Source: an uncultured Peptococcaceae bacterium (GTDB taxonomy: Bacteria; Bacillota; Peptococcia; Peptococcales; Peptococcaceae). Taken from it: a stretch of DNA of 64,000 nucleotides. The notes beneath the pieces were generated by a model. The model made no database searches. It was not told where the DNA came from and saw nothing but the letters and a program-made list of their open reading frames with translations. Location of the stretch: assembly GCA_949743265.1 (NCBI GenBank), contig CATJSX010000033.1, forward strand, positions 1 through 64,000, read 5' to 3'. This document shows positions 1 to 64,000 of this stretch, in pieces. Each line of letters starts with the position of its first letter. Positions within the stretch are counted from its first letter, which is position 1. Position numbers and translations under genes: made by a program.

Positions 1-30
1 TATAGTTTAGTAGACAGGCTAATTTGCACA

Positions 31-80
31 AAAAAAGAGCCAACAAACAACGAAGTTTCGCCGTTTGTCGGCTCTTTTTT
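31..80. terminator. Bidirectional intrinsic terminator
   Basis: A-run, GAGCC-type stem, loop and matching GGCTC arm ending in a T-run, with A/T tracts on both sides. It resembles a factor-independent terminator usable in both directions. The gene it would serve on the left lies outside the window. Confidence 0.7.
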
Positions 81-634
81 GTGCCTTTTTGCCTTTCTAA
101 AAAATCATGCTTTTTTAAATAGTTAATGATGTTTAATCAAATAAAATCACCAACTATCAAAGTCTAATAAACTTTTCTGCAAAAATATACTGATAGATTA
201 GTGTTACAAAAACAATTATATTATAAAACATTTCTACCCAAAGATATGATAGTACGTACTAATAATTTATTATTTTCCTATTGTCCTTGTCTATAGCCCA
301 ATATAGATTGATTCTATTTCGTTAATACTGCTGAAAAATTACAGGACTGCCAGTATAAATCATCATTGGCATCTCAAAACGATGAAAAGCAACATTCAAA
401 TTTATCCTTTCTTCTGCAACTTTCATATCGCCATCACGCCTTCAACATGATAGCTACAGTTCAAAATAACCCACCGTCTTTTATAGCACTGATGAGCTAC
501 TCAGGCAGAATTTGCTGCAAATCCTCCAAAAGATAACGACAACCCTCGTTCATCAAATTCTCTTCAACTGAGCAAATTATTACAGCGCCAACCGACGTAT
601 TTTTTAACCAAACTTAGCACACTTCTGCCGCTTT
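81..634. other. Gene-poor stretch with possible degraded coding sequence
   Basis: No intact gene. On the minus strand two short open stretches read like protein: one of about 40 codons near 500-620, with a stretch reading VGAVIICSVEENL, and one of about 36 codons near 345-455. They are in different frames and are interrupted by stops. This could be the remnant of a gene downstream of the Crp/Fnr reading frame, but I recognise no family. Confidence 0.25.
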
Positions 635-1344
635 TCAATGATCTTTTAACGTTTCTATTTCTTTTTCTAAAAGCCGTCTATCCAAAATTGTAATATTGCT
701 TTTCGTTCTATGAATGATGTCTAAACGTTTTAAATCATTAAGGAATGTAACCACGTTATTCGGATGAATATCATTAAAATGGGCAATATCTTTATAAGAT
801 GGCGGATTGTCAATAACGATAGTGTGAGGATTATTGGGTTTTGCTTCACCAAAGCGAGATGCTAAATAATGTAAATATACATAAGTTTTCAAACGTGCCG
901 ATTGATTGATCGTTTCATAGCGAGGCAAATCATTGAAATTACGCCGATAATAGGGCTCGTAAATTTGATGCAAAATTCGTTCTGGCGATTGTGCAAGGAA
1001 AGTCAAATATTCAGACAACGATGCATAAAAAATTTCCGTTTCCGTATTGGCAACCGAGTATTTACCTAATAATGAAATTCCCGGTGTAGAAATTATGACA
1101 GAATACTCTGGAATAAATCCGTTAAAAATCTCATTCCCATCAGCATTAAGCGTATATAACTTAAGATAACCTTTATGCAGATACGATACCAACCGACTTT
1201 CCGGCGGCATTCTATCAATAATTTCATTTTTGGCATAAATCTTTTTGGCAATATATCGTGTCAGAAAAATTCTTCAAATTCTTGATGATACAAATTAAAT
1301 GTCTTGAAATGACTAAAAATATTATCGTTTCCAATATCACTCAT
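635..1344 (-). pseudogene. Crp/Fnr-family regulator, frameshifted (Crp1)
   Basis: Transcription factor of the Crp/Fnr family. The downstream frame (635 to about 1260) holds the end of a cyclic-nucleotide-binding-like barrel and a C-terminal helix-turn-helix (around YKDIAHFNDIHPNNVVTFL). The natural start appears to be the ATG at 1344, preceded by a GGAAAGGAA ribosome site. That frame runs 27 codons to a TGA at 1261-1263. One extra T in the five-base run at 1264-1268 would fuse the two frames into a protein of about 236 aa, the usual Crp length. The heptamer is not a canonical -1 slippery site, so mutation or a homopolymer undercall is more likely than programmed frameshifting. It diverges from PDE1 and may control it through the palindrome at 1514-1527. 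The family assignment is firm; the functional state is unknown. Confidence 0.75.
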
Positions 1345-1513
1345 GAATAATCATTCCTTTCCCGCAACATTTTTTATTTAAAATTGCTCCCTAAAAGTAT
1401 AGCCTTCTTTTGTTTAAGCGTCAATCGACAGCTGAAAAATCGTCATACTCATTTATTTGAACTTATACTTGCGAACGAATAAATGATAATATAAACAACA
1501 AAAATTTATATTT

Positions 1514-1555
1514 TTCGTAAATACGAATATATACCAAAAAATAAAATGATATGAT
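1514..1555 (+). promoter_or_regulatory. Candidate Crp/Fnr-class promoter of PDE1
   Basis: The palindrome TTCGT-AAAT-ACGAA (1514-1527) has the 5-4-5 geometry of Crp/Fnr operators. A -10-like TATGAT lies at 1550-1555 with no good -35. With +1 set at 1562, the palindrome centre falls at -41.5, the classic class II activator position. The regulator gene next door is of the right family. The start site is inferred. Confidence 0.55.
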
Positions 1556-1676
1556 AAAGCCATCAACAGAGAAGAATTGGCAAATTTTATCCGACAGCGC
1601 TGTCAAAACCAATTATTCTCTCAAAAACAATGATATACAATCATCAATATCTAAAAATTACTGGGAGGTCATAGAA

Positions 1677-3755
1677 ATGTCCGCTAACAATAAGGTTTTG
1701 ATTTTGGGTTTGGATGGTATGGAGCCAGATACTACACGCAGATTGGTTGACGCAGGCAAAATGCCAAATACCAAAAAATTGATCGAAAGAGGAGCAGCCA
1801 GAAAAGATCTTGAATTGCTGGGCGCAATGCCGACGATTACGCCAGCGCAATGGACTACATTGGCGTGCGGTTGCTATCCCGCCACACACGGTGTAACAGA
1901 TTTCTGGAATCAAGCACCTGACGCTATTGACACTATTATTTACGGCTTAGATTCCAGATTATGTCAAGCAGAACAATTGTGGAATGTCACAGCTGCCAGC
2001 GGTAAAAAAACTTTAGTTTGGCAATGGCCCGGCTCATCATGGCCGCCAAGCAGTGATAGCGACAATCTTTTGGTCGTCGACGGTACGCAGCCTGCCAGCG
2101 TTAATTACAGCATCGCCAATATTGATATTGAAAAATACGCCGTTGCGTCTAAAGATTTTACCGAAAATCGTTTTATTGACCATATCGGCTCTAAAAATTT
2201 GGGAGACGCCGCTGCTGATTGCGTCATTGATAAACTGGACTTGGAAGAAACTCCAGAAGAAAATACAAATAAATACGATGATTTTAAATTTAATGAAGAT
2301 AATAAACAAGAATTTTTGCTCAACCGTTATAAAATGAAACGAATCAAAAATGTTGACTTTCATCCTATCACTAACGACGGCGGCAAATTGGCAAAAGTTC
2401 CCTTTGATAAAATCGAAAGCGTTATTACCACACCAAACAACTGGACTTTTGCGCTACCTGAAGGCGCTTTGGAATTTGCCATTTATACAGCAGGCGGACA
2501 ATTAAAACGCCCTTGCTTAATAACCCAAAATACGCAAGGAATTTATGATACGGTCGTCATTTATCGAAGCAAAAAAGAATCTGAACCACTTTGTACATTA
2601 CAAGGCGATAAAATTGCTACCGATGTGCTCGATGATTGTTTAGATAACGGCAAAAAAACACTGGCAACTCGCTGGTATAAATTATTAGAACTTGCCGAAG
2701 ACGGTTCAAAAGTTAGATTATGGATGAGTACCGCTTTTAAGGTTGACTGCGATGATCGTTGGTCACCAAAATCTATCTATCGAGAAGTTATCGAAAATTG
2801 CGGTTACGTGCCGCCGTTTACACAAATGGGCGGAACCAGTTTGGAATTTGCGCAAAAGATTTTGACGCCGAGTTGGCGGCTTAATGCCTTGTGGCAATCA
2901 AGAGCTATCAATTATTTGATTAAAGAAAAGGATCTTGATGTCGTTTTCTGCCATCATCATTTTATTGATCACTCTGCTCATCAATTTTGGAATTATGCCC
3001 TGCAAAAACCGAATGCCGATCCTGCCGAAGGCTTCCAAGCGCAGATTGATAAAACATATGAAGTAGCTGATGAATACATTGGTTCTTTCATGCATCTGTT
3101 AGACGAAGGCTGGACGATCATTGTAACTTCTGACCATGGCGAACAGATTCATGATAAAGCCGTGGCTCGTCTAGGCAGTGCCGGCGGCGTTAGTGCTGGC
3201 ATTATGAAAGAATTGGGCTGGACAGTAATGAAAAAAGATGAAAACGGCAATGACACAACTGAACTTGATCTTGAAAAAACTAAAGCCGTTGCTATTAGAA
3301 CCAGTTATATCTGGATCAATTTGAAAGGCAGAGATGCTCATGGTATTGTTGACCCCAAAGATAAATACGATGTAGAAGAAGCCATTATCGACGATCTGTA
3401 TCGTTATCGCGATGCCAACGGCGACAGAATTATCGCTATGGCATTTCATAATCGCGATGCGAAAATCATCGGTTTAGACGGACCTTATACTGGCGATATT
3501 ATTTACATGAATCGTGAACGCCATGTTACTGAACATGGGCAAGGGTTATCTACTTATCGTGGCTATTATGATACTAGCGTATCGCCAATTTTTATCGCCG
3601 CCGGTCAAGGCATTATCTCTGATGCAGCAGTACAACGAACCATTCGTCAAGTTGACATTGCGCCGACAGTCGCGGCATTATTAGGCGTTAGAATGCCCAA
3701 AAACTGCGAAGGCGCACCAGTATATCAAATTATGGAGCAGTATCAACAAGATTAA
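1677..3755 (+). CDS. Alkaline-phosphatase-superfamily phosphodiesterase, paralogue 1 (PDE1)
   Basis: Predicted metal-dependent phosphodiesterase/phosphonate-ester hydrolase of the type I phosphodiesterase/nucleotide pyrophosphatase family, 692 aa. Visible two-metal-site residues: Asp13 (LGLDGMEP), nucleophile Thr55 (TITPAQW, aligned with the TFPN threonine of NPP enzymes), Asp431/His435 (DHSAH), Asp486-His487 (TSDHGE) and His620 (TEHGQG). There is no signal peptide or membrane segment, so it should act in the cytosol. A beta-rich block near residues 225-330 (PEGALEF...) is shared by all five paralogues. The start is taken at 1677 because GGGAGG lies 8 nt upstream; the frame is open from 1551, but that lies upstream of the predicted transcription start. 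The lid segment reads LGSAGGVS where the other copies have LGDPxG, so this copy is the outlier. Carrier T1 follows. The substrate is unknown. Confidence 0.85.
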   Translation: MSANNKVLILGLDGMEPDTTRRLVDAGKMPNTKKLIERGAARKDLELLGAMPTITPAQWTTLACGCYPATHGVTDFWNQAPDAIDTIIYGLDSRLCQAEQLWNVTAASGKKTLVWQWPGSSWPPSSDSDNLLVVDGTQPASVNYSIANIDIEKYAVASKDFTENRFIDHIGSKNLGDAAADCVIDKLDLEETPEENTNKYDDFKFNEDNKQEFLLNRYKMKRIKNVDFHPITNDGGKLAKVPFDKIESVITTPNNWTFALPEGALEFAIYTAGGQLKRPCLITQNTQGIYDTVVIYRSKKESEPLCTLQGDKIATDVLDDCLDNGKKTLATRWYKLLELAEDGSKVRLWMSTAFKVDCDDRWSPKSIYREVIENCGYVPPFTQMGGTSLEFAQKILTPSWRLNALWQSRAINYLIKEKDLDVVFCHHHFIDHSAHQFWNYALQKPNADPAEGFQAQIDKTYEVADEYIGSFMHLLDEGWTIIVTSDHGEQIHDKAVARLGSAGGVSAGIMKELGWTVMKKDENGNDTTELDLEKTKAVAIRTSYIWINLKGRDAHGIVDPKDKYDVEEAIIDDLYRYRDANGDRIIAMAFHNRDAKIIGLDGPYTGDIIYMNRERHVTEHGQGLSTYRGYYDTSVSPIFIAAGQGIISDAAVQRTIRQVDIAPTVAALLGVRMPKNCEGAPVYQIMEQYQQD

Positions 3756-3785
3756 GCGTTGATAACTATTTTATTTACCCAAAAA

Positions 3786-3816
3786 GAGCCGACAAACAGC
3801 AACAAATTGTCGGCTC
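3786..3816 (+). other. Intercistronic hairpin between PDE1 and T1
   Basis: Ten-base perfect stem (GAGCCGACAA with TTGTCGGCTC) and 11-nt loop. On the plus strand no U-tract follows, so it is not a normal terminator for the PDE1 transcript. The minus strand does carry a T-run after it. It may stabilise or process the mRNA and set different levels for enzyme and carrier. Confidence 0.55.
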
Positions 3817-3860
3817 AAAATTAACCATAATAAACATAAAAAAAGACAGGAGCTGAAATT

Positions 3861-5309
3861 ATGGGCACGCAACAAAGCAATATAAAACATTACATTTGTG
3901 AAATTATTATGTTGGTATTGATGTTTGGCGGTTTTTTCATGCCGGAAATTGAATCACTCCCACCGTATGGTGTTCAATTATTATTTATCTTCATAGGTTT
4001 ATTATTTGGTTGGTCAACAGTCGGCTTAATTATTCCTTCCTTACTTGGCTTGACTGCAATGGCATTTACTTCTGGTTTTACCATTAAAAGCGTTTGGTCT
4101 ATGGGTTTTGGTTCTGATATTATTGTTTTACTAGTATTATTTTGTATATTTTCTAAATGGTTGGAAAAAGTCGGTTTTACAGATACTTTAGTGAATTGGT
4201 TTTTAAGCAGAAACTGTTTTTACGGCAAACCGTGGACATTTATTACTTGTTTCTTTTTAGTTATTTATATCTTAGGTTTTTTTGCCTCTACTTTTCCAGC
4301 AATATTTATCGGTTGGGCTTGCGCTTACAAATTATGTGAAGTATTAGGCTATGAAAAAAGAAGTGCGTTTTGTGGTTTTTTAATCTTTAATATCACAGCC
4401 TTAGGATCAATGGGCGATACTTGTAAACCTTGGTCAGCATGGGGTTTAACTGCTTTAAACGCATATAATTCCATTGTACCTGACGGAAAAATTTCTTATG
4501 GAACTTTCATGCTTTGGACCACGATAATTTATCTAGTAGCTTTAGGACTAACGCTATTATTTGGGCGCTTCTGTATGAAAATCGATATGACACCATACAT
4601 GAAAGGAGATTATCGCGAAGCCGCTAGTCATTATACTTTTGATAAAAACCAAAAATTTGCTTGCGCTTTGATGGCGGGTATGATCATTGCTTTATTTATT
4701 CCCGGTTATTTACCAGACTGTGCACTAAAATCTATTTTAAATACCTTAGGAACTATCGGCATTATTTCGGTTGTGTTAATCATTGCTGGAGGAATCAATA
4801 TGGCTAACGGACAGCCGTTCTTCGATTTCAAACAGATAGCCACGCATGGCGGGGTGTCATGGGAACCAGTGATGCTGCTGACGGCAACCGTTCCTTTGGG
4901 CAATGCTTTAAAATCACCTGATGCGGGAATTATGCAGTTGGTTTCAGATTTTGCAACTTTGCATATGGCAAATTTTTCACCCATTATCTTTTACTGTATT
5001 ATCGCTATATTTCTCGGTTTATTAACACAAGTGGCGCATAATTTAGTAGTGCTTACTGCATTTACACCTATCTTTTGCCAAGTTGGGATCACTTTAGGCA
5101 TGAGTCCAGAACTCATCATGATGATTTCGGCAGTAATGTTGACAGCTGCGCTAGGCTCTCCAGCTGGCTCTACTCGCTCTGGTATGCTTTTTGGTAACGG
5201 CGAATATATCAAAATAAGCGATTGCTACAAATTAGGCTGGTTCAGTTTGTTCGCTCATATTATTGCGTGCTGTGCTATAGGAATTCCTTTGGGAATGTTG
5301 ATTTTCTAA
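3861..5309 (+). CDS. SLC13/DASS-like anion carrier, T1
   Basis: Integral membrane transporter of 482 aa with about 11-12 hydrophobic segments, resembling SLC13/divalent-anion:sodium symporters in the ion transporter superfamily. Such proteins usually import dicarboxylates or other small anions with sodium. The N-terminal signature PPYGVQLLFIFIGLLFGW is shared with the other carriers here. The second half contains the repeat-type segment around VAHNLVVLTAFTP, corresponding to the SNNA-type substrate loop. Start ATG has AGGAG 9 nt upstream. It lies 105 nt after PDE1 on the same strand, which suggests it brings in the substrate of that enzyme (inference). The transported ion cannot be read from sequence. 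Confidence 0.8.
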   Translation: MGTQQSNIKHYICEIIMLVLMFGGFFMPEIESLPPYGVQLLFIFIGLLFGWSTVGLIIPSLLGLTAMAFTSGFTIKSVWSMGFGSDIIVLLVLFCIFSKWLEKVGFTDTLVNWFLSRNCFYGKPWTFITCFFLVIYILGFFASTFPAIFIGWACAYKLCEVLGYEKRSAFCGFLIFNITALGSMGDTCKPWSAWGLTALNAYNSIVPDGKISYGTFMLWTTIIYLVALGLTLLFGRFCMKIDMTPYMKGDYREAASHYTFDKNQKFACALMAGMIIALFIPGYLPDCALKSILNTLGTIGIISVVLIIAGGINMANGQPFFDFKQIATHGGVSWEPVMLLTATVPLGNALKSPDAGIMQLVSDFATLHMANFSPIIFYCIIAIFLGLLTQVAHNLVVLTAFTPIFCQVGITLGMSPELIMMISAVMLTAALGSPAGSTRSGMLFGNGEYIKISDCYKLGWFSLFAHIIACCAIGIPLGMLIF

Positions 5310-5373
5310 AATACAATTTCACTTAACGAGTATTTGCTCGTCAATCTACTTGATAAAATAAAGGATGAAAATA

Positions 5374-6129
5374 ATGACTGAGGACATTCATCGGGATATT
5401 TATTCCGGCATGGTCGCCACTGAATTGGCAAAAGAAGGGTATTTCGGAGAAGAAATAGTGCAATATGCTTATCTAACAGAAAATGGTAACATAAACTGTC
5501 ATCATGATGAACGAAAGTGCGTTGAAGAAATGCTCCAGCATCTTTGGGCAGGACGACTGATTTCTGATTATGTTACTGTACGCAAAAGGCTTGAATACCA
5601 AACTATTATCGGAGAAAACCCGCTATATCATGAGCTTCAAAATAAACTATTAACGACACAAAAACAACTTCTGACCGAACGCATCAAACAATACAAAATA
5701 AAAAAATTTACCAATCAAGAAAATATTGTGTCCGATTATTTAAGTCAAACTCATACATCAGAAAACAGCTCATTGATAAAAGGAATTTTGGGTTGGGCGC
5801 TCTCGGAAAAATGGATCAGCAAATCTTTTTACACTGAATATCTTAGTAAGAACATCCCTACAGAAACGACCGCTCATGTTTCTGGCAAAGAAATGGCAGG
5901 TTTTGCTTGGTGGGAAGCTGACGAAATAAAATGGTACAGTAATGCTTATTTGCCGGTTGTTTGGCAAAAATGGCGAGATTATCAAAAAAAATCGTCATTA
6001 ATAAGTGTGATTATTATCAAACATTATAATAGCGTCGGTTATCAAGTCAAAAAAACATTTGAAAAAGACTTGCTTTCATTATTAGATGAAAATTACTTTA
6101 AATTTTGTGAGAAATTAAAACAAAGTTAA
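5374..6129 (+). CDS. Hypothetical protein downstream of T1
   Basis: 251 aa, soluble, rich in Lys, Tyr and Trp, with no membrane segment or signal peptide. I do not recognise a family. The middle (about residues 85-125) is Gln/Lys-rich and likely helical; the end holds an EMAGFAWWEADEIKWY segment. AAAGG lies 9 nt before the ATG at 5374; the in-frame ATG at 5365 would sit on that ribosome site. It lies 64 nt after T1 and about 100 nt before an M20 amidohydrolase on the same strand, so it may be part of the PDE1-T1 operon. Confidence 0.6.
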   Translation: MTEDIHRDIYSGMVATELAKEGYFGEEIVQYAYLTENGNINCHHDERKCVEEMLQHLWAGRLISDYVTVRKRLEYQTIIGENPLYHELQNKLLTTQKQLLTERIKQYKIKKFTNQENIVSDYLSQTHTSENSSLIKGILGWALSEKWISKSFYTEYLSKNIPTETTAHVSGKEMAGFAWWEADEIKWYSNAYLPVVWQKWRDYQKKSSLISVIIIKHYNSVGYQVKKTFEKDLLSLLDENYFKFCEKLKQS

Positions 6130-6232
6130 CCAAAACCCTTGCGCCAACAATGTTTTATTCCAGATGCAAACCGTTGCAGCTTTGGCAGAAGTTTGCTATA
6201 GTAAAAGCAAACACAAAAAATGAGGGATCAAG

Positions 6233-7417
6233 ATGAAAGAATTTGTCAAAGCATTGGCAGCGCATTATGAAGAAATACAGCTGTCCTACTTTCAACATTT
6301 GCATGCGCATCCAGAACTATCGTTTGCAGAGTATGAAACCAGCGCATATATCAAGACACAATTAACTCGTTTTGGTGTCACTATAGTCGAAGGCATCAGC
6401 GGTACTAGTGTAGTAGGTATCTTAGATAGCGGCAAAGCAGGACCGGTAATTGCTTTTCGGGCAGATATGGACGCACTGCCGCTTCAAGAAGACACGGAAT
6501 TGGCGTATCAATCTGTCAATTCGGGGGTGATGCACGCTTGTGGTCATGACAGCCACACGGCAACATTGCTAACATTGGCGCAGCTATTGGCGGAAAACCA
6601 AACGCTAATTAAAGGAAAAGTGAAATTTATTTTCCAAAGCGCTGAAGAAAAATTGCCCGGCGGCGCATTAAAGCTTTGCCAAGAAGGTGTAATGGACGAT
6701 GTAGACAGTATTTACGCTTTTCATTGTTCATCTATGGTTCCTTTGGGCGTGATAGCCACGACTATAGGCGCTACATCAGCCTGTATTGGTACTTATGACG
6801 TTGTCATTCATGGCAAAGGCGGTCATATCTGCAATCCTGACCAAGCGCTCAATCCTGTACCTGTAGCGTGTACTATGGCGACAACGCTGAATCAAATTTT
6901 GGCGGAAAAAGTCAGCCCATTGGAAAAAGCAGTCTTCACCATATCTTACATTCAAGCCGGACAGCGAGAAAATATTATCGCCAGCGAAGCAAAACTAGGC
7001 GGCAGTATCCGCACTTTTAACAACGAGCTGAGCGCCGCTTTATTTGACCAAGTGCGCACCGTCTGCAATGGTATTTGCGCCGCTTATGGCTGCACTTGTC
7101 ATATCAGCACAACGGTAGGGTATCCAGCGGCTGTCAATACCCAAGCAGAGACAATATTAGTCGACCGTGCCGTTGACCTTTTGGGCTATGAACGCTGGCT
7201 CACAGAACCAGCAATGAATGGCGAAGATTTCAGCTATTACTTGCTCAAAAAACCGGGCAGTATGTTCTATATCGGCATGGCAGTTGATGATACGGAAAAA
7301 ATTTTCCCCCATCACAACTGTCATTTCCAGCTAAATCCTCAAGGACTACTAATTGCTTTAGAAATAGAACTGGCAGTTTACCTAAATGCAATCGGCTGGG
7401 AAAACAAAACTTTATGA
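6233..7417 (+). CDS. M20-family metallo-amidohydrolase
   Basis: 394 aa zinc-type amidohydrolase of the M20/IAA-amino-acid-hydrolase group, which deacylates N-acyl amino acids or related amides in the cytosol. Motifs in order: HPELSFAEYET, FRADMDALPL, HACGHDSHTA with the metal ligands, QSAEEKLPGGA with the catalytic Glu pair, a dimerisation domain starting near GTYDVVIHGKGGH, and PAMNGEDFSYY near the end. All key residues appear intact. The ATG is preceded by GAGGGA. It is the last gene of the plus-strand run from PDE1, so it may process a product of that module, though it could have its own promoter in the 100-nt gap. Confidence 0.85.
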   Translation: MKEFVKALAAHYEEIQLSYFQHLHAHPELSFAEYETSAYIKTQLTRFGVTIVEGISGTSVVGILDSGKAGPVIAFRADMDALPLQEDTELAYQSVNSGVMHACGHDSHTATLLTLAQLLAENQTLIKGKVKFIFQSAEEKLPGGALKLCQEGVMDDVDSIYAFHCSSMVPLGVIATTIGATSACIGTYDVVIHGKGGHICNPDQALNPVPVACTMATTLNQILAEKVSPLEKAVFTISYIQAGQRENIIASEAKLGGSIRTFNNELSAALFDQVRTVCNGICAAYGCTCHISTTVGYPAAVNTQAETILVDRAVDLLGYERWLTEPAMNGEDFSYYLLKKPGSMFYIGMAVDDTEKIFPHHNCHFQLNPQGLLIALEIELAVYLNAIGWENKTL

Positions 7418-7522
7418 GCATTTAAAACAGCTTATTCTTCCATCAATAAGCGCAAATATTTACGGGATTTGCTGCTCGTTAACCTAAAGTCGCTCTATGA
7501 AAGAAGTATACTTTTATCAATA

Positions 7523-7561
7523 ACATTAAAGGAGGCTGCAACCGCACCTCCTTTAATGTTT
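7523..7561. terminator. Convergent-gene hairpin after M20 and T2
   Basis: Fourteen-base perfect stem (AACATTAAAGGAGG with its complement) between the convergent amidohydrolase and carrier T2. T-rich flanks suggest termination from either side. Confidence 0.6.
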
Positions 7562-7627
7562 ATCATATATCAAAAATGCTGAACGCTAATAAAATATAAA
7601 TTTAACGCTAATTCTTTTAACCATGAA

Positions 7628-9091
7628 TCAAAAGAAAATCATGCCCAACGGTACCATGACGATCCAGCAAGTCAAAATGCAATAGAGACAAGCTAATGCG
7701 GAAACTGTATAAGCAGTACGAGGCGAAGCCATTTCTTGCGAATGATAAACTGCTGAAATAGCACTGGAACCGGGATGAAAAACACCGACATCACCTAAAA
7801 CACAGATGATAATGCAACCAACAAACATAATGGTTTGATCAATCAGCCCGCCAGTATACATGGAAACAACGAAAGCCGATAACGCCACAATAACGGCGGC
7901 ATTGCTCAACAAATTGGTAGCGATAATCGTAATAACCGCAAGGACGAATAAAAATTGCACCGAGCTGAAACCAGATAAAATTGGCGATAACACTTGCAAG
8001 AGAAATGCACTAATGCCGGTATTATCTGCCGTCAAAGCGCCGCCAAGTGTAGTAGCCGCTGCAAAGACAAAAACCGGCGGCCAAGAAAATTGTTTTGCTG
8101 CGCTGCTCATTTGCAAAAGCGGCTGACCATCAACCGTAATCAACGCACACATGGCAATAACTAATGCTGTAACCCCTAAAACATCCAACTTATTTAACAA
8201 CACTTGTATCATATTTCCATTAGCATTACCGTAAAACGCCACCAACAAATAACCAAAAATTAAAGCAATAGACGCCCATAATGCAGTTTTTTGCATTTTC
8301 GTCATTTTTCCACTTTCTGATACTAAATCAGCAATATTGATATTAGCTAATTTAGACGCATCACAGCCGGGAAAAAATCGCATCACTAAACACCAACCAC
8401 CACAGGTAATCAAAATATAAGGAATTACCATAGCCATATAAGGTACAGGCGGACAAGTCATATTGGTAGCTTGCGTAATGCTATTTAACGACAATAACGC
8501 CATAGCGTCCCATGGAAATTTCATACTGACTAAACAGCAGCACAACAAAACGCCCATATTGAAAAACATCGGAAACAAATCTTTTTTACTATAGCCTGCT
8601 AATTTATAAATATTATGAAAAACGGAATAGGCTAAAAACAAAATAACCATTGGATTAACTAAAAAACACAATAACATCAAACCAATTTGAATGGTATAAA
8701 CTACTCGCCACGGCTTACCCTGACACAATTTACTAGTCATAATTTTGGCAAATAAATAATCACAAAGTCCTGAGTCTGACACTACTGGAATAAATAACAA
8801 CGTCGTAATCATCATCAAAATCACATAGCTGCCAAAAGCGCCCATTAAAACACCAGCGACGCTTCCATAGTCAGTCAAGCCCAACATAATTAACCCCAAT
8901 AAAGCGCCCCATGCTACCGTTGGCGTCGGCGCACACAAAGCATATACCATTCCGATAAAAATACCCAAAACTGTCATGCCATAAGATGTAATTGGCTCCG
9001 GCGCTGGAATTAGCCGAAAAACAAACATAATAAATAGAGCAATCAATAAATGCAAAAGCCAGCCATATTTCTTTTCTCCTACAGCAATCAT
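7628..9091 (-). CDS. SLC13/DASS-like anion carrier, T2
   Basis: 487 aa polytopic carrier of the same family as T1, with the shared N-terminal signature ITSYGMTVLGIFIGMVYAL and a second-half SNAAVIVALSAFV loop matching the SNNA substrate motif of DASS symporters. Start chosen at ATG 9091, 8 nt after GGAGG; a TTG two codons upstream would be too close. No phosphodiesterase is adjacent. It diverges from a LysR gene across a 368-nt gap, the usual arrangement for a LysR-controlled transporter. The substrate is unknown, presumably a small organic anion. Confidence 0.8.
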   Translation of the reverse strand: MIAVGEKKYGWLLHLLIALFIMFVFRLIPAPEPITSYGMTVLGIFIGMVYALCAPTPTVAWGALLGLIMLGLTDYGSVAGVLMGAFGSYVILMMITTLLFIPVVSDSGLCDYLFAKIMTSKLCQGKPWRVVYTIQIGLMLLCFLVNPMVILFLAYSVFHNIYKLAGYSKKDLFPMFFNMGVLLCCCLVSMKFPWDAMALLSLNSITQATNMTCPPVPYMAMVIPYILITCGGWCLVMRFFPGCDASKLANINIADLVSESGKMTKMQKTALWASIALIFGYLLVAFYGNANGNMIQVLLNKLDVLGVTALVIAMCALITVDGQPLLQMSSAAKQFSWPPVFVFAAATTLGGALTADNTGISAFLLQVLSPILSGFSSVQFLFVLAVITIIATNLLSNAAVIVALSAFVVSMYTGGLIDQTIMFVGCIIICVLGDVGVFHPGSSAISAVYHSQEMASPRTAYTVSALACLYCILTCWIVMVPLGMIFF

Positions 9092-9121
9092 GAGCAAAAC
9101 CTCCTTGTTATTTTAATGCGA

Positions 9122-9143
9122 AAATAATGTTTAATCATTATTT
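9122..9143. promoter_or_regulatory. Inverted repeat near the T2 start
   Basis: AAATAATG and CATTATTT arms with a 6-nt spacer, 31 nt upstream of the T2 start codon. It may be an operator or a leader hairpin; AT-rich arms make chance plausible. Confidence 0.3.
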
Positions 9144-9266
9144 AGCCACCATTAAACACCTGCATTCGAACAGATCCCTTTATACTTTGCAGCCCGATTA
9201 ACTAAAATAAATATTATGCCAATATCATCTGCTTAATTCATCTCTTTCACCTCACTCATTTTTAAT

Positions 9267-9297
9267 TATGCGTATACCTTATAAATTATACCGCATA
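9267..9297. promoter_or_regulatory. Candidate LysR operator between T2 and LysR1
   Basis: Inverted TATGCG ... CGCATA arms enclosing two direct TATACC copies 14 nt apart, centred in the divergent gap. The CGCAT half-site recurs in the LysR4 control region at 51147-51177. Binding is inferred. Confidence 0.4.
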
Positions 9298-9389
9298 TCT
9301 ATAAACTCATTATATAAAACAAATTTTATTTTGTATAACATATAAAAGTAACTCTATTTTTTTGTAACAATTTTTTTGTCGCAAAACCG

Positions 9390-9417
9390 TTGTCCTTTAC
9401 TAAAAATCTTATATAAT
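9390..9417 (+). promoter_or_regulatory. Promoter of LysR1
   Basis: TTGTCC at 9390 and TATAAT at 9412 with a 16-nt spacer; the expected start is near 9424, about 36 nt before the ATG. Confidence 0.6.
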
Positions 9418-9459
9418 AATTAAGTAATGATTAACTTAGCCACAAAGCGAGGGACTTTT

Positions 9460-10407
9460 ATGAAAACTGAGCAAATTATTTATTTAACCGATATCGCCCA
9501 AACCAATTCCATCACCCAGACGGCGCAGCGTTTTTTCATTAGCCAGCAAGCGCTTAGTGCGACGATCAAAAAATTAGAAGATGAATTCAATACAACTTTT
9601 TTACAACGTACTAATAAAGGCGTTGTTTTGACAGAAGAAGGCAACTATTTTTTGGAACAGACACGACACATTTTAGATATTTATTTCAAGATGAAAGATG
9701 ATTTCAGTTATTTATCTTTGAATGCACCACCCATTTTAATGAAAGGGGAGCTGCATATTTTTTGTCATACGCGAATTTTAGGCGTATTACTTATTGATAT
9801 TTTAGAACAATTTATTAAACGCTATCCTCAAATTAAAATTTCCCTTAATGAAAAAGAAAATCTCGATATTATTGACGGTGTCAGTCATCAAGATTGCGAT
9901 TTTGGCATTATATTTGCGCCAGATTTTATCTTTGAACATGGAGAGAATAACTATATCCCTATCAATTCATATAGTTTGCCAGAAAATATTGAATCGCAGA
10001 TTTTATTTTCGGATAAATTCATTATTTGCTGCAGCAAACAGCATCCTTTAGCCAACAAAGATTATATTTTTCAACAAGATTTAGATTATACTCCTATGAT
10101 TTTGTTCGATAGCAATCCTGTAATGCACGGCAATAGTTTTTATACGTTTCAAAATCAACAAACCAAAATATTTTCAAATAATATTCAATTTCACAAAGAT
10201 CTGTTGCTTAGGGGCATTGTCGCTTCCTGCATAACGTCTTTTGAGTTTCGCAAACTTTATCTGAAATATAAAAATTTGACCGCTATTCCTATGGAAAATT
10301 ACACCAACTCTAATATTACTTTGGTGACTAACTCAAACCACCATTTAAGCCCGCAAGCGCAACTATTTATTCAAATGCTGAAGCGATACGATTTTTATCA
10401 AATTTAA
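9460..10407 (+). CDS. LysR-family regulator, LysR1
   Basis: 315 aa LysR-type transcription factor: winged helix-turn-helix in residues 1-60 (TQTAQRFFISQQALSATIKKL) followed by a periplasmic-binding-like effector domain. Start at ATG 9460 after GAGGGA; an in-frame ATG at 9427 lacks a ribosome site and would add 11 residues. It diverges from carrier T2 and is likely its regulator, probably sensing the transported anion or a product (inference from gene layout). Confidence 0.85.
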   Translation: MKTEQIIYLTDIAQTNSITQTAQRFFISQQALSATIKKLEDEFNTTFLQRTNKGVVLTEEGNYFLEQTRHILDIYFKMKDDFSYLSLNAPPILMKGELHIFCHTRILGVLLIDILEQFIKRYPQIKISLNEKENLDIIDGVSHQDCDFGIIFAPDFIFEHGENNYIPINSYSLPENIESQILFSDKFIICCSKQHPLANKDYIFQQDLDYTPMILFDSNPVMHGNSFYTFQNQQTKIFSNNIQFHKDLLLRGIVASCITSFEFRKLYLKYKNLTAIPMENYTNSNITLVTNSNHHLSPQAQLFIQMLKRYDFYQI

Positions 10408-10588
10408 TGTGTTTAAAAAAAATGATGCTCATGCAGTCAATAAGCCAATCGTTTTAAAAATGTCCCATCTCACCAAAATATAAACCAAATTTGACTTTTT
10501 AGCCGCTCTGCTCTATACTAAGCACAAACTATACTGAAAAACGATAAAATTTCGTTTAATTATTTTTCATAGGAAGGAGAGAATAACA

Positions 10589-11038
10589 ATGGAGCTACAA
10601 ATAAAACAGCTGAGTTTTGACGATGAAGAACGGATTATGCAAATTATCAGCAGTGCTTTTGCGGCAGAACCATGGAACGACGATTGGCATGACCAAGAAA
10701 ATTTTCATCACTATCTGCTGGATCTGATGGGCAACGATAATTCTGTGGCATTGGGTTTGATAGCGGAAGGGCTTTTAGTAGGTATTGCGTTAGGACATTT
10801 GATTCATTGGTTCAACGGCATCGAATACTGCTTAGACGATTTTTGTATTGATCCGGCTTATCAAGGTCAAGGTATCGGCTCGCAATGGGTTCAGTTAGTC
10901 AAAGAATATGGACGCCAAAACGATTTTCATCGTCTTTCCTTACGAACGCACCGTCAAGCACCTGCTTATCATTTTTATCTTAAAAATGGTTTTCGTGAAA
11001 TGGAAAATGATGTTTATTTTGTTCTAAACTGCGATTAA
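10589..11038 (+). CDS. GNAT-family N-acetyltransferase
   Basis: 149 aa single GNAT domain. Motif A reads DFCIDPAYQGQGIGSQWV, a good acetyl-CoA pyrophosphate-binding loop, and the C-terminal HFYLKNGFREM segment is typical of motif B. AAGGAGAG precedes the ATG. The acetyl acceptor cannot be predicted. It stands alone between LysR1 and the flavoprotein-rubredoxin gene. Confidence 0.85.
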   Translation: MELQIKQLSFDDEERIMQIISSAFAAEPWNDDWHDQENFHHYLLDLMGNDNSVALGLIAEGLLVGIALGHLIHWFNGIEYCLDDFCIDPAYQGQGIGSQWVQLVKEYGRQNDFHRLSLRTHRQAPAYHFYLKNGFREMENDVYFVLNCD

Positions 11039-11167
11039 CAATGCTCTGATGCATTACTGTCAATCTTTGAAACGCCATAATATTTTTATCCTATTTAATT
11101 CTTTTATCAATCAAACGCATCTATTAAGGGTATTCTATTGATAATACTACTAAAGGAGCTTAAATCA

Positions 11168-11791
11168 ATGAATAAAATCGCACTGCAAAAATTGAGCTAT
11201 GGTTTGTATGTTGTTGGCGTTGGTAACGATGAGCAAAGAAGTGGTTGTGTAATTAACACTGCTCTGCAAGTGACTTCTAAACCGCCTCAATTATCAGTAA
11301 CTATTTCCAAAGATAATCACACTCATGATGCGTTAATGCAAACCAAACATTGCACCATATCTATTTTAGCACAAGATGCCCCAATGGAATTGATCAGCAA
11401 TTTCGGCTTTCAAAGCAGCCGTGATGTTGACAAATTTGCTAATATTGCTTATCAAAAAGACCAAAATGGCACACCTTATCTCGACAAGTATACTTGTGCA
11501 TGGCTTTCTGGCGACATCACAGCTACGCTTGACGTAGGCAGCCATACGTTATTTATTGTGACAATCACTGAAGGTGAGGTCACCAGCGACCAGATAGAGC
11601 CACTGACCTATAGCTACTATCATCAAATCAAAAAAGGAACAACTCCCAAAAACGCTCCTTCATTTGATGATACACCAAAAAGCGGTTGGCGTTGCAGTGT
11701 TTGTGGCTACGTTCATGAAAGCGATGAATTACCAGAAGATTTCACTTGTCCAATTTGTCATCAACCGCGCAGCGCTTTTATTAAGCAATAA
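11168..11791 (+). CDS. Flavin reductase-like protein with C-terminal rubredoxin (Hrb type)
   Basis: 207 aa fusion: an FMN-binding split-barrel domain (about residues 1-155) and a rubredoxin domain (about 165-207) with two CxxC pairs, CSVCGY and CPICHQ, to bind one iron. This is the architecture of high-molecular-weight rubredoxin, which in anaerobes passes electrons from NAD(P)H to oxygen- or NO-reducing flavodiiron proteins. No flavodiiron gene is visible here. AAGGAG lies 8 nt before the ATG at 11168. Confidence 0.85.
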   Translation: MNKIALQKLSYGLYVVGVGNDEQRSGCVINTALQVTSKPPQLSVTISKDNHTHDALMQTKHCTISILAQDAPMELISNFGFQSSRDVDKFANIAYQKDQNGTPYLDKYTCAWLSGDITATLDVGSHTLFIVTITEGEVTSDQIEPLTYSYYHQIKKGTTPKNAPSFDDTPKSGWRCSVCGYVHESDELPEDFTCPICHQPRSAFIKQ

Positions 11792-11810
11792 CCTTGATAT
11801 TTTGACCAAC

Positions 11811-11853
11811 AAAAAGAGCATGACGTTTTCGACGACGTCATGCTCTTTTTTAT
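11811..11853. terminator. Terminator after the rubredoxin fusion
   Basis: AAAAAGAGCATGACGT stem with its complement followed by T5. Symmetric, so it may also stop leftward reading. The following stretch to 12158 contains no convincing gene. Confidence 0.8.
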
Positions 11854-12158
11854 TTCCCAAGAAATACGGTATTATTGCTCAGGAAATATTTCTATTATAT
11901 TATTATCTGTCGATTGTAGCATTCAGTGGGCTTGAGCATTTTGTTGTATCAGCAAACCATGCGATCGGTATACCGCTTCTTTGCTGAATTTCTCTATCGC
12001 TCAACTTTTAAAAATCTTGCTCTGATATAGTTCGTCAACACTATCAGATTTATTGCTTTGTCCGTTACTATAAATATATTATTGTTCTTTGAGATGTGTT
12101 GTTTGCGGAATACTCAATGGCCGCTTGAATACTCCAGCATTTTATTTTATTTCTTTTC

Positions 12159-13922
12159 CTAGTCGTTTAAATCTAAATTGTAAAGTTTACGCGGTGTATA
12201 GTGTGTATGGAGCAATTCATGGGATTTATGTCCCAGCGGTTTACCCAAGAAGTTTTCATACGCTTTTACAATAAATGGATTTTCATGAGATTTGCGCAGC
12301 GGCAAATTCTTATCATCATTGTACAAACCAATACCGCGAATAGCACGATAATCATCTGGCAACATCGTTCTTGTCAACGCATTAACAATTGGCGTACCGC
12401 CGCCGCCTACGCAGCCGCCTGGGCAAGCCATGACTTCAATAAATTGATAATCAGCTTCGCCAGCTCTTACTTTTTTCATCATTTCTTTCGCTCTAGCCAA
12501 CGTATGGACAACAGCAACTTTGACTTTTGTTCCGTTCAAATCAACCGTTGCTTCTTTTAATCCGTCTAAACCACGAACAGCTTCAAAGTCAATCTTCGGC
12601 AAAGTTTCACCAGTAACCACTTCATAAACGGTACGCAAAGCTGCTTCCATAACGCCGCCCGTTGCGCCAAAGATGGTTCCTGCACCAGTACCAACGCCCA
12701 TTGGTGCATCGCACTCTTCATCAGGCAAATTAGCAAAATCAATACCCGCTTGTTTGATCATCCGAGCAATTTCGCGAACGGTAACAACAACGTCAACATC
12801 ACGATAGCCGCTGTCTGCCAATTCCGGACGAGCTGCTTCAAATTTCTTCGCGGTGCAAGGCATAACCGATACGCTATAAATCTTAGAAGCGTCAATGCCT
12901 TCTGTTTCTGGATAATATGTTTTAACCATAGCGCCAAACATTCCTTGCGGAGATTTAGCGGTGGATAAATGATCTAATTGATCTGGGAAATGCGATTCAC
13001 AATATTTTACCCAGCCCGGGCTGCAAGATGTGATCATTGGCAATACGCCGCCATTTTGCAGACGGTCTAACAATTCGTTGCCTTCTTCCATAATGGTTAA
13101 GTCAGCAGACCAATTGGTATCAAATACTTTATCAAAACCTAAACGGCGCAAAGCGGCAACCATTTTTCCGGTGCTGATAGTACCCATTGGCAACCCAAAT
13201 TCTTCACTGATAGTAATACGGACAGCTGGCGAAAATTGAACAATAACGTGTTTATCCGGATCAGCCAAAGCTGCCCAAACTTTTTGCGTATCGTCTTTTT
13301 CTGCCAAAGCGCCAGTCGGGCAAACGTTAACGCATTGTCCGCACAAAGAACAATTAATATCATCCAAATTGTGACCAAAAGCAGGTCCGACAGTAGATTC
13401 AAAACCGCGACCGATACCGCCTAAGATATTAACACCTTGTACTTTGCTGCAAACCGCTTCACAACGACGGCAATAAACGCATTTGTTAGGATCCCTAACA
13501 ATAGCAACGCTTCTGTCATCAATAGGAAATACGCTTTGTTCTCCTAAGAAACGATTTTCTCTAATGCCCATTTGTTGAGCCAAGTTTTGCAATTCACAGC
13601 TGCCGCTACGAACACAGTTCAAGCAATCGGCCGGATGGTTGGAAAGCAACAGTTCTACAACGGCTTTTCTGGCTTCTCTGACCTTCGCTGTATTTGTGAG
13701 CACTTCCAAACCTTCGCTAACAGGATAAACGCAAGAAGGCTGCAACGCTTTGGCGCCTTTAATCTCAACCAAACATACACGGCAAGCGCCAATCGCATTA
13801 ACATCTTTCAAATAACATAATGTCGGAATATTGATACCGGCTTTCTGTGCGGCTTGGAGCACAGTCGTGCCTTTTTCAACCTGCACTTGAACGCCGTCGA
13901 TAATAACATTTACCATTTCCAC
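12159..13922 (-). CDS. hndD: [FeFe] hydrogenase catalytic subunit (HndD/HydA type)
   Basis: 587 aa catalytic subunit that interconverts protons and H2. N-terminal [2Fe-2S] domain (CYLKDVNAIGACRVCLVE), His-ligated [4Fe-4S] segment (HPADCLNCVRSGSC), two ferredoxin-type clusters (CVYCRRC...C and CSLCGQCVNVC), then H-cluster motifs L1 TSCSPGW, L2 MPCTAKKFE and L3 ACPGGCVGGGG, and a small-subunit tail. With the NuoE- and NuoF-like partners upstream it fits trimeric NAD(P)-linked, possibly electron-bifurcating hydrogenases. AAGGGG is 8 nt before GTG 13922; ATG 13916 is the alternative start. It lies 17 nt after hndC. Confidence 0.95.
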   Translation of the reverse strand: MEMVNVIIDGVQVQVEKGTTVLQAAQKAGINIPTLCYLKDVNAIGACRVCLVEIKGAKALQPSCVYPVSEGLEVLTNTAKVREARKAVVELLLSNHPADCLNCVRSGSCELQNLAQQMGIRENRFLGEQSVFPIDDRSVAIVRDPNKCVYCRRCEAVCSKVQGVNILGGIGRGFESTVGPAFGHNLDDINCSLCGQCVNVCPTGALAEKDDTQKVWAALADPDKHVIVQFSPAVRITISEEFGLPMGTISTGKMVAALRRLGFDKVFDTNWSADLTIMEEGNELLDRLQNGGVLPMITSCSPGWVKYCESHFPDQLDHLSTAKSPQGMFGAMVKTYYPETEGIDASKIYSVSVMPCTAKKFEAARPELADSGYRDVDVVVTVREIARMIKQAGIDFANLPDEECDAPMGVGTGAGTIFGATGGVMEAALRTVYEVVTGETLPKIDFEAVRGLDGLKEATVDLNGTKVKVAVVHTLARAKEMMKKVRAGEADYQFIEVMACPGGCVGGGGTPIVNALTRTMLPDDYRAIRGIGLYNDDKNLPLRKSHENPFIVKAYENFLGKPLGHKSHELLHTHYTPRKLYNLDLND

Positions 13923-13939
13923 AAATATCACCCCTTAAT

Positions 13940-15826
13940 CTATTGTCTTGAGATAGCACCGAATTTACATTTTTCGATACAGGTACCACATTTGATGCAT
14001 TTTGCCGGATCGATGGTATGCGGTTGTTTAACGGTACCAGTGATCGCATCAGCCGGACAATTTCTAGCGCATAATGTACAACCTTTACATTTTTCTGGAT
14101 CGATGGTGTATTGCAGAAGATTTTTACAAACGCCAGCAGGACATTTCTTTTCTTTAATATGCGCTTCATATTCATCTTTAAAGAATTTCAAGGTTGCCAA
14201 CACTGGATTTGGCGCTGTTTGCCCCAATGCACACAAAGCAGATGCGCTGATGGTTTGAGCAAGCGTTTCCAAATGTTCAATATCGGCTTCTGTACCTTCG
14301 CCTTCAGTAATCTTGGTCAAGATTTCCAGCATTCTCTTGGTTCCAATACGACATGGCGGACATTTACCACAAGATTCATCTTGTGTAAATTCTAAGAAAA
14401 ATTTAGCAATATCAACCATACAATCCGTTTCGTCCATAACAATCAAACCGCCAGAACCCATCATAGAACCGGCTTTGATCAAAGAGCCAAAATCGATTGG
14501 TGTATCTAAAGCACTAGCTGGCAAGCAGCCGCCAGAAGGACCGCCGGTTTGAGCAGCTTTAAAGGCTTTACCGCCAGGAATGCCACCGCCAATATCATAA
14601 ATCAATTCTCTTAAAGTAGTGCCCATAGGAACTTCAACTAAGCCGATATTATTGACTTTCCCAGCCATAGCAAATACTTTGGTTCCTCTACTATCTTCCG
14701 TCCCAATAGAAGTATACCAGTCTGCCCCTTTGGTCATAATTGCTGGAATATTAGCTAACGTTTCAACATTGTTAACGAAAGACGGCTTATCCCATAAGCC
14801 TTTTTCTGCTGGGAATGGCGGTCTTGGTCTTGGTTCACCGCGACGACCTTCAACAGAGGTTAGAAGCGCAGTTTCTTCACCGCAAACGAATGCGCCGGCA
14901 CCCAAACGAATATCAATATCAAAATCAAAACCAGTGCCCAAAATGTTTTTGCCTAGCAAACCGGCTTCTCTAGCTTGATCAATAGCAATCTGCAAACGAT
15001 GAACAGCAATAGGATATTCGGCACGGATATAAACATATCCCTGATGAGCATTGATAGCATAACCACCCAAAGCCATTGCTTCGATAACGCTATGTGGATC
15101 ACCTTCCAATACGGATCTGTCCATAAATGCGCCAGGATCGCCTTCGTCTGCGTTACAAACAACATATTTTTCATCAGCGTCATAGCCAGCAGCAAACATC
15201 CATTTTTTCCCCGTTGGGAAACCAGCGCCACCGCGCCCTCTCAAGCCGGAATCCAACAACGTTTGGATAACGTCTTTAGGTTGCATTTCTGTCAATGCTT
15301 TACCTAATCCCTGATAAGCGTTATGAGCAATAGCTTCCTCAATTCTTTCTGGATCAATTTTGCCACAATTGCGCAAAGCAATACGCTGTTGTTTTTGGAA
15401 GAATGGAATGTGGCTCATGTCTTGAGCTTTTGTTTCCGTTCCCGGTATAGTGTAAAGCAGTCTTTCAACCACTTGTCCGCCTTTTAAGTGACTTTCAGCA
15501 ATTTCAGCCACATCTTCTGGTTTAACTTTAGTATAAAAAGTCCCTTCAGGATAAACAACCATGATTGGACCTAAGTTACAGAAACCAAAACAACCAGTCT
15601 GTACAACATCAATTTCGCCATCCAGATTCATTTCTACCAATTTAGCTTCTAATTCTTTTTTGACTTCGCCGCTTAAAGAAGATGTACAGCCAGTTCCAGC
15701 ACAAATCAAAACATGATGGCGAGCCAAATTTGCTTGAGTCGGCGCCAAGCCTTCACGAACATTGAGCTTTTCGCTTTCCTGAACTTGCAGCGCTTTTAAT
15801 GCTTCAAAATTTTCAACACGATTCAT
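13940..15826 (-). CDS. hndC: NuoF-like hydrogenase subunit (HndC/HydB type)
   Basis: 628 aa flavoprotein subunit that exchanges electrons with NAD(P)H. Order: N-terminal thioredoxin-like [2Fe-2S] domain (CAGTGC ... CFGFC), FMN/NAD-binding NuoF domain (GRGGAGFPTGKKW; CNADEGDPGAFMDR), SLBB domain, CGKCPPCRIGT for a [4Fe-4S] cluster, and a C-terminal pair of ferredoxin clusters (CKGCTLCARNCP, CIKCGTCIEKC). Start at ATG 15826 with GGAGGTG just upstream; the start codon lies 13 nt beyond the hndA stop. Part of the hndA-hndC-hndD operon. Confidence 0.95.
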   Translation of the reverse strand: MNRVENFEALKALQVQESEKLNVREGLAPTQANLARHHVLICAGTGCTSSLSGEVKKELEAKLVEMNLDGEIDVVQTGCFGFCNLGPIMVVYPEGTFYTKVKPEDVAEIAESHLKGGQVVERLLYTIPGTETKAQDMSHIPFFQKQQRIALRNCGKIDPERIEEAIAHNAYQGLGKALTEMQPKDVIQTLLDSGLRGRGGAGFPTGKKWMFAAGYDADEKYVVCNADEGDPGAFMDRSVLEGDPHSVIEAMALGGYAINAHQGYVYIRAEYPIAVHRLQIAIDQAREAGLLGKNILGTGFDFDIDIRLGAGAFVCGEETALLTSVEGRRGEPRPRPPFPAEKGLWDKPSFVNNVETLANIPAIMTKGADWYTSIGTEDSRGTKVFAMAGKVNNIGLVEVPMGTTLRELIYDIGGGIPGGKAFKAAQTGGPSGGCLPASALDTPIDFGSLIKAGSMMGSGGLIVMDETDCMVDIAKFFLEFTQDESCGKCPPCRIGTKRMLEILTKITEGEGTEADIEHLETLAQTISASALCALGQTAPNPVLATLKFFKDEYEAHIKEKKCPAGVCKNLLQYTIDPEKCKGCTLCARNCPADAITGTVKQPHTIDPAKCIKCGTCIEKCKFGAISRQ

Positions 15827-15839
15827 TATGACACACCTC

Positions 15840-16343
15840 CTAGTTTTCTTCTGCTTTTGCCAGTTCTCTGTATTCATTGACGAGCTTCGGAATATCATCG
15901 ACGGTCAAATGTCCATGAACTTTATCGTTAATCGTCATAACGGGAGCTAAGCCACAAGCGCCAACGCAACGGCAACCTTCAATGGTGAATAAACCATCTT
16001 CAGTCGTTTCGCCAACGCCAATGCCCAACTCTTCCTGTAGCTTTTCCATGAGTTTTCCAGAACCTTTAACATAGCAGGCTGTCCCTAAGCAGACATTGAA
16101 AGTGTATTTACCTTTTTTGTTCATGCTAAATAATGCGTAAAAAGTAACTACCCCATAAATTTCGCTTAATGGAATATCCATTTTTTCAGCAACATATGCT
16201 TGGACTTCTTCTGGCAGATAACCAAAAATCCCCTGTGCTTTGTGCAGCACGCTGATCAGGCTGCCGGGCTGATCTTTGTGTGCATTGATGACTTCATCAA
16301 GCTGTGCATAAAGCGCTTGATTTTGACCACATGTACAAGTCAT
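15840..16343 (-). CDS. hndA: NuoE-like thioredoxin-fold [2Fe-2S] subunit (HndA/HydC type)
   Basis: 167 aa small subunit with the NuoE fold: an N-terminal helical bundle and a C-terminal thioredoxin-like [2Fe-2S] domain with the pattern CLGTAC ... CRCVGAC. It carries electrons between the flavin subunit and the rest of the complex. First gene of the hydrogenase operon; GGGGAGG precedes its ATG. Confidence 0.93.
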   Translation of the reverse strand: MTCTCGQNQALYAQLDEVINAHKDQPGSLISVLHKAQGIFGYLPEEVQAYVAEKMDIPLSEIYGVVTFYALFSMNKKGKYTFNVCLGTACYVKGSGKLMEKLQEELGIGVGETTEDGLFTIEGCRCVGACGLAPVMTINDKVHGHLTVDDIPKLVNEYRELAKAEEN

Positions 16344-16462
16344 GTTTACATCCTCCCCTTTTTGTAAGTGATAAGTACCTCTTGCATCTTATATAACAAG
16401 AGCTTTTGGTTCGCTCTTATTAAAAAGCACCAAAAATGTTTCAGCCAAAACGATCTATTTTG

Positions 16463-16491
16463 ATTATAGCAAACAAATCAAAAATAAACAA
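16463..16491 (-). promoter_or_regulatory. Promoter of the hydrogenase operon
   Basis: On the minus strand TTGTTT and TATAAT are separated by 17 nt. The leader of about 110 nt includes an AAGAGC/GCTCTT hairpin. The rest of the gap to parB (16344-16747) contains no gene that I can support. Confidence 0.6.
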
Positions 16492-16747
16492 AGGTGAATA
16501 ACTTCCATGTCATTTTTTATGACATTATTCGCGCTTTCTCGGCGTTTTCAAACATTCTCTATCTACTATTTAATACTATTTATACGGATTTTTAAAGAGT
16601 TTATTTGCAAAAAACAATAAAACTTCTCAATCCGATTAGCCAGTTTTTTTTATCTGATTAGTGCTTTTCTTCACTTAATAGTTTATTGATTAAAATATGT
16701 TCTATTCGCCAAACGAAAGAATTTTGTCTATAAAAGTGCGCTAAATT

Positions 16748-17650
16748 TTAATAAAATTCGCCGCCTAACGCATCAATTACCCGTTTCAAATCGTCATCGC
16801 CGTAAAACTCAATTTCAATTTTACCTTTTGTTTCGCTTTGTTTGATTTTTACTTTTGTCTGCAAACGATTTTTTAGTTGTTCTTGAAGGCTCAATAAATC
16901 GTGAGAAATGGTCATCTTCGGTTTTTCTGCCTGAAAAAGCATTTGTTCTGTAGAAATTTTGCCGCCTTGTTCGCGAATATTGCTGATCATGGCTTCTACT
17001 TCGCGAACAGATAAATCGTTTTGAAAAATCTCATGTGCAAATTCAATCTGCCATTGCGTATCATTTAGCGCAATAAGCGGTCGTACATGCCCTACGCTTA
17101 GTCGCTCATCTTCTACAAATGCCAGCACCTCGTCCGGCAAACTTAACAAACGCAACGTATTAGAAATTTGCGGTCGCGATTTGCCCATGCGCTTAGCCAA
17201 AAGTTCAGCTGAATAACCAAAATGATCAATTAACCGTTTGTAACCTCTGGCCTCTTCTATAGGGTTCAAATTGGCACGCTGAACATTTTCGATCAATGCC
17301 AATTCAAAAATTTGTTCATCGTCCAGCTCTTTAATGATTGCCGGCAATATCGTCAAGCCTACTTCTTTCGCCGCACGATAACGACGCTCACCGGCGACAA
17401 TAATATAATTGTTATCTCTTGGCGCTACAATAATCGGCTGTAATATACCATGTTCTTTAACAGAATCAATCAAATCTGCCATTTGATCCTCATCAAAATG
17501 TTTCCGCGGTTGATCGGGATTAACCATAATTTTTTCTAACGGCAGCTGTGCAATGGCTTGCCCGTCATTTTCGATAGAGTTTGTCGGCTCATCAAAATCT
17601 GGCAGCAACGCTCCTAAACCTCGCCCTAAACCGCCTTTACTCTTGACCAT
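16748..17650 (-). CDS. parB: Chromosome partitioning protein ParB (Spo0J)
   Basis: 300 aa CTPase/DNA clamp that loads at parS and organises the origin region. N-terminal GGLGRGLGALLPDF, ParB/Srx domain with GERRYRAAKEVGL, HTH (AELLAKRMGKSRPQISNTLRLLSLP) and a C-terminal dimerisation domain. Start ATG 17650 follows GGAGGTTATC; the gene overlaps the end of parA by 14 nt, so the two are translationally coupled. Candidate binding sites lie upstream of parA (18531-18686) and at 46807-46822. Confidence 0.95.
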   Translation of the reverse strand: MVKSKGGLGRGLGALLPDFDEPTNSIENDGQAIAQLPLEKIMVNPDQPRKHFDEDQMADLIDSVKEHGILQPIIVAPRDNNYIIVAGERRYRAAKEVGLTILPAIIKELDDEQIFELALIENVQRANLNPIEEARGYKRLIDHFGYSAELLAKRMGKSRPQISNTLRLLSLPDEVLAFVEDERLSVGHVRPLIALNDTQWQIEFAHEIFQNDLSVREVEAMISNIREQGGKISTEQMLFQAEKPKMTISHDLLSLQEQLKNRLQTKVKIKQSETKGKIEIEFYGDDDLKRVIDALGGEFY

Positions 17651-18404
17651 GCTTGATAACCTCCTTTGCCAAAGACAAATATGTTTCCGCACCTTTAGAA
17701 CGCGGATCATAATCAATAATTGATTTTCCGTAACTAGGTGCTTCACTCAGACGCACATTGCGAGGAATCAGTGTTTCAAATACTTTGTCACCAAACTTTC
17801 CGCGCACATCTTCGACGACTTGATTCGCTAAATTGATGCGATTATCATACATCGTCATCAAGATTCCTTCCATCGTCAGCTTTGGATTCAAATTTTTCTG
17901 TACTAACTTAATTGTATTTAATAGTTGCGTTAAACCTTCTAGCGCATAATATTCACACTGAATCGGCACCAAAAACCGATCGGCGGCAGTCAAACTATTC
18001 AGTGTCAAAAGCCCTAACGACGGCGGACAATCAATAATAATATAGTCGAAATCGTTTCTGATTTCCTCCAAAGCATTCTTCAAACGCATTTCTCTTGATA
18101 TAGCCGCCACTAGCTCCAATTCTGCACCGGCTAAGGCTACTTTTGCCGGAATAATCGAAAGCCCTTGTCGTTCCGTTTGTAAAATTACTTTTGACGCTGG
18201 CACATTATTGACAAGCACATCATAAATACATCTATCTAAACGAAGTTTATCTATACCCAAGCCGCTGGACGCATTACCCTGCGGATCAAGATCAATTAGC
18301 AGGACATTTTTTTTGTAATACGACAGACAAGCTGATAGATTAACAGCCGTCGTTGTCTTGGCTACGCCGCCTTTTTGATTGGCAATAGCAATCGTAATCC
18401 CCAT
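17637..18404 (-). CDS. parA: Chromosome partitioning ATPase ParA (Soj)
   Basis: 255 aa Walker-type ATPase with a deviant P-loop (QKGGVAKTTTAVNLSA) and switch motifs (LIDLDPQGNASSGLG; IIDCPPSLGLLTLN). Works with ParB in origin segregation. Start ATG 18404 after GGAGGGAACG. A TATAAT at 18456-18461 on the minus strand gives a leader of about 45 nt, with the parS cluster directly upstream. Length matches chromosomal Soj proteins. Confidence 0.95.
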   Translation of the reverse strand: MGITIAIANQKGGVAKTTTAVNLSACLSYYKKNVLLIDLDPQGNASSGLGIDKLRLDRCIYDVLVNNVPASKVILQTERQGLSIIPAKVALAGAELELVAAISREMRLKNALEEIRNDFDYIIIDCPPSLGLLTLNSLTAADRFLVPIQCEYYALEGLTQLLNTIKLVQKNLNPKLTMEGILMTMYDNRINLANQVVEDVRGKFGDKVFETLIPRNVRLSEAPSYGKSIIDYDPRSKGAETYLSLAKEVIKHGQE

Positions 18405-18530
18405 CGTGCGTTCCCTCCAAAATGTTATCAACTTTTTTCTGCAACTGCTTCTTTTATTATACTGGATATTCTGCTGATTGAACACACCTTTTTTCTGTAA
18501 AAAGTTTTTTCTTTTCATTTTCTGTTGTTA

Positions 18531-18544
18531 GTTTCATGTGAAAC
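18531..18544. promoter_or_regulatory. parS-like site 1
   Basis: GTTTCATGTGAAAC: one base from the canonical core GTTTCACGTGAAAC. First of five such sites upstream of parA. Confidence 0.75.
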
Positions 18545-18568
18545 AATATTTTTCCCCTATTTCATTGC

Positions 18569-18582
18569 GTTTCATGTGAAAC
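18569..18582. promoter_or_regulatory. parS-like site 2
   Basis: GTTTCATGTGAAAC, identical to site 1, 38 nt away. Confidence 0.75.
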
Positions 18583-18600
18583 CATTATCATTTTTACTGT

Positions 18601-18614
18601 GTTTCCCGTGAAAC
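18601..18614. promoter_or_regulatory. parS-like site 3
   Basis: GTTTCCCGTGAAAC with consensus flanks T and A: one mismatch to the core. Confidence 0.75.
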
Positions 18615-18641
18615 ATTTCTTTATTCACGTTACAATTTTTT

Positions 18642-18655
18642 GTTTCACATGAAAA
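18642..18655. promoter_or_regulatory. parS-like site 4 (weak)
   Basis: GTTTCACATGAAAA: reverse-complement type of site 1 with a further change at the last base. Confidence 0.5.
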
Positions 18656-18672
18656 AGTCTATTTCAATAACT

Positions 18673-18686
18673 GTTTCATGTGAAAC
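18673..18686. promoter_or_regulatory. parS-like site 5
   Basis: GTTTCATGTGAAAC with T/A flanks, identical to sites 1 and 2. Confidence 0.75.
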
Positions 18687-18720
18687 AAAAAAAGCAGGCA
18701 TTATCAAAAATACCTGCTTA
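18687..18720 (-). terminator. Terminator of the DUF554 gene
   Basis: AAGCAGGTA and TGCCTGCTT stem followed by a T-run on the minus strand, immediately beside parS-like site 5. Confidence 0.75.
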
Positions 18721-18745
18721 ACACTACACCATATTCATCATCAAA

Positions 18746-19432
18746 TTACAAGCCAAATAATCCTTTAATCCCATAAAAAATTACAGGTACTAATAAGGCC
18801 GGCAATAAATTCATCATTTTCACCTTAATGACGCCCAAAATGCTTAACCCCGTTCCCATAATTAAAATACTACCAATAATCGAAATCTCGGTCAATAGCT
18901 CTGGTATAATCAACGGCGCTAAAAAAGCAGCCAAAAAATAGATCGCTCCTTGCCAACAAAATAAAATAACAGCTGAACACGCAATGCCAAATCCAAAAGA
19001 AGAAGCCAAAACTATAGAGGTTATCCCATCCAGCATAGCATTACTCAATAAATAAGTATGATTATGATTCAGCGCACTTTCGATAGGCCCCACAATCGAT
19101 AGTGTCCCCACACAAAAAAGCAATATAGCCGTTGTCAGCCCCTGCGCTAAATCATTACCCTTAGAAATCCCCGCCACCAGCCGCTGAAAGCGTTCCTCCA
19201 GCGCCAACTTTTCGCCAATAAATCCTCCAAAAGCCATACTAACAATAAACAAAACAGGTGCACTACTCTTAACCATGTTCTGAGCAATATTAGAAACTCC
19301 CAACGCCAAAGCAGCTAACCCCATTGCCTGCATAATGGCCGCCTCTGATTCCTTCTTCAACCCCTGTTTTAAACGACTGCCAATAAAACTTCCTATCACA
19401 ATGGTAGCGCAATTTGTAATCGTACCAATCAT
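18746..19432 (-). CDS. DUF554-family membrane protein
   Basis: 228 aa with about six to seven hydrophobic segments and the family N-terminus MIGTITNCATIVIGSFIGS. DUF554 proteins are conserved inner-membrane proteins, probably transporters, with no settled substrate. Start ATG 19432 follows AGGAGGGCGG; the frame is open to 19450. It is common near parAB in Firmicutes. Confidence 0.85.
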   Translation of the reverse strand: MIGTITNCATIVIGSFIGSRLKQGLKKESEAAIMQAMGLAALALGVSNIAQNMVKSSAPVLFIVSMAFGGFIGEKLALEERFQRLVAGISKGNDLAQGLTTAILLFCVGTLSIVGPIESALNHNHTYLLSNAMLDGITSIVLASSFGFGIACSAVILFCWQGAIYFLAAFLAPLIIPELLTEISIIGSILIMGTGLSILGVIKVKMMNLLPALLVPVIFYGIKGLFGL

Positions 19433-19455
19433 CTTCCGCCCTCCTATCAATCAGC

Positions 19456-19499
19456 AAAAAACCTCATCGTCCAAACCAATAACGATTTGAAAATGAGGT
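19456..19499 (-). terminator. Terminator of the DUF4446 gene
   Basis: GACCTCAT and ATGAGGT arms followed by a T-run on the minus strand, upstream of DUF554. Confidence 0.6.
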
Positions 19500-19598
19500 C
19501 TTTGCTTGTTCGTTTCTGCTCATTTACTATGAGAAGAACTAAACCTTCTTTCGCTTTTATCATTCTACCAAGCATAACTCTATCCTACCTTGCAAACG

Positions 19599-20129
19599 TT
19601 ATGATTCATTCCGTTTTTGCCGACTATACGTCGGTCCATGATTTAACGCCTGTTCCAACACTTCTTTTTCTTCCTCACTTAAAGGATATTTCGTTTCCCC
19701 ATTAGTAATTCGTTTGCAATAACAACGAGCATCGTCACGATTATGAATATTAGTAAAAACAAAACCTGTTCCCAAATCATCTAAAACCGCCATCGAAAAA
19801 CTCAATTCACCGTAAGCAAAATCAAAAGCATTGTAATGTACAATAGCCACTCGGTTTAAAGCAGCATTAAGCCGACTATTGATATTTTTCATCAACTCTT
19901 GATGATCCGCCAATACTAAGGCATTGGCATCAGCCTCCTCAACAATCTGCCGCAGAATGCTATCAATATCAACGCCATCAACGCCGCGAGTCAATGATTG
20001 ATAATTCTTTTTAATTTGTCGCAACTGATCTTTCAAACGGCTAAGCTGCCATAAAAAAACAAACATCACTACAACCATAATGAGCATCACAATACCGGCA
20101 ATACCATTCAACAACGCCAGAATGTCCAT
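19599..20129 (-). CDS. DUF4446-family protein
   Basis: 176 aa with an N-terminal membrane helix (about residues 5-25), a short coiled-coil-like linker and a soluble domain containing VAIVHYNAFDFAYGELSFSMA and a C-terminal LSEEEKEVLEQAL helix. The family is often found beside parAB and its function is not known. Start at ATG 20129; the frame is open 13 codons further but lacks a better ribosome site. Confidence 0.8.
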   Translation of the reverse strand: MDILALLNGIAGIVMLIMVVVMFVFLWQLSRLKDQLRQIKKNYQSLTRGVDGVDIDSILRQIVEEADANALVLADHQELMKNINSRLNAALNRVAIVHYNAFDFAYGELSFSMAVLDDLGTGFVFTNIHNRDDARCYCKRITNGETKYPLSEEEKEVLEQALNHGPTYSRQKRNES

Positions 20130-20267
20130 TATCTCTCGTTCCTCTCTATTATTCAAAACCATTCGCAACTTGCGCCAGACTTATTATATCGCTATTCTTC
20201 AATAGTTTCCCGCTTTCTCAATCGGTTCATTCTTATCTATACTACTATTATGTTAAAAATCTATCTT

Positions 20268-20297
20268 ATTATAGTACAAACAAATATTCTTCGGCAA
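20268..20297 (-). promoter_or_regulatory. Promoter of the DUF4446 gene
   Basis: Minus strand TTGCCG and TATAAT with an 18-nt spacer, giving a leader of about 130 nt. Confidence 0.55.
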
Positions 20298-20382
20298 CTA
20301 ACAAAACGAAAAAACTTTTTTACTATCAATCCAACATAATAAATCACTTTTACCCAAATACCTCTCAGCCATTCGCAAACAC

Positions 20383-20419
20383 AAAAAACCGCTAAGCAAA
20401 TCCCTCTGCTTAACGGCCT
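20383..20419 (-). terminator. Terminator of the tRNA cluster
   Basis: CCGTTAAGCA and TGCTTAGCGG stem followed by T6 on the minus strand, downstream of tRNA-Arg. Confidence 0.75.
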
Positions 20420-20457
20420 TCGTTTTCCTGATCATTTTGTTCCAAAACGTCATTCAG

Positions 20458-20531
20458 TGCGCCAAGAGGGATTCGAACCCCCGACCTCATGGTTCGTAGC
20501 CATGCACTCTATCCAGCTGAGCTATTGGCGC
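20458..20531 (-). tRNA. tRNA-Arg (anticodon ACG)
   Basis: Complete cloverleaf: acceptor GCGCCAA/TTGGCGC, anticodon stem CATGG/CCATG with loop CTACGAA, T-arm GGGGGTTCGAATCCC. Anticodon ACG reads CGN codons after A34 deamination. Discriminator A; no encoded CCA. Confidence 0.95.
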
Positions 20532-20538
20532 ATAAAAA

Positions 20539-20625
20539 CGGAGAGAGTGGGATTTGAACCCACGATACAGTCACCCGTATACACCCTTAGCAGGGGTGCG
20601 CCTTCGGCCTCTCGGCCATCTCTCC
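20539..20625 (-). tRNA. tRNA-Ser (anticodon GCT)
   Basis: Long variable arm typical of class II tRNAs; acceptor GGAGAGA/TCTCTCC, anticodon loop CTGCTAA. Reads AGC/AGU. Discriminator G; no encoded CCA. Confidence 0.95.
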
Positions 20626-20699
20626 AAATCTTGAACACGAGTATTATTATACCATAACTCTTTCAAAAAAGCTAGTAAAAATTGAAAAAAATTTTCAAG

Positions 20700-20786
20700 C
20701 GGAGAGGGTGGGATTCGAACCCACGGAACCCGCAAAGATTCAACGGTTTTCAAGACCGCCTCCTTCAACCGCTCGGACACCCCTCC
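20700..20786 (-). tRNA. tRNA-Ser (anticodon TGA)
   Basis: Class II tRNA with extended variable arm, acceptor GGAGGGG/CCTCTCC, anticodon loop CTTGAAA, as in bacterial tRNA-Ser(UGA). Discriminator G; no encoded CCA. About 75 nt of spacer separates it from tRNA-Ser(GCT). Confidence 0.95.
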
Positions 20787-21059
20787 ATCAAGACTTCTAA
20801 TATATTAGCATATTTCACCACGTTTTGTCAACATAATTTGACCGCCTCTTTTTATTTTACCCAAAAAATCCGGCTATCCCGCATAAAAATTGTTGCTTTA
20901 CTTCACTAAATTTTTCAAAATCTACTGTAATGAAAATTTTTTCTTTTATCATTTCCTGCAAAGACTCGATATATTCTCCAATATACGCATTGTTAACTTC
21001 AAAAATGTATCAATCAGCAACGCTTTACATTGATGGCTCAAATTTTATCAAAACATTTC

Positions 21060-21788
21060 TCACTTCCGTTCACTTTTTCCGCCGCAACCGACGGCAATTT
21101 CCGCTTTTAATTGTTCGAAATCAACTATAATCATTCTTTTTCCTTCCTTTCTAATAATGCCTTGTTCTTGCAGTTCACTAAGACATTTAATCACATTTCT
21201 TTTACGAATACCGGTAAATCGAGCAATATCCACTCTTGACGGAAATTTCTTGAGGATAACGGCTCCGTCGCTCGTAAAAAGCGTACTTTGTTCCGCCAAA
21301 GCCGCAATAAACTTGCAGATGCGTCCTTTTAACGAACAACTGGCAAGATCCAACAAATTGGCTTCAATAGCCGCCATCTGCTGAGAAATCATATGCAGCA
21401 TTTTTGTAAAACTATCTTTATCCTCACAAATATGCGTCATCAACGAAAAAAATCCTACAAAACAGACTTTGCAGTCTACACCCGCTTCTAAACGCAAATA
21501 AACCTGCTCCTCCTCATGATGATTTGCCAAACAAGAACAACCTTCCACCACATAATAAAGTAATTTTTCCGCACCAAAATCATTGCAAATAAAAACCTTC
21601 AGAGCGCCCTGCAAAACATATACTACTGCTATTTGCGCAAAATCGACAAGGATTAACTCATTCTTTCGATAACTCTTTTCAAAAAAAGCCAGAGAACGCA
21701 TCATCTGATCTTTTTGACAACGACTTTCTTTAGTCAAAGTATTATCGCATAAGTATAACACATCCACTATCTTCCGCTCCTTCTTCAT
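21060..21788 (-). CDS. Crp/Fnr-family regulator (Crp2)
   Basis: 242 aa with an N-terminal effector barrel and a C-terminal helix-turn-helix (SRVDIARFTGIRKRNVIKCLSEL). Several Cys residues (positions about 14, 24, 63, 85, 108, 110) are present, but they do not match the FNR [4Fe-4S] pattern. It lies just past PDE2 and its terminator on the same strand. The 14-bp palindrome upstream of PDE2 is a plausible target. Its own ribosome site is weak; an AGGTGGTAA stretch upstream of its start matches a half of that palindrome, hinting at autoregulation. Confidence 0.8.
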   Translation of the reverse strand: MKKERKIVDVLYLCDNTLTKESRCQKDQMMRSLAFFEKSYRKNELILVDFAQIAVVYVLQGALKVFICNDFGAEKLLYYVVEGCSCLANHHEEEQVYLRLEAGVDCKVCFVGFFSLMTHICEDKDSFTKMLHMISQQMAAIEANLLDLASCSLKGRICKFIAALAEQSTLFTSDGAVILKKFPSRVDIARFTGIRKRNVIKCLSELQEQGIIRKEGKRMIIVDFEQLKAEIAVGCGGKSERK

Positions 21789-21923
21789 TTATCAATCTAT
21801 TACCACCTAAAAATCAAAGAAACATCACTATGCTATTATCATTTTACTATTCTACTCCATTTACAAGTTATACCATTCACCAGCACTTCTACGATTCTAA
21901 ATAAAACTCATTATATCATAAAT

Positions 21924-21961
21924 AAAAACGTCTGTGCAGCACATTCCGCACAGACGTTTTT
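21924..21961 (-). terminator. Terminator of PDE2
   Basis: AAAAACGTCTGTGC stem with its complement and T-run, directly after the PDE2 stop. Symmetric flanks. Confidence 0.85.
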
Positions 21962-21966
21962 ATTTT

Positions 21967-23994
21967 TTAATCCAAATCTAAAATTTGATAAACTGGCGCA
22001 CCTTCGCATTGCGCTGGCATACGAACATTACCAATAACAGCCAATGTTGGCGCTACATCTACCTGACGAATAACACGATCAGTTTTGAAATTATGTTTAA
22101 CGCCTTTGCCCGCAATCAAGAAAATAGGCGATTCAGAGGTATCGGTTAAGCCCATATAAGTCGACAAACTATCACCATGGACACGGTTAAAGCCTTCTTC
22201 TAAGAAATAAATAATATCGCCGCAGCCTTCACCTTTTAACCCCAAAAGCGCCGCATCTTGGCTTCTTAATGCCAACGCTACACAACGCTTGCCATTGTAT
22301 TTGTAATTATACAAATCGCTGATAATGCGTCGTTCCAATTCATATTGATCTTCTGGTTCAACGATCCCCGTTTCATATTTGCCTTTGAGATTGATATAAA
22401 TATGATTTCCTCTGGGCGCAACGGCTGTTGTTTTACTCCAATCAATTTCGCGAATCGGCTCACCCTTTTCATCAGTTTTCATCACGGTATAGCCCATTTC
22501 CATCATAGCTTTAATATTAACGCCAAAAGGATCGCCCAATGCTGGCGGCATATCTTCTTCAGCATTGACTAACCCATGGTCGCTGGTCACAACAATAGTC
22601 CAGCCTTTATCCAGCAAATGGACAAATTGACCAATATAATCATCAGTATCAACATAAGCTCGCTCCATAACTTCCAAAAATTCTGCCGGATCATTATCAA
22701 ATTCTTCACGATAAGCGCAACGTTCCCAATAAACATGACCATAACAGTCAATATTATGAAAATGACTAAAAACAACTTCATAATCGTGATTTTCGATCAA
22801 ATAATTGATGCAATCCGCTTGCCATTGACCATAAATATGCCATAAAGGTGCGGTAATTTTTTCAGCTATCCACGGTAAAGCGCCAACTGTCAAGCAAACA
22901 GAAGGAATTTCTCCCAAATGTTCTCTTAATTCATGATACAAACTCTTAGGATGGAATAAATCATCACAGCCAATTTTGTTAGCATTGCCAACATAAAGCA
23001 TGACTTCACTGCCATCTGGCTCCAGATTGAGCAAAACATATTGACGACTGCACAAAGTTGGCTCATCTTTGCTGATAACTGTGTCAATAATGCCGCTGTG
23101 TACTTCATAATCATCTAAAACAACTAGCGGCTCAGCAGCTTTTTTGTTTTTGTAGATTTCTACACGATCATAAATGCCGTCCTTATTCTTTAAAACTAAC
23201 GCCGTACGACGTTCTTTACCATAGCTGACAGGAATATAAAATTCTTTGGCACCTTCAGGCGCATTAAGCCAGCCTTTTGCCGGACGCAATGGAATAACGC
23301 TTTCTCTTGATTTGCCTAGCCGTTCAGAGCCCGCTTTTTCACCTTCATGCTCACTCATAAGCATACAATACAATTCATTTTGCCCCATGGTATCCATGGC
23401 ATTGCCGCGCTTACCTTCGTTTTCATCAGCCAATTCCACATCAGCAATGATGCAGCCAGCGCCGTTGCCATCTAATTCAGCATCTTGAATTTCTTCGTCC
23501 TGACAGTCTTCTCTGGCTGCCCAAACCGCTTCCCATTCCAAAGAGCCTACAACCAAATTAACATTCGTTGGCTGTGTTCCTTCTACAACTGCCAAATTGG
23601 GACTATCAGAAGTTGGCGGCCAAGATGAACCGGGCCAGTGCCAAACAAGCGTCTTTTTGCCTGCTTCTGCAAAAACATTCCATAATTGTTCTGCACGACA
23701 GTTACGAGAATCCAAAGAATATACCAATGTATCCAATTTGGTAGGATGCTGATTCCAGAAACAAGTAATTCCATGAGTGCCAGGATAAGCTCCTGTTGCC
23801 AATGTTGTCCATTGCGGCGGTGTGATTGTAGGCAATGCGCCTAACATCACCAAATCTTCTCTGGCAGAGCCGTGTTCTAACAATTTTTTAACATTAGGCA
23901 TTTTGCCTTCATCTAAAAATTTCTTCGTCAAACGTGGATCCATCCCGTCGACGCCGACAACGATAATTTTGCCTTTTGGATCGCCTTTAATCAT
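21967..23994 (-). CDS. Alkaline-phosphatase-superfamily phosphodiesterase, paralogue 2 (PDE2)
   Basis: 675 aa member of the same family as PDE1. Metal and catalytic residues: Asp16 (VGVDGMDP), Thr58 (TITPPQW), D-x-x-x-H in HNIDCYGH, Asp-His in VTSDHGL and the C-terminal HG in RVHGDSLS. It keeps the LGDPFGVN lid segment and the beta-rich insertion (PEGAKEFYIP ... RVEIYKNKKAAEP). No signal peptide. GAGGAG precedes the ATG. Unlike the others it has no neighbouring carrier, so it must rely on an import route encoded elsewhere or act on an internal metabolite. Its promoter carries a Crp/Fnr-like site. Confidence 0.85.
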   Translation of the reverse strand: MIKGDPKGKIIVVGVDGMDPRLTKKFLDEGKMPNVKKLLEHGSAREDLVMLGALPTITPPQWTTLATGAYPGTHGITCFWNQHPTKLDTLVYSLDSRNCRAEQLWNVFAEAGKKTLVWHWPGSSWPPTSDSPNLAVVEGTQPTNVNLVVGSLEWEAVWAAREDCQDEEIQDAELDGNGAGCIIADVELADENEGKRGNAMDTMGQNELYCMLMSEHEGEKAGSERLGKSRESVIPLRPAKGWLNAPEGAKEFYIPVSYGKERRTALVLKNKDGIYDRVEIYKNKKAAEPLVVLDDYEVHSGIIDTVISKDEPTLCSRQYVLLNLEPDGSEVMLYVGNANKIGCDDLFHPKSLYHELREHLGEIPSVCLTVGALPWIAEKITAPLWHIYGQWQADCINYLIENHDYEVVFSHFHNIDCYGHVYWERCAYREEFDNDPAEFLEVMERAYVDTDDYIGQFVHLLDKGWTIVVTSDHGLVNAEEDMPPALGDPFGVNIKAMMEMGYTVMKTDEKGEPIREIDWSKTTAVAPRGNHIYINLKGKYETGIVEPEDQYELERRIISDLYNYKYNGKRCVALALRSQDAALLGLKGEGCGDIIYFLEEGFNRVHGDSLSTYMGLTDTSESPIFLIAGKGVKHNFKTDRVIRQVDVAPTLAVIGNVRMPAQCEGAPVYQILDLD

Positions 23995-24026
23995 GATTAG
24001 CTCTCCTCACTTTATATGATATATTA

Positions 24027-24068
24027 ATTATAAAACATTTAGTGCCGCTGCTAGGTGGTAAATGCCAC
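24027..24068 (-). promoter_or_regulatory. Candidate Crp/Fnr-class promoter of PDE2
   Basis: Palindrome GTGGT-AAAT-GCCAC at 24055-24068 and a minus-strand TATAAT at 24027-24032, with no -35 match. With +1 at 24020 the palindrome centre is at -41.5, the same geometry and the same AAAT spacer as at PDE1. The start site is inferred. Confidence 0.55.
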
Positions 24069-24184
24069 TTTTTATAAAAAATATTGATTTAATAACTTTG
24101 ATAAAACAAGGAAAATTTTAAACTACACTTCAGGCAAAAGGCAAAATCATCTTTTATTGAAATAAAGCTAAATTTATCCGTTCT

Positions 24185-25072
24185 TTAATAAGGCGATTTA
24201 GGATACCCTAGCCGCAATCGTCCATGAGTTTCCACACCACCAACGCCATCGGTTCCCGTAATAGTATCCCGCACCGTTTCTTTAATAGGTACCATTTGGT
24301 TAAACGGTGTAAAAGCAACCTTTTCCGCAATAAATACAGGGTCATAAGCGTGAATCAACACACGCTTCGGCGATGAAGCAAAATTAGCGCCAGCGCCGAT
24401 CAACGATTCATAATGGGATTGACAAGCGCCGGCAAAAATAATCAGATCATCTCGTCCCGGCGCATACTCTCTAGCACGACGTACTGCGCGCACAAAAGAT
24501 TTGCTGTTGCGATAACTTTCTAACGATGAAAAATTTTTCCTGCCACGCAAAAAACCATCGTGTCCCGTAATGACCAAAATATCCGGCGCATATTCGCTCA
24601 AATAATCTTTAACCACATTAGCTTGCTCTGCTTCCGGCACAAAAAAACCATGCGCTTTTAATCCTAATTGCCGATAGGTCGCCAAACACAAATCCAAATA
24701 TTCTCGATCACCGTCTAAATGCAGCACTGTACCGGGCATTTCAAAAATTTCCATCTCTGTCATTTCTGGTCGTTTATAATTGATTTTGGCGCGGCTTAAA
24801 AACGAATCAATGGTATTGTGCCGCCGCTTTTCGATATTACGCATTAGTTCAGTGCTTTTTCTAACGTATTTCTGCCGAAAATGATTGACATCCGTCATGG
24901 AAACCGCTTCCAAATCATCTACAGGCGCATCAGCCCGCAAACGCAAATCAACGCCTTTTAACAACGCCATCGGCATATTGTTTTGATGATATACATCTTC
25001 TATTTGAAACAAAATATCTTTGTGATGAGATAAGCGGCTGACAAAATCGCCGATTTTAAACCCTCTATTCAT
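24185..25072 (-). CDS. yabG: Sporulation-specific protease YabG
   Basis: 295 aa, matching the YabG/peptidase U57 family, which trims spore coat proteins late in sporulation. Visible features: N-terminal GDFVSRLSHHKDILFQI, the VITGHDGFLRG segment with a candidate catalytic His, FAGACQSHYESL with the candidate Cys nucleophile, and the terminal GVGGVETHGRLRLGYPKSPY typical of the family. AGGGGG precedes the ATG. Its presence argues for an endospore-forming lineage, although no other sporulation gene lies nearby. Confidence 0.9.
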   Translation of the reverse strand: MNRGFKIGDFVSRLSHHKDILFQIEDVYHQNNMPMALLKGVDLRLRADAPVDDLEAVSMTDVNHFRQKYVRKSTELMRNIEKRRHNTIDSFLSRAKINYKRPEMTEMEIFEMPGTVLHLDGDREYLDLCLATYRQLGLKAHGFFVPEAEQANVVKDYLSEYAPDILVITGHDGFLRGRKNFSSLESYRNSKSFVRAVRRAREYAPGRDDLIIFAGACQSHYESLIGAGANFASSPKRVLIHAYDPVFIAEKVAFTPFNQMVPIKETVRDTITGTDGVGGVETHGRLRLGYPKSPY

Positions 25073-25245
25073 ATAAACGCCCCCTAAAAATTCACCTTAA
25101 CGCTTTGATATAGCTTATGCGAGTCATAATAATTTGCGCCAAAATCAAAAGATAATTTTATCTTCTGTTAATAAATGATGATTTTTTTCGATTATTATTA
25201 GTAAATACTCAATTTAATTGTTTAAAAACAAAGGAGTGAATGATT

Positions 25246-26553
25246 ATGGTAAGCGGTGTTAACAGTTATTTATATTCCAATGGCATTTACAGCCGTAATA
25301 TTTACAACAATTACAATCGAGGCGCTGTTTCAGCTATTGACCGGCTACAAAAGCTAAACCGTTATGAAACCAAAAATAATTACTATACCAATTATGCTAC
25401 TCGCACTTTGAATCAATCGGCGCAACAATTTTTAAAAACTTATCAATCCGACTATCAGCAGTTAAAACAAGCGGCTGGCGCTTTAGATCAATATACCCCC
25501 AATAACGTATGGAACAATATCATCGCCACCAATGACGATACAGAAGTTGCCCAAATACAAAATCATTATTCGTCTCAAGTCAAAGGCCGTTATTCCCTTG
25601 AAGTCAAGCAACTGGCACAAGCGCAACGCAACACATCGACTGCTTTAAATAGTAATGAAACAGCCGCTTTAGACAAAGGCTATCTGGAAATCATTTCTGG
25701 CGGCAATCGTCATACGGTAACGGTTGACGGCGCTGGCAAAACAAATCAAGAACTACTGGAAACCATGGCAAAAGACATCAACAGTCAAAAAATGGGCTTG
25801 ACTGCTTCGGTTATCAGCCAAAACGGTCAAAGTCAGCTGGTTCTTGCCGGCGACAAAACCGGCTATGGTCATGATTTCACCGTCAGCGGTTCTCAAGAAG
25901 TTCTCCAACAAACGGGACTGCACAACGTTAAACAAACGGCGCAAGACGCTCAATACACATTTAATGGTCAAGAGCGTCATTCCCAAACAAACGATGTCGC
26001 ACTAGATAGTTATCGCGTCAGTGCAACGTTAAAAAGCGTCGGTCAAACAACTATTGACTTTGCTACTGATAGTGATACCGTCAAAAAAGCCGTCAATAAA
26101 TTGGTAGAAGCACACAACAACACCTTAAAAACATTAAATGACAATGTACAAATGGGTACTGCCGTAACCAATCAGCTAAAAAATCTAACGCGCCCACCCA
26201 TCGCCGAAGAATCAATGAAAGCTCTCGGCTTATCTTATCAAAAAGATGGCAAATTAGGCTTTGATGAAAAAACTTTCGCTCAAGCCTATGCCCAAGACGC
26301 CTCTAACGTCAAAAATCTTCTGGGCGGCTCTTATAGCGTTGCCAGAGGTTTACTTGACGACGCACAAAAAGCGTTATCTCAACCATCTTACAAATTAGTT
26401 GATGGCGTCAACGCTCAAAAAAGTTTTGATGAATACTTCAAACAACAAATTGAAGAAAATCCTTTCCGCCTTTACAACAGTTTTACCAACCGCGGCGGCT
26501 ATAATCTCATCAATTTCAATACAATGGGATTATTTTTAAATAGACTTATTTGA
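25246..26553 (+). CDS. FliD-like flagellar filament-cap protein, orphan
   Basis: 435 aa. The region around residues 110-130 (GRYSLEVKQLAQAQ) is the classic start of the FliD D1 domain, and residues 260-360 (TIDFATDSDTVKKAVNKLVEAHN ... LGGSYSVARGLLDD) match the FliD C-terminal domain. The N-terminus is Asn/Tyr-rich and unlike normal FliD. There is no signal peptide. AAGGAG lies 9 nt before ATG 25246. No other flagellar gene is present, so it may be a repurposed secreted or structural protein. Confidence 0.7.
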   Translation: MVSGVNSYLYSNGIYSRNIYNNYNRGAVSAIDRLQKLNRYETKNNYYTNYATRTLNQSAQQFLKTYQSDYQQLKQAAGALDQYTPNNVWNNIIATNDDTEVAQIQNHYSSQVKGRYSLEVKQLAQAQRNTSTALNSNETAALDKGYLEIISGGNRHTVTVDGAGKTNQELLETMAKDINSQKMGLTASVISQNGQSQLVLAGDKTGYGHDFTVSGSQEVLQQTGLHNVKQTAQDAQYTFNGQERHSQTNDVALDSYRVSATLKSVGQTTIDFATDSDTVKKAVNKLVEAHNNTLKTLNDNVQMGTAVTNQLKNLTRPPIAEESMKALGLSYQKDGKLGFDEKTFAQAYAQDASNVKNLLGGSYSVARGLLDDAQKALSQPSYKLVDGVNAQKSFDEYFKQQIEENPFRLYNSFTNRGGYNLINFNTMGLFLNRLI

Positions 26554-26602
26554 GCATCGCCAAAATGAATTTTTCGCGCAGCGCTTTAATCAAGCTAAGC
26601 TC

Positions 26603-26640
26603 GGCAAAAACGCATCATCATGAACTGATGCGTTTTTGCC
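26603..26640. terminator. Terminator after the FliD-like gene
   Basis: Perfect 15-bp stem GGCAAAAACGCATCA with its complement and an internal T5. Confidence 0.7.
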
Positions 26641-26729
26641 ATGCGCCGAATGTCATAATCATGCCGTCTATGCTATTAAACCTATTTTATATAATGCTCA
26701 ATCAGTAAAAGAAAGGAAGTGTTTCATTG

Positions 26730-27656
26730 ATGAAAGGATTAGAACTATCAAAAAAATATTATGACGAAATCTGTGCGCCGCTGATTCATGATAAATTTCC
26801 TGATTATGAGCGCCGTATTGCCGCTGGACTAGCTGGTGAAGGCTCCCAATGTTTTGGTTACGACGACGAATTATCTCGGGATCATGATTGGGGCGCCGCT
26901 ATTTGTTTGTGGCTGACCAAAGACGATTACCAAGCTATCGGCAATGATTTGAAACAAGAATTGCGCGCTTTACCGCGCACTTTTTACGGCTATCCTTGCG
27001 ATCATGCCGCTACTTTTGGACAAGATAGCACAGGCGTTATGACTATTGACGATTTTTACCGCAAATTTATCACCGTATCCGGCATTCCCCAAACTTTAGA
27101 GCAATGGCGACAGATTGGCTCTAATTCATTAGCCATGGCGACTAACGGCAAAGTTTTTCGTGATGACTTAGGTGAATTTAGTCATATCAGGCAAGAATTG
27201 CGCAAAGGCTATCCAGCTGACGTCCGCAAGAAAAAATTGGCTTATTACTGCCTGCTGGCGGCACACAGCGGACAATACAATTTGCCGCGTATTGTTCAAA
27301 GAAACGATAATGTAGCCGCTCAACTGACACTAACGGAATTTATCCACAGCAGCCTGAATATCATTTTTCTGTTAAATAACGCTTATGCACCCTACTATAA
27401 ATGGATTTATCGCTCGTTAACAGAACTCACCATCTTAGGCAAAGAATTGGCGCCGCTCTATCATACATTATGCATTTCTGGAACGTGGACGGATAAATTG
27501 CAGCTAGTAGAAACTATCTGTCAAAACTTGATTAACGAATTGCAAAGCCAACGTTTAAGTACAAGCAATAGTGATTTTCTACTGGAACATGGCCACAGCG
27601 TTCGTGAACAAATTGCCGACCAATCTTTACGCCGTATGAACCCTTGGCTGGAATAA
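26730..27656 (+). CDS. DUF4037 nucleotidyltransferase-like protein
   Basis: 308 aa. N-terminal nucleotidyltransferase-like motif GEGSQCFGYDDELSRDHDWG (GS ... DHD pattern) followed by a helical DUF4037 domain. The family is thought to transfer nucleotides or to act as antitoxin-like proteins, but no substrate is established. ATG 26730 is preceded by AAAGGAAG; a TTG at 26727 is an alternative start. Confidence 0.8.
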   Translation: MKGLELSKKYYDEICAPLIHDKFPDYERRIAAGLAGEGSQCFGYDDELSRDHDWGAAICLWLTKDDYQAIGNDLKQELRALPRTFYGYPCDHAATFGQDSTGVMTIDDFYRKFITVSGIPQTLEQWRQIGSNSLAMATNGKVFRDDLGEFSHIRQELRKGYPADVRKKKLAYYCLLAAHSGQYNLPRIVQRNDNVAAQLTLTEFIHSSLNIIFLLNNAYAPYYKWIYRSLTELTILGKELAPLYHTLCISGTWTDKLQLVETICQNLINELQSQRLSTSNSDFLLEHGHSVREQIADQSLRRMNPWLE

Positions 27657-27673
27657 ATTCTGTCAGAGAAACC

Positions 27674-27707
27674 AAGAAGCCGCTTAATGCTATGCAAGCG
27701 GCTTCTT
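27674..27707. terminator. Terminator after DUF4037
   Basis: Twelve-base stem AAGAAGCCGCTT with its complement; short T-rich tail. Confidence 0.65.
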
Positions 27708-27791
27708 GTGTTGTCAAACAACAAAACTTAGAAAAAGTTGATAAAATGTTGAAACTTTAGCAGGATAATGAGCAAAAGGAGTGACCATACC

Positions 27792-28459
27792 ATGAAGTTG
27801 CTAATTTGCGATGACGAAGACGATATTTTGATGATGCTGCAACGATTTCTAAGCGCCAAAGGCTATGACCTTCTTTTGGCAAAAAACGGTGAAGAAGCGT
27901 TAAAACAGGCGCAGCACCAGCCCGATCTGATTTTATTAGATATTGCAATGCCGCCACCCGATGGTTTAGAAGTCTGCCGCCGTATTCGACGCTTTCTTGA
28001 TTGTCCCATTTTATTCTTGAGCGCTCGCATCAGCGAAAACGATAAAGTCAAAGGCTTTGCCAGTGGCGGCGACGATTATATTATCAAACCATTTTCTTTA
28101 ATAGAATTGGAGGCTCGCATTGCCGCTCATCTGCGTCGTCAGCACCGCGCACTAGACAGAGGACACATCAAATTCGCCCATGATTTATCTATTGATTATC
28201 AAAGACACGCTGTTTACTACAAAGAAGAAAAAATCAATTTTGCCAAAAAGAATTTGAGATTATTGCCCTTTTATCACAAAATGCTGGTCAAGTTTTTGAT
28301 AAAGAGCGTATTTACGAAGCGATTTGGGGCTATGACAGCGACGGAGACAGTAGTGTCGTTGCTGAACATATTCACCGAATCCGCGCCAAACTCGGCATTA
28401 TTGACAATCACACTTATATTGAAACAATTTGGGGCTGTGGATACAAATGGCTAAAATAA
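27792..28459 (+). pseudogene. OmpR-type response regulator, frameshifted
   Basis: Receiver domain intact: acidic pair in LLICDDEDD, phospho-acceptor Asp in LILLDIAMPPPDG, Ser in LFLSAR and Lys in YIIKPFS. After residue about 150 the open frame turns into nonsense. Re-reading from 28250 in the -1 frame gives a proper OmpR winged helix (EFEIIALLSQN ... EAIWGYD ... RIRAKLG ... TIWGCGYKW) that stops at 28459 and overlaps the histidine kinase start. Adding one A to the five-base run at 28245-28249 restores the protein (about 222 aa). The zero-frame AAA AAG resembles part of a slippery site, but the preceding base is C rather than A, so ribosomal frameshifting is unproven. Start ATG 27792 follows AAAAGGAGTG. 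Confidence 0.8.
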
Positions 28460-29625
28460 AAACATGGTTCAACAATTTGCCACTAAAACAAAGCATTACT
28501 TTATTTATTGTCAGTTTTGCTTTGTTAGCCTTTGCTCTAATGATGCTAACTGCCATACTATGCCAAATAGGAACGGATGCTATCCATCAAAAATATTCTG
28601 CCGCAGCAGAAAGATATTATTTAACTAACACGCAAGGTCAACAGTTGGGCGAAGGCACGCTCATTTATACCTCGCCACTGTCCGTCACCGCCATTGATGA
28701 AAAACGATTGCTAATACTCAATAAATTACCTTTGTTAACAACGCCACTTTACTGCGTGCTGTGCCTACTGGCTGCTACATTTTTCTTTTACCGCAGCAAA
28801 TTAAAAAAACCCCTAGCACAGCTAACGCTAGCGGCAGAAAAAATTGCTAAGCAAGACTTGGATTTTACCATAACTTATGCTGGTCAAGACGAATTAGGGC
28901 AACTGTGCCAATCATTTGAACAAACGCGGATAGCTTTGGCGCAAAGTTATCAAAATCTCTGGCAGCAAATGACGGAACGCCAACAACTAAACAGCGCCTT
29001 GACCCATGATCTGCGCACACCATTGACCATACTAAAAGGCTATCATGAACTTTTAACACTTTCTGGCACTGAGCAAGACGCAGCGGTCATTGTTGACGCT
29101 ATAGGCAGACAAATTCAACGACTGGAACACTATCTGGATACATTTCACCACTTACAACGCTTAGAAGATCGAGAAACGATGCCTCAAACGCTTGACTGTT
29201 TCGTTTTTGCCCAAACCCTTGCGCAAACAGCTACAGTATTTTGCCAAAAGCAGCAAAAACAATTAAAAACGATCTTTCAGCTAAATGTTGACTCATTAAC
29301 AGCTGACGAACTTATGATTCAACAGGTATTTGATAATTTGCTCGCCAACAGCGTCCGCTATGCTCACAGAACTATTACCATCATCGTCAAAACCACAGAA
29401 AATGGTTTAACGCTATCAGTCGCTGATGATGGCGACGGTTTTTCATCAGAAGCATTGAAAAAAGGCTGTTCACCTTACTTTACCGAAGAAAACAACCGCC
29501 AAACTCATTTAGGTTTGGGTCTGTATATTGCTCAATTGCTTTGCCAACGCCATCATGGTACGCTAACGCTTGCCAATCATGAAAAAGGCGCTATTATCAC
29601 CGCTTTTTTTGGTCAATGTCGATAA
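28447..29625 (+). CDS. Sensor histidine kinase
   Basis: 392 aa, two membrane helices (residues about 15-38 and 95-115) with a very short external loop, a HAMP linker, HisKA with the phospho-acceptor in ALTHDLRTPLTILKGY, and an HATPase domain with the N-box QVFDNLLANSVRYA, DDGDGF and LGLGLYIAQ. The start ATG 28447 lies inside the last codons of the response regulator, a translational coupling that supports the corrected frame of that gene. The small loop suggests sensing of membrane stress or a membrane partner rather than a large ligand. Confidence 0.85.
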   Translation: MAKIKTWFNNLPLKQSITLFIVSFALLAFALMMLTAILCQIGTDAIHQKYSAAAERYYLTNTQGQQLGEGTLIYTSPLSVTAIDEKRLLILNKLPLLTTPLYCVLCLLAATFFFYRSKLKKPLAQLTLAAEKIAKQDLDFTITYAGQDELGQLCQSFEQTRIALAQSYQNLWQQMTERQQLNSALTHDLRTPLTILKGYHELLTLSGTEQDAAVIVDAIGRQIQRLEHYLDTFHHLQRLEDRETMPQTLDCFVFAQTLAQTATVFCQKQQKQLKTIFQLNVDSLTADELMIQQVFDNLLANSVRYAHRTITIIVKTTENGLTLSVADDGDGFSSEALKKGCSPYFTEENNRQTHLGLGLYIAQLLCQRHHGTLTLANHEKGAIITAFFGQCR

Positions 29626-29648
29626 AAAGTTGATATTTTTCCTTTATA

Positions 29649-29679
29649 ATCTTCATCAGCACTGGTGAAGATTTTTTTA
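29649..29679 (+). terminator. Terminator after the histidine kinase
   Basis: AATCTTCA and TGAAGATT stem followed by T7, so the next gene is probably expressed separately. Confidence 0.75.
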
Positions 29680-29759
29680 TGCCCAATTTGGTCAATAAAA
29701 ACTATCGCCATGTGCTGAAAAAAATCTGCCGATTTTACATCAGCAAAAGGATCTGAAGT

Positions 29760-30331
29760 ATGATGAAATATTTAGTCCATATCAATCTGTACCAAATTTG
29801 GAGTTATCTCACGTTAATGCTAATCATGCTATTTAGTGGTTTCTTTATTATAGCTACGGTCAATAACCAACAACCCTGCAATCGCAGCCAAACTATTTTA
29901 CCTTTACCCCTTAGTTTAGCCGTTATTTTTTTCACTATCAACGGATTGATTGCTTTGGTTATTTTTGGCTTGGATAGTTTAAATAATTGTACTCGCTTTA
30001 TTTTTGATAATCAGCTAATTGCTCTTCATTTAGGCTATATCTGCTGGCTGTTCATGCAAATTTTTTTGATATGTTCCGCTTTACTATGCATTGGTACGTT
30101 ATCATTTTGTTTTTTCACGCTTTGTCCTTGGCAACCAACTATTTTAGCAGCCATATGGCTATTTTACGAAAATACTATTCATGGTTCATCTATCAAATTC
30201 AGTTGCTTTCTATCAATGCCATCAGCCATTTTTCTAGTATTATCCTTCACTCGATCTTGATTGTGCCTATCATATTTGTCACGATTTGCAGCAGTACCTT
30301 TTTCTATTGTAAACATTATAAATTTCGCTAA
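29760..30331 (+). pseudogene. Small polytopic membrane protein, frameshifted
   Basis: The first frame encodes 166 aa with about four hydrophobic segments (29760-30260). Near the end the -1 frame continues as a further membrane helix (ILIVPIIFVTICSSTFFYC) and stops at 30331. Adding one T to the five-base run at 30229-30233 joins them into about 190 aa. Size and position after a two-component system recall the permease half of peptide-antibiotic resistance transporters, but no ATPase gene is adjacent and I cannot name the family. AAGG precedes the start. Confidence 0.55.
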
Positions 30332-30383
30332 AACAGCAAAGAGACGCGCGATTTTTATCTACGCGCATCTCTTTGCTGTTTAT
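30331..30383. terminator. Terminator after the membrane protein
   Basis: Long stem AAACAGCAAAGAGA...TCTCTTTGCTGTTT starting at the corrected stop codon, which supports that frame. The remaining stretch to 30658 has no visible gene. Confidence 0.75.
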
Positions 30384-30658
30384 TTTTTAAACCAAATTAT
30401 CCAATTTTGATCATTGCAGCAAGCGCTACTATTTCAGTCAATGATTTTTTTGATCATGTCCCACGCTACAAAAATTTTTCCCAACAACGCTAATCTTCAG
30501 CGCCACAATTTTTTCTAAAATAATCATTGGCCTTCAGAATCTTTTTACCAAAATCCGCTGGATAAAGACTAGCGTCGCTAATAAAAAATATGATATACTG
30601 TATTCATCTGATACTTTTCGTGCAAACTATGTGGCTTACTAAAAAGGGGAGAAAAATT

Positions 30659-31966
30659 TTGAACAAACGCATACAAGCTCAGCGAGAATTTTTTGAATCA
30701 GGACGTACTCGTCCCGTCAAATGGCGTTTGGAACAACTAAACTATTTAAAAAACGCCGTCAAGCAGTACGAACAAGATCTCTTAAACGCTGTTGAAGCCG
30801 ATCTGGGAAAAGGCGCTTTCGAAGAATTTGCCGCCAAAATGAAATTATTTTACGAAGAAATCAACTATTGCAGCAAACATTTAGAGGAATGGACAAAACC
30901 AGAAAAAATCAAAACTAATGCTAGCCAAGGCTCAGGTAAATGTTTTCTCACTTATGAACCAAGAGGTGTTGTACTAATCGTCGCTTCTTGGACATATCCG
31001 GCGCATTTGGTGCTGACATCAATGGTTTCAGCAATTTGTGCTGGCAATTGTGTCGCTTTGAAAACTTCTGACTATCTGATTCATATTTCTCAAACCATCA
31101 AAGAAATGATTCGCGAATGCTTTCCCTCGGAATTTTTGGACGTTTATTCCGGCGGAGCTGAGGTCACTCAAGCGCTAATCAATACCAATTTGGATTATAT
31201 CTTGTTTAGTGGCAGCGCTAGTGAAGGCAAAGACATTATGCGTCTGGCCAGTGAACATCTCATTCCATTAACTTTAGAATTAAGCGGCAAAAACCCTTGC
31301 ATTATAGACCGCAGCGCTAATTTGCCATTGACCGCCAAACGTATCATGTGGGGCAAATTATTAAGCTGTGGGCAAACCTGTGTAGCGCCAGATTATGTTT
31401 TGGTTCACACCGATGTCAAAAAAGAACTTGCCAAAGAATTGATCAAAACTTGTGATGAACTATTCCCAAAAGGAGCACTGACTAATCCCAATTATGGTAA
31501 AATCATCAATGATCAACATTTTGACCGTTTAGTTTCTATGCTAGATATGGGCAAAATCATTTATGGTGGTCAATATAATAAAGAAACTTTAAAAATAGCA
31601 CCTACCATTATTGATCAGGCTCGTTTGGATAGTCCGTTAATGAAAGAAGAAATTTTCGGTCCTTTACTGCCACTATTCAATTTTGAATCCCTCGATGACG
31701 TGTTCGCTTTAATTCGCCGACGCCATAGACCGCTGGCACTATATATTTTTTCAGAAGACGAAAAAATCCAGCAAAAAATCATGAACAATGTTGCTTATGG
31801 CGGCGGATGTATCAACGATACTATTTTACATGTCACTAATCCTAAAATGCCTTTCAGTAGTAACAATATGGGCGGCTATCATGGAAAAGCTGGTTTCAAT
31901 ACTTTTTCGCACCAAAAAAGTATTTTAAAACAATCAGCAACAAAATCATCAACTTTATGGGGATAA
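30659..31966 (+). CDS. Class 3-type aldehyde dehydrogenase
   Basis: 435 aa NAD(P)-dependent aldehyde dehydrogenase, closest in layout to the short ALDH3 group. Catalytic Cys in KLLSCGQTCVAPDYVLV, general base Glu in LTLELSGKNP, nucleotide-binding region around LFSGSASEGKDIM, and EEIFGPLLPL. The C-terminal FSSNNMGGYHGKAGFNTFSHQKS matches the family end. The start is a TTG at 30659, 7 nt after AAGGGGAG; the frame is open upstream without a ribosome site. Substrate not predictable; ALDH3 enzymes act on medium- to long-chain or aromatic aldehydes. Confidence 0.85.
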   Translation: MNKRIQAQREFFESGRTRPVKWRLEQLNYLKNAVKQYEQDLLNAVEADLGKGAFEEFAAKMKLFYEEINYCSKHLEEWTKPEKIKTNASQGSGKCFLTYEPRGVVLIVASWTYPAHLVLTSMVSAICAGNCVALKTSDYLIHISQTIKEMIRECFPSEFLDVYSGGAEVTQALINTNLDYILFSGSASEGKDIMRLASEHLIPLTLELSGKNPCIIDRSANLPLTAKRIMWGKLLSCGQTCVAPDYVLVHTDVKKELAKELIKTCDELFPKGALTNPNYGKIINDQHFDRLVSMLDMGKIIYGGQYNKETLKIAPTIIDQARLDSPLMKEEIFGPLLPLFNFESLDDVFALIRRRHRPLALYIFSEDEKIQQKIMNNVAYGGGCINDTILHVTNPKMPFSSNNMGGYHGKAGFNTFSHQKSILKQSATKSSTLWG

Positions 31967-32014
31967 ATCACTTAATATCACAATCCCATTCCCCAAAATT
32001 CAATAGAACACAAT

Positions 32015-32151
32015 TTATCCACAGAAATATCCACAAAACACACATTTTATACACAAATAAAACAGGCGCAAATTATCTTTTTTTGTCGAGACTGGGGATA
32101 ATTATTAACATCTGTGGATAACTTATGCACAAAACTCATATCTTTTCCACA
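32015..32151. promoter_or_regulatory. Cluster of DnaA boxes
   Basis: Four exact matches to TTATNCACA: TTATCCACA 32015-32023 (+), TTATACACA 32047-32055 (+), TTATCCACA 32113-32121 (-) and TTATGCACA 32123-32131 (+). Near matches: ATATCCACA 32027, TTATCCCCA 32093 (-), TTTTCCACA 32143. All lie in 137 bp between genes. It is likely a DnaA-titrating or DnaA-regulated site; an origin function is less likely given gyrBA at the right edge. Confidence 0.75.
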
Positions 32152-32153
32152 TA

Positions 32154-32203
32154 AAAAGCGGCCCTTGCTGTGATTATTTTGTCACAGCAAGGGCCGCTTT
32201 TTA
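32154..32203. terminator. Strong bidirectional terminator beside the DnaA boxes
   Basis: Perfect 21-bp stem (AAAAAGCGGCCCTTGCTGTGA with its complement), 7-nt loop, A- and T-runs on the two sides. Confidence 0.85.
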
Positions 32204-32288
32204 TCTTTTAAGAACGCACAAACTAGCAAACAAATTTTCTAACGCAATTAAATACACAAAACTAAGCAATAACCCTGCTGAAAATAAT

Positions 32289-32340
32289 AAACAGTTTAAA
32301 TTTGTATAGAATAAATTTTTTTAACAAATTCAAACTGTTT
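32289..32340. promoter_or_regulatory. Long inverted repeat upstream of T3
   Basis: Arms AAACAGTTTAAATTTGT (32289-32305) and ACAAATTCAAACTGTTT (32324-32340) pair at 16 of 17 positions, 18-nt loop. There is no T-run after it. It is a candidate operator or leader structure for the T3-PDE3 operon. Confidence 0.5.
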
Positions 32341-32454
32341 GCTATCTGTACCACCATCCATTAGAATAACTATAGAAGATATTTTTAGTACTAATTAAAC
32401 TCTTCCAAAAACATTGTATTATCATGCAATCCTAAATCAACAGAGGTGATATTT

Positions 32455-33903
32455 ATGGAAAAATCTACTCAGAAAAAAGATTTAACGCTTCTTCATATGA
32501 TTATTATAATTTTATTGATGTTCGGGTTTGGCTATTTACCAACCGTTGGTACTATTACCACCGTAGGAATGAAAACATTAGGAATATTCATCGGCTTATT
32601 ATACGGTTGGTCAACAATCGGCATGCTTTGGCCCAGCATACTAGGTATTTTTGCTTTTGGATTTTCAGGACATGGTACAGTAAAAGAAATGTTAGCAATG
32701 GCTTTTAGTAATGATATCTTCATTTTCTTGATATTCATCTTAGTAATTTTAGAAATGTTGACAGACAGCGGTGCAGTAAATGTAATTGTTAATTTCTTTT
32801 TAACAAGAAAGTCATTGGAAGGGCACCCTTGGATTTTTTCTTTCATTTTTTTACTGTCTTCTGGATTATTGTGCATCTTTGGTCAAGCTTTTGCAGGTAT
32901 CTTATTATGCTGGAGTATGATTGAAACACTATCACAAAAAGTTGGCTATAAACCTTATGATAAATATCCAACCATGATGCTTATTGGCGTTATTATTAGC
33001 GCATCTGCGGTCCAATTGATGGTCCCATTTAAAGGTATTTGTTTGGTCATTTTAGGCACATATGCCACCATGACGGGGAACGCTATCAGCTATCTGTCTT
33101 ATATGGCTGTTATGATTCCTGCTGGTTTAGCTTTTTTAGCACTATACCTTACATTTTTTAAAATGATTTTCAAACCTGATATGAAGCCTTTGGAAACTGT
33201 AAAGGTCAGCGAGATTTTAGGCACCACACCACCCGTTACAAAGCGTCAAAAAGCAACCTTATTGGCCTTTGGTTTCTTTTTAGCAACGTTACTAATTCCT
33301 GGTTGTTTGCCAGCAACTTCTCCTATTGTTACTTTAACTAATACTTTAGGTAGCTCTGGACTAACTGCCTTTAGTGTAATTCTATTTATGATGATAAAAA
33401 TAGACGGGGAGCCGTTACTTGATTTTAGCAAACAAGCTCGTCATCTTAATTGGTCTGTTACATTTATGGTTGGCGTTTTGATGATGATGACATCGCTTAT
33501 ATTAGCAGAAAGTACAGGGATTCGTGAAACTGTTATTACGCTATTGAGTCCAGTATTAGCAGGGTATTCTGGTTTTGTATTATTAGTTGTTGTATTTATG
33601 ATTTCTATTGTTTTAACTAATTTTATGAACAACATGGTCGTTGGTGTTATTATGACTTCTATTCTATTAGCATTGAGCAGTACGCTAGAAGTAAATACGG
33701 CGGTTGGCGTTTTAATGATTATTACTGCCTCAAATGCAGCCTTTTTAACCCCAGCAGCAGCACCAACAGTAGCAATGCTTTTCGCTAAAAAAGATTGGTT
33801 AAAAGGAAAAGATGTTTTTCGCATAGGTTTTATGAATGTTTCAATTATCATATTGATCGGCTTAACGATCATAGTAGGTCTTGGCAGTATTATTTTAACA
33901 TAA
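32455..33903 (+). CDS. SLC13/DASS-like anion carrier, T3
   Basis: 482 aa polytopic carrier related to T1, T2, T4 and T5. It has the N-terminal TVGMKTLGIFIGLLYGWST signature and, in the second half, a TNFMNNMVVGVIM segment corresponding to the SNNA substrate loop. Start ATG 32455 follows GAGGTG. It is only 28 nt upstream of PDE3, so the two are surely co-transcribed; this is the tightest transporter-enzyme pair in the window. Confidence 0.85.
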   Translation: MEKSTQKKDLTLLHMIIIILLMFGFGYLPTVGTITTVGMKTLGIFIGLLYGWSTIGMLWPSILGIFAFGFSGHGTVKEMLAMAFSNDIFIFLIFILVILEMLTDSGAVNVIVNFFLTRKSLEGHPWIFSFIFLLSSGLLCIFGQAFAGILLCWSMIETLSQKVGYKPYDKYPTMMLIGVIISASAVQLMVPFKGICLVILGTYATMTGNAISYLSYMAVMIPAGLAFLALYLTFFKMIFKPDMKPLETVKVSEILGTTPPVTKRQKATLLAFGFFLATLLIPGCLPATSPIVTLTNTLGSSGLTAFSVILFMMIKIDGEPLLDFSKQARHLNWSVTFMVGVLMMMTSLILAESTGIRETVITLLSPVLAGYSGFVLLVVVFMISIVLTNFMNNMVVGVIMTSILLALSSTLEVNTAVGVLMIITASNAAFLTPAAAPTVAMLFAKKDWLKGKDVFRIGFMNVSIIILIGLTIIVGLGSIILT

Positions 33904-33931
33904 ATTATCTCATGTTTAGGAGGAATGCTTT

Positions 33932-35920
33932 ATGACAAAAGCAAAAAGAGTAATGGTATTAGGTTTTGATGGAGGGGATCCCGTTTTTGCAGAAAAACTC
34001 ATCGCCGAAGGAAAACTACCTAACTTCAAAAAAGTAAAAGAAATGGGCGTTACCACAAAAATGAAAGGTATGATTGGAGCGTTACCAACTATAACACCAC
34101 CTTGCTGGGCAACTTTGGCAACTGGTGCTTGGCCGGGTACTCACGGTATTACTTGTTTCTGGAATCATACCATCGGAAAAAGTTTTGATGAATTGGATAT
34201 GGGCTGGAACTCACAACAATGTGAAGCAGAGTTTATTTGGGATGCTTTTTCTAAAGCGGGCAAAAAAACGATTTTGTTCAACTACCCAACATCTTTTCCG
34301 CCAACCACTTATGAAAATGTTTATCAAGTAGATGGCACATCTGCTCAACCATATAATCAAAATTTCCCTGATTACGATAAATATATTAAAGCAAACGAAA
34401 GTTATCAGGAAATTGTCTCCAAATTCCATAATCCTAATGATACAGGCGCTGGTTGTGTCATGACTGAAGAAGTGGAACATAAAAAATTTGAAATCGTAGA
34501 AAATGATCATGAAAGATCATTCACAGATTTATTTGCAGGTGGCGCTGTAAACGAAGGAAGCACTGTAGCCAATGAAGCAGAATGGTTATCTCTAATCGAC
34601 GATACTGAAACACCAATCAAACCAGCAAAAGGTTGGAATGATGTTCCCGAAGGAACCAAAGAATTTTCTATCCCATTTGCCGGAGGATTATTAAGAAGAA
34701 TTGCTTTATTAATCCCTGATGCTGATGGAAAATATAGAAAAGTAAAATTGTATAAGAAGAAAAATGGTGACTTTTTAGGCGAAGCAACTATAGGACAAAA
34801 TTTCAGCGAATGGATTTATGACACGACTTATGATCAAAGAAATGCAGAAGTTGAAGTTGCCTATAAAATGAAATTATATGAATTAGAAGAAGATGGTAGC
34901 AATGCCGTTCTTTATATTACAAAATCTTGTCAGTTAAAGTGCAATCCAAAATATTTCGTACCACAATCATTAGGACAAGAATTATTAGATAAGATCGGGC
35001 CTATTGTTGCTGGCTCTGATATTGGTCGTCCACATGCTGAAGTCGGTTGCGATGCTTGGCATGAACACTACAAATGGTGTGCTGATGCTATTAACTATTT
35101 ACTTGACAATAAAGAATGGGATTTATTCTACAGCCATTTACATTCTCTCGATGTTGCTAATCATAATATGATTACAGATATCGTACCCGGTAGCCCAAGA
35201 TATGAAAAGTTCTATAACTTAATGGTGCAATATTATATCAATGCTGATGAAGTCGTAGGAAAATTATTAAGACACTTAGATGATGGCGAAACAGCCTTAT
35301 TTATTGTATCCGACCATGCAGGCGTTCCACGTCATCCGGGATACAAATGGCCTATGTTAGGTGATCCGTGGGGAATTGTTACCGACTTTATGAAAGATTT
35401 AGGCTATGTAAAAACATATAAAGATGAAAACGGACATTCTCAAATTGATTGGAGTCAAACCAAAGCAGTTTGTCAAAGAACAGGCTATATTTATGTTAAC
35501 TTAAAAGGTCGCGATCCATATGGTATTGTAGAACCGGAAGAATATGAAGATTTGTGCCGTCAAATTCAAGACGATTTCTATAATTACCGTGATCCTGAAA
35601 CAGGAGAACGTGTCATTGAAATGATTGTTGGTCATGATGGCATGGAAGCGCTAGGTTTATATGGCGATCATGTCGGTGATCTCTACTATGTATTCACACC
35701 TAATTACTGCCGTGACCATGGAAACTCCTTCAGTAACTTGGAACACTACGGTTTCTCTATGAAGTGTTTATTCTTTGCTGCTGGTGCAGGAATCAAAAAG
35801 AATACCGTTATGGAACGTCGTGTTCGCCAAGTCGATATTGTTCCAACCATTTGTGAAATGACAGATAGTCCTGTGCCTAACAAATGTGAAGGTGGCATTA
35901 TTTATCAATTATTTGAATAA
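33932..35920 (+). CDS. Alkaline-phosphatase-superfamily phosphodiesterase, paralogue 3 (PDE3)
   Basis: 662 aa. Catalytic set: Asp13 (LGFDGGDP; others have DGMD/DGLD), Thr55 (TITPPCW), D-x-x-x-H in HSLDVANH, Asp-His in VSDHAGV (others SDHG/SDHA-Q) and His in CRDHGNS. The lid segment LGDPWGIV is present. Around the C-terminal motif it reads NSFSNLEHYG rather than DSLST...G, and it is the most divergent copy after PDE1. No signal peptide. AGGAGG precedes the ATG. Forms an operon with T3; LysR2 follows after a terminator. Confidence 0.85.
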   Translation: MTKAKRVMVLGFDGGDPVFAEKLIAEGKLPNFKKVKEMGVTTKMKGMIGALPTITPPCWATLATGAWPGTHGITCFWNHTIGKSFDELDMGWNSQQCEAEFIWDAFSKAGKKTILFNYPTSFPPTTYENVYQVDGTSAQPYNQNFPDYDKYIKANESYQEIVSKFHNPNDTGAGCVMTEEVEHKKFEIVENDHERSFTDLFAGGAVNEGSTVANEAEWLSLIDDTETPIKPAKGWNDVPEGTKEFSIPFAGGLLRRIALLIPDADGKYRKVKLYKKKNGDFLGEATIGQNFSEWIYDTTYDQRNAEVEVAYKMKLYELEEDGSNAVLYITKSCQLKCNPKYFVPQSLGQELLDKIGPIVAGSDIGRPHAEVGCDAWHEHYKWCADAINYLLDNKEWDLFYSHLHSLDVANHNMITDIVPGSPRYEKFYNLMVQYYINADEVVGKLLRHLDDGETALFIVSDHAGVPRHPGYKWPMLGDPWGIVTDFMKDLGYVKTYKDENGHSQIDWSQTKAVCQRTGYIYVNLKGRDPYGIVEPEEYEDLCRQIQDDFYNYRDPETGERVIEMIVGHDGMEALGLYGDHVGDLYYVFTPNYCRDHGNSFSNLEHYGFSMKCLFFAAGAGIKKNTVMERRVRQVDIVPTICEMTDSPVPNKCEGGIIYQLFE

Positions 35921-35999
35921 AATTGATAGATATTCCTCAAATATTATTATGTAGGCATATTTCAAAATCCAATAACTAACTGAAAATAAAACATCTAAA

Positions 36000-36039
36000 A
36001 AAGAACACCATGCAGTTATTTTTCTGCATGGTGTTCTTT
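36000..36039. terminator. Terminator after PDE3
   Basis: Fifteen-base stem AAGAACACCATGCAG with its complement between PDE3 and LysR2. Confidence 0.75.
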
Positions 36040-36255
36040 GCTATTTCAAGGTTAATAGATAGATTATTTTCCATAGATGTTGTGAATTCCATCTATTTCA
36101 AATAAAATTTCCAAAAAATAAAAAAAACGCAAATACATATTAATGAAAAATATGGTATAATAATATTAATTATAAAATAGTAAAAATCTAATTAAACCTA
36201 CTATACCTTATCGACATAGAATTTTCAACTTATCACCCTTTGAGGAGATGATCAT

Positions 36256-37227
36256 TTGCGTATCGAACAGCTATGGTATTTTAAAGAAGTAGTAGAATCA
36301 AAGTCAATCTCAAAAGCCGCGAATAAAATATTCATTACCCAACAAGCGCTTAGTCAAGCCTTATACAATTTAGAAACAGAAATAGGCGTTCAACTCTTTA
36401 TTCGTACACCTAAAGGAATCGAAGTAACTCAAAAAGGACTTATCTTTTATGAAGCTACATTGAAAGTACTTCAAAATTTTGGAGATTTAAAAACCATTTG
36501 CTGGAAAATGGAAAACGACACTACTTATGAAAAAACACCTATTATAACAGGTTCTCTTAACGTATATTGTTCTTCTATGATTTTAGATCATTTTGTTGCA
36601 CCTGTCGTTTTTCACTGCAATATGCTTTATCCAAAAGCAGAAATCAATTTAATAGAAAAAAATATTAATGCTGACATATTAACAGAAATATGCCAAACCA
36701 ATAGCATCGGCATTTTTTGTTATATTACAGGAGAATATACCAAAAATGTTAATAGCGACAGCGAAAAAAATATTTGGTATGAAAGATTATTTTTAGACGA
36801 TTTATGTATCGGTGTATCACTTCAATCATCACTAAGCAAAAAGAAACACATTAGCAACGAGGAATTTTTTCAATATCCTTTAGCAATAAGCGCTAACAAT
36901 TTATTTACTATTAACCAATTGCATCGAAAATCTCAACTACATGATGATTCCTCATCAATCAAAATCCGGTTAATGACGACAAAATGGCAAGCAGTCATCC
37001 AACTTGTCAGCGAAAATCAAGCTATAACCGTACTTCCGCGACAGTTGCTCAATCTTGAAGAAAGGATGAATAAAAAAGGAATCATTTTAATTCCTTTCAA
37101 AGAAAAATATCAATTAGCTTGCAGTATTATCAAAACACAAAACAACATTAACCCTTTAGAAAACATTTTCATTCAGGAAATCCGACGAAATTTTAATAGA
37201 ACTAATCTTATTTCAAATCATGATTGA
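36256..37227 (+). CDS. LysR-family regulator, LysR2
   Basis: 323 aa, N-terminal helix-turn-helix (ISKAANKIFITQQALSQALYNLE) and a LysR effector domain. It begins with TTG at 36256 after GAGGAGATG; the TTGCGTATCGAACAG start matches the usual M-R-I-E-Q opening of LysR proteins. Located downstream of and co-directional with T3-PDE3, the likely target. A TATAAT at 36155-36160 has no good -35. Confidence 0.85.
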   Translation: MRIEQLWYFKEVVESKSISKAANKIFITQQALSQALYNLETEIGVQLFIRTPKGIEVTQKGLIFYEATLKVLQNFGDLKTICWKMENDTTYEKTPIITGSLNVYCSSMILDHFVAPVVFHCNMLYPKAEINLIEKNINADILTEICQTNSIGIFCYITGEYTKNVNSDSEKNIWYERLFLDDLCIGVSLQSSLSKKKHISNEEFFQYPLAISANNLFTINQLHRKSQLHDDSSSIKIRLMTTKWQAVIQLVSENQAITVLPRQLLNLEERMNKKGIILIPFKEKYQLACSIIKTQNNINPLENIFIQEIRRNFNRTNLISNHD

Positions 37228-37405
37228 AGGTAATTCATATTATACGATACAAACATTCAAAAAAAATACATAAATTATCATCATATCATCTGATACGCAG
37301 ATAGGCACAACAAAGAAAAACAAAAAATAAAATTAAACAGTGCATTTTTTTACCAAATATGCGATAATATAAAAGACAGTACAGTTATTAAGGAGGTTAT
37401 TAGCA

Positions 37406-38311
37406 ATGTATGACGTTTTGATTATTGGCGCAGGACCTGCTGGCATGACTGCTGGCGTTTATACCGCTAGAGCTGGCTACAAAACAGGGTTAATCGAAGT
37501 AGGCGTTCCCGGCGGTCAGGCGGCTACCACTGATCTGATCGAAAATTATCCCGGCTTTCCCACGGGTATCAGCGGTTCGGAACTAATGCTGAAATTTTTT
37601 GAGCAAACGCAGACTTTTGGAGTAGAAATGCTTTATGAACATGTACAATCGGTAGATTTTCACGGTGATATCAAGAAAGTAACAACCAATAATGGCACTT
37701 ATGAAGCCAAAGTTGTCATTATTGCTTCCGGCGCTCATCCACGAACATTAGGCGTTAACAATGAAGGGAAATTCCGTGGGCGCGGCGTTTCTTATTGTGC
37801 TACTTGCGACGGCTTTTTCTTTAAAGACCAACCCGTAGCTGTCATAGGCGGCGGCGATACTGCTGTAGAAGAAGCGCTATACTTAACCAAAATGTGCTCA
37901 AAAGTTACTTTGATTCACCGCCGCGATCAGTTGCGCGCCAACAAAATGGCACAATCACGCGCTCTAGCCAACGACAAATTAGATATCATTTATGATACCA
38001 TTGTCGATGATATTATCGGTACCGATAAAGTATCACAACTATCACTGAGCAATCAAAAAACCGGTGAAAAATCAATTTTGGATATTAACGGTGTTTTTAT
38101 CTTTGTTGGTTATTTGCCTAACAATGATTTTTTCCCACCGGAATTAGACGTTGATCCGCAAGGATATATTCTCACTGATGAAAATTTGGCAACTAATATC
38201 AGCGGCGTATTTGCTGTTGGCGATGTACGGGCAAAAAAACTTCGTCAAGTAACGACAGCTGTTGGCGACGGCGGCTTAGTATTGCACGGTATTGAAAACT
38301 ATTTACACTAA
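37406..38311 (+). CDS. trxB: Thioredoxin-disulfide reductase
   Basis: 301 aa FAD/NAD(P)H oxidoreductase that reduces thioredoxin. FAD-binding GAGPAGMTAGVYTARAG at the N-terminus, redox-active CATCDGFF, NAD(P) motif GGGDTAVEEALYLT, and terminal FAVGDVRAKKLRQVTTAVGDGG. Full length; AGGAGG precedes the ATG. In anaerobes it serves general thiol homeostasis. Confidence 0.93.
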   Translation: MYDVLIIGAGPAGMTAGVYTARAGYKTGLIEVGVPGGQAATTDLIENYPGFPTGISGSELMLKFFEQTQTFGVEMLYEHVQSVDFHGDIKKVTTNNGTYEAKVVIIASGAHPRTLGVNNEGKFRGRGVSYCATCDGFFFKDQPVAVIGGGDTAVEEALYLTKMCSKVTLIHRRDQLRANKMAQSRALANDKLDIIYDTIVDDIIGTDKVSQLSLSNQKTGEKSILDINGVFIFVGYLPNNDFFPPELDVDPQGYILTDENLATNISGVFAVGDVRAKKLRQVTTAVGDGGLVLHGIENYLH

Positions 38312-38335
38312 TGAACTTCAGTAAAGGGGAAGCGA

Positions 38336-38473
38336 TTGAAGATTATGAACCACAAAAATGCCAAAAAAGCACAAAAAGCTGTCCTAATCGTTCTGGTAAT
38401 TTTGCTTTGTATTGGACTAATGTTGCCTTCTTTGGCACAGATTGTTTTGGCATTAAGCGGATTACTATACTAA
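38336..38473 (+). CDS. Tiny single-pass membrane protein
   Basis: About 45 codons from TTG 38336 (42 from ATG 38345). A basic N-terminus (NHKNAKKAQK) is followed by one hydrophobic helix (AVLIVLVILLCIGLMLPSL). The layout resembles Prli42/DUF4044-type mini-proteins of Firmicutes, but similarity cannot be tested here. AAGGGG is 6 nt before the TTG; a terminator follows at 38488. The overlapping frame beginning at 38311 gives an unlikely protein. Confidence 0.55.
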   Translation: MKIMNHKNAKKAQKAVLIVLVILLCIGLMLPSLAQIVLALSGLLY

Positions 38474-38487
38474 AAAATTTCTTTAAT

Positions 38488-38524
38488 AAAAGGTTCCAAA
38501 GTTAACAGCTTGGAACCTTTTTTG
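38488..38524. terminator. Terminator after the mini-protein
   Basis: AAAAGGTTCCAA and TTGGAACCTTTT stem with T-run. Confidence 0.8.
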
Positions 38525-38641
38525 TTGAAAAAGAACGTCCTTTATAGAAATCATCAAGATAAACTTTTCTTTATTGGACGAAAAAATCCTATAAGTATGC
38601 TATAATAATTTTATCACACATTTTATCCAAAGGAGAACGCT

Positions 38642-41600
38642 ATGGATTTTGATCAACTGATTGAACAAAAAGCTTTTAATCAAGATACTATTACTAAAGG
38701 TTTGTACTATTTTTCAAAAAATGCTGTCGACAAAATCAAAATAACCACGACCCAAAATCAGCCTAATCAATTAAACTTAATCGCCAGCGGTATCGTTGTC
38801 GGCAATAACGGCACTTATGAAACCATGGTTATCTTTCGCCATAACCAGCTCATCACGGCTCATTGTGATTGTCCAGCTTTTGAAATGTGGGGAGAACGAC
38901 CACTTTGCAAACATTTAGTGGCCTTTTTAAAAGAAATTGAAAAATTGCAGAATGATAATTCGCCTACACCTACGCGTCCTCGTCATAACAGTCTAGCCCA
39001 TTATTGGACAGAACAATTGCTGCGGCAATATCAGCCAAACTTCGATAACTCTTTGACGACTTTTGACAAAGTTCATTTGCTGCCTCAGCTCTTTTATGAC
39101 AATCATAATCATCAATTTTATCTCACTTTCACTATCGGCATTAAAAAACCATATGTGCTAAAGAGCCTCCATCAATTTGCTGACCGTATGCGAAACGGTG
39201 AAATATTCCGCTACGGTAAAGGATTGGAATTTGCCCATGTGCGAGAAAATTTTCACCAAGACAGTTTATTTTATTTGGATCTAATCATAGAAACCAACGC
39301 TACAGTAGACACTTTAGTGGGACTTAGTCATTATTACATTCCTAAAGGACAAGTATTTGGTCGTGAATTATATCTAAATCCCAACAATTTTGATCATTTT
39401 TTTGACTACCATTTAGATAAAACAGCACCAGAAATGTCACTTTCTCGTTTACATAAAGACCAAGTTATTTTTATTGACGAAGATCCCGAACTCAAAATCA
39501 CTATTGTAGAAGATGGGGACAGTAATTATCGACTAAACTGTAATTTGAGCCATTATTTGTTATACCAAACGTTAAAATACAGCTATTTTATCTATTCTAA
39601 GCATTTTTATCGTTGTAGCGAATCATTTTGCCGCATCATTTTTCCTATTCTACATAATTTAAAGCACGATCGTGAGGAACAGCTCATTTTTTCTGACCAA
39701 CAACTGTCTGCTTTTTTGGGATTGGTTTATCCACAAGCGCAAAAATTGGTGCAATTTCATATTGATGACAAAATTATCGAAAAATTAACGCCGGCAACGC
39801 TAAACGCCTGCCTTTATTTTGATTATCCGCAAACTAATTCCGTACGAGGACGAGTAGAATTTTACTACGGCGACATCGTAATCAACCCTTTAGCTGAGCC
39901 TGAAGAATCTTTAGTCCCTTACCGCGAAAAAACCAAAGAGTATCAAATTTTAGCCCTTCTGCTAAAATATCATTTTTCGGTCAATGAAGATGAATATCTT
40001 TTGATTGGTGAAGAAAGTATTTACGAATTTTTAACTGAAGGACTCAATGAATTATTGCCTTTGGCACAAATTATGGTAGAAGATAAGCTGGAGAAAATGA
40101 AAGCCAAACATTCCTTTAGTTTATCTATGGATATTACCATGACAAAAGGCATCATTGAACTTAAATTTGACGAGAGCAAATTTTCTACCGAAGAACTGCT
40201 AACGGTAATCAAAGCTTACCAAGCAGGAAAAAAATACGTCATACTCAAAGACAACACTTTTTTGGATATCGTCAACCCTTCAACAAAATTACTTAATGAT
40301 ATGCTGACTGATTTTGATTTAAACGCCAAAGCCTTAAATAAAGGCATACTAAAACTCCCCGCTTACCGTGCCTTGTATTTAAACGACCTTTTAGAAGAAA
40401 CACCGGAAGTAACGACACACAAAAGCCATTCTTATAAAGATATGGTGCGTGATATTTTAAAGCCCATTGATACTGATTTCGATGTTCCTGCCGGACTTTC
40501 AACGCAGCTAAGGCAGTATCAACTGCTGGGCTATCGCTGGCTAAAAACATTATCTTATTACAATTTTGGCGGTATTTTAGCTGATGATATGGGTTTAGGA
40601 AAAACTATTCAAGCTATCGCTTTTTTACTGAGTGAACTGCCAGAAGCAACCAAACCTAGTATCATTGTCGCACCAACATCACTAATTTATAATTGGCAAG
40701 CAGAAATAACGAAATTTGCACCAGAATTATCTTATCGTATGATTGCTGGTACTGCGGAAGATCGTAAAAATCAGTTGAAAAATATTGCTGCTGGTGAAAT
40801 CGTTATCACCTCTTATGATACTTTAAAACGCGATATTGACAACTATCACGATTTGGAATTCGAATTTTGCATTGCTGATGAAGCCCAGTATATCAAAAAT
40901 CACTATACGCAAAACGCCCAATCCATTAAATCGTTGAACAGCCGCGTCCGCTTTGCCCTTACTGGCACACCGATGGAAAATTCACTGGCTGATCTATGGA
41001 GCATTATGGATTTTGTCATGCCAGGATATCTTTTAAAATGGCAGAAATTCAAATCCATTTATGAAATCCCCATTACTCGTTATGATGACAGAGAACGGTT
41101 AAAACATTTGCAGCGACAAGTAACACCGTTTTTACTGCGGCGGTTGAAAAAAGACGTGCTCACCGAGCTACCTGACAAAATTGAAAGCACTATGTATGCT
41201 CAACTTAATAAAGAAGAAGAAAAAATTTATCATGCGCAATTAGCGCAAAGCCAAAAAACATTCCTCGAAGAAATCGCTGCCAACGGCGTTGAACGCAGTC
41301 AAATCAAAATCTTAGCGTTATTGACTCGCCTAAGACAAGCCTGTTGTTCGCCCAAACTGTTTTTGGATAATTATAACCAACCCTCCAGTAAATTAACATT
41401 GTGTTTAACTATTATCAACGAAAAAATACAGAGCGGCAGTCAAATTCTGATCTTCAGTCAATTTACCACTATGCTGGATTTAATTGCCGATGAATTAAAA
41501 AAGCAGCAAATTGATTATCTTATGCTGACTGGCGCCACCAAAAGCAGCGCTCGTATGCATATGGTCAGCCAATTCAATGACGGTCGCATTCCTGTTTTCT

Positions 41601-41908
41601 TAATTTCTTTAAAAGCTGGCGGCGTAGGTTTGAATCTAACTGCCGCTGATACCGTCATCCATTTTGACCCTTGGTGGAATATCAGCGCTCAAAACCAAGC
41701 CACTGACCGCGCTCACCGTATCGGACAGGATAAAAAAGTCCATGTCATCAAACTAATAGCTAAAGATACCATCGAAGAAAAAATTGAAATTCTGCAAAAT
41801 AAGAAAAAAAATTTGACCGATGCTATTATTACCGAAGGACAAACTTTCCTTACGCAACTAAATCAAAACGAACTGGAAGATTTGTTCAGTTTTCAAATTT
41901 ATCAATAA
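38642..41908 (+). CDS. SNF2-family helicase with SWIM zinc finger
   Basis: 1088 aa Swi2/Snf2 ATPase. N-terminal SWIM finger (CDCPAFEMWGERPLCKHLVAF; C-x-C ... C-x-H), a long middle region, then the helicase core from about residue 625: Walker A DDMGLGKTIQA, DEAQ box, motif III LTGTPMENSLADLW, and the C-terminal helicase half with SLKAGGVGLNLTAAD and DRAHRIGQ. It remodels protein-nucleic-acid complexes, possibly around RNA polymerase or DNA repair. AAAGGAG precedes the ATG. Confidence 0.9.
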   Translation: MDFDQLIEQKAFNQDTITKGLYYFSKNAVDKIKITTTQNQPNQLNLIASGIVVGNNGTYETMVIFRHNQLITAHCDCPAFEMWGERPLCKHLVAFLKEIEKLQNDNSPTPTRPRHNSLAHYWTEQLLRQYQPNFDNSLTTFDKVHLLPQLFYDNHNHQFYLTFTIGIKKPYVLKSLHQFADRMRNGEIFRYGKGLEFAHVRENFHQDSLFYLDLIIETNATVDTLVGLSHYYIPKGQVFGRELYLNPNNFDHFFDYHLDKTAPEMSLSRLHKDQVIFIDEDPELKITIVEDGDSNYRLNCNLSHYLLYQTLKYSYFIYSKHFYRCSESFCRIIFPILHNLKHDREEQLIFSDQQLSAFLGLVYPQAQKLVQFHIDDKIIEKLTPATLNACLYFDYPQTNSVRGRVEFYYGDIVINPLAEPEESLVPYREKTKEYQILALLLKYHFSVNEDEYLLIGEESIYEFLTEGLNELLPLAQIMVEDKLEKMKAKHSFSLSMDITMTKGIIELKFDESKFSTEELLTVIKAYQAGKKYVILKDNTFLDIVNPSTKLLNDMLTDFDLNAKALNKGILKLPAYRALYLNDLLEETPEVTTHKSHSYKDMVRDILKPIDTDFDVPAGLSTQLRQYQLLGYRWLKTLSYYNFGGILADDMGLGKTIQAIAFLLSELPEATKPSIIVAPTSLIYNWQAEITKFAPELSYRMIAGTAEDRKNQLKNIAAGEIVITSYDTLKRDIDNYHDLEFEFCIADEAQYIKNHYTQNAQSIKSLNSRVRFALTGTPMENSLADLWSIMDFVMPGYLLKWQKFKSIYEIPITRYDDRERLKHLQRQVTPFLLRRLKKDVLTELPDKIESTMYAQLNKEEEKIYHAQLAQSQKTFLEEIAANGVERSQIKILALLTRLRQACCSPKLFLDNYNQPSSKLTLCLTIINEKIQSGSQILIFSQFTTMLDLIADELKKQQIDYLMLTGATKSSARMHMVSQFNDGRIPVFLISLKAGGVGLNLTAADTVIHFDPWWNISAQNQATDRAHRIGQDKKVHVIKLIAKDTIEEKIEILQNKKKNLTDAIITEGQTFLTQLNQNELEDLFSFQIYQ

Positions 41909-42082
41909 CAACCAAAAGAGCCGCCGAAAATTATCGTTTCGACGACTCTTCTTTATAAAATATTTCCGTTTTTACAAAATATCTCGTATGTTGCAAAATA
42001 TTATTATATCATTAAATATCAACTATATACTATAAAAAGTAAAATATTAAAATACTATAATAAATAAAAGGAGTTATTAAAA

Positions 42083-42359
42083 ATGAATAGCAATGGAATC
42101 TCTCCGCGAAAAAAGGAGAGATCAAGTTTCCTAAAGTACTAGAACCTTTTTCAAAGCAAAATTATATTACTGTACAAGAAATACTTCAAAATGTAGGCTT
42201 TCGTAATATTACTTGCATCAGTATGCATGATTTAAAGTTCGGATTATTACCCAAAAATGGTCGAGAAGCTTCAATTAGTATTAATGGTGAAAAATCAATA
42301 AAGGTGGGAAAATGTATTCACCGGATGCACAAATCATCATCATATACCATGGCAAATAA
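42083..42359 (+). pseudogene. Small PASTA-like protein with two frameshifts
   Basis: Read with one extra A in the run at 42109-42114 and one in the run at 42290-42294, the region encodes about 92 aa: MNSNGISPRKKGEIKFP start, a PFSKQNYITVQEILQNVGF block, a GLLPKNGREASISING block and a MYSPDAQIIIIYHGK end. This pattern (a helix with a GF turn, then strands, ending in a hydrophobic IIIIYH strand) is PASTA-like and common in small gut-Firmicutes proteins. AAAAGGAG lies upstream. As it stands the first frame stops after 19 codons. Confidence 0.6.
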
Positions 42360-42395
42360 AATCGATCAAACTTAAAAATAGCCTTGTTTTCAACA

Positions 42396-42446
42396 AAACT
42401 CCAATAAAAAATTGCCCAATTAAAGCTGTATTTCTATTGGAGTTTA
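42396..42446. terminator. Convergent terminator before map
   Basis: AAACTCCAATA and TATTGGAGTTT arms between the PASTA-like gene and the map stop codon. Confidence 0.6.
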
Positions 42447-42467
42447 CTATTTTATAACCAATTCTAT

Positions 42468-43334
42468 TTAACTAGCTAAAATTTCCGCTCCCGTTTCGGT
42501 AATCAAAACTGTATATTCCCATTGAGCAGAATCTTGTCCATCTTCGGTCAAGACTGTCCAATGATTATCCGCATCAATATATACGCCAGCTTTGCCTCCG
42601 TTAATCATAGGCTCAATAGTAAAAACCATCCCCGGCACCAGCATCAGTCCCGTTCCTTGCTGTCCCGCATGCTGCACAAAAGGCTCTTCATGAAATTCAA
42701 TACCGACGCCATGTCCCCCCAATTCACGCACTACCGAATAGCCATTATTTTCTGCATGAGTTTGTATAGCATAACCAATATCACCTAAAAATGCCCACGG
42801 TTTTGCCGCTGCCAAACCTAAATCCAAACATTCTTTAGTTACTTCTACCAATCTTTTTCGCTCTGATGAAACTTCACCCAACATAAACATTCGCGATGCA
42901 TCAGCATAGTATCCCTGATAAATAGTCGACACATCTACATTAACAATATCGCCGTCTTTTAAAATGATTTGTTCATGGGGAATACCGTGACAAACTTCAT
43001 TATTGATCGATGTGCAGGTACTCTTAGGAAACCCTTCAAAACCCAGCGGTGCTGCAATAGCGCCCAACGCTTTTGTTTTTTCCGCCACAAGGCGATCAAT
43101 TTCCGCTGTACTCATGCCAATATGAATATTGGCAGCAACTTCATCTAAAATTGCATTATTAAGCAAACCGCTTTCCCGAATACCTGCGATTTGTAATGGC
43201 GTCTTAATCATATCTTTGCGTGGAAGAAAAAAACCCTGTCGTTCAAAATACGCTATTTTTTCATCAAGAGGCAAATGACATTTTTTATATTTTTTGCCGC
43301 TGCCGCACCAACAAAGATCATTGCGGTTAACCAT
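42468..43334 (-). CDS. map: Methionine aminopeptidase with N-terminal SEC-C motif
   Basis: 288 aa metalloprotease that removes the initiator Met from new proteins. An N-terminal SEC-C zinc motif (NDLCWCGSGKKYKKCH) precedes the pita-bread domain with ligands in VNVDVSTIYQGYYADASR, ELGGHGVGIEFHEEP and FTIEPM. Start at ATG 43334 with AAAGGAG upstream; an ATG three codons earlier is too close to it. SEC-C fusions of Map occur in several Firmicutes. Confidence 0.93.
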   Translation of the reverse strand: MVNRNDLCWCGSGKKYKKCHLPLDEKIAYFERQGFFLPRKDMIKTPLQIAGIRESGLLNNAILDEVAANIHIGMSTAEIDRLVAEKTKALGAIAAPLGFEGFPKSTCTSINNEVCHGIPHEQIILKDGDIVNVDVSTIYQGYYADASRMFMLGEVSSERKRLVEVTKECLDLGLAAAKPWAFLGDIGYAIQTHAENNGYSVVRELGGHGVGIEFHEEPFVQHAGQQGTGLMLVPGMVFTIEPMINGGKAGVYIDADNHWTVLTEDGQDSAQWEYTVLITETGAEILAS

Positions 43335-43497
43335 GGCAATCATCTCCTTTATCTATTTGTTTATGGTACATCATTTACTCCAAATACGCAAGAACTCATC
43401 TCAAAAGTTTTCCTAAAAACCAGCAAAAAATTTGATTGAAAAAAACAAACAAATGGTATAAAGTGTAATCATATCGAAAACATAGAGGTGACGCTTG

Positions 43498-44367
43498 ATG
43501 AATAAAATGCAAAAACGAGCACTGGCGGCCGACAGCGCGTTACTTTTGGTCGCTGTCATTTGGGGCGGTGGCTTTGTCGCCAGTAAAATCGCGCTTAATA
43601 GTATTACGCCTTTTTATTTATTAGGTATTCGCGTTTTAGGCGCAGGACTGATTCTTTCCGTTATTTTATGGTCAAAAATACGCCATGCTGACCGTCAAAC
43701 CATTAAAGTTGGACTGGCATTAGGCATGTTTCTGCTAATCGGGCAAGGTATGCAAATTTTCGCTTTGCAATATACCACTCCGGGCAAACAGGCCTTTTTG
43801 GTCGCTTCTTATACGCTTTTTATTCCGTTTATTTCATGGGTAATCTTAAAACGTCGTCCGCAGCTTGCCAGCATTTTGGCAGGGATCATCATGCTTATTG
43901 GTATTGCTTTTTTGAGTTTAAATGAAAATTTAACTATCGGTTTTGGCGACGGGCTTTCTATTTTATCCGCTATTTTTTTCGCTGTGCATATGGTGCTGAT
44001 TTCACGTATTGTCCGGCAATACGATCCTTTGCAAATTTCAGTTTTTCAGCTGCTTTCCGCAGGCAGTATTGGACTTATGTTAGGTATTGTCTTTGAACCG
44101 CCTTTGATTGAAATCTCGTCAGAAAGCGGATTAGCGCTAGGTTATTTACTCTTTATCAATACTGCTATCGCTTCGTCAGTACAGAATTTCGCCCAAAAAT
44201 TTACCACCGCTACCCGCTCCTCCATTATTGTTTCTTTGGAGTCGGTTTTTGGTTTATTTTTCTCGATTCTAATTTTGAACGAACAGTTTACCAACAAGAT
44301 GATTTTTGGTATTATGCTCATTGTTGTAGCAGTCGTTATCAGCAAGATGGAAAAAATAACGACATAA
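43498..44367 (+). CDS. EamA/DMT-family exporter
   Basis: 289 aa, ten hydrophobic helices in two EamA repeats (first repeat around GGGFVASKIALNSITPFYLLGIRV; second around GDGLSILSAIFFAVHMVLIS). DMT proteins export amino acids, amines or nucleotide-like metabolites; no specificity visible. GAGGTG precedes ATG 43498. It lies 34 nt before LysR3 on the same strand, suggesting a small transporter-regulator operon. Confidence 0.85.
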   Translation: MNKMQKRALAADSALLLVAVIWGGGFVASKIALNSITPFYLLGIRVLGAGLILSVILWSKIRHADRQTIKVGLALGMFLLIGQGMQIFALQYTTPGKQAFLVASYTLFIPFISWVILKRRPQLASILAGIIMLIGIAFLSLNENLTIGFGDGLSILSAIFFAVHMVLISRIVRQYDPLQISVFQLLSAGSIGLMLGIVFEPPLIEISSESGLALGYLLFINTAIASSVQNFAQKFTTATRSSIIVSLESVFGLFFSILILNEQFTNKMIFGIMLIVVAVVISKMEKITT

Positions 44368-44401
44368 ATGAGCAGCAAGCAGATTTTAAGGAGGTTTAAC
44401 A

Positions 44402-45286
44402 ATGAGAACAGAGCAGATTGACTATTTAAAAGAAGTCGCCGAAACAAAATCGTTGAATATGGCTGCCAAAAATCTGTGTATATCTATACAAGCTTTAAGT
44501 ACTTCTATAAAAAAACTAGAAAATGAAATTGGCTATAAACTGCTAAACCATACGCACAGCGGCAGTTATCTAACCGATAAAGGGGATAAATTTTTAAAGA
44601 CAGGTTTGGAGTTTTTAGAAAAGATAAAAGAAATCGGTAGAGAAGATAGTAAAATAGAGGACTATTCTTTTTTATGCATTCCGGGCGTCGTTGAAAATCT
44701 TTTAACTAATTTCTTGATTAGCGAAGCAAAAAATTATTCATCCAATAGACTTGTCCCTTTAATTTTAAAATTTGAAGATTGTCTTGACGATTTACTTAAG
44801 AAAAATCATGAATTTTGCTTGATGACAGATACTTACTTAAACGGACGCAGCATTCGTGAATTTGACAAACAACTGGAATTCATTCCGCTTTTGCTGCTGC
44901 CAATGCAAATTTTGCTCAACAACAAAAATCCTTTGGCTAAAAATAAAACCATTAATATTAAATGCCTCTCGGGTTATAATTTACTCATTTTAGAATATAC
45001 ACAAGGAGATTATTTTGACGCCGATCGCGTTTATGGAACCCTATTTGACAATAATATCACCATAAACCATATACGCTATCCTGCTTTATATGAAAAAAAA
45101 TTACGTGAAAAAAATACCTTTGCGATGGCTACGGCCACTAAAAATAACACGATTAGTAATGATCTCAAAGTTATCAATCTAGCAGGTAAAGATATTTCCT
45201 GTTATTTCGGTTATAGTAAACTTAAAAATACCATTTTAAGTGAAAAAAGCAAAATTTTTTTAAATCATTTGCTTGCCTCCCTTTAA
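44402..45286 (+). CDS. LysR-family regulator, LysR3
   Basis: 294 aa with an N-terminal helix-turn-helix (LNMAAKNLCISIQALSTSIKKLE) and a divergent effector domain. AAGGAGG precedes the ATG. Follows the EamA gene and converges on the flavoprotein-amidohydrolase-PDE4 genes, so either could be its target. Confidence 0.85.
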   Translation: MRTEQIDYLKEVAETKSLNMAAKNLCISIQALSTSIKKLENEIGYKLLNHTHSGSYLTDKGDKFLKTGLEFLEKIKEIGREDSKIEDYSFLCIPGVVENLLTNFLISEAKNYSSNRLVPLILKFEDCLDDLLKKNHEFCLMTDTYLNGRSIREFDKQLEFIPLLLLPMQILLNNKNPLAKNKTINIKCLSGYNLLILEYTQGDYFDADRVYGTLFDNNITINHIRYPALYEKKLREKNTFAMATATKNNTISNDLKVINLAGKDISCYFGYSKLKNTILSEKSKIFLNHLLASL

Positions 45287-45308
45287 AACTTTTCTTCAGA
45301 TATATATT

Positions 45309-45356
45309 GAGGACGTATTGAACAACGGACTAATGAGCACTGTTCAATACGTCCTC
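45309..45356. terminator. Convergent terminator between LysR3 and the flavoprotein
   Basis: Sixteen-base stem GAGGACGTATTGAACA with its complement, between convergent genes. Confidence 0.8.
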
Positions 45357-45367
45357 TAATGTTATCT

Positions 45368-46006
45368 TTAACCATTCATTTTGCGGCAAAGTCGCGCGCC
45401 TATTTCAAAAGCAGCCGCCAAATCCTTAGGAAATTGCTGTTCATGATATTTCTTTTTGCCTTCCTCGTCAAAAGCCGCTGCTCGATAACGAGAATAATCA
45501 TTAAACTGAAGCGTATTCTCAGCAACATAATATTCGCTGCTTCCGCCCAATCTTTTTAATAAATCAGTGTTCTGACGAAGAACTTGTTCATAGATGCTTT
45601 CTTTTCCGTTCATGGTAAAGAAAAACGCCGAATGAATACAACCATCAAAAATTCGCATGGTATAGTCATCATAAGAAAGCGTACAAAAAGCCAGTCGTTC
45701 CAGAAAACTGCGCATCATTCCAGTAACATCTCCTAAATAAATAGGACTGCCCAAAAGCAAAACATCGCTCTGCAACACTTTCTCTAATACTGGCGTCAAT
45801 TCATCTTTTAGATAACAACGACACAATTCTTTCACATCTTTACGCTTGCAGGCAAAACAACTGATACAACCGGTATAGCGCAAATCATACAACGAAATCA
45901 ACTCAGTTTCAGCCCCCATCGATTGAGCGCCCTTTATAGCCGATTGTAATAATTGTGCAGTATTCCAATTTTTTCGCGGACTTCCGTTTATCGCTATAAC
46001 TTTCAT
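45368..46006 (-). CDS. Iron-sulfur flavoprotein-like NAD(P)H/FMN reductase
   Basis: 212 aa flavodoxin-fold protein with the FMN phosphate loop AINGSPRKNWNTAQLL and a Cys-rich segment (GCISCFACKRKDVKELCRC) that may bind a [4Fe-4S] cluster as in iron-sulfur flavoproteins. LLGSPIYLGDVTGMMRSFLER is the second flavin contact. Start at ATG 46006 after AAAGGGGTG. It is the last gene of the leftward run T4, PDE4, amidohydrolase-like, flavoprotein and may reduce a product of that module (inference). Confidence 0.8.
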   Translation of the reverse strand: MKVIAINGSPRKNWNTAQLLQSAIKGAQSMGAETELISLYDLRYTGCISCFACKRKDVKELCRCYLKDELTPVLEKVLQSDVLLLGSPIYLGDVTGMMRSFLERLAFCTLSYDDYTMRIFDGCIHSAFFFTMNGKESIYEQVLRQNTDLLKRLGGSSEYYVAENTLQFNDYSRYRAAAFDEEGKKKYHEQQFPKDLAAAFEIGARLCRKMNG

Positions 46007-46061
46007 TTTATTCACCCCTTTTTTATCATAACATACTATTTTTAACAAAGCGAGTATTTTT

Positions 46062-46913
46062 CTAATGATACATTTCCATATGCCAATGATTACTTTCTGA
46101 TTCCAATCCTAAAGCGCGCATGCCATTATGATACATGACATTTTCAAGAACTTCTGAACGGAAACCACAATGATGATAATATTCAATGGCTGAACCAATG
46201 GGAACTGCTGGATAAGCAGAACCGAAAATAATCTGTTCTGGTATCATTGTATTGGCGCCATCAATAAAATCACGATGTCCTGCTCCACCGAGTAAATAAC
46301 AATCCGGGGAAACATATAAGTTTTTATGAAAATACATCAACTGACATACAGCATCCGTCCATGGCAAACAACCATGAGTTAAAATAACTTTTAATTGAGG
46401 GAATGTATCAAAAACATGAGATAACCTTTCTGGCGCAAAATGCTGTGGTCTTGTAGCATTTGAAGTGAGTACTATGCTGATATTTTCTTTCTGACATTTT
46501 TCGTAAATATAAAAAAGTGATGTATCATCAACGCACACTGCTATCGGAGACATACTGGGCTCCATATTTACTGCTGTTAATGGACCATTTATAACGTACT
46601 GTTCAATATTATTTAGCGTTTCCTCACATTGAGCATATTCTACTCCAAGCGCACCAATAAATTTGCCATTATATTTTACTATACTGCGAACAAATTCATC
46701 ATTTTTACCATCTCTATAACGATAAGGTACAAATCCTTTGGTACAGCCTACTGACTCCATTTCCTCCAATAGCATTTCCATTGACTTATGATAAACTGAT
46801 TGTTCCGGTTTCACGTGAAACATTCCAGAAAAATGTTCAACATAATTAGCATCAAATAAAAGACTATTTTCAATTCCGCCAAAAGGTGGACGCAAACGAA
46901 AATCTAAAATCAT
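46062..46913 (-). CDS. Amidohydrolase-2-fold protein with altered metal site
   Basis: 283 aa TIM-barrel protein of the amidohydrolase_2 (ACMSD/decarboxylase-like) group. The usual first-strand D-x-H-x-H is replaced by DFRLRPP and the final-strand Asp of FGSDYP by Ala (FGSAYP); only ILTHG near residue 170 keeps a ligand-type His. It may bind a ligand without the normal metal, or have a different chemistry. AAGGAGGGG precedes ATG 46913. Its coding sequence holds a parS site at 46807-46822. Neighbour of PDE4, same strand. Confidence 0.75.
   Translation of the reverse strand: MILDFRLRPPFGGIENSLLFDANYVEHFSGMFHVKPEQSVYHKSMEMLLEEMESVGCTKGFVPYRYRDGKNDEFVRSIVKYNGKFIGALGVEYAQCEETLNNIEQYVINGPLTAVNMEPSMSPIAVCVDDTSLFYIYEKCQKENISIVLTSNATRPQHFAPERLSHVFDTFPQLKVILTHGCLPWTDAVCQLMYFHKNLYVSPDCYLLGGAGHRDFIDGANTMIPEQIIFGSAYPAVPIGSAIEYYHHCGFRSEVLENVMYHNGMRALGLESESNHWHMEMYH
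46807..46822. promoter_or_regulatory. Near-perfect parS site inside a coding sequence
   Basis: GGTTTCACGTGAAACA matches the bacterial parS consensus TGTTTCACGTGAAACA at 15 of 16 bases, with a perfect 14-base palindrome at 46808-46821. It is a better match than the five sites near parA. Confidence 0.85.
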
Positions 46914-47092
46914 TTTACACCCCTCCTTAGTCACAAATTATTGACCATAACCACATAAAACAAAATAAGCAATCTATTTTTGAAAAACATTTGCAGAAGC
47001 AGTTTAAAAAACTACCCCTGCATTTAGCTATCGTTATTCTTATCATAACAGCAACTATGTTCAATTGGTCATATTTTTCTTCATTGAACAAA

Positions 47093-49135
47093 TTACAATT
47101 CTTCATCTAAAATTTGATATATGGGCGCTCCTTCACATTGCGCTGGAAATCTTACGCCTGCCAAAACGGCCACCGTAGGCGCTAAATCAATCTGTCTGAT
47201 CCAACGTTCTGTCGTATAACCCTCTTTAATACCTTTACCTGCGGCAATAAAGATAGGCGACAAACTGGTTTCGCAATCACCATAAGCTGTAGCTAAACCA
47301 TCAGCATGGTCAATATTATATCCTTCAGCAATCCAGTAACAAATATCGCCACATTCTGGTCCGCCATAGCCTAAAAGAACAGCGTCTTTATTGCGTAATG
47401 CCAAGGCAACGACACGTTTTCCTGTTTTTTTATCTTTATAGCCATATAAATCAGTCATAATTTGTTCTTCTAATTCATATTTATCCGCTGGTTCAACGCA
47501 GCCATGAGGATTTCTACCTTTCAAATTGATATAAATATTACATTCTCTATTAGCAACAGCTTTTGTTTTTTCCCAATCAATTTCCCGCAACTGCTTGCCA
47601 TTTTCATCAACTTTCAAAACAGTATAACCCAGTTCTTGCATAACGCCAACATTAACGCCTTGTGGATCACCGAGCATTGGTGGACGATGAGCTGGACAAA
47701 CTTGTGCATGGTCAGAAGTAATAATAATAGTCCAACCATCATCTAAATAATGTAAAAAACTACCCAAATATCTATCAATCTGTAAATAAATATCATCCAT
47801 AAATTTCTGATACTGCTCTTCATCTTTAGCACCAAATTCTATATCATAGTCCTTATCGCCTTTGGTCATAAAGCGTATAAATCTATGCTCTTGCATATCA
47901 ATGCTGTGACAATGAGAAAAAACAGCCTGTACGCCTTTTTGATCAATCAAATAATGAATGGCAGCACTTTGCCAATCAACAACGATATTCCAATTGTCCA
48001 ACATACAATCGGTAACAATTTTGGAATCATGATTGCCAACATAAGAACTTGGCGCAATATAACCGACATTTTCGGCAATATCATAGAAAATATTGCTTGG
48101 TGAAAAAATATAATCAGCATGCATATCTGTAGCACTAGAAATATATATCTCCAAGTGATTGCCATCTTTGGCAAGAGATAGCAATTTCATATTGTAATTG
48201 GCATCTTTATATTCCCCGTCACCAACAACCGCTTGCTCATGAATTTGAGATTTAATTTTGCCTTCTTCCAATATGGCAAAAGGTTCTGCTGTTTTTTTAT
48301 TTTTATAAAGGACAACACGCTCATAAATGCCTTGTTCATTTGGTAAAACTAAGCCGCAACGACGAATTAAACCTTTTGATAATAATAGTGTAAATTCTTT
48401 TGCGCCTTCTGGCACAGTAATTGCCCAATTTTTCGGTTCCGTTATGGGTGATAATGCTACTGAAAGCAAATCTGGTGCGCAAGCAGCATTTAATCCATCT
48501 AAAAAATCAATGATCATATTGGTTTTTTCACGTACATCTTTAACAAGATCGGAAGAAGACGGTTTCGCAATGCAATCTTCCGGTTTAACAATGCACGCTT
48601 TATCCAAATCAGCTGTTGCGGAAGGAGCAAAAGCGGCACTCTCAATTTTTACATCAGCCACTACCATAAATTCATCAGCAACTGTCGCCGCACCCATACC
48701 TAATCCTCCGGGCGTAGAGCCGTCGCAAACAATTAAATTTTCACTGTCACTGGTTGGCGGCCAAGAATTTCCCGGCCAATGGAATACTGCCGTCTTAATG
48801 CCAGCTTCTGCAAAAATATTCCAAATAGGTTCTGCTTTGCAATTATGCGAATCAAAATTGCCAATAATTTTATCTAAATCACTGCCCTGACGATTATAAC
48901 CAGTAATACCATGAACGTTAGCATAACAGCCCGTCGACAGCGTAGTCCACATTGGTGGTGTAACAGTAGGATGTCCTCCCAGCATAACCAAGTCTTCACG
49001 ACAAGCGCCTCTATCAATATATTTTTGTAAGTTAGGCATTTTCCCTTCACGCAACATTTTTTTGCTGTATCTTGGATCTAAACCATCTACCCCCAATACT
49101 AAAATTTTGTCATTATAACCTGACGTTCTTTTCAT
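47093..49135 (-). CDS. Alkaline-phosphatase-superfamily phosphodiesterase, paralogue 4 (PDE4)
   Basis: 680 aa. Asp17 (LGVDGLDP), Thr59 (TVTPPMW), D-x-x-x-H in HSIDMQEH, Asp-His in ITSDHAQ, and the C-terminal His in NIDHADGLAT (HA rather than HG). Lid segment LGDPQGVN and the beta-rich insertion (PEGAKEFTLLLSKGLIRRCGL) present. Most like PDE5. AGGAGAG precedes the ATG. Follows T4 by 117 nt and precedes the amidohydrolase-fold gene on the same strand. Confidence 0.85.
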   Translation of the reverse strand: MKRTSGYNDKILVLGVDGLDPRYSKKMLREGKMPNLQKYIDRGACREDLVMLGGHPTVTPPMWTTLSTGCYANVHGITGYNRQGSDLDKIIGNFDSHNCKAEPIWNIFAEAGIKTAVFHWPGNSWPPTSDSENLIVCDGSTPGGLGMGAATVADEFMVVADVKIESAAFAPSATADLDKACIVKPEDCIAKPSSSDLVKDVREKTNMIIDFLDGLNAACAPDLLSVALSPITEPKNWAITVPEGAKEFTLLLSKGLIRRCGLVLPNEQGIYERVVLYKNKKTAEPFAILEEGKIKSQIHEQAVVGDGEYKDANYNMKLLSLAKDGNHLEIYISSATDMHADYIFSPSNIFYDIAENVGYIAPSSYVGNHDSKIVTDCMLDNWNIVVDWQSAAIHYLIDQKGVQAVFSHCHSIDMQEHRFIRFMTKGDKDYDIEFGAKDEEQYQKFMDDIYLQIDRYLGSFLHYLDDGWTIIITSDHAQVCPAHRPPMLGDPQGVNVGVMQELGYTVLKVDENGKQLREIDWEKTKAVANRECNIYINLKGRNPHGCVEPADKYELEEQIMTDLYGYKDKKTGKRVVALALRNKDAVLLGYGGPECGDICYWIAEGYNIDHADGLATAYGDCETSLSPIFIAAGKGIKEGYTTERWIRQIDLAPTVAVLAGVRFPAQCEGAPIYQILDEEL

Positions 49136-49252
49136 AAAGCATCTCTCCTAATTTATTATTTATCTTATAAAAATTTAAAAAAGATAACATATCACTAAAT
49201 TTTGTCGCCTAAGGTTTGCTTTGATCAACAAATTTCTTTCTGATTTTTACAT

Positions 49253-50725
49253 CTATTGAGCAAACATTAACGCAATAGGAACGCCGATTAGAGCGCAACT
49301 AATAGCCAAACATATTGCCGCACAACTCGCATACAAATAAACTTGTTTAGAAGACATCCATTCGCTATTGCCATGAATAAATGCACCGAGTGGAGATCCT
49401 GACGGCAATATCAGACCATGATCTAAAATTATGCCAGCAAGCCCGACTAATAACGCAGGATTGACCCCTTTCATCATCATAAATGTCGTTAAGAGAGGAA
49501 TAATTAAATTCATCGCTACAATATTGGTAACACAATTAGTAAGCACTAAGCCAACGACAATAATCAATAAAGCAAGCACATAAACGCTCATATCGCCAAT
49601 AATACCGTCAACAACACTTTTGATAGTTAATGCCAAGCCTGCTTGGTCAGTTACTAATTGACCAGAAACTACTAACGCTGTTCCCATCATAAAATAAACT
49701 TGCCAGTTTACGGCGCCCTCTCGCATTGCCTGCTCAAAATCTACGAGCCGTTTTCCATTTACTGTTGTTAAACACATCATGACAACGATAAGAACAAATT
49801 TTCCAACCATTCCAATTCGATTCAGCAACAAACTTATTACGTTATCTGTAGAAAGAAAATTGGGCAATAGCATGGCTACCACTAAAAAAATAACATAAAA
49901 GAATCCCCATTTTACTTTCGTATCAAATACTGCTGTAGCTTCTACTAAATTTGATGCACTTTCTATAGAAAATTCTAACTTAATTACTTGCGTCATTATC
50001 ATAATTTTAAGTACAATAGCGCACAACGCAATAAATCCTACAGTCGTCAAAAAATTTATTGCACAAATTAAAGGAATATTATAAGCAATTCCGGGAATAG
50101 TAGCAGACATAATAGAAAGCGACATTAAAATCATACTAGAATAAGGAACCATCCCCACTGCAATTGCAGAAACAGCTGTAATAATTACCAGCACAAAAGC
50201 AGTATAGCCAGTCTTCTTTTCTGCACCTATTTTTTTAGCAACACTATAATATATGCTGAACATCAAAATCATCGTTGCAAAAGGCTGGCTGGAAAATGCA
50301 GCGCAAACCATCGTGCAGATCCATAACGACACTGCTAAATGCCATGGTGATTTGACACACCACTTGATTGACATCATTTTCACTGCCAAAAAATTTAAAA
50401 GACCGCATTTTCCCAAACCATAAACAAAAATTAACGCCCAAAAAACAACTAAAAGCATTTGCGTACTTTGTACAGCAATCATCATGCTGTCAACGGTTTG
50501 CCCAGAAACCAAAAATCCTGCCATTATAATGCCAAGCAACGACACTGGCACAACAATTCCTAACAGCCAGCCAAAAATACAGCCAAGAAATATGCCTAAC
50601 AACTGCATTCCATAAACGGTCATTTGTCCAAAGGGAGGTAAACGACCGACAATGACCATGATCAAAAAAGAAATACCTATCACTAAATAAAATTTCATCG
50701 TTTCACTCATCTTTGTATTAGACAT
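49253..50725 (-). CDS. SLC13/DASS-like anion carrier, T4
   Basis: 490 aa polytopic carrier with the PPFGQMTVYGMQLLGIFLG signature and the TNCVTNIVAMNLIIPLL substrate-loop equivalent. GAAGGTGAG precedes the ATG. First gene of the T4-PDE4-amidohydrolase-flavoprotein run and divergent from LysR4 across a 539-nt gap that also contains a 16-bp hairpin and a 9-bp inverted repeat. Confidence 0.82.
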   Translation of the reverse strand: MSNTKMSETMKFYLVIGISFLIMVIVGRLPPFGQMTVYGMQLLGIFLGCIFGWLLGIVVPVSLLGIIMAGFLVSGQTVDSMMIAVQSTQMLLVVFWALIFVYGLGKCGLLNFLAVKMMSIKWCVKSPWHLAVSLWICTMVCAAFSSQPFATMILMFSIYYSVAKKIGAEKKTGYTAFVLVIITAVSAIAVGMVPYSSMILMSLSIMSATIPGIAYNIPLICAINFLTTVGFIALCAIVLKIMIMTQVIKLEFSIESASNLVEATAVFDTKVKWGFFYVIFLVVAMLLPNFLSTDNVISLLLNRIGMVGKFVLIVVMMCLTTVNGKRLVDFEQAMREGAVNWQVYFMMGTALVVSGQLVTDQAGLALTIKSVVDGIIGDMSVYVLALLIIVVGLVLTNCVTNIVAMNLIIPLLTTFMMMKGVNPALLVGLAGIILDHGLILPSGSPLGAFIHGNSEWMSSKQVYLYASCAAICLAISCALIGVPIALMFAQ

Positions 50726-51082
50726 TATCTCACCTTCTTCTTAAACTTTAGTAATTTGAATATTATAAGATTTTTCTGTCCATAACCACTCCTTATTTTT
50801 CATCGATGCATCTTTGTTATTATTAAAATATCACATATTTTTTATTCTTCATATGAGTATTTTATTGATAACTTTTATTTTTCTTTTAAAGTTTTAGTTA
50901 AAACCCTGTTTATTGTCAATCCACAACGAAATAAAACTATACTATACTCAACGTAATATACTTTTGCAAAGAGATATATACCCATAGCTATATTGATATA
51001 TTTATTAGACTGTTTTAAGTTTCCTTTTCAGATTGATGTTATTTAGCGCTGTTTTCCAAAACCATGTATCAAAATAATCTAA

Positions 51083-51118
51083 ATCGGGGGAGCTGCTTTG
51101 ATAAGCAGTTCCCCCGAT
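51083..51118. other. Sixteen-base-pair hairpin in the T4-LysR4 gap
   Basis: ATCGGGGGAGCTGCTT with its complement (one G-U) and a 4-nt loop. Neither side has a convincing U-run. It is isolated from any gene end, so it could belong to a leader, a small RNA or a boundary element. Confidence 0.5.
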
Positions 51119-51146
51119 AAACATAAAATTTGTCTATTTATTTTTG

Positions 51147-51177
51147 ATATCGCATACCGCTTTTTCTAATGCGATAT
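51147..51177. promoter_or_regulatory. Candidate LysR operator upstream of LysR4
   Basis: Perfect 9-bp arms ATATCGCAT and ATGCGATAT with a 13-nt spacer. The CGCAT element also occurs, inverted, in the LysR1 region at 9267-9297. Confidence 0.5.
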
Positions 51178-51200
51178 AAGAATATATCTATCACGATTAT

Positions 51201-51229
51201 TTGCATTAGGTCATACTTTGCTATATAAT
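51201..51229 (+). promoter_or_regulatory. Promoter of LysR4
   Basis: TTGCAT and TATAAT with a 17-nt spacer; the expected start is about 30 nt before the ATG. Confidence 0.65.
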
Positions 51230-51264
51230 AAAACTCAACCAAATTTTAAAAGGACGGCTTAAAC

Positions 51265-52170
51265 ATGACTATTGATCAACTGAAATATTTAATCATGCTC
51301 AATCACTGTCAATCCATTACTCAAGCAGCAGAAATACTGCATATTTCTCATCAAGCGCTTTCCTCTTCAATCAAATCCTTGGAAAAAGAATTGAACACAT
51401 CTTTAATTGTTTCCACAAATCGTGGCAGCCGTCTCACCCCAAAAGGGGCGGCACTTGTTGAAATTTCTTCTAATTTTGTTCATGCATTAGATGAACTATT
51501 CCCCGCTGACGATCTTAAATCAACTTTTTCACCGATTATTGCTGTTAGTTATGTCAGTTTAACCAATTACTTAGCCAACAAAATCCGTTTATTACATTCC
51601 AAAATTGACTTAGAACCTGTTTTTTTGGAGTTTACAACCAACGAAGATATTATCAACGCTGTTTTAGCCCAGCAAGCAGAGCTTGGATTCTGCGCTATTT
51701 TTTATACAAAAGAACAAAAAAATTCTTCAATCAATAATTTCGCTATTTTAGACAAGAATTTTTCTTATCATACAGTTACTACATTGAATATTTATTGTGA
51801 GCTTGCTTCTGACCACCCTTTAGCACATTTATCTAAAATTCCTTTATCTAAATTGGCAAAATATCAGCTTAAATATTTTTATCCTAAAATAACGTCTCAA
51901 GAAATAGCAAACTCAAAATTATTGGATCATTCTTTATATCATTTTAGCAAATTTTTTAGTTCTTTTAACTATACTATTGAAAATAATCCTATGCTTTATC
52001 GTCAAGCTGTTGATGATAATCACTGCATTGGATTGGCTATTGCTGAAAATGAATACTCGCATTATGGATTAAAACGAATCCCACTAGCAGAAGACTGTGG
52101 CTTTCTCATCATTGCCTTGAGACAACAAAAAGAACAATATCATCCTTTAGAGCAAGCATTATATTATTAA
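51265..52170 (+). CDS. LysR-family regulator, LysR4
   Basis: 301 aa with an N-terminal helix-turn-helix (ITQAAEILHISHQALSSSIKSLE) and a LysR effector domain. AAAGGA precedes the ATG. It lies between the T4-PDE4 module (divergent) and the PDE5-T5 module (convergent), so it may serve one or both. Confidence 0.85.
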   Translation: MTIDQLKYLIMLNHCQSITQAAEILHISHQALSSSIKSLEKELNTSLIVSTNRGSRLTPKGAALVEISSNFVHALDELFPADDLKSTFSPIIAVSYVSLTNYLANKIRLLHSKIDLEPVFLEFTTNEDIINAVLAQQAELGFCAIFYTKEQKNSSINNFAILDKNFSYHTVTTLNIYCELASDHPLAHLSKIPLSKLAKYQLKYFYPKITSQEIANSKLLDHSLYHFSKFFSSFNYTIENNPMLYRQAVDDNHCIGLAIAENEYSHYGLKRIPLAEDCGFLIIALRQQKEQYHPLEQALYY

Positions 52171-52190
52171 ATTATCAACCAATAAAAACT

Positions 52191-52225
52191 AAAAGGCAGC
52201 TATATCAAATCAGATAGCTGCCTTC
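52191..52225. terminator. Convergent terminator of LysR4 and T5
   Basis: AAGGCAGCTAT and ATAGCTGCCTT stem between the two stop codons. Confidence 0.8.
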
Positions 52226-52239
52226 CTCATGATAACGTA

Positions 52240-53688
52240 TTAAAAAAGAATCATCTGTAAAAAGTATCCGCCAAAAGCCCCTAATATCAATAATGGTATT
52301 AAAAGCAAAAGCGATAATTTCATAAAACTGCTGGCTTTAATCCAATTCGTATAACCAAAAGCAATTAGAGAATAAAAAGAAGCGGCTGGTGTAGCAAAAG
52401 CAACATGACTCATGATAATCAATATAGAAGCCAAACCAATAGCGCTCAAATTCATTTGTGGCGCATAAATAGCAATCAAAGGAAAAAACATCAAACAACA
52501 AGCTGCATTATTTAAAAAATTAGTTAAAAATCCACAAATAATGATAATCATCATAGAAAAAACGATTGGTGACAACCCAGTTAATATCGGACCACAAATA
52601 TCGCTAAGCATGGCTTTTATGCCCGACTCATCAGCAGAAATAAACGCCAATACTGGTTGCATAGCAGCGACTGTCAGCAAAGTATCCCATGATAAGCCTT
52701 TAGCCATTTCAACCATTGTTGTCAAAGGTTCGCCTTCTGCTTTTAACCATAACATCGCCAACATTCCAATAAAACAAAAACCAATCGTTCCAAACTTCGC
52801 TAAAAATTCACGAATTGCCATCTGTGGAAAAGTAGCTTGCAAAATCATTAAAATCATCACAACAATAATAATCGTCAGGATCATTTTTTCTCGTTTATTG
52901 AAATGATTATTTTTGCTTTTAAAATTATTGGTATCAATATTAAGCAGTTGACTAAGATCAACTCTCAATAAATATTTCATCATAATAAGTCCACATAAAC
53001 AAATGAAAAGCGTCAAAACAATAGCAAATACCATATAAGTCGCAATAGGAAAAACAGCGGCAGAATCTACTGTTTTATACATTGTCATTAAAATAAGCGG
53101 CATACCACGCACAGGTATACACATTTGACCAATACAATCAGCTAAAAGCACGCCTATAAACAAAGTAGTTGACGTTTTTCCATATCTTTCTAAACCATAT
53201 TCTTCACAAAGACTGATGACAATAGGAAAAACAATAAATAAAGGAATAATCCCGCCAGCAATTAAACTAACCAGCCAAGTAGCAAACATTAAAACCCCAA
53301 AAAAGACCCATGGTCTACCTAAACAAATTTTCATACCAAGCAAACGATTCGTAATTTTTAGTGGGATTTCTGTCTGTGTCATAACCGAAAAAAGCATCAA
53401 AACGAAACAGACCTGCATTGTAATCACATTACCAAAACCAGCGCTAATCAAACCATCGGCTGTAATCAAACCAGTAAACGGTACTAAAACAAGAACCAAT
53501 AAAGCAGTTTGCAGCATATCGACAAAAACCCAACCATAAATAATCCCCAAAAAACAACCTAACGCTTTCATACCATAAGGTGTAACTGTTGAAAAAGTCG
53601 GTAAATATCCAAACCCTAAAATCAACAAAGCTACAACTAACAAATGAAAATAATGCAAGTCAACTTTTTTTGCTCTGCCTGTTTCCAT
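52240..53688 (-). CDS. SLC13/DASS-like anion carrier, T5
   Basis: 482 aa polytopic carrier with TVTPYGMKALGCFLGIIYGW and the TNFLNNAACCLMFFPL segment matching the substrate loop. AAGGAGG precedes the ATG. Follows PDE5 by 84 nt with a hairpin between. The enzyme-then-carrier order is the same as in PDE1-T1. Confidence 0.82.
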   Translation of the reverse strand: METGRAKKVDLHYFHLLVVALLILGFGYLPTFSTVTPYGMKALGCFLGIIYGWVFVDMLQTALLVLVLVPFTGLITADGLISAGFGNVITMQVCFVLMLFSVMTQTEIPLKITNRLLGMKICLGRPWVFFGVLMFATWLVSLIAGGIIPLFIVFPIVISLCEEYGLERYGKTSTTLFIGVLLADCIGQMCIPVRGMPLILMTMYKTVDSAAVFPIATYMVFAIVLTLFICLCGLIMMKYLLRVDLSQLLNIDTNNFKSKNNHFNKREKMILTIIIVVMILMILQATFPQMAIREFLAKFGTIGFCFIGMLAMLWLKAEGEPLTTMVEMAKGLSWDTLLTVAAMQPVLAFISADESGIKAMLSDICGPILTGLSPIVFSMMIIIICGFLTNFLNNAACCLMFFPLIAIYAPQMNLSAIGLASILIIMSHVAFATPAASFYSLIAFGYTNWIKASSFMKLSLLLLIPLLILGAFGGYFLQMILF

Positions 53689-53729
53689 ATTTATGCCTCC
53701 TTAAATAACATAAATAATTGCCTTTACTT

Positions 53730-53760
53730 TCAGCAAGCCAGTTCAAAACCGGCTTGCTGA
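53730..53760 (-). other. Intercistronic hairpin between PDE5 and T5
   Basis: Ten consecutive pairs (TCAGCAAGCC with GGCTTGCTGA) plus one more after a mismatch. No U-run follows on the transcribed strand, as at the PDE1-T1 junction, so it is probably not a terminator. Confidence 0.55.
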
Positions 53761-53772
53761 ATATCACTTAGA

Positions 53773-55785
53773 CTAATATTGTTCCGAAAAAATTTGATAA
53801 ACTGGCGCACCTTCACATTCTCTAGGCATTCTGACACCGCCCAAAGCCGCTACTGTCGGAGCAACATCAACTTCACGAATAATGCGAGTCGTTAAAAAAT
53901 TTTCTTTAATCCCACAGCCAGCCGCTATAAAAATTGGCGAAACAGAGGTTTCAGCATAACCTTGTGTAGTTGATAAAGAATCGCCATGATCCATATTATA
54001 GCCTTCTGCTGTCCAGTAAATAATATCGCCGCATTCTGAACCGCCTAATCCTAATAAAACGGCATCACGGTTACGCAAAGCACAAGCAATAACACGTTTA
54101 TTAGTTGTTTCATCACGATAGCTGTATAATGCTGTCATAATTTCTTCTTCCAACTCATATTGTTCTTCTAATGGAACAATACCTCGCCCGTGGTTGCGAT
54201 TGACGAGATTTAAGTAAATCTGATTAGCTCTAGTCGCCACCGCCTTTGTTTTACTCCAATCAATTTCATGCATTTCTTCGCCATTTTCATCATACTTGAG
54301 CACAGTATAGCCTAATTTTTGCAGTACACGAACATTAACGCCATTAGGATCGCCTAATAAATGATGTTCATGCTCTGGACAAACTTGCCCATGATCACTC
54401 ACCAAAAGAATCGTCCAATTTTTATCCAACAAATGTAGAAACTCTCCAATATAATCATCTGCCTGCTGATAAACAAAATCAAATAATTCAATATATTCTG
54501 CTTCTGTTAATTTTTGCCCCGGCAGATTCTTTTCTTTTAAATATTTCACAATCATATGACCTTGCAAATCAACACTATGATAATGTGAAAATACCACATC
54601 AATCTTTTCATGTTCAATTAAATAATTGATACTATCTGCTTGCCACTTACCAATAGCCCACCAGTTAGCCCCTGTACAATCTTTAATCAATTTCTTATCG
54701 GAACCACCCATAAAAGAAAAGGGATGAGGATAACCCACATTTTGCGTAATTTCTTGATATAAACGTTTAGGCGACCATAAATCATCATTATTAAGATCTA
54801 CAGCAGGAGAAACCCATAACTTTAATTGCGTACCGTCTTGGGCTAATTCCAATAAACGCATATTGCGAAAAGCTGGCGTCAATTTATCATCCACTTGCGC
54901 ATCATCAAAAACGTACGGCGTAAATTGATCTTTCTCTAAAACAACAATAGGTTCCATTGCTTTTTTATTTTTATATAATGCAATACGGTCATATTCTCCT
55001 CGTCCATTGCGCAAAATCAATCCTACTCTGCGCAATAATCCTTGTGACAGCAAAAGAGTAAATTCCTTTGCGTCTTCTGGAACATTTATCCAACCTTCAG
55101 CCGTTTTAATTGGTGATAAAACTACATCAACCGGCAATACTGAAACAACGCCTTCGCCTTCTTCAGCAGAAAGCATTACTTTTTTCTGATGTCCCATAGC
55201 TTGACTGGTATCCAACTGCAAATCACTCGTAGATAAATCATTAACCACACAAGGAATATTACTATCAGAAGCAGCTCGTTCTTTAAAAATCGGATATTCT
55301 ATATTTTCATCAGCCAAAAATAAAAATTCACCATCAACACGAGCCAGACCATTAACGCAAGGCGGGTTAGTTCCATCAACAACGAATAAATTCTCATTGT
55401 CGGAAGTTGGCGGCCAAGAAGACCCCGGCCAATGAAATACCAATGTTTTTTTACCAGCTTCTGCAAATACATTCCAAAGTTGTTCTGCTTTACATTTTCG
55501 AGAATCAAAATTATATTCTACCCACTCCAATCCTTTATCGGATTGTCGATTATAGCAAGTGATTCCATGAGTAACTGGATGAGCACCTGTTGATAAAGTC
55601 GTCCACATTGGCGGGGTAATAGTTGGATGAGAGCCGAGCATCATTAAATCTTCACGATATGCCCCTCTATCCATCAATTTTTTCGTATTGGGCATTTTGC
55701 CCATAGCAAGAAGTTTTTTCGTATAGCGCGGATCCATTCCATCAATTCCCAATACTAAAATTTTTTCTGTCATTGGCTTGTTCAT
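53773..55785 (-). CDS. Alkaline-phosphatase-superfamily phosphodiesterase, paralogue 5 (PDE5)
   Basis: 670 aa with the full catalytic set: Asp15 (LGIDGMDP), Thr57 (TITPPMW), D-x-x-x-H in HSVDLQGH, Asp464-His465 (VSDHGQ) and the C-terminal His in MDHGDSLST. Lid segment LGDPNGVN; beta-rich insertion around PEDAKEFTLLLSQG and RIALYKNKKAMEP. This copy has every consensus motif and is a good reference for the group. No signal peptide. AAGGAGG precedes the ATG. First gene of the PDE5-T5 pair. Confidence 0.87.
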   Translation of the reverse strand: MNKPMTEKILVLGIDGMDPRYTKKLLAMGKMPNTKKLMDRGAYREDLMMLGSHPTITPPMWTTLSTGAHPVTHGITCYNRQSDKGLEWVEYNFDSRKCKAEQLWNVFAEAGKKTLVFHWPGSSWPPTSDNENLFVVDGTNPPCVNGLARVDGEFLFLADENIEYPIFKERAASDSNIPCVVNDLSTSDLQLDTSQAMGHQKKVMLSAEEGEGVVSVLPVDVVLSPIKTAEGWINVPEDAKEFTLLLSQGLLRRVGLILRNGRGEYDRIALYKNKKAMEPIVVLEKDQFTPYVFDDAQVDDKLTPAFRNMRLLELAQDGTQLKLWVSPAVDLNNDDLWSPKRLYQEITQNVGYPHPFSFMGGSDKKLIKDCTGANWWAIGKWQADSINYLIEHEKIDVVFSHYHSVDLQGHMIVKYLKEKNLPGQKLTEAEYIELFDFVYQQADDYIGEFLHLLDKNWTILLVSDHGQVCPEHEHHLLGDPNGVNVRVLQKLGYTVLKYDENGEEMHEIDWSKTKAVATRANQIYLNLVNRNHGRGIVPLEEQYELEEEIMTALYSYRDETTNKRVIACALRNRDAVLLGLGGSECGDIIYWTAEGYNMDHGDSLSTTQGYAETSVSPIFIAAGCGIKENFLTTRIIREVDVAPTVAALGGVRMPRECEGAPVYQIFSEQY

Positions 55786-55830
55786 GCAAATTCCTCCTTA
55801 TTAAATGTTTTTATTTGTTTTTACAAACTT

Positions 55831-55870
55831 ATTATAATATAATCTATCCATCAAATGAATAAGTTCATTT
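55831..55870 (-). promoter_or_regulatory. Promoter region of PDE5 with perfect palindrome
   Basis: Minus-strand TATAAT at 55831-55836 and a perfect inverted repeat AAATGAA-N4-TTCATTT at 55853-55870, centred near -37.5 of the predicted start. Candidate activator site; no -35 consensus. Confidence 0.45.
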
Positions 55871-55956
55871 TTGCTGCATTAGGCTTTAGCCGCAAGAATC
55901 TCTTGCTGCTAAAATCAATTTGTCATTAAGACATCATCCATTCAAAAAATTCCATC

Positions 55957-55985
55957 TTGACAATCAACTGTAAACATGATAGCAT
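55957..55985 (+). promoter_or_regulatory. Promoter of the metNIQ operon
   Basis: TTGACA at 55957 and TAGCAT at 55980 with a 17-nt spacer, just upstream of the T-box leader. Confidence 0.6.
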
Positions 55986-55999
55986 AAATATTATTCGTA

Positions 56000-56275
56000 A
56001 ACGCGATGACGGAGAGAGTAAGTAAATTTTTCATCTTTCAGAGAGTGCTGACAGCTGAAAAAGCACAGATGAAAATTTGCCCAAGATGGCTCCAAGAGCG
56101 GCGCACCGAGCGGCATTAGTCGTAAGACTGCGATGGGATTGCCCATTACAGCAAGCGAGTATAACTTATAATTATTAAGCGTACTCCTAGAGGTTGCTTT
56201 TTGCAAAAATAGCAACAAATTGAAGTGGTAACACGGGTATTTACTCGTCTTCTTTTAGAAGACGAGTTTTTTTGT
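56000..56275 (+). promoter_or_regulatory. T-box riboswitch, probably Met-specific, with terminator
   Basis: The leader begins with the stem I base and AGTA loop (GATGACGGAGAGAGTA), has an ATG triplet preceded by GCACAG as a plausible specifier, the T-box sequence near 56220-56236 (TGAAGTGGTAACACGGG, containing the TGG element that pairs with the uncharged tRNA end) and a terminator ACTCGTCTTC...GAAGACGAGT with T7 at 56243-56275. It would raise metNIQ expression when tRNA-Met is uncharged. The Met assignment rests on the ATG and the downstream genes. Confidence 0.85.
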
Positions 56276-56306
56276 GAATAAAATTCAACTGTGAAAGGAG
56301 CAGATC

Positions 56307-57338
56307 ATGAAGCAGCAAACGGCGCAGAAACCCATCATTCAGATTAAAGGGTTACACAAAAATTATCGACTCAAAGATAAAGAAGCCATAGCTTTGGAAA
56401 ATATCAATTTAGATATTTATAGCGGCGAAATTTTCGGCATTATCGGCATGAGCGGCGCTGGCAAAAGTACTCTAGTACGCTGCATTAACTTTTTAGAAAA
56501 GCCTACTGCTGGCACTGTTATTTTTGATGACCGCGATTTGTCAACTTTAAGTGAAAAAGAATTATGCAGCGCCCGACAATCAATGGGCATGATCTTTCAA
56601 CAATTCAATCTATTGATGCAACGCAATGCGCTAAAAAATATTTGTTTTCCTATGGAAATTGCTGGTGTTCCAAAAGCAGACGCCCAAAAACGGGCAAAAG
56701 AACTATTAGCACTAGTCGGTCTTAGCGATAAAGCCACTGCTTATCCTGCTCAATTATCCGGCGGGCAAAAGCAGCGTATCGCCATTGCTAGAGCGCTAGC
56801 TACTAATCCTAAAGTTCTTCTATGCGACGAAGCGACTAGCGCTTTGGATCCAACAACAACTCGTTCCATTTTATCTTTATTAAAAGACATCAACCAGCGA
56901 TTAGGTATCACCATTATCATTATTACTCATGAAATGAGCGTTATCGAAGAAATTTGCCAACGAGTAGCAATTATAGCTGACCATGAAATTGCCGAAGTCG
57001 GCAAAGTTGAAGACATCTTTACTAAGCCTCAAGCGGCAGCAACCAAAAAGTTAGTTTATCCTGAAAGCAAAAAAACGCAGAGTTTCGAGCGTGGACAATA
57101 TTTGCGTATTGTTTTTGACGGTAGCACATCATTTGAGCCCATTATTGCCAATATGATTATTGACTTGAAAGAATCAGTCAATATTATTTTCGCCGATACC
57201 AAAAATATTGACGGACGCGCCTTTGGACAAACAGTTATTCAAATGCCTGACGACAAACGAGCTGTAGCGCGCATTGTTGCTTATTTGCGAAACAAAAATT
57301 TAACGGTTGAGGAGGTGTGCGGCAATGATATTCAGTGA
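56307..57338 (+). CDS. metN: Methionine ABC transporter ATPase MetN
   Basis: 343 aa ATPase that powers D/L-methionine uptake. Walker A GMSGAGKSTLV, Q-loop FQQFNLL, signature LSGGQKQRIAIARAL, Walker B VLLCDEATSALD, switch His in ITHEM, then a C-terminal NIL regulatory domain (about residues 265-343). GAAAGGAG precedes the ATG. First gene of the T-box-controlled operon. Confidence 0.95.
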   Translation: MKQQTAQKPIIQIKGLHKNYRLKDKEAIALENINLDIYSGEIFGIIGMSGAGKSTLVRCINFLEKPTAGTVIFDDRDLSTLSEKELCSARQSMGMIFQQFNLLMQRNALKNICFPMEIAGVPKADAQKRAKELLALVGLSDKATAYPAQLSGGQKQRIAIARALATNPKVLLCDEATSALDPTTTRSILSLLKDINQRLGITIIIITHEMSVIEEICQRVAIIADHEIAEVGKVEDIFTKPQAAATKKLVYPESKKTQSFERGQYLRIVFDGSTSFEPIIANMIIDLKESVNIIFADTKNIDGRAFGQTVIQMPDDKRAVARIVAYLRNKNLTVEEVCGNDIQ

Positions 57339-57984
57339 AAAAATGATGCAGCTATTAGGCATGGGCATTGTCGAATCATTATATATGACACTGGTTTCTG
57401 CTGCGGTAGCTTATATTTTAGGTCTACCGTTAGGTTTAATCTTAGTTGCTACCGATAAAGACGGTATTAAGCCTATGCCTCGTTTTAACAGTATCTTGGG
57501 CATTATGGTCAACATTCTGCGTTCCATACCGTTTCTGATTTTAGCTATCTTTATCAGCCCGTTGACTAAAGCTATTGCTGGCAAAAGTTATGGTTCTACA
57601 GCTATGATTGTACCGTTGGTGGTATCAGCTTTTCCTTATATCGCCCGTTTGGTGGAATCTTCTATTAAAGAAGTTGATCGCGGCGTCATTGAAGCAGCAC
57701 AATCTATGGGCGCTTCAACGAAGCAAATTATCATGAAAGTCCTTTTACCCGAAGCTGTGCCTTCACTATTAGTCGGTGCTACTATAGCCACAACAACGAT
57801 TTTGGGCTATTCCGCTATGGCTGGTTTTATCGGCGGCGGAGGCTTGGGAGCAATTTGTATCAATTATGGTTACAGCCGGTATGAAGACGATGTTATGACC
57901 GTCACCGTCATTCTGCTGGTTATAGTGATGCAGCTGTTGCAAGAAATTGGCATGCGAATTGCCAATAAAAGCAACAAACGCTAA
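57325..57984 (+). CDS. metI: Methionine ABC transporter permease MetI
   Basis: 219 aa permease with five hydrophobic helices and the EAA coupling motif (EAAQSMGASTKQIIMKVLLPEAVPS). Start at ATG 57325 after GAGGAGGTG, inside the end of metN (14-nt overlap); the frame is also open to 57307. Confidence 0.93.
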   Translation: MIFSEKMMQLLGMGIVESLYMTLVSAAVAYILGLPLGLILVATDKDGIKPMPRFNSILGIMVNILRSIPFLILAIFISPLTKAIAGKSYGSTAMIVPLVVSAFPYIARLVESSIKEVDRGVIEAAQSMGASTKQIIMKVLLPEAVPSLLVGATIATTTILGYSAMAGFIGGGGLGAICINYGYSRYEDDVMTVTVILLVIVMQLLQEIGMRIANKSNKR

Positions 57985-58007
57985 ATAAAATTTGGAGGAG
58001 ATCTCAC

Positions 58008-58874
58008 ATGAACAAAAAAAGTAAAAAACTCGCATCAATCTTATTGCTTGGCGCCTTAAGCACTTCTCTTTTGGCAGGCTGCAGCGACAACAAAGATCAG
58101 CAAAACCAACAGCAATCGGATCAAAAGCAAGGTGAAGAACAAAAACAGTTAGAAAAACTAACCGTTGGCGCTTCCCCTGCGCCACACAAAGAAATTCTTG
58201 ACGCTTGTACTGATTTATTAGCTGAAAAAGGCTATGAACTAGTTGTCGTTGAGTTCAGCGATTATATTCAGCCAAATAAATCATTAGATAGTGGTGATTT
58301 AGACGCTAACTTTTTCCAACACAAACCATATTTGGATAACTTTAATGCTGAAAACAACACAGAATTAGTATCTGCTGGCGCTGTCCATTATGAACCAATG
58401 GGAATTTTTGGTGGAAAAACTACTTCTTTAGAAGAAATCCCCGATGGCGCTACTGTTGCCATTCCTAATGACAACACCAACGGCGGACGCGCTTTATTGT
58501 TATTGCAAGATGCCGGTTTAATTACCCTTGATCCAGAAGCCGGCTTTACAGCAACTGCTTTAGATATTGTAGATAATCCAAAAAACTTGCAATTCACCGA
58601 TCAAGATGCCGCTTACCTACCTAGAGTATTGTCGGAAGTTGACCTAGCTGTCATCAATGGCAACTATGCTATTCAAGCTGGCGTCAGTTTAGATCAAGCG
58701 CTAAAAACCGAAGACAGCCAATCAGAAGCTGCACAAACTTACGCTAATATCATTGCTGTTAGAAAAGACGATGTTGACAGCGACAAAACAAAAGCATTAG
58801 TTGAAGTGTTGCAAAGCGATACCATCAAAAAATTTATTACTGATAACTATGCTGGCGCCGTATTGCCAATGTAA
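58008..58874 (+). CDS. metQ: Methionine-binding lipoprotein MetQ
   Basis: 288 aa NLPA-family binding protein. Signal peptide with lipobox LLAGC (Cys at about residue 25), a Gln/Asp-rich linker, then the NlpA fold (LTVGASPAPHKEILD; DANFFQHKPYLDNFN). GGAGGAG precedes the ATG. The anchored protein delivers methionine to MetNI. Confidence 0.95.
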   Translation: MNKKSKKLASILLLGALSTSLLAGCSDNKDQQNQQQSDQKQGEEQKQLEKLTVGASPAPHKEILDACTDLLAEKGYELVVVEFSDYIQPNKSLDSGDLDANFFQHKPYLDNFNAENNTELVSAGAVHYEPMGIFGGKTTSLEEIPDGATVAIPNDNTNGGRALLLLQDAGLITLDPEAGFTATALDIVDNPKNLQFTDQDAAYLPRVLSEVDLAVINGNYAIQAGVSLDQALKTEDSQSEAAQTYANIIAVRKDDVDSDKTKALVEVLQSDTIKKFITDNYAGAVLPM

Positions 58875-58889
58875 TTAGTTATAAAATTT

Positions 58890-58934
58890 GAGCCCGCCGG
58901 TCCAATAATAATCACTGGACCAGCGGGCTTATTT
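58890..58934 (+). terminator. Terminator of metNIQ
   Basis: AGCCCGC and GCGGGCT stem with an inner GGTCCA/TGGACC helix. Confidence 0.75.
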
Positions 58935-59032
58935 CATTTCATATCTTTTACTATATCACAAAACTATTCGTAGAAAATTTACAGAAATTTATTTAATCAT
59001 TATTTGACTAAATTATCATCAAAAACAATTAA

Positions 59033-59064
59033 CACCAGAAATGATCAATCATTTCTGGTGCTTT
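59033..59064 (-). terminator. Terminator of the MgtC-like gene
   Basis: CACCAGAAATGAT with its complement, just beyond the stop codon at 59076. Confidence 0.75.
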
Positions 59065-59075
59065 CGCTATCTTTT

Positions 59076-59777
59076 TCACACAATCTCCGCTTTCTCAATA
59101 TCCATCAACGTTTCCAACTGACTTTTTAAGGCTTCTATGTCAGTTTTTTGACTGATTTTAACCAACATTTCAATTTTAACATTTTTATCATCTTCATGTT
59201 CGTTTTCATCAGTTAGTAACTTCGTATTTTTGACTGTAATATCTAAATTATTAAAGATACTAAAAATAGCGCACATAGGCTCTGAGCCATTTTTAGAAGA
59301 AATCACAACCGTCAAAAGCTGCCGCTGCAATCTAAACTTTTCTTCTAGTTTAACAAAATACGTCAACGAAACATAAATTAACAACGTACCGGCTATAGAA
59401 GTTACATAAAGTCCTGCACCGACAGCAAGACCAATGCCCGCCATTGCCCACAAAGAAGCAGCCGTCGTCAAACCTTTAACTGATATGCCCGAACGCATAA
59501 TAGCTCCGGCACCTAAAAAACCAATACCACTGACCACTTGCGCTGCAATACGACCGGGATCCCCCACAGAAATTCTCGTCAACTGTCCCGGAAAATGTAA
59601 AAATGGCATGGAAATAGAAATTATCATCATTAAACACGAACCAACAGCTACCAAAACATGAGTCCGAAAACCTGCTGATTTATTAACCGATTCCCGTTCG
59701 ATGCCGATAATTGCGCCTAAAATGACAGCTAACAGCAATCTGATGAGCATTTCAATTTCCCATTCGATACTAAACAT
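59076..59777 (-). CDS. MgtC/SapB-family membrane protein
   Basis: 233 aa: four to five N-terminal hydrophobic helices with the family motifs AVILGAIIGIERE, HVLVAVGSCL and GIGFLGAGAIM, and a C-terminal ACT-like cytosolic domain. MgtC proteins affect Mg2+ and membrane-potential homeostasis. GGGGAGG precedes the ATG. Single gene between metQ and the MGMT-like gene. Confidence 0.9.
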   Translation of the reverse strand: MFSIEWEIEMLIRLLLAVILGAIIGIERESVNKSAGFRTHVLVAVGSCLMMIISISMPFLHFPGQLTRISVGDPGRIAAQVVSGIGFLGAGAIMRSGISVKGLTTAASLWAMAGIGLAVGAGLYVTSIAGTLLIYVSLTYFVKLEEKFRLQRQLLTVVISSKNGSEPMCAIFSIFNNLDITVKNTKLLTDENEHEDDKNVKIEMLVKISQKTDIEALKSQLETLMDIEKAEIV

Positions 59778-59924
59778 CTTTCCTCCCCCTTCACCGCCTA
59801 TAGCAGCAAATATTATGCTTTCTTATTATACTATATTTTTTCTGAAATGACTACATTTTTATCCAAATTTTTCTTATACAAGATACACAAATAATCAGTA
59901 AAATAAAGATATCTGCCTTAGCTG

Positions 59925-60404
59925 CTATTCTAATTCAAATAGAACTTGTTCATAATCTTTAACATAATATCGAATATTTTTCCTGCCTTTTTGAAGAATA
60001 GTGTGTCCCTCTGCTTCCAACCTTTCTTTTTGCGCCGTAATACCACCGGGATACTTGCTATTTAATTCACCTTTTGCTTTCAATGTCCGCCAATATGGTG
60101 TTTTATCTTCTGTACGTTGCTCACTTGCCCACGCCGCAATAGAAATAAAAATACCAGCAGTAATAGGCTCGGTAAAGTCGGCTTCGTTAATTTTAGCCAA
60201 ATAGTCACGAATTTTACTCACTGTAATAACTTTACCACAAGGAATTTGTTTCATAAGCCTATCATAAGCTATAGGCGGCGCAAAATACATCTTATTGCCG
60301 CCATATTTTTCAATGCTCTTTTGATCAGTAATGAATTGATATTTAGGCATATCCTTATGGTCATGAAGCATTGTGTTAAAATCTTTCTGTTGTTCGTTAG
60401 CCAT
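59925..60404 (-). CDS. MGMT-family DNA-binding protein without the alkyl-acceptor Cys
   Basis: 159 aa. The middle matches the DNA-binding domain of O6-alkylguanine-DNA alkyltransferases (IPCGKVITVSKIRDYLAKI; TPYWRTLKAKGEL; YPGGITAQKERLEAEG), but the PCHR motif is absent, its place being taken by PYWRT. Such alkyltransferase-like proteins bind damaged bases without repairing them directly. AGGAGGG precedes the ATG. Confidence 0.75.
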   Translation of the reverse strand: MANEQQKDFNTMLHDHKDMPKYQFITDQKSIEKYGGNKMYFAPPIAYDRLMKQIPCGKVITVSKIRDYLAKINEADFTEPITAGIFISIAAWASEQRTEDKTPYWRTLKAKGELNSKYPGGITAQKERLEAEGHTILQKGRKNIRYYVKDYEQVLFELE

Positions 60405-60477
60405 TATTCTCCCTCCTATTTCAAAGCATAGCTTATTTTAATTTCACTGTGCAATGAAAAACAGTTTAAAAATAAAA

Positions 60478-60515
60478 AAACCTTAGCTGAGATTGCTGTC
60501 TCATGCTAAAGTTCT
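60478..60515 (-). terminator. Terminator of the PAP2 gene
   Basis: Imperfect CTTTAGCATGAGA stem followed by T7 on the minus strand. Confidence 0.6.
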
Positions 60516-60545
60516 TCATACCATACCAATGCTTTTTTATCAATG

Positions 60546-61241
60546 CTATACTCGTATATAACTAAGCATTTTCTTTGCCGCTTTTTTTTCTTTCAAGCGT
60601 ATAGTCAGCGCATAATACAGCATTACTAACGCTACAGACAAAATAATCCCCGCCATAATGTCGGTAAACCAATGAACACCTGAAATCAATCTGCCCATAA
60701 CAGTTACCACCATCAACATCATAATTATTGTTTCTGAAACAATCAACCAAATTTTTTGTTGACTGAACAAACGGTGAAATTGCAAGATAGTCGTCATAGC
60801 AACGCTAATAACCATCATAGTATGCGAAGAAGGATAAGAAGCCTCCAACGCCGTTTCCAAAATAATTGGTCTATAATTGACAACCACCTGTTCAAAGAAA
60901 AGATAAACAGCGGCAATCACCACATAAAATCCACCTAACAATAAAACATCTTCGTCCACTTTGCGCAAACTTTTTCTTTTGAACAACTGATAAGCACCCA
61001 AAACAGCAAAGCCCAAAGGAAATAACATGACAATTGCACCAAGCCAACCCGTAATCTCATACCAAAGCAGATTGACGCCCAAAAAATCGAAAACCCATTG
61101 ATTCAACGACGCCAAACCTACTGATGACTGCTGCGGTCCAATAGCTCTAACGTCAATATGGGTAACAACAAAAGTAAAAGCAACAAACACTAGAAATAAT
61201 ATAGCAGCAATAAGCATATATTTTTGGCTTTTATTTTTCAT
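60546..61241 (-). CDS. PAP2-family membrane phosphatase
   Basis: 231 aa, six hydrophobic helices. The PAP2 site shows as YRPIILETALEASYPSSHTMM (the PSGH motif as PSSH) and RLISGVHWFTDIMAG (SRxxxxxHxxxD type). Likely dephosphorylates undecaprenyl pyrophosphate or another lipid phosphate at the outer face of the membrane. Start taken at ATG 61241 (AAAGAAG upstream); the frame opens further to 61274 with no better site. Confidence 0.8.
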   Translation of the reverse strand: MKNKSQKYMLIAAILFLVFVAFTFVVTHIDVRAIGPQQSSVGLASLNQWVFDFLGVNLLWYEITGWLGAIVMLFPLGFAVLGAYQLFKRKSLRKVDEDVLLLGGFYVVIAAVYLFFEQVVVNYRPIILETALEASYPSSHTMMVISVAMTTILQFHRLFSQQKIWLIVSETIIMMLMVVTVMGRLISGVHWFTDIMAGIILSVALVMLYYALTIRLKEKKAAKKMLSYIRV

Positions 61242-61305
61242 GATAATCTTCTTTCTGCCCCATAGCATCATCACAATCTTTTATTTAGCGTCACTAATGA
61301 TGAAT

Positions 61306-63744
61306 TTATTTAATGGTTTCATCACTGACTACACGCGCCATAGCTACCACATGGTCAGCTTCATTCAAACGCATTAACGTTACGCCTTGCGTTGTACGAC
61401 TCATAGAGGAAACATCATCAACTTTTAAGCGAATAATGATGCCTTCGCGTGAAATTGCCATGATTTCTTCCCCTTCTTTAACAACCAAAGTGCCAACAAT
61501 CTCACCATTGCGATCAGTAGAGCGAAGGGTAAAGACGCCTTTGCCGCCTCTTGCTTGCGGGCGGTATTCATCAAGTGGTGTTCTTTTGCCAAAACCATTA
61601 GCAGTCACAACTAACAACTGAGCATCATCACGAGCAATATCCATACCGACAACAACATCTTCGTCCATTAACTTAATCCCTTTAACTCCTTGAGTCGCCC
61701 GTCCCATAGCACGAACTTCTTCTTCACTAAAACGAATGGCTTGACCATCTTTCGTCACCATCAATACATCACAACTGCCGTCAGTCAACTGCACACTGAT
61801 CAATTCGTCGTTATCATCCAATTTAATAGCAATAATACCGTCTTTGCGAGCAGTATCATATTCAGCAAGAGCAGTTTTTTTGATCATGCCTTTTTTAGTC
61901 GCCGCTAACAAAAACAAATCGTTATCATAATCTTTCAAAGAAATAACCGTTGTGATCTTTTCATCACCAGTAATATTCAACAGATTGATGATATTGGTTC
62001 CCTTGCTTTGACGTCCGGTTTCTGGTATCTCATAAACTTTAAGCCGATAACATTTCCCTTGATTGGTAAAAAAGATAAGATAATTGTGCGTCGTAGTGAT
62101 AAAAATTTGCTCCACAAAATCTTCTTCTTTAGTGGTCATAGCAGTAATACCTTTGCCACCTCGTTTTTGACTCTTATAAGTGTCCATAGGTACCCGTTTA
62201 ATATAGCCGGAATGACTGATAGTAATAACCACATCTTCATCAGCAATCAAATCTTCGATGGCTAATTCATCTTCGGAGCCAGTAATCTCCGTACGACGTT
62301 CATCGCTATATTTTTCCTTGATAACCGAAATTTCATCTTTAATAATTTCCAAAATTTTATTTTCATCAGCTAAAACTGAACGAAAATAAGCGATTTTTTC
62401 CTCAAGCTCGTTCAATTCCTCAATAAGTTTATCCACTGCTAAACCGCTTAATCGTTTTAACTGCATATCAATAACCGCTTGCGCTTGTTTTTCGCTTAGA
62501 CCAAACCGTTCATTTAAGCGAGCTTTGGATTCTTCATCTACCCGAGAAGAACGAATAATTTTAACCACTTCATCAATATTATCAACAGCGATTTTTAAAC
62601 CTTCAACAATATGTGCTCGTTCTTCAGCTCGATTTAAATCAAATTTGGTTCGACGAATGATAACTTTTTCTTGATGCGCAATATAATGCTGCAAAACTTG
62701 TTTTAACGTTAAAATCTGTGGCATACCATTGACTAGAGCCAATGTAATAACGCCAAAATTATCCTGCATTTGAGTATTTTTATACAGCTGATTAAGCACA
62801 ACTTGCGGATTGACGTCGCGACGCAATTCAATAACAATACGCATTCCTTTGCGATCTGATTCATCACGCAAATCGGTAATACCATCAATGCGCTTATCGC
62901 GAACCAATTCAGCAATTTTTTCAATCAAACGCGCTTTATTGACCTGATAAGGAATTTCATGCACCAAAATACGGTTTTTGCCGTTGCTCATTTTCTCAAT
63001 AGTCGTTTTGGAACGAACTTTAATAGAGCCACGGCCGGTCATATAAGCGTCGCGAATACCTTTAATGCCCATAATAATCCCGCCAGTAGGAAAATCAGGC
63101 CCTTTAATATATTTCATTAATTCTTCATCAGTTAGGTCTTTATTATCAATCAATGCTATAACGCCATCAATGACTTCCCCTAAATTATGAGGCGGAATAT
63201 TAGTCGCCATACCGACAGCAATCCCAGAAGAACCATTAACCAACAAATTAGGGTAACGACTGGGCAGTACTTGTGGTTCTTCCAATGATTCATCATAGTT
63301 TGGCGAATAATCAATGGTATTTTTTTCAATATCATTGAGCATCTCCAGCGCAATTTTGCTCATGCGCGCTTCAGTATAACGCATAGCTGCCGCTGAATCA
63401 CCGTCTATAGAACCGAAATTACCTTGCCCATCAACCAGCATATAGCGAAAATTAAAAGGCTGAGCCATACGCACCATAGCGTCATAAACGGAAGAATCGC
63501 CGTGAGGATGATATTTAGCCAACACATCACCCACGATATGAGCTGATTTTTTATAAGGTTTATCTGGTGTAAAACCTGTTTTATACATTGAAAAGAGAAT
63601 TCTGCGATGAACAGGTTTCAACCCATCACGCACATCAGGCAAAGCGCGACTAGTAATAACGCTCATGGAATAATCAATAAAAGAATTCTGCATCTCATCT
63701 TCCAACACAGTTGGCAAAATCTTGCCATGAGTAAAGTTTTCCAC
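61306..63744 (-). CDS. gyrA: DNA gyrase subunit A
   Basis: 812 aa topoisomerase II subunit: winged-helix domain with the catalytic Tyr in [10 protein letters not shown], quinolone-region [17 protein letters not shown], a tower and coiled-coil region, and a C-terminal beta-pinwheel with the GyrA box QKRGGKG. GTG start at 63744 after AAGGAGGAG. Follows gyrB by 24 nt in the usual dnaA-dnaN-recF-gyrB-gyrA order. Confidence 0.97.
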
Positions 63745-63768
63745 TAAATTTTTCTCCTCCTTCGCACG

Positions 63769-64000
63769 TTATATATCAAGATTACGTACATATTTAGCGT
63801 TAGTCGTAATAAATTCCCGTCTTGGCTCAACTTTATCTCCCATCAAAACAGTAAATATTTCGTCTGCTTTAATAGCATCTTCAATACTGACTTTTAGAAG
63901 AGTTCTCGTTTCATTATTCATCGTCGTTTCCCATAATTGTTCGGGATTCATTTCTCCTAGCCCTTTATAACGCTGAATCTTACCAGCCACCGTTTCTCGA
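63769..64000 (-). CDS. gyrB: DNA gyrase subunit B, C-terminal fragment (cut by window edge)
   Basis: The last 76 codons, containing the conserved [15 protein letters not shown] and the family end [19 protein letters not shown]. The gene continues beyond the right edge; the protein is about 640 aa in relatives. Confidence 0.95.

Follow-up and report, generated by a model that had tools for sequence, protein, structure and literature searches.

Probable operator and promoter of PDE2

The 64,000-nucleotide stretch analysed here (the window) contains a palindrome upstream of the hydrolase gene PDE2 that is quite probably the operator of CRP2, a nearby Crp/Fnr-family regulator that would serve as a CprK-like, cAMP-independent class II activator dedicated to PDE2. 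The sequence features behind this assignment are the site itself, its spacing to the -10 hexamer, the absence of a -35 hexamer, the recurrence of the site, with its spacing and a linked regulator, in a distantly related genome (G012), and a further copy of the site at a transporter promoter there.

PDE2 (21967-23994, minus strand), the presumed regulated gene, encodes a 675-aa AlkP-superfamily type I phosphodiesterase-like hydrolase (PF01663, E 5.1e-31). The 14-mer GTGGTAAATGCCAC (GTGGT-AAAT-GCCAC on the plus strand, 24055-24068) reads GTGGCATTTACCAC in the coding direction of PDE2, and in this orientation it forms a putative CRP/FNR-type operator, GTGGC-ATTT-ACCAC, with 5+5 arms, one mismatch and the consensus GTGGC-N4-GCCAC. 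A perfect TATAAT (24027-24032, minus strand) lies 22 bp from the operator edge and is followed by the ribosome-binding site GAGGAG (24003-24008, minus strand) and the PDE2 ATG at 23994. From the position of the -10 hexamer, the +1 of PDE2 is predicted at 24020 (minus strand), seven bases after TATAAT, which places the operator centre (24061.5) at -41.5. In the place of a -35, 17 bp upstream of TATAAT, stands CCTAGC, which matches TTGACA at one of six positions, and a promoter consensus scan found no sigma-70 -35 paired with the PDE2 TATAAT (24032-24027). The anatomy put forward in the original prediction, a palindrome centred at -41.5 of a predicted start that has no -35, is thus what the sequence and the promoter scan show. 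An A/T-rich, TTTTTTATAAAAA-like stretch beside the operator (24070-24085, minus strand) may serve as an alpha-CTD/UP contact region.

Conservation of the site at the orthologous locus

In G012, the promoter of the PDE2 orthologue (77% identical) carries GTGGCAAATGCCAC at 21 bp from TAAAAT, and a transporter gene two genes from PDE2 carries GTGGCAAGTGCCAC at its promoter, exactly 22 bp from TATAAT, the same gap as at the window promoter. A CRP-family gene lies between the PDE2 orthologue and the transporter gene, divergent from PDE2, and a LysR gene stands beside the transporter gene. All three GTGGC promoters lack a -35, and apart from A/T-rich stretches they otherwise have little sequence in common; in each of them a TTTATAAAA-like stretch precedes the operator. 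By length (about 14-16 bp) and predicted position (-41.5), the window site and those at the two G012 promoters would be classed as class II dyads.

The GTGGC footprint comprises two genomes and three promoters. Of 150 promoter regions collected from PDE and transporter genes, three contain GTGGY-N4-RCCAC, namely those of the window PDE2, the G012 PDE2 and the G012 transporter, and searching 13 family genomes with GTGGYANNTRCCAC yielded 13 sites, these three promoters and ten positions inside ORFs. With the motif-defining site left out, the chance that the other two sites would both coincide with the pair of promoters at the sister regulator's locus is about 1/11,000 (hypergeometric). No further PDE2 orthologues with a CRP gene were found; the homologues of 55-68% identity are LysR-linked or have no nearby regulator, and one of them (57%, L021) has no GTGG site and is adjoined by a LysR gene.

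In the tree, CRP2 has the G012 regulator as its sister (support 97/94), at only 32% identity. In the assembly, the G012 orthologue of CRP2 is frameshifted or split at a GGGGGGGG (G8) tract (L059:4890-4910), through an assembly error or possibly as a phase-variable switch in the regulator.

A site overlapping the -35 region would also fit a CRP2 that binds there and represses PDE2 by blocking RNA polymerase, as some CRP/FNR proteins do repress. Such repression is nevertheless unlikely, since without a -35 at any of the GTGGC promoters there would be hardly any basal activity to repress, and the distance to the -10 stays within 21-22 bp, as for class II activators; the TGTTG-class promoters described below have their TATAAT 20-21 bp away.

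The regulator CRP2

Near PDE2, the original prediction had placed a Crp-family gene at 21060-21788 (minus strand), and this is a real ORF with an HTH_Crp_2 domain (PF13545, E 1e-10), whose start is likely the GTG at 21767 rather than 21788. CRP2 follows PDE2 on the same strand, some 2.3 kb downstream of the operator, and has PDE and YabG as its neighbours. The AlphaFold model, of moderate confidence (pLDDT 70), comprises a beta-roll, a long helix (124-144) and a winged helix-turn-helix, and its best structural matches in the PDB are CprK, which ranks first, and CRP folds. The N-terminal beta-roll, long dimerisation helix and C-terminal Crp-type winged helix place CRP2 in the CRP/FNR superfamily. 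A cNMP_binding Pfam match is lacking at E <= 0.001, so CRP2 does not classify as a cAMP-responsive CRP, and its best NCBIfam match, the CRP equivalog, scores 43 bits against a cut-off of 266. Nor does it classify as FNR, an Fe-S oxygen sensor with the site TTGAT-N4-ATCAA, the score for that family being 21.6 bits against a cut-off of 228.

Between PDE2 and the CRP2 gene lies a terminator-like hairpin, ACGTCTGTGC / GCACAGACGT (21925-21962, minus strand), with a T-rich tail and a 10-nt loop that, exceeding the limit of 8 in our terminator scan, excluded it from that scan. CRP2 has its own promoter, TGCACA-17-TATAAT with an extended -10 (TGaTATAAT; 21938-21910, minus strand), which is the best-scoring promoter-like site of the region and overlaps this hairpin 3' of PDE2; CRP2 is therefore probably not simply co-transcribed with PDE2. 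The CRP2 gene has no full operator site of its own. A half-site, TAGGTGGTAA, is found upstream of the CRP2 start (21800-21809, minus strand); its ten bases are identical to the operator flank and arm on the plus strand (24052-24061), and it is a possible weak feedback site or a chance match.

Other CRP-linked promoters in the family

At 100 loci that contain PDE, transporter or CRP genes, we searched the promoters for a perfect 5-N4-5 dyad together with a -10 at class II distance. This combination is present at 7 of 24 CRP-linked PDE or transporter promoters (shuffles predict 0.12) and at 3 of the 125 other promoters (0.96 predicted). One of the latter three is the promoter of a PDE at C32 of genome G000, with TGTTGTCCGCAACA, and a regulator gene of the cognate class is located at C118 of the same genome. 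This TGTTG-N4-CAACA class is found in G004 (PDE and transporter), G010 (transporter) and G000 (the PDE at C32 and, as TGTTCTCCACAACA, a transporter at C118), and its promoters have A-rich upstream flanks.

Two variants were observed beside these classes. In another relative, in G012 (C57), two TGTTG-N6-CAACA dyads (16 bp), with the arms of the TGTTG-N4-CAACA class and a spacer two bases longer, lie between CRP and PDE genes (L064:6250-6370). Another CRP class, with helices such as HTVSISR and HAVSVSR, is encoded beside ATAAC-N4-GTTAT-type dyads at transporter promoters (L067, L071, L080 and L087), and at L071 and L087 TATTAT stands exactly at class II distance from the dyad.

Covariation of recognition helices and operator arms

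The site at PDE1 used for comparison, TTCGT-AAAT-ACGAA (1514-1527, plus strand), has a TATGAT and the same -41.5 geometry. Its sequence, TTCGTANNTACGAA, has no orthologous footprint, and none of its four other matches, in three genomes, is at a PDE promoter. The PDE1-side regulator, CRP1, is frameshifted (1210-1345, minus strand): the reading frame that opens with the ATG at 1344 ends close to a T5 run (about 1268), with the rest of the domain encoded in a different frame, reflecting an assembly error or a decayed gene.

The regulators at PDE loci form one nine-member clade (97/93), and no further members were found in the class, where the next matches are much weaker. Within the clade, the three TGTTG regulators are sisters (100/100), and CRP1 sits elsewhere on a long branch. 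At CRP positions 179-185 the recognition helices read RKRNVIK in CRP2, HKSNVIK in the G012 regulator, HRSNVTR in the three TGTTG proteins and HPNNVVT in CRP1. Positions 180, 184 and 185 track the arms (K180/I184/K185 with GTGGC, R180/T184/R185 with TGTTG, P180/V184/T185 with TTCGT), and positions 179 and 181 differ between the two GTGGC-class regulators. Since each of the three classes has a different helix, helix and arms covary across GTGGC, TGTTG and TTCGT, as judged from sequence correspondence.

The check for such covariation in orthologues came out as proposed, HKSNVIK of G012 keeping GTGGC and HRSNVTR going with TGTTG. Of the earlier suggestion that PDE1 and PDE2 are controlled by two sister regulators with diverged helices, the part on helices stands, the arms being kept in the G012 pair and different with the three HRSNVTR regulators, and the sisterhood does not: CRP1 and CRP2 are 26% identical, and with CRP1 on its long branch and the G012 protein as the sister of CRP2, they are divergent clade members. 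The AAAT spacer, thought to be shared by both sites, is AAAT at PDE1 and ATTT at PDE2 when each is read in gene direction. As a signature the spacer was rejected as incidental, since the family uses many different spacers (AAAT, AAGT, CAGG, TGTG, TACG, TCCG).

A published superfamily correlation pairs R180 with G3 and E181 with A6, and Ser or Pro at 180 with T3 (PMC1274295). CRP2 fits this rule, having K180 with G3 kept and having lost both E181 and A6, as does CRP1, with P180 and T3 and with E181 and A6 likewise lost. The TGTTG class does not follow the simple R180-G3 rule.

Hydrolase paralogues and their regulators

Genome G000, that of the window, encodes 78 full-length PDE paralogues (PF01663, phosphonoacetate-hydrolase-like, cytoplasmic) in 3.04 Mb, and the copies in the window lie at 1677-3755, 21967-23994, 33941-35920, 47093-49135 and 53773-55785. 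Among 46 genomes sampled from the class, high copy numbers are confined to this family, and we found no papers in the literature on an expansion of this hydrolase family. Within 2.5 kb of the 78 paralogues, a LysR gene is present at 47 and a CitMHS/DASS-like transporter at 43; PDE2 is one of only two, the other being the window's PDE1, with a CRP gene nearby.

With LysR genes this frequent, and one beside the transporter gene in G012, the palindrome could be the operator of another regulator, for example of the LysR or GntR type, with the CRP gene in the vicinity by accident; GTGG/CCAC dyads do resemble other operators too. We regard this as quite improbable, since PDE2 in the window has no LysR gene within 2.5 kb, the CRP gene is the one common to both GTGGC loci, LysR-linked PDE promoters lack class II palindromes of this kind, and CRP relatives elsewhere have different palindromes in the corresponding position.

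Taken by itself, the sequence of the palindrome is just mildly unusual: GTGG-N6-CCAC occurs once in the window, where shuffling predicts 0.12, at least one copy appears in 12 of 100 shuffled windows, and the motif is not enriched genome-wide (8 matches against 15 for the reversed control). The sequence alone is therefore weak evidence, and it is the position and the conservation in a relative that make it significant. These frequencies would suit a functionless chance palindrome near a -10, which is nonetheless scarcely credible given identical arms at the orthologous G012 promoter and at a second promoter there, with the same spacing and nowhere else among the 150 regions. A genome-wide regulon of the GTGG motif was considered and rejected, the other matches being inside ORFs and no commoner than the reversed control.

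Discussion

For CRP2 as a class II activator of PDE2, we propose that the CRP2 dimer is switched on by a small ligand that is not cAMP and that probably belongs to the PDE2 pathway, as substrate or product; the dimer would then bind GTGGC-N4-GCCAC centred at -41.5 and contact RNA polymerase in place of the missing -35, turning PDE2 on. That CRP2 binds this site, that it activates rather than represses, and the nature of its ligand are what we infer from the sequence.

One of the closest known arrangements is that of CprK/RdhK and the dehalobox in Desulfitobacterium and Dehalobacter, which has the same CRP/FNR fold and a 5-N4-5 palindrome, TTAAT-acac-ATTAA, at -41.5; the DB7 site of CprK has this form and position (PMC7062800). 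In both systems each catabolic cluster has its own regulator, a genome contains many paralogous enzymes, and the arms differ between paralogous regulators. In contrast to CprK/RdhK, the targets here are AlkP-superfamily hydrolases and CitMHS/DASS-type transporters rather than reductive dehalogenases, the arms are GTGGC instead of TTAAT, and CRP2 is only about 18-20% identical to CprK. An assignment of CRP2 as CprK/RdhK itself was rejected, there being no dehalogenase among the neighbours, neither in the window (PDE and YabG) nor in G012 (PDE and transporter), and no TTAAT-type arms. By analogy, CRP2 most likely works like CprK at its dehalobox, as a ligand-gated class II activator.

The HcpR, DNR and NnrR group offers a comparative-genomics precedent in which CRP positions 180/181 change together with motif bases 3/6 (Rodionov et al. 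2005, PMC1274295), but these proteins control nitrogen-oxide genes and have the arms TTGAC, GTAAC or TGTGA, not GTGGC. With the class II promoters of E. coli CRP and FNR, the PDE2 promoter has in common the regulator fold, a dyad site and the -41.5 geometry without a -35. Unlike E. coli CRP, CRP2 has no cNMP-binding Pfam match, has K180, R181 and K185 in place of R180, E181 and R185, and would have a single-locus target instead of a global regulon.

The PDE expansion is more unusual than the operator, and the proposed CRP2 operator is an ordinary type of bacterial switch within an unusually large enzyme family. We give roughly even odds to a wider reading, in which a Peptococcaceae-like family with up to 78 copies of an AlkP-superfamily hydrolase per genome has undergone a lineage-specific radiation of insulated regulator-operator pairs. 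A nine-member CprK-like CRP/FNR clade would control a few hydrolase/transporter modules, its helices and arms (GTGGC, TGTTG and TTCGT) having diverged together such that cross-talk is avoided, and most other modules would be associated with LysR regulators. The three regulator/arm classes form a small natural data set for reading CRP/FNR DNA specificity beyond R180-G3 and E181-A6. For one module, a regulator, an operator and a target are now predicted, and the ligand of CRP2 could reveal the substrate of PDE2.

Follow-up and report, generated by a model that had tools for sequence, protein, structure and literature searches.

A DnaA-box cluster conserved at the 3′ end of an aldehyde dehydrogenase gene in Peptococcaceae, a candidate site of DnaA titration outside oriC

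We analyzed a 64,000-nt stretch of DNA (the window; positions 1 to 64,000 of contig CATJSX010000033.1, here C33) from an uncultured Peptococcaceae bacterium. A cluster of DnaA boxes, followed by a predicted intrinsic terminator, occupies part of the intergenic region that separates an aldehyde dehydrogenase (ALDH) gene, with its stop codon at 31966, from the next gene at 32446. The features are listed below, with offsets counted from the first exact box and with G numbers denoting other genomes.

30590..31966 (+): ALDH gene (PF00171, E 5e-65), the partner gene retained in relatives
32015..32023 (+): exact DnaA box TTATCCACA, core offset 0
32027..32035 (+): near-match box ATATCCACA, offset +12
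32036..32044 (+): degenerate third core position AAACACACA, offset +21; TTATCCACA in G004, G007 and G008
32047..32055 (+): exact DnaA box TTATACACA, offset +32; at +32 in G010 and at +33 in G004, G007 and G008
32093..32101 (-): near-match box TTATCCCCA
32102..32110 (+): near-match box TTATTAACA
32113..32121 (-): exact inverted DnaA box TTATCCACA; in relatives the inverted box lies at +76 to +79 instead
32123..32131 (+): exact DnaA box TTATGCACA
32143..32151 (+): near-match box TTTTCCACA
about 32151..32204 (+): perfect long hairpin followed by T, a predicted intrinsic terminator directly 3′ of the boxes (20 pairs, 11 G-C)
32446..33903 (+): downstream anion-permease-like gene (CitMHS/DASS); not adjoining the cluster in the relatives read

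The original prediction described four exact TTATNCACA boxes on both strands, and these are present at 32015 (+), 32047 (+), 32113 (-) and 32123 (+). It also described three near matches in the same 137 bp; near matches do occur, but there are four of them within 32015-32151, each with one mismatch, at 32027 (+), 32093 (-), 32102 (+) and 32143 (+). An additional one-mismatch box at 31958 (-) overlaps the ALDH stop codon, and 49 bp separate this stop codon from the start of the first exact box. The hairpin at 32151-32204 folds with -43.6 kcal/mol (z -12.5) and is predicted to be a strong terminator. In each of the four relatives that carry four or more exact boxes, a hairpin followed by T likewise lies 3′ of the boxes (z -4.0, -6.2, -4.6 and -6.1). 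Because the boxes are located between the ALDH stop and the terminator, the cluster is probably transcribed as part of the 3′ end of this unit. Rfam gave no match at the cluster; elsewhere in the window, a T-box leader was identified at 55997-56255 (RF00230, 95.6 bits). We considered and rejected an RNA element, as the consensus fold was weak (-8.7 kcal/mol, covariation term +1.2) and built largely of the inverted boxes themselves, and the conservation described below is therefore taken to act at the DNA level.

Across the whole window, the total of exact boxes was unremarkable (8 versus 3.7 expected from shuffles), and one-mismatch boxes occurred at chance level (87 found, 93.5 expected), a figure that favors reading the cluster as boxes that arose by accident in AT-rich intergenic DNA. 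The arrangement of the exact boxes, however, argues against this reading. When the window was dinucleotide-shuffled 1000 times, no 137-bp stretch contained more than two exact boxes, compared with four in the cluster. The full listing for the genome (3.04 Mb, 208 contigs) comprised 145 exact boxes, 91 of the form TTATSCACA and 54 of the form TTATWCACA, and when 145 boxes were scattered randomly over 3.04 Mb, four within 137 bp arose in none of 20,000 trials. Applying a criterion of at least three exact boxes within 250 bp, we identified five clusters genome-wide, whereas random scatter yields 0.009 on average. Two of the five belong to oriC (four and three exact boxes), and the three outside it are the ALDH cluster (four), C49:44759-44841 (three) and C152:98149-98324 (six). 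The original prediction had set its proposal against a genome in which equally dense clusters are scattered throughout; dense clusters are few here, and therefore this picture does not hold.

To assess conservation, we searched 13 genomes of the family for the ALDH and obtained matches in nine of them (10 genes). Nine ALDH 3′ ends were readable, G003 being excluded because its contig ends within the gene. Four to five exact boxes were present within 180 bp of the ALDH stop at five of these nine ends (the source genome, G004, G010, G007 and G008), which represent two genera. The 3′ end in G009 was weak, with one exact box, a few near matches and 18 of 26 letters of the core defined below, and the remaining three (the nearest ALDH homologues in G001 and G002, and the second gene of G004) had no exact boxes. 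Around more distant ALDHs, two exact boxes within 250 bp were found at 0 of 40 named loci. The six cluster-associated ALDHs formed one clade (UFBoot 97 / SH-aLRT 91) in a tree that took in 18 of the 40 named loci and left out G003, and the source protein shared about 42-46% identity with the others.

Within the ALDH clusters, the box spacing was retained at 0, +12, (+21) and +32/33. The +12 position is an exact box in G010, and also in G004, G007 and G008 when offsets are taken from their first TTTTCCACA-like box. The position of the inverted box differed, at +76 to +79 in relatives versus +98 in the source genome. In an alignment anchored on the boxes, identity between the source genome and relatives was 67-76% in box columns and 38-52% elsewhere. 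We rejected a conserved neighborhood as the cause of this conservation: no other protein match supported synteny around the ALDHs between genera, and other matches on the ALDH contigs were scattered and mostly at 27-39% identity, the best being 75% in L071 (about 19 kb away from the ALDH) and 44% in L078. The gene downstream of the cluster also differed between the source genome and the relatives. The ALDH-linked box cluster is real, non-random and conserved. Because it is conserved in five genomes of two genera, and given the shuffles, the scatter trials and the model search below, an origin by chance or composition is exceedingly improbable.

The two other extra-oriC clusters of the genome were also traceable among relatives. 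The cluster at C152:98149-98324 (L008:8150-8325), which has more exact boxes than the ALDH cluster, lies between yigZ-like and thioredoxin-like genes and is syntenic in 10 of the 13 family genomes (the source genome and nine others). The cluster at C49:44759-44841 (L004:4760-4842) lies upstream of the gene for a family-3 solute-binding protein; with its counterparts in G013, G017, G028 and G029 it spans three families, and an alignable element with this abutting box pair is present in two other families of the class. We further constructed a sequence-only model (R1) from the five ALDH clusters and used it to search 13 genomes of the family, 21 of the order and 46 of the class. Scores above 80 bits were confined to the five model members, and weaker matches fell at recurrent places, among them the yigZ/thioredoxin and solute-binding protein loci just described. 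Family f2 contained three clusters of nearly one spacing (L109, L110 and L111; 0/+51-52/+119-121/+131-133/+140-142), which adjoin an etfB-type gene twice and tsaD once. The f2 cluster of G017 lies downstream of tsaD (NCBIfam gcp_kae1); B. subtilis likewise has a strong DnaA site downstream of gcp, which we take to be the same gene. A genome of family f7 carried seven exact boxes at L117:690-860, with a core of 26/26. Among Clostridia, the matches L120 and L122 were similar small clusters, without a match to the reference genes; L120 (NZ_CP154629.1), with a three-box cluster, is a 2.63-Mb circular record filed as an Acetoanaerobium noterae plasmid but chromosome-like by size.

The non-oriC clusters share a 30-bp core of three head-to-tail boxes at 0/+12/+21, which we scored against TTATNCACA-NNN-TTATCCACA-TTATCCACA (26 fixed letters). 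Scores at the ALDH loci were 21 (source genome), 25, 22, 25, 24 and 18 (G009), with 24-25 in G004, G007 and G008; the window's own copy is degenerate at the third box. The yigZ/thioredoxin loci scored 25-26 in nine of ten cases (18 in G002), the solute-binding protein loci 25 in all five, the f2 clusters 26 in all three, and 13 further R1 loci 17-26. R1 was built from core-bearing clusters and most loci were fetched with it; therefore, these counts are biased, and finding the core at those loci is in part expected. Evidence that does not depend on R1 comes from the C152 and C49 clusters of the source genome, found by box counts (25/26 each), the synteny of the yigZ/thioredoxin and solute-binding protein loci, and the G009 ALDH locus, which lies outside the model and whose 18/26 equals background level. 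The core was not found at ten dnaA loci (scores 16-19), and 40 unrelated 3-kb stretches scored at most 18. A derivation of the core from E. coli was rejected. Partial matches occurred in 5374 of 5426 genomes, and the single annotated copy that we opened (26 bp) is situated between 16S rRNA and purH rather than at datA or DARS. The exact 30-bp core is also present on two IMG/VR viral contigs (L118:770-799 and L119:4946-4975), possibly as phage sites that bind host DnaA.

The tie to the 3′ end of one gene could indicate a role in ALDH expression. DnaA bound 3′ of the ALDH stop might block or shape the ends of the ALDH transcript, or control the next gene. The cluster is tied to the ALDH in six genomes (weakly in one) and lies ahead of the terminator, as such a transcription element would, and eight gene sets of B. 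subtilis are under direct DnaA control, several of them beside its box clusters, according to the portion of PMC8203912 available to us. However, the downstream gene is not the same in the source genome and the relatives, and the predicted terminator stands between the boxes and that gene. None of the listed promoter-like sites falls within 32015-32151, and such sites are about as numerous as in shuffled sequence. Moreover, the core recurs beside unrelated genes (yigZ/thioredoxin, the family-3 solute-binding protein and etfB), and we consider a function in transcription unlikely.

We also determined the position of the cluster relative to the replication origin. The dnaA gene is located on the contig of the window, just past the window end, at C33:68602-70026 (-), and gyrA lies inside the window at 61306-63744 (-). 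A count of boxes around dnaA, as the original prediction had proposed, revealed the two oriC clusters, which flank the gene at 68227-68356 and 70109-70214. The ALDH cluster is thus about 36 kb from oriC on one contig (36-38 kb for the two oriC clusters), in agreement with the predicted minimum of 32 kb. In relatives, the ALDH cluster and dnaA are on separate contigs, so the distance is measured in the source genome only; therefore, the proximity to oriC, which is important to titration, may not be conserved.

We weighed these data against the possibility of a second replication origin, a former one, or a partial copy of oriC. Over about 39 bp (32093-32131), the cluster is similar to the half of oriC upstream of dnaA (E 4.9e-4 when searched against the source genome), with a local alignment score of 47 compared with at most 27 in 2000 shuffles, which favors such an origin. 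On the other hand, this oriC-like stretch was not found in the relatives' ALDH clusters, where scores were at the level of other box-rich DNA, and in the relatives' dnaA-upstream DNA the match to this right half of the cluster was not clearly present, although it is good within the source genome. The proposed GC-skew profile showed no lasting reversal, as the cumulative skew, after a flat portion, keeps falling past 32 kb. In oriC, seven consecutive TAG trios occupy 68171-68191, whereas TAG/TAA runs of at least three are absent from 31900-32460; this is a weak test, since only two of nine dnaA loci had a run of at least four. The oriC proper is present 36 kb away, and the core is not found there. 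The suggestion in the original prediction that the cluster is a second origin element is not supported on the grounds of skew, trios and context, including the separate contigs of cluster and dnaA in relatives, and we regard an origin function as highly improbable. As a separate observation, large open frames occupy the + strand in 25240-41908, with the cluster amid them, and oppose a leftward fork from dnaA; GC skew is flattened across this block, which may be an inversion or insertion.

Among the three functions originally offered, titration is the best supported by the position of the cluster (outside oriC, intergenic and 36 kb from oriC), its conservation and the presence of YabA in the genome. 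YabA was found in nine of the 13 family genomes, including the source genome; of the 14 control genomes, just two yielded it, those of B. subtilis and Lactococcus lactis. We therefore favor, with moderate confidence, the interpretation of this site as a Bacillus-type chromosomal DnaA-box cluster (DBC) that titrates DnaA. DnaA would load on the three to four head-to-tail boxes (0, +12, +21 and about +33) and on further boxes behind them, some inverted. Because the cluster is only about 36 kb from oriC, it would be copied soon after initiation, so that its number would double early; the doubled cluster would take up free DnaA and help to postpone the following initiation. The genome has at least two further sites of this kind (C152 and C49), which may act with it as a dispersed set. 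We infer DnaA binding, titration and the effect on initiation timing from sequence. The recurrence at the same gene in relatives suggests a real control element, one that is probably holding DnaA back. In B. subtilis, joint deletion of six DBCs leads to early initiation, according to passages of reviews (PMC5295017 and PMC13220808).

More speculatively, the clusters may form a class-wide dispersed family of DnaA-control elements built on a fixed 30-bp module, TTATNCACA-3-TTATCCACA-0-TTATCCACA, which is not found at oriC, so that DnaA would assemble there differently than on the origin; in addition, transcription through the ALDH copy, in a transcribed 3′ end, might sweep DnaA off and couple metabolism to replication timing, similar to tRNA read-through for IHF at datA. 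We offer this combined proposal tentatively and do not expect it to hold in full. To our knowledge, extra-oriC DnaA-box clusters are known mainly from a few model bacteria, and in the open-licence literature on DnaA boxes we found no paper devoted to an ALDH-linked element. With three loci traceable by synteny across genera, one of them across families, and a fixed core geometry that the dnaA loci read do not show, these clusters offer a comparative handle on a long-standing question: do extra-oriC clusters act as passive sinks, or are they shaped nucleoprotein sites? They also name a short DNA module, the 30-bp core, for in vitro testing.

Compared with known systems, the cluster most resembles the DBCs of B. 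subtilis. Both have several consensus boxes outside oriC in intergenic DNA, number a handful per genome and occur in a YabA-type genome; here the boxes are clustered beyond chance and kept in related genomes. The six strongest in vitro DnaA-binding regions outside the B. subtilis oriC are intergenic and contain 4-11 boxes, and one B. subtilis cluster likewise lies downstream of genes (gcp/ydiF; PMC4447404, Table 1). The flanking genes are not the same, and DnaA binding here is a prediction.

The main rival to titration is a site that alters the nucleotide state of DnaA, by DARS-like reactivation or datA-like hydrolysis, rather than acting as a passive sink. In E. coli strains such sites similarly conserve boxes and spacing (PMC4585315 and PMC5742627, in the parts accessible to us). 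The essential datA boxes all point one way, as in the core here, and DARS1 and DARS2 share a fixed three-box core spacing between separate loci, whereas box I of the DARS core is opposed to boxes II and III (all from the accessible part of PMC5742627). The core here, compared by orientation, is unidirectional, with an inverted box only further on, and this single orientation would fit datA better than DARS. Like our cluster, datA is near oriC and just downstream of a transcription unit reading toward the boxes, according to the available portion of PMC10950094. However, datA needs IHF and follows tRNA genes, whereas here the ALDH precedes the boxes and a predicted terminator follows; the E. 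coli sites as a group depend on IHF, and DARS2 also on Fis. Furthermore, the B. subtilis regulators are described as targeting DnaA oligomerization, not its nucleotide, in the text available from PMC5295017. We consider a nucleotide-state site rather unlikely, and DnaA titration remains our preferred reading. With its own oriC, the cluster has the box consensus and the 39-bp stretch in common; oriC differs in flanking dnaA, in its seven TAG trios and in being without the 30-bp core. By its sequence features, the cluster is a known kind of element, an extra-oriC DnaA-box cluster, whose conserved core geometry and apparent 3′-end position are noteworthy.
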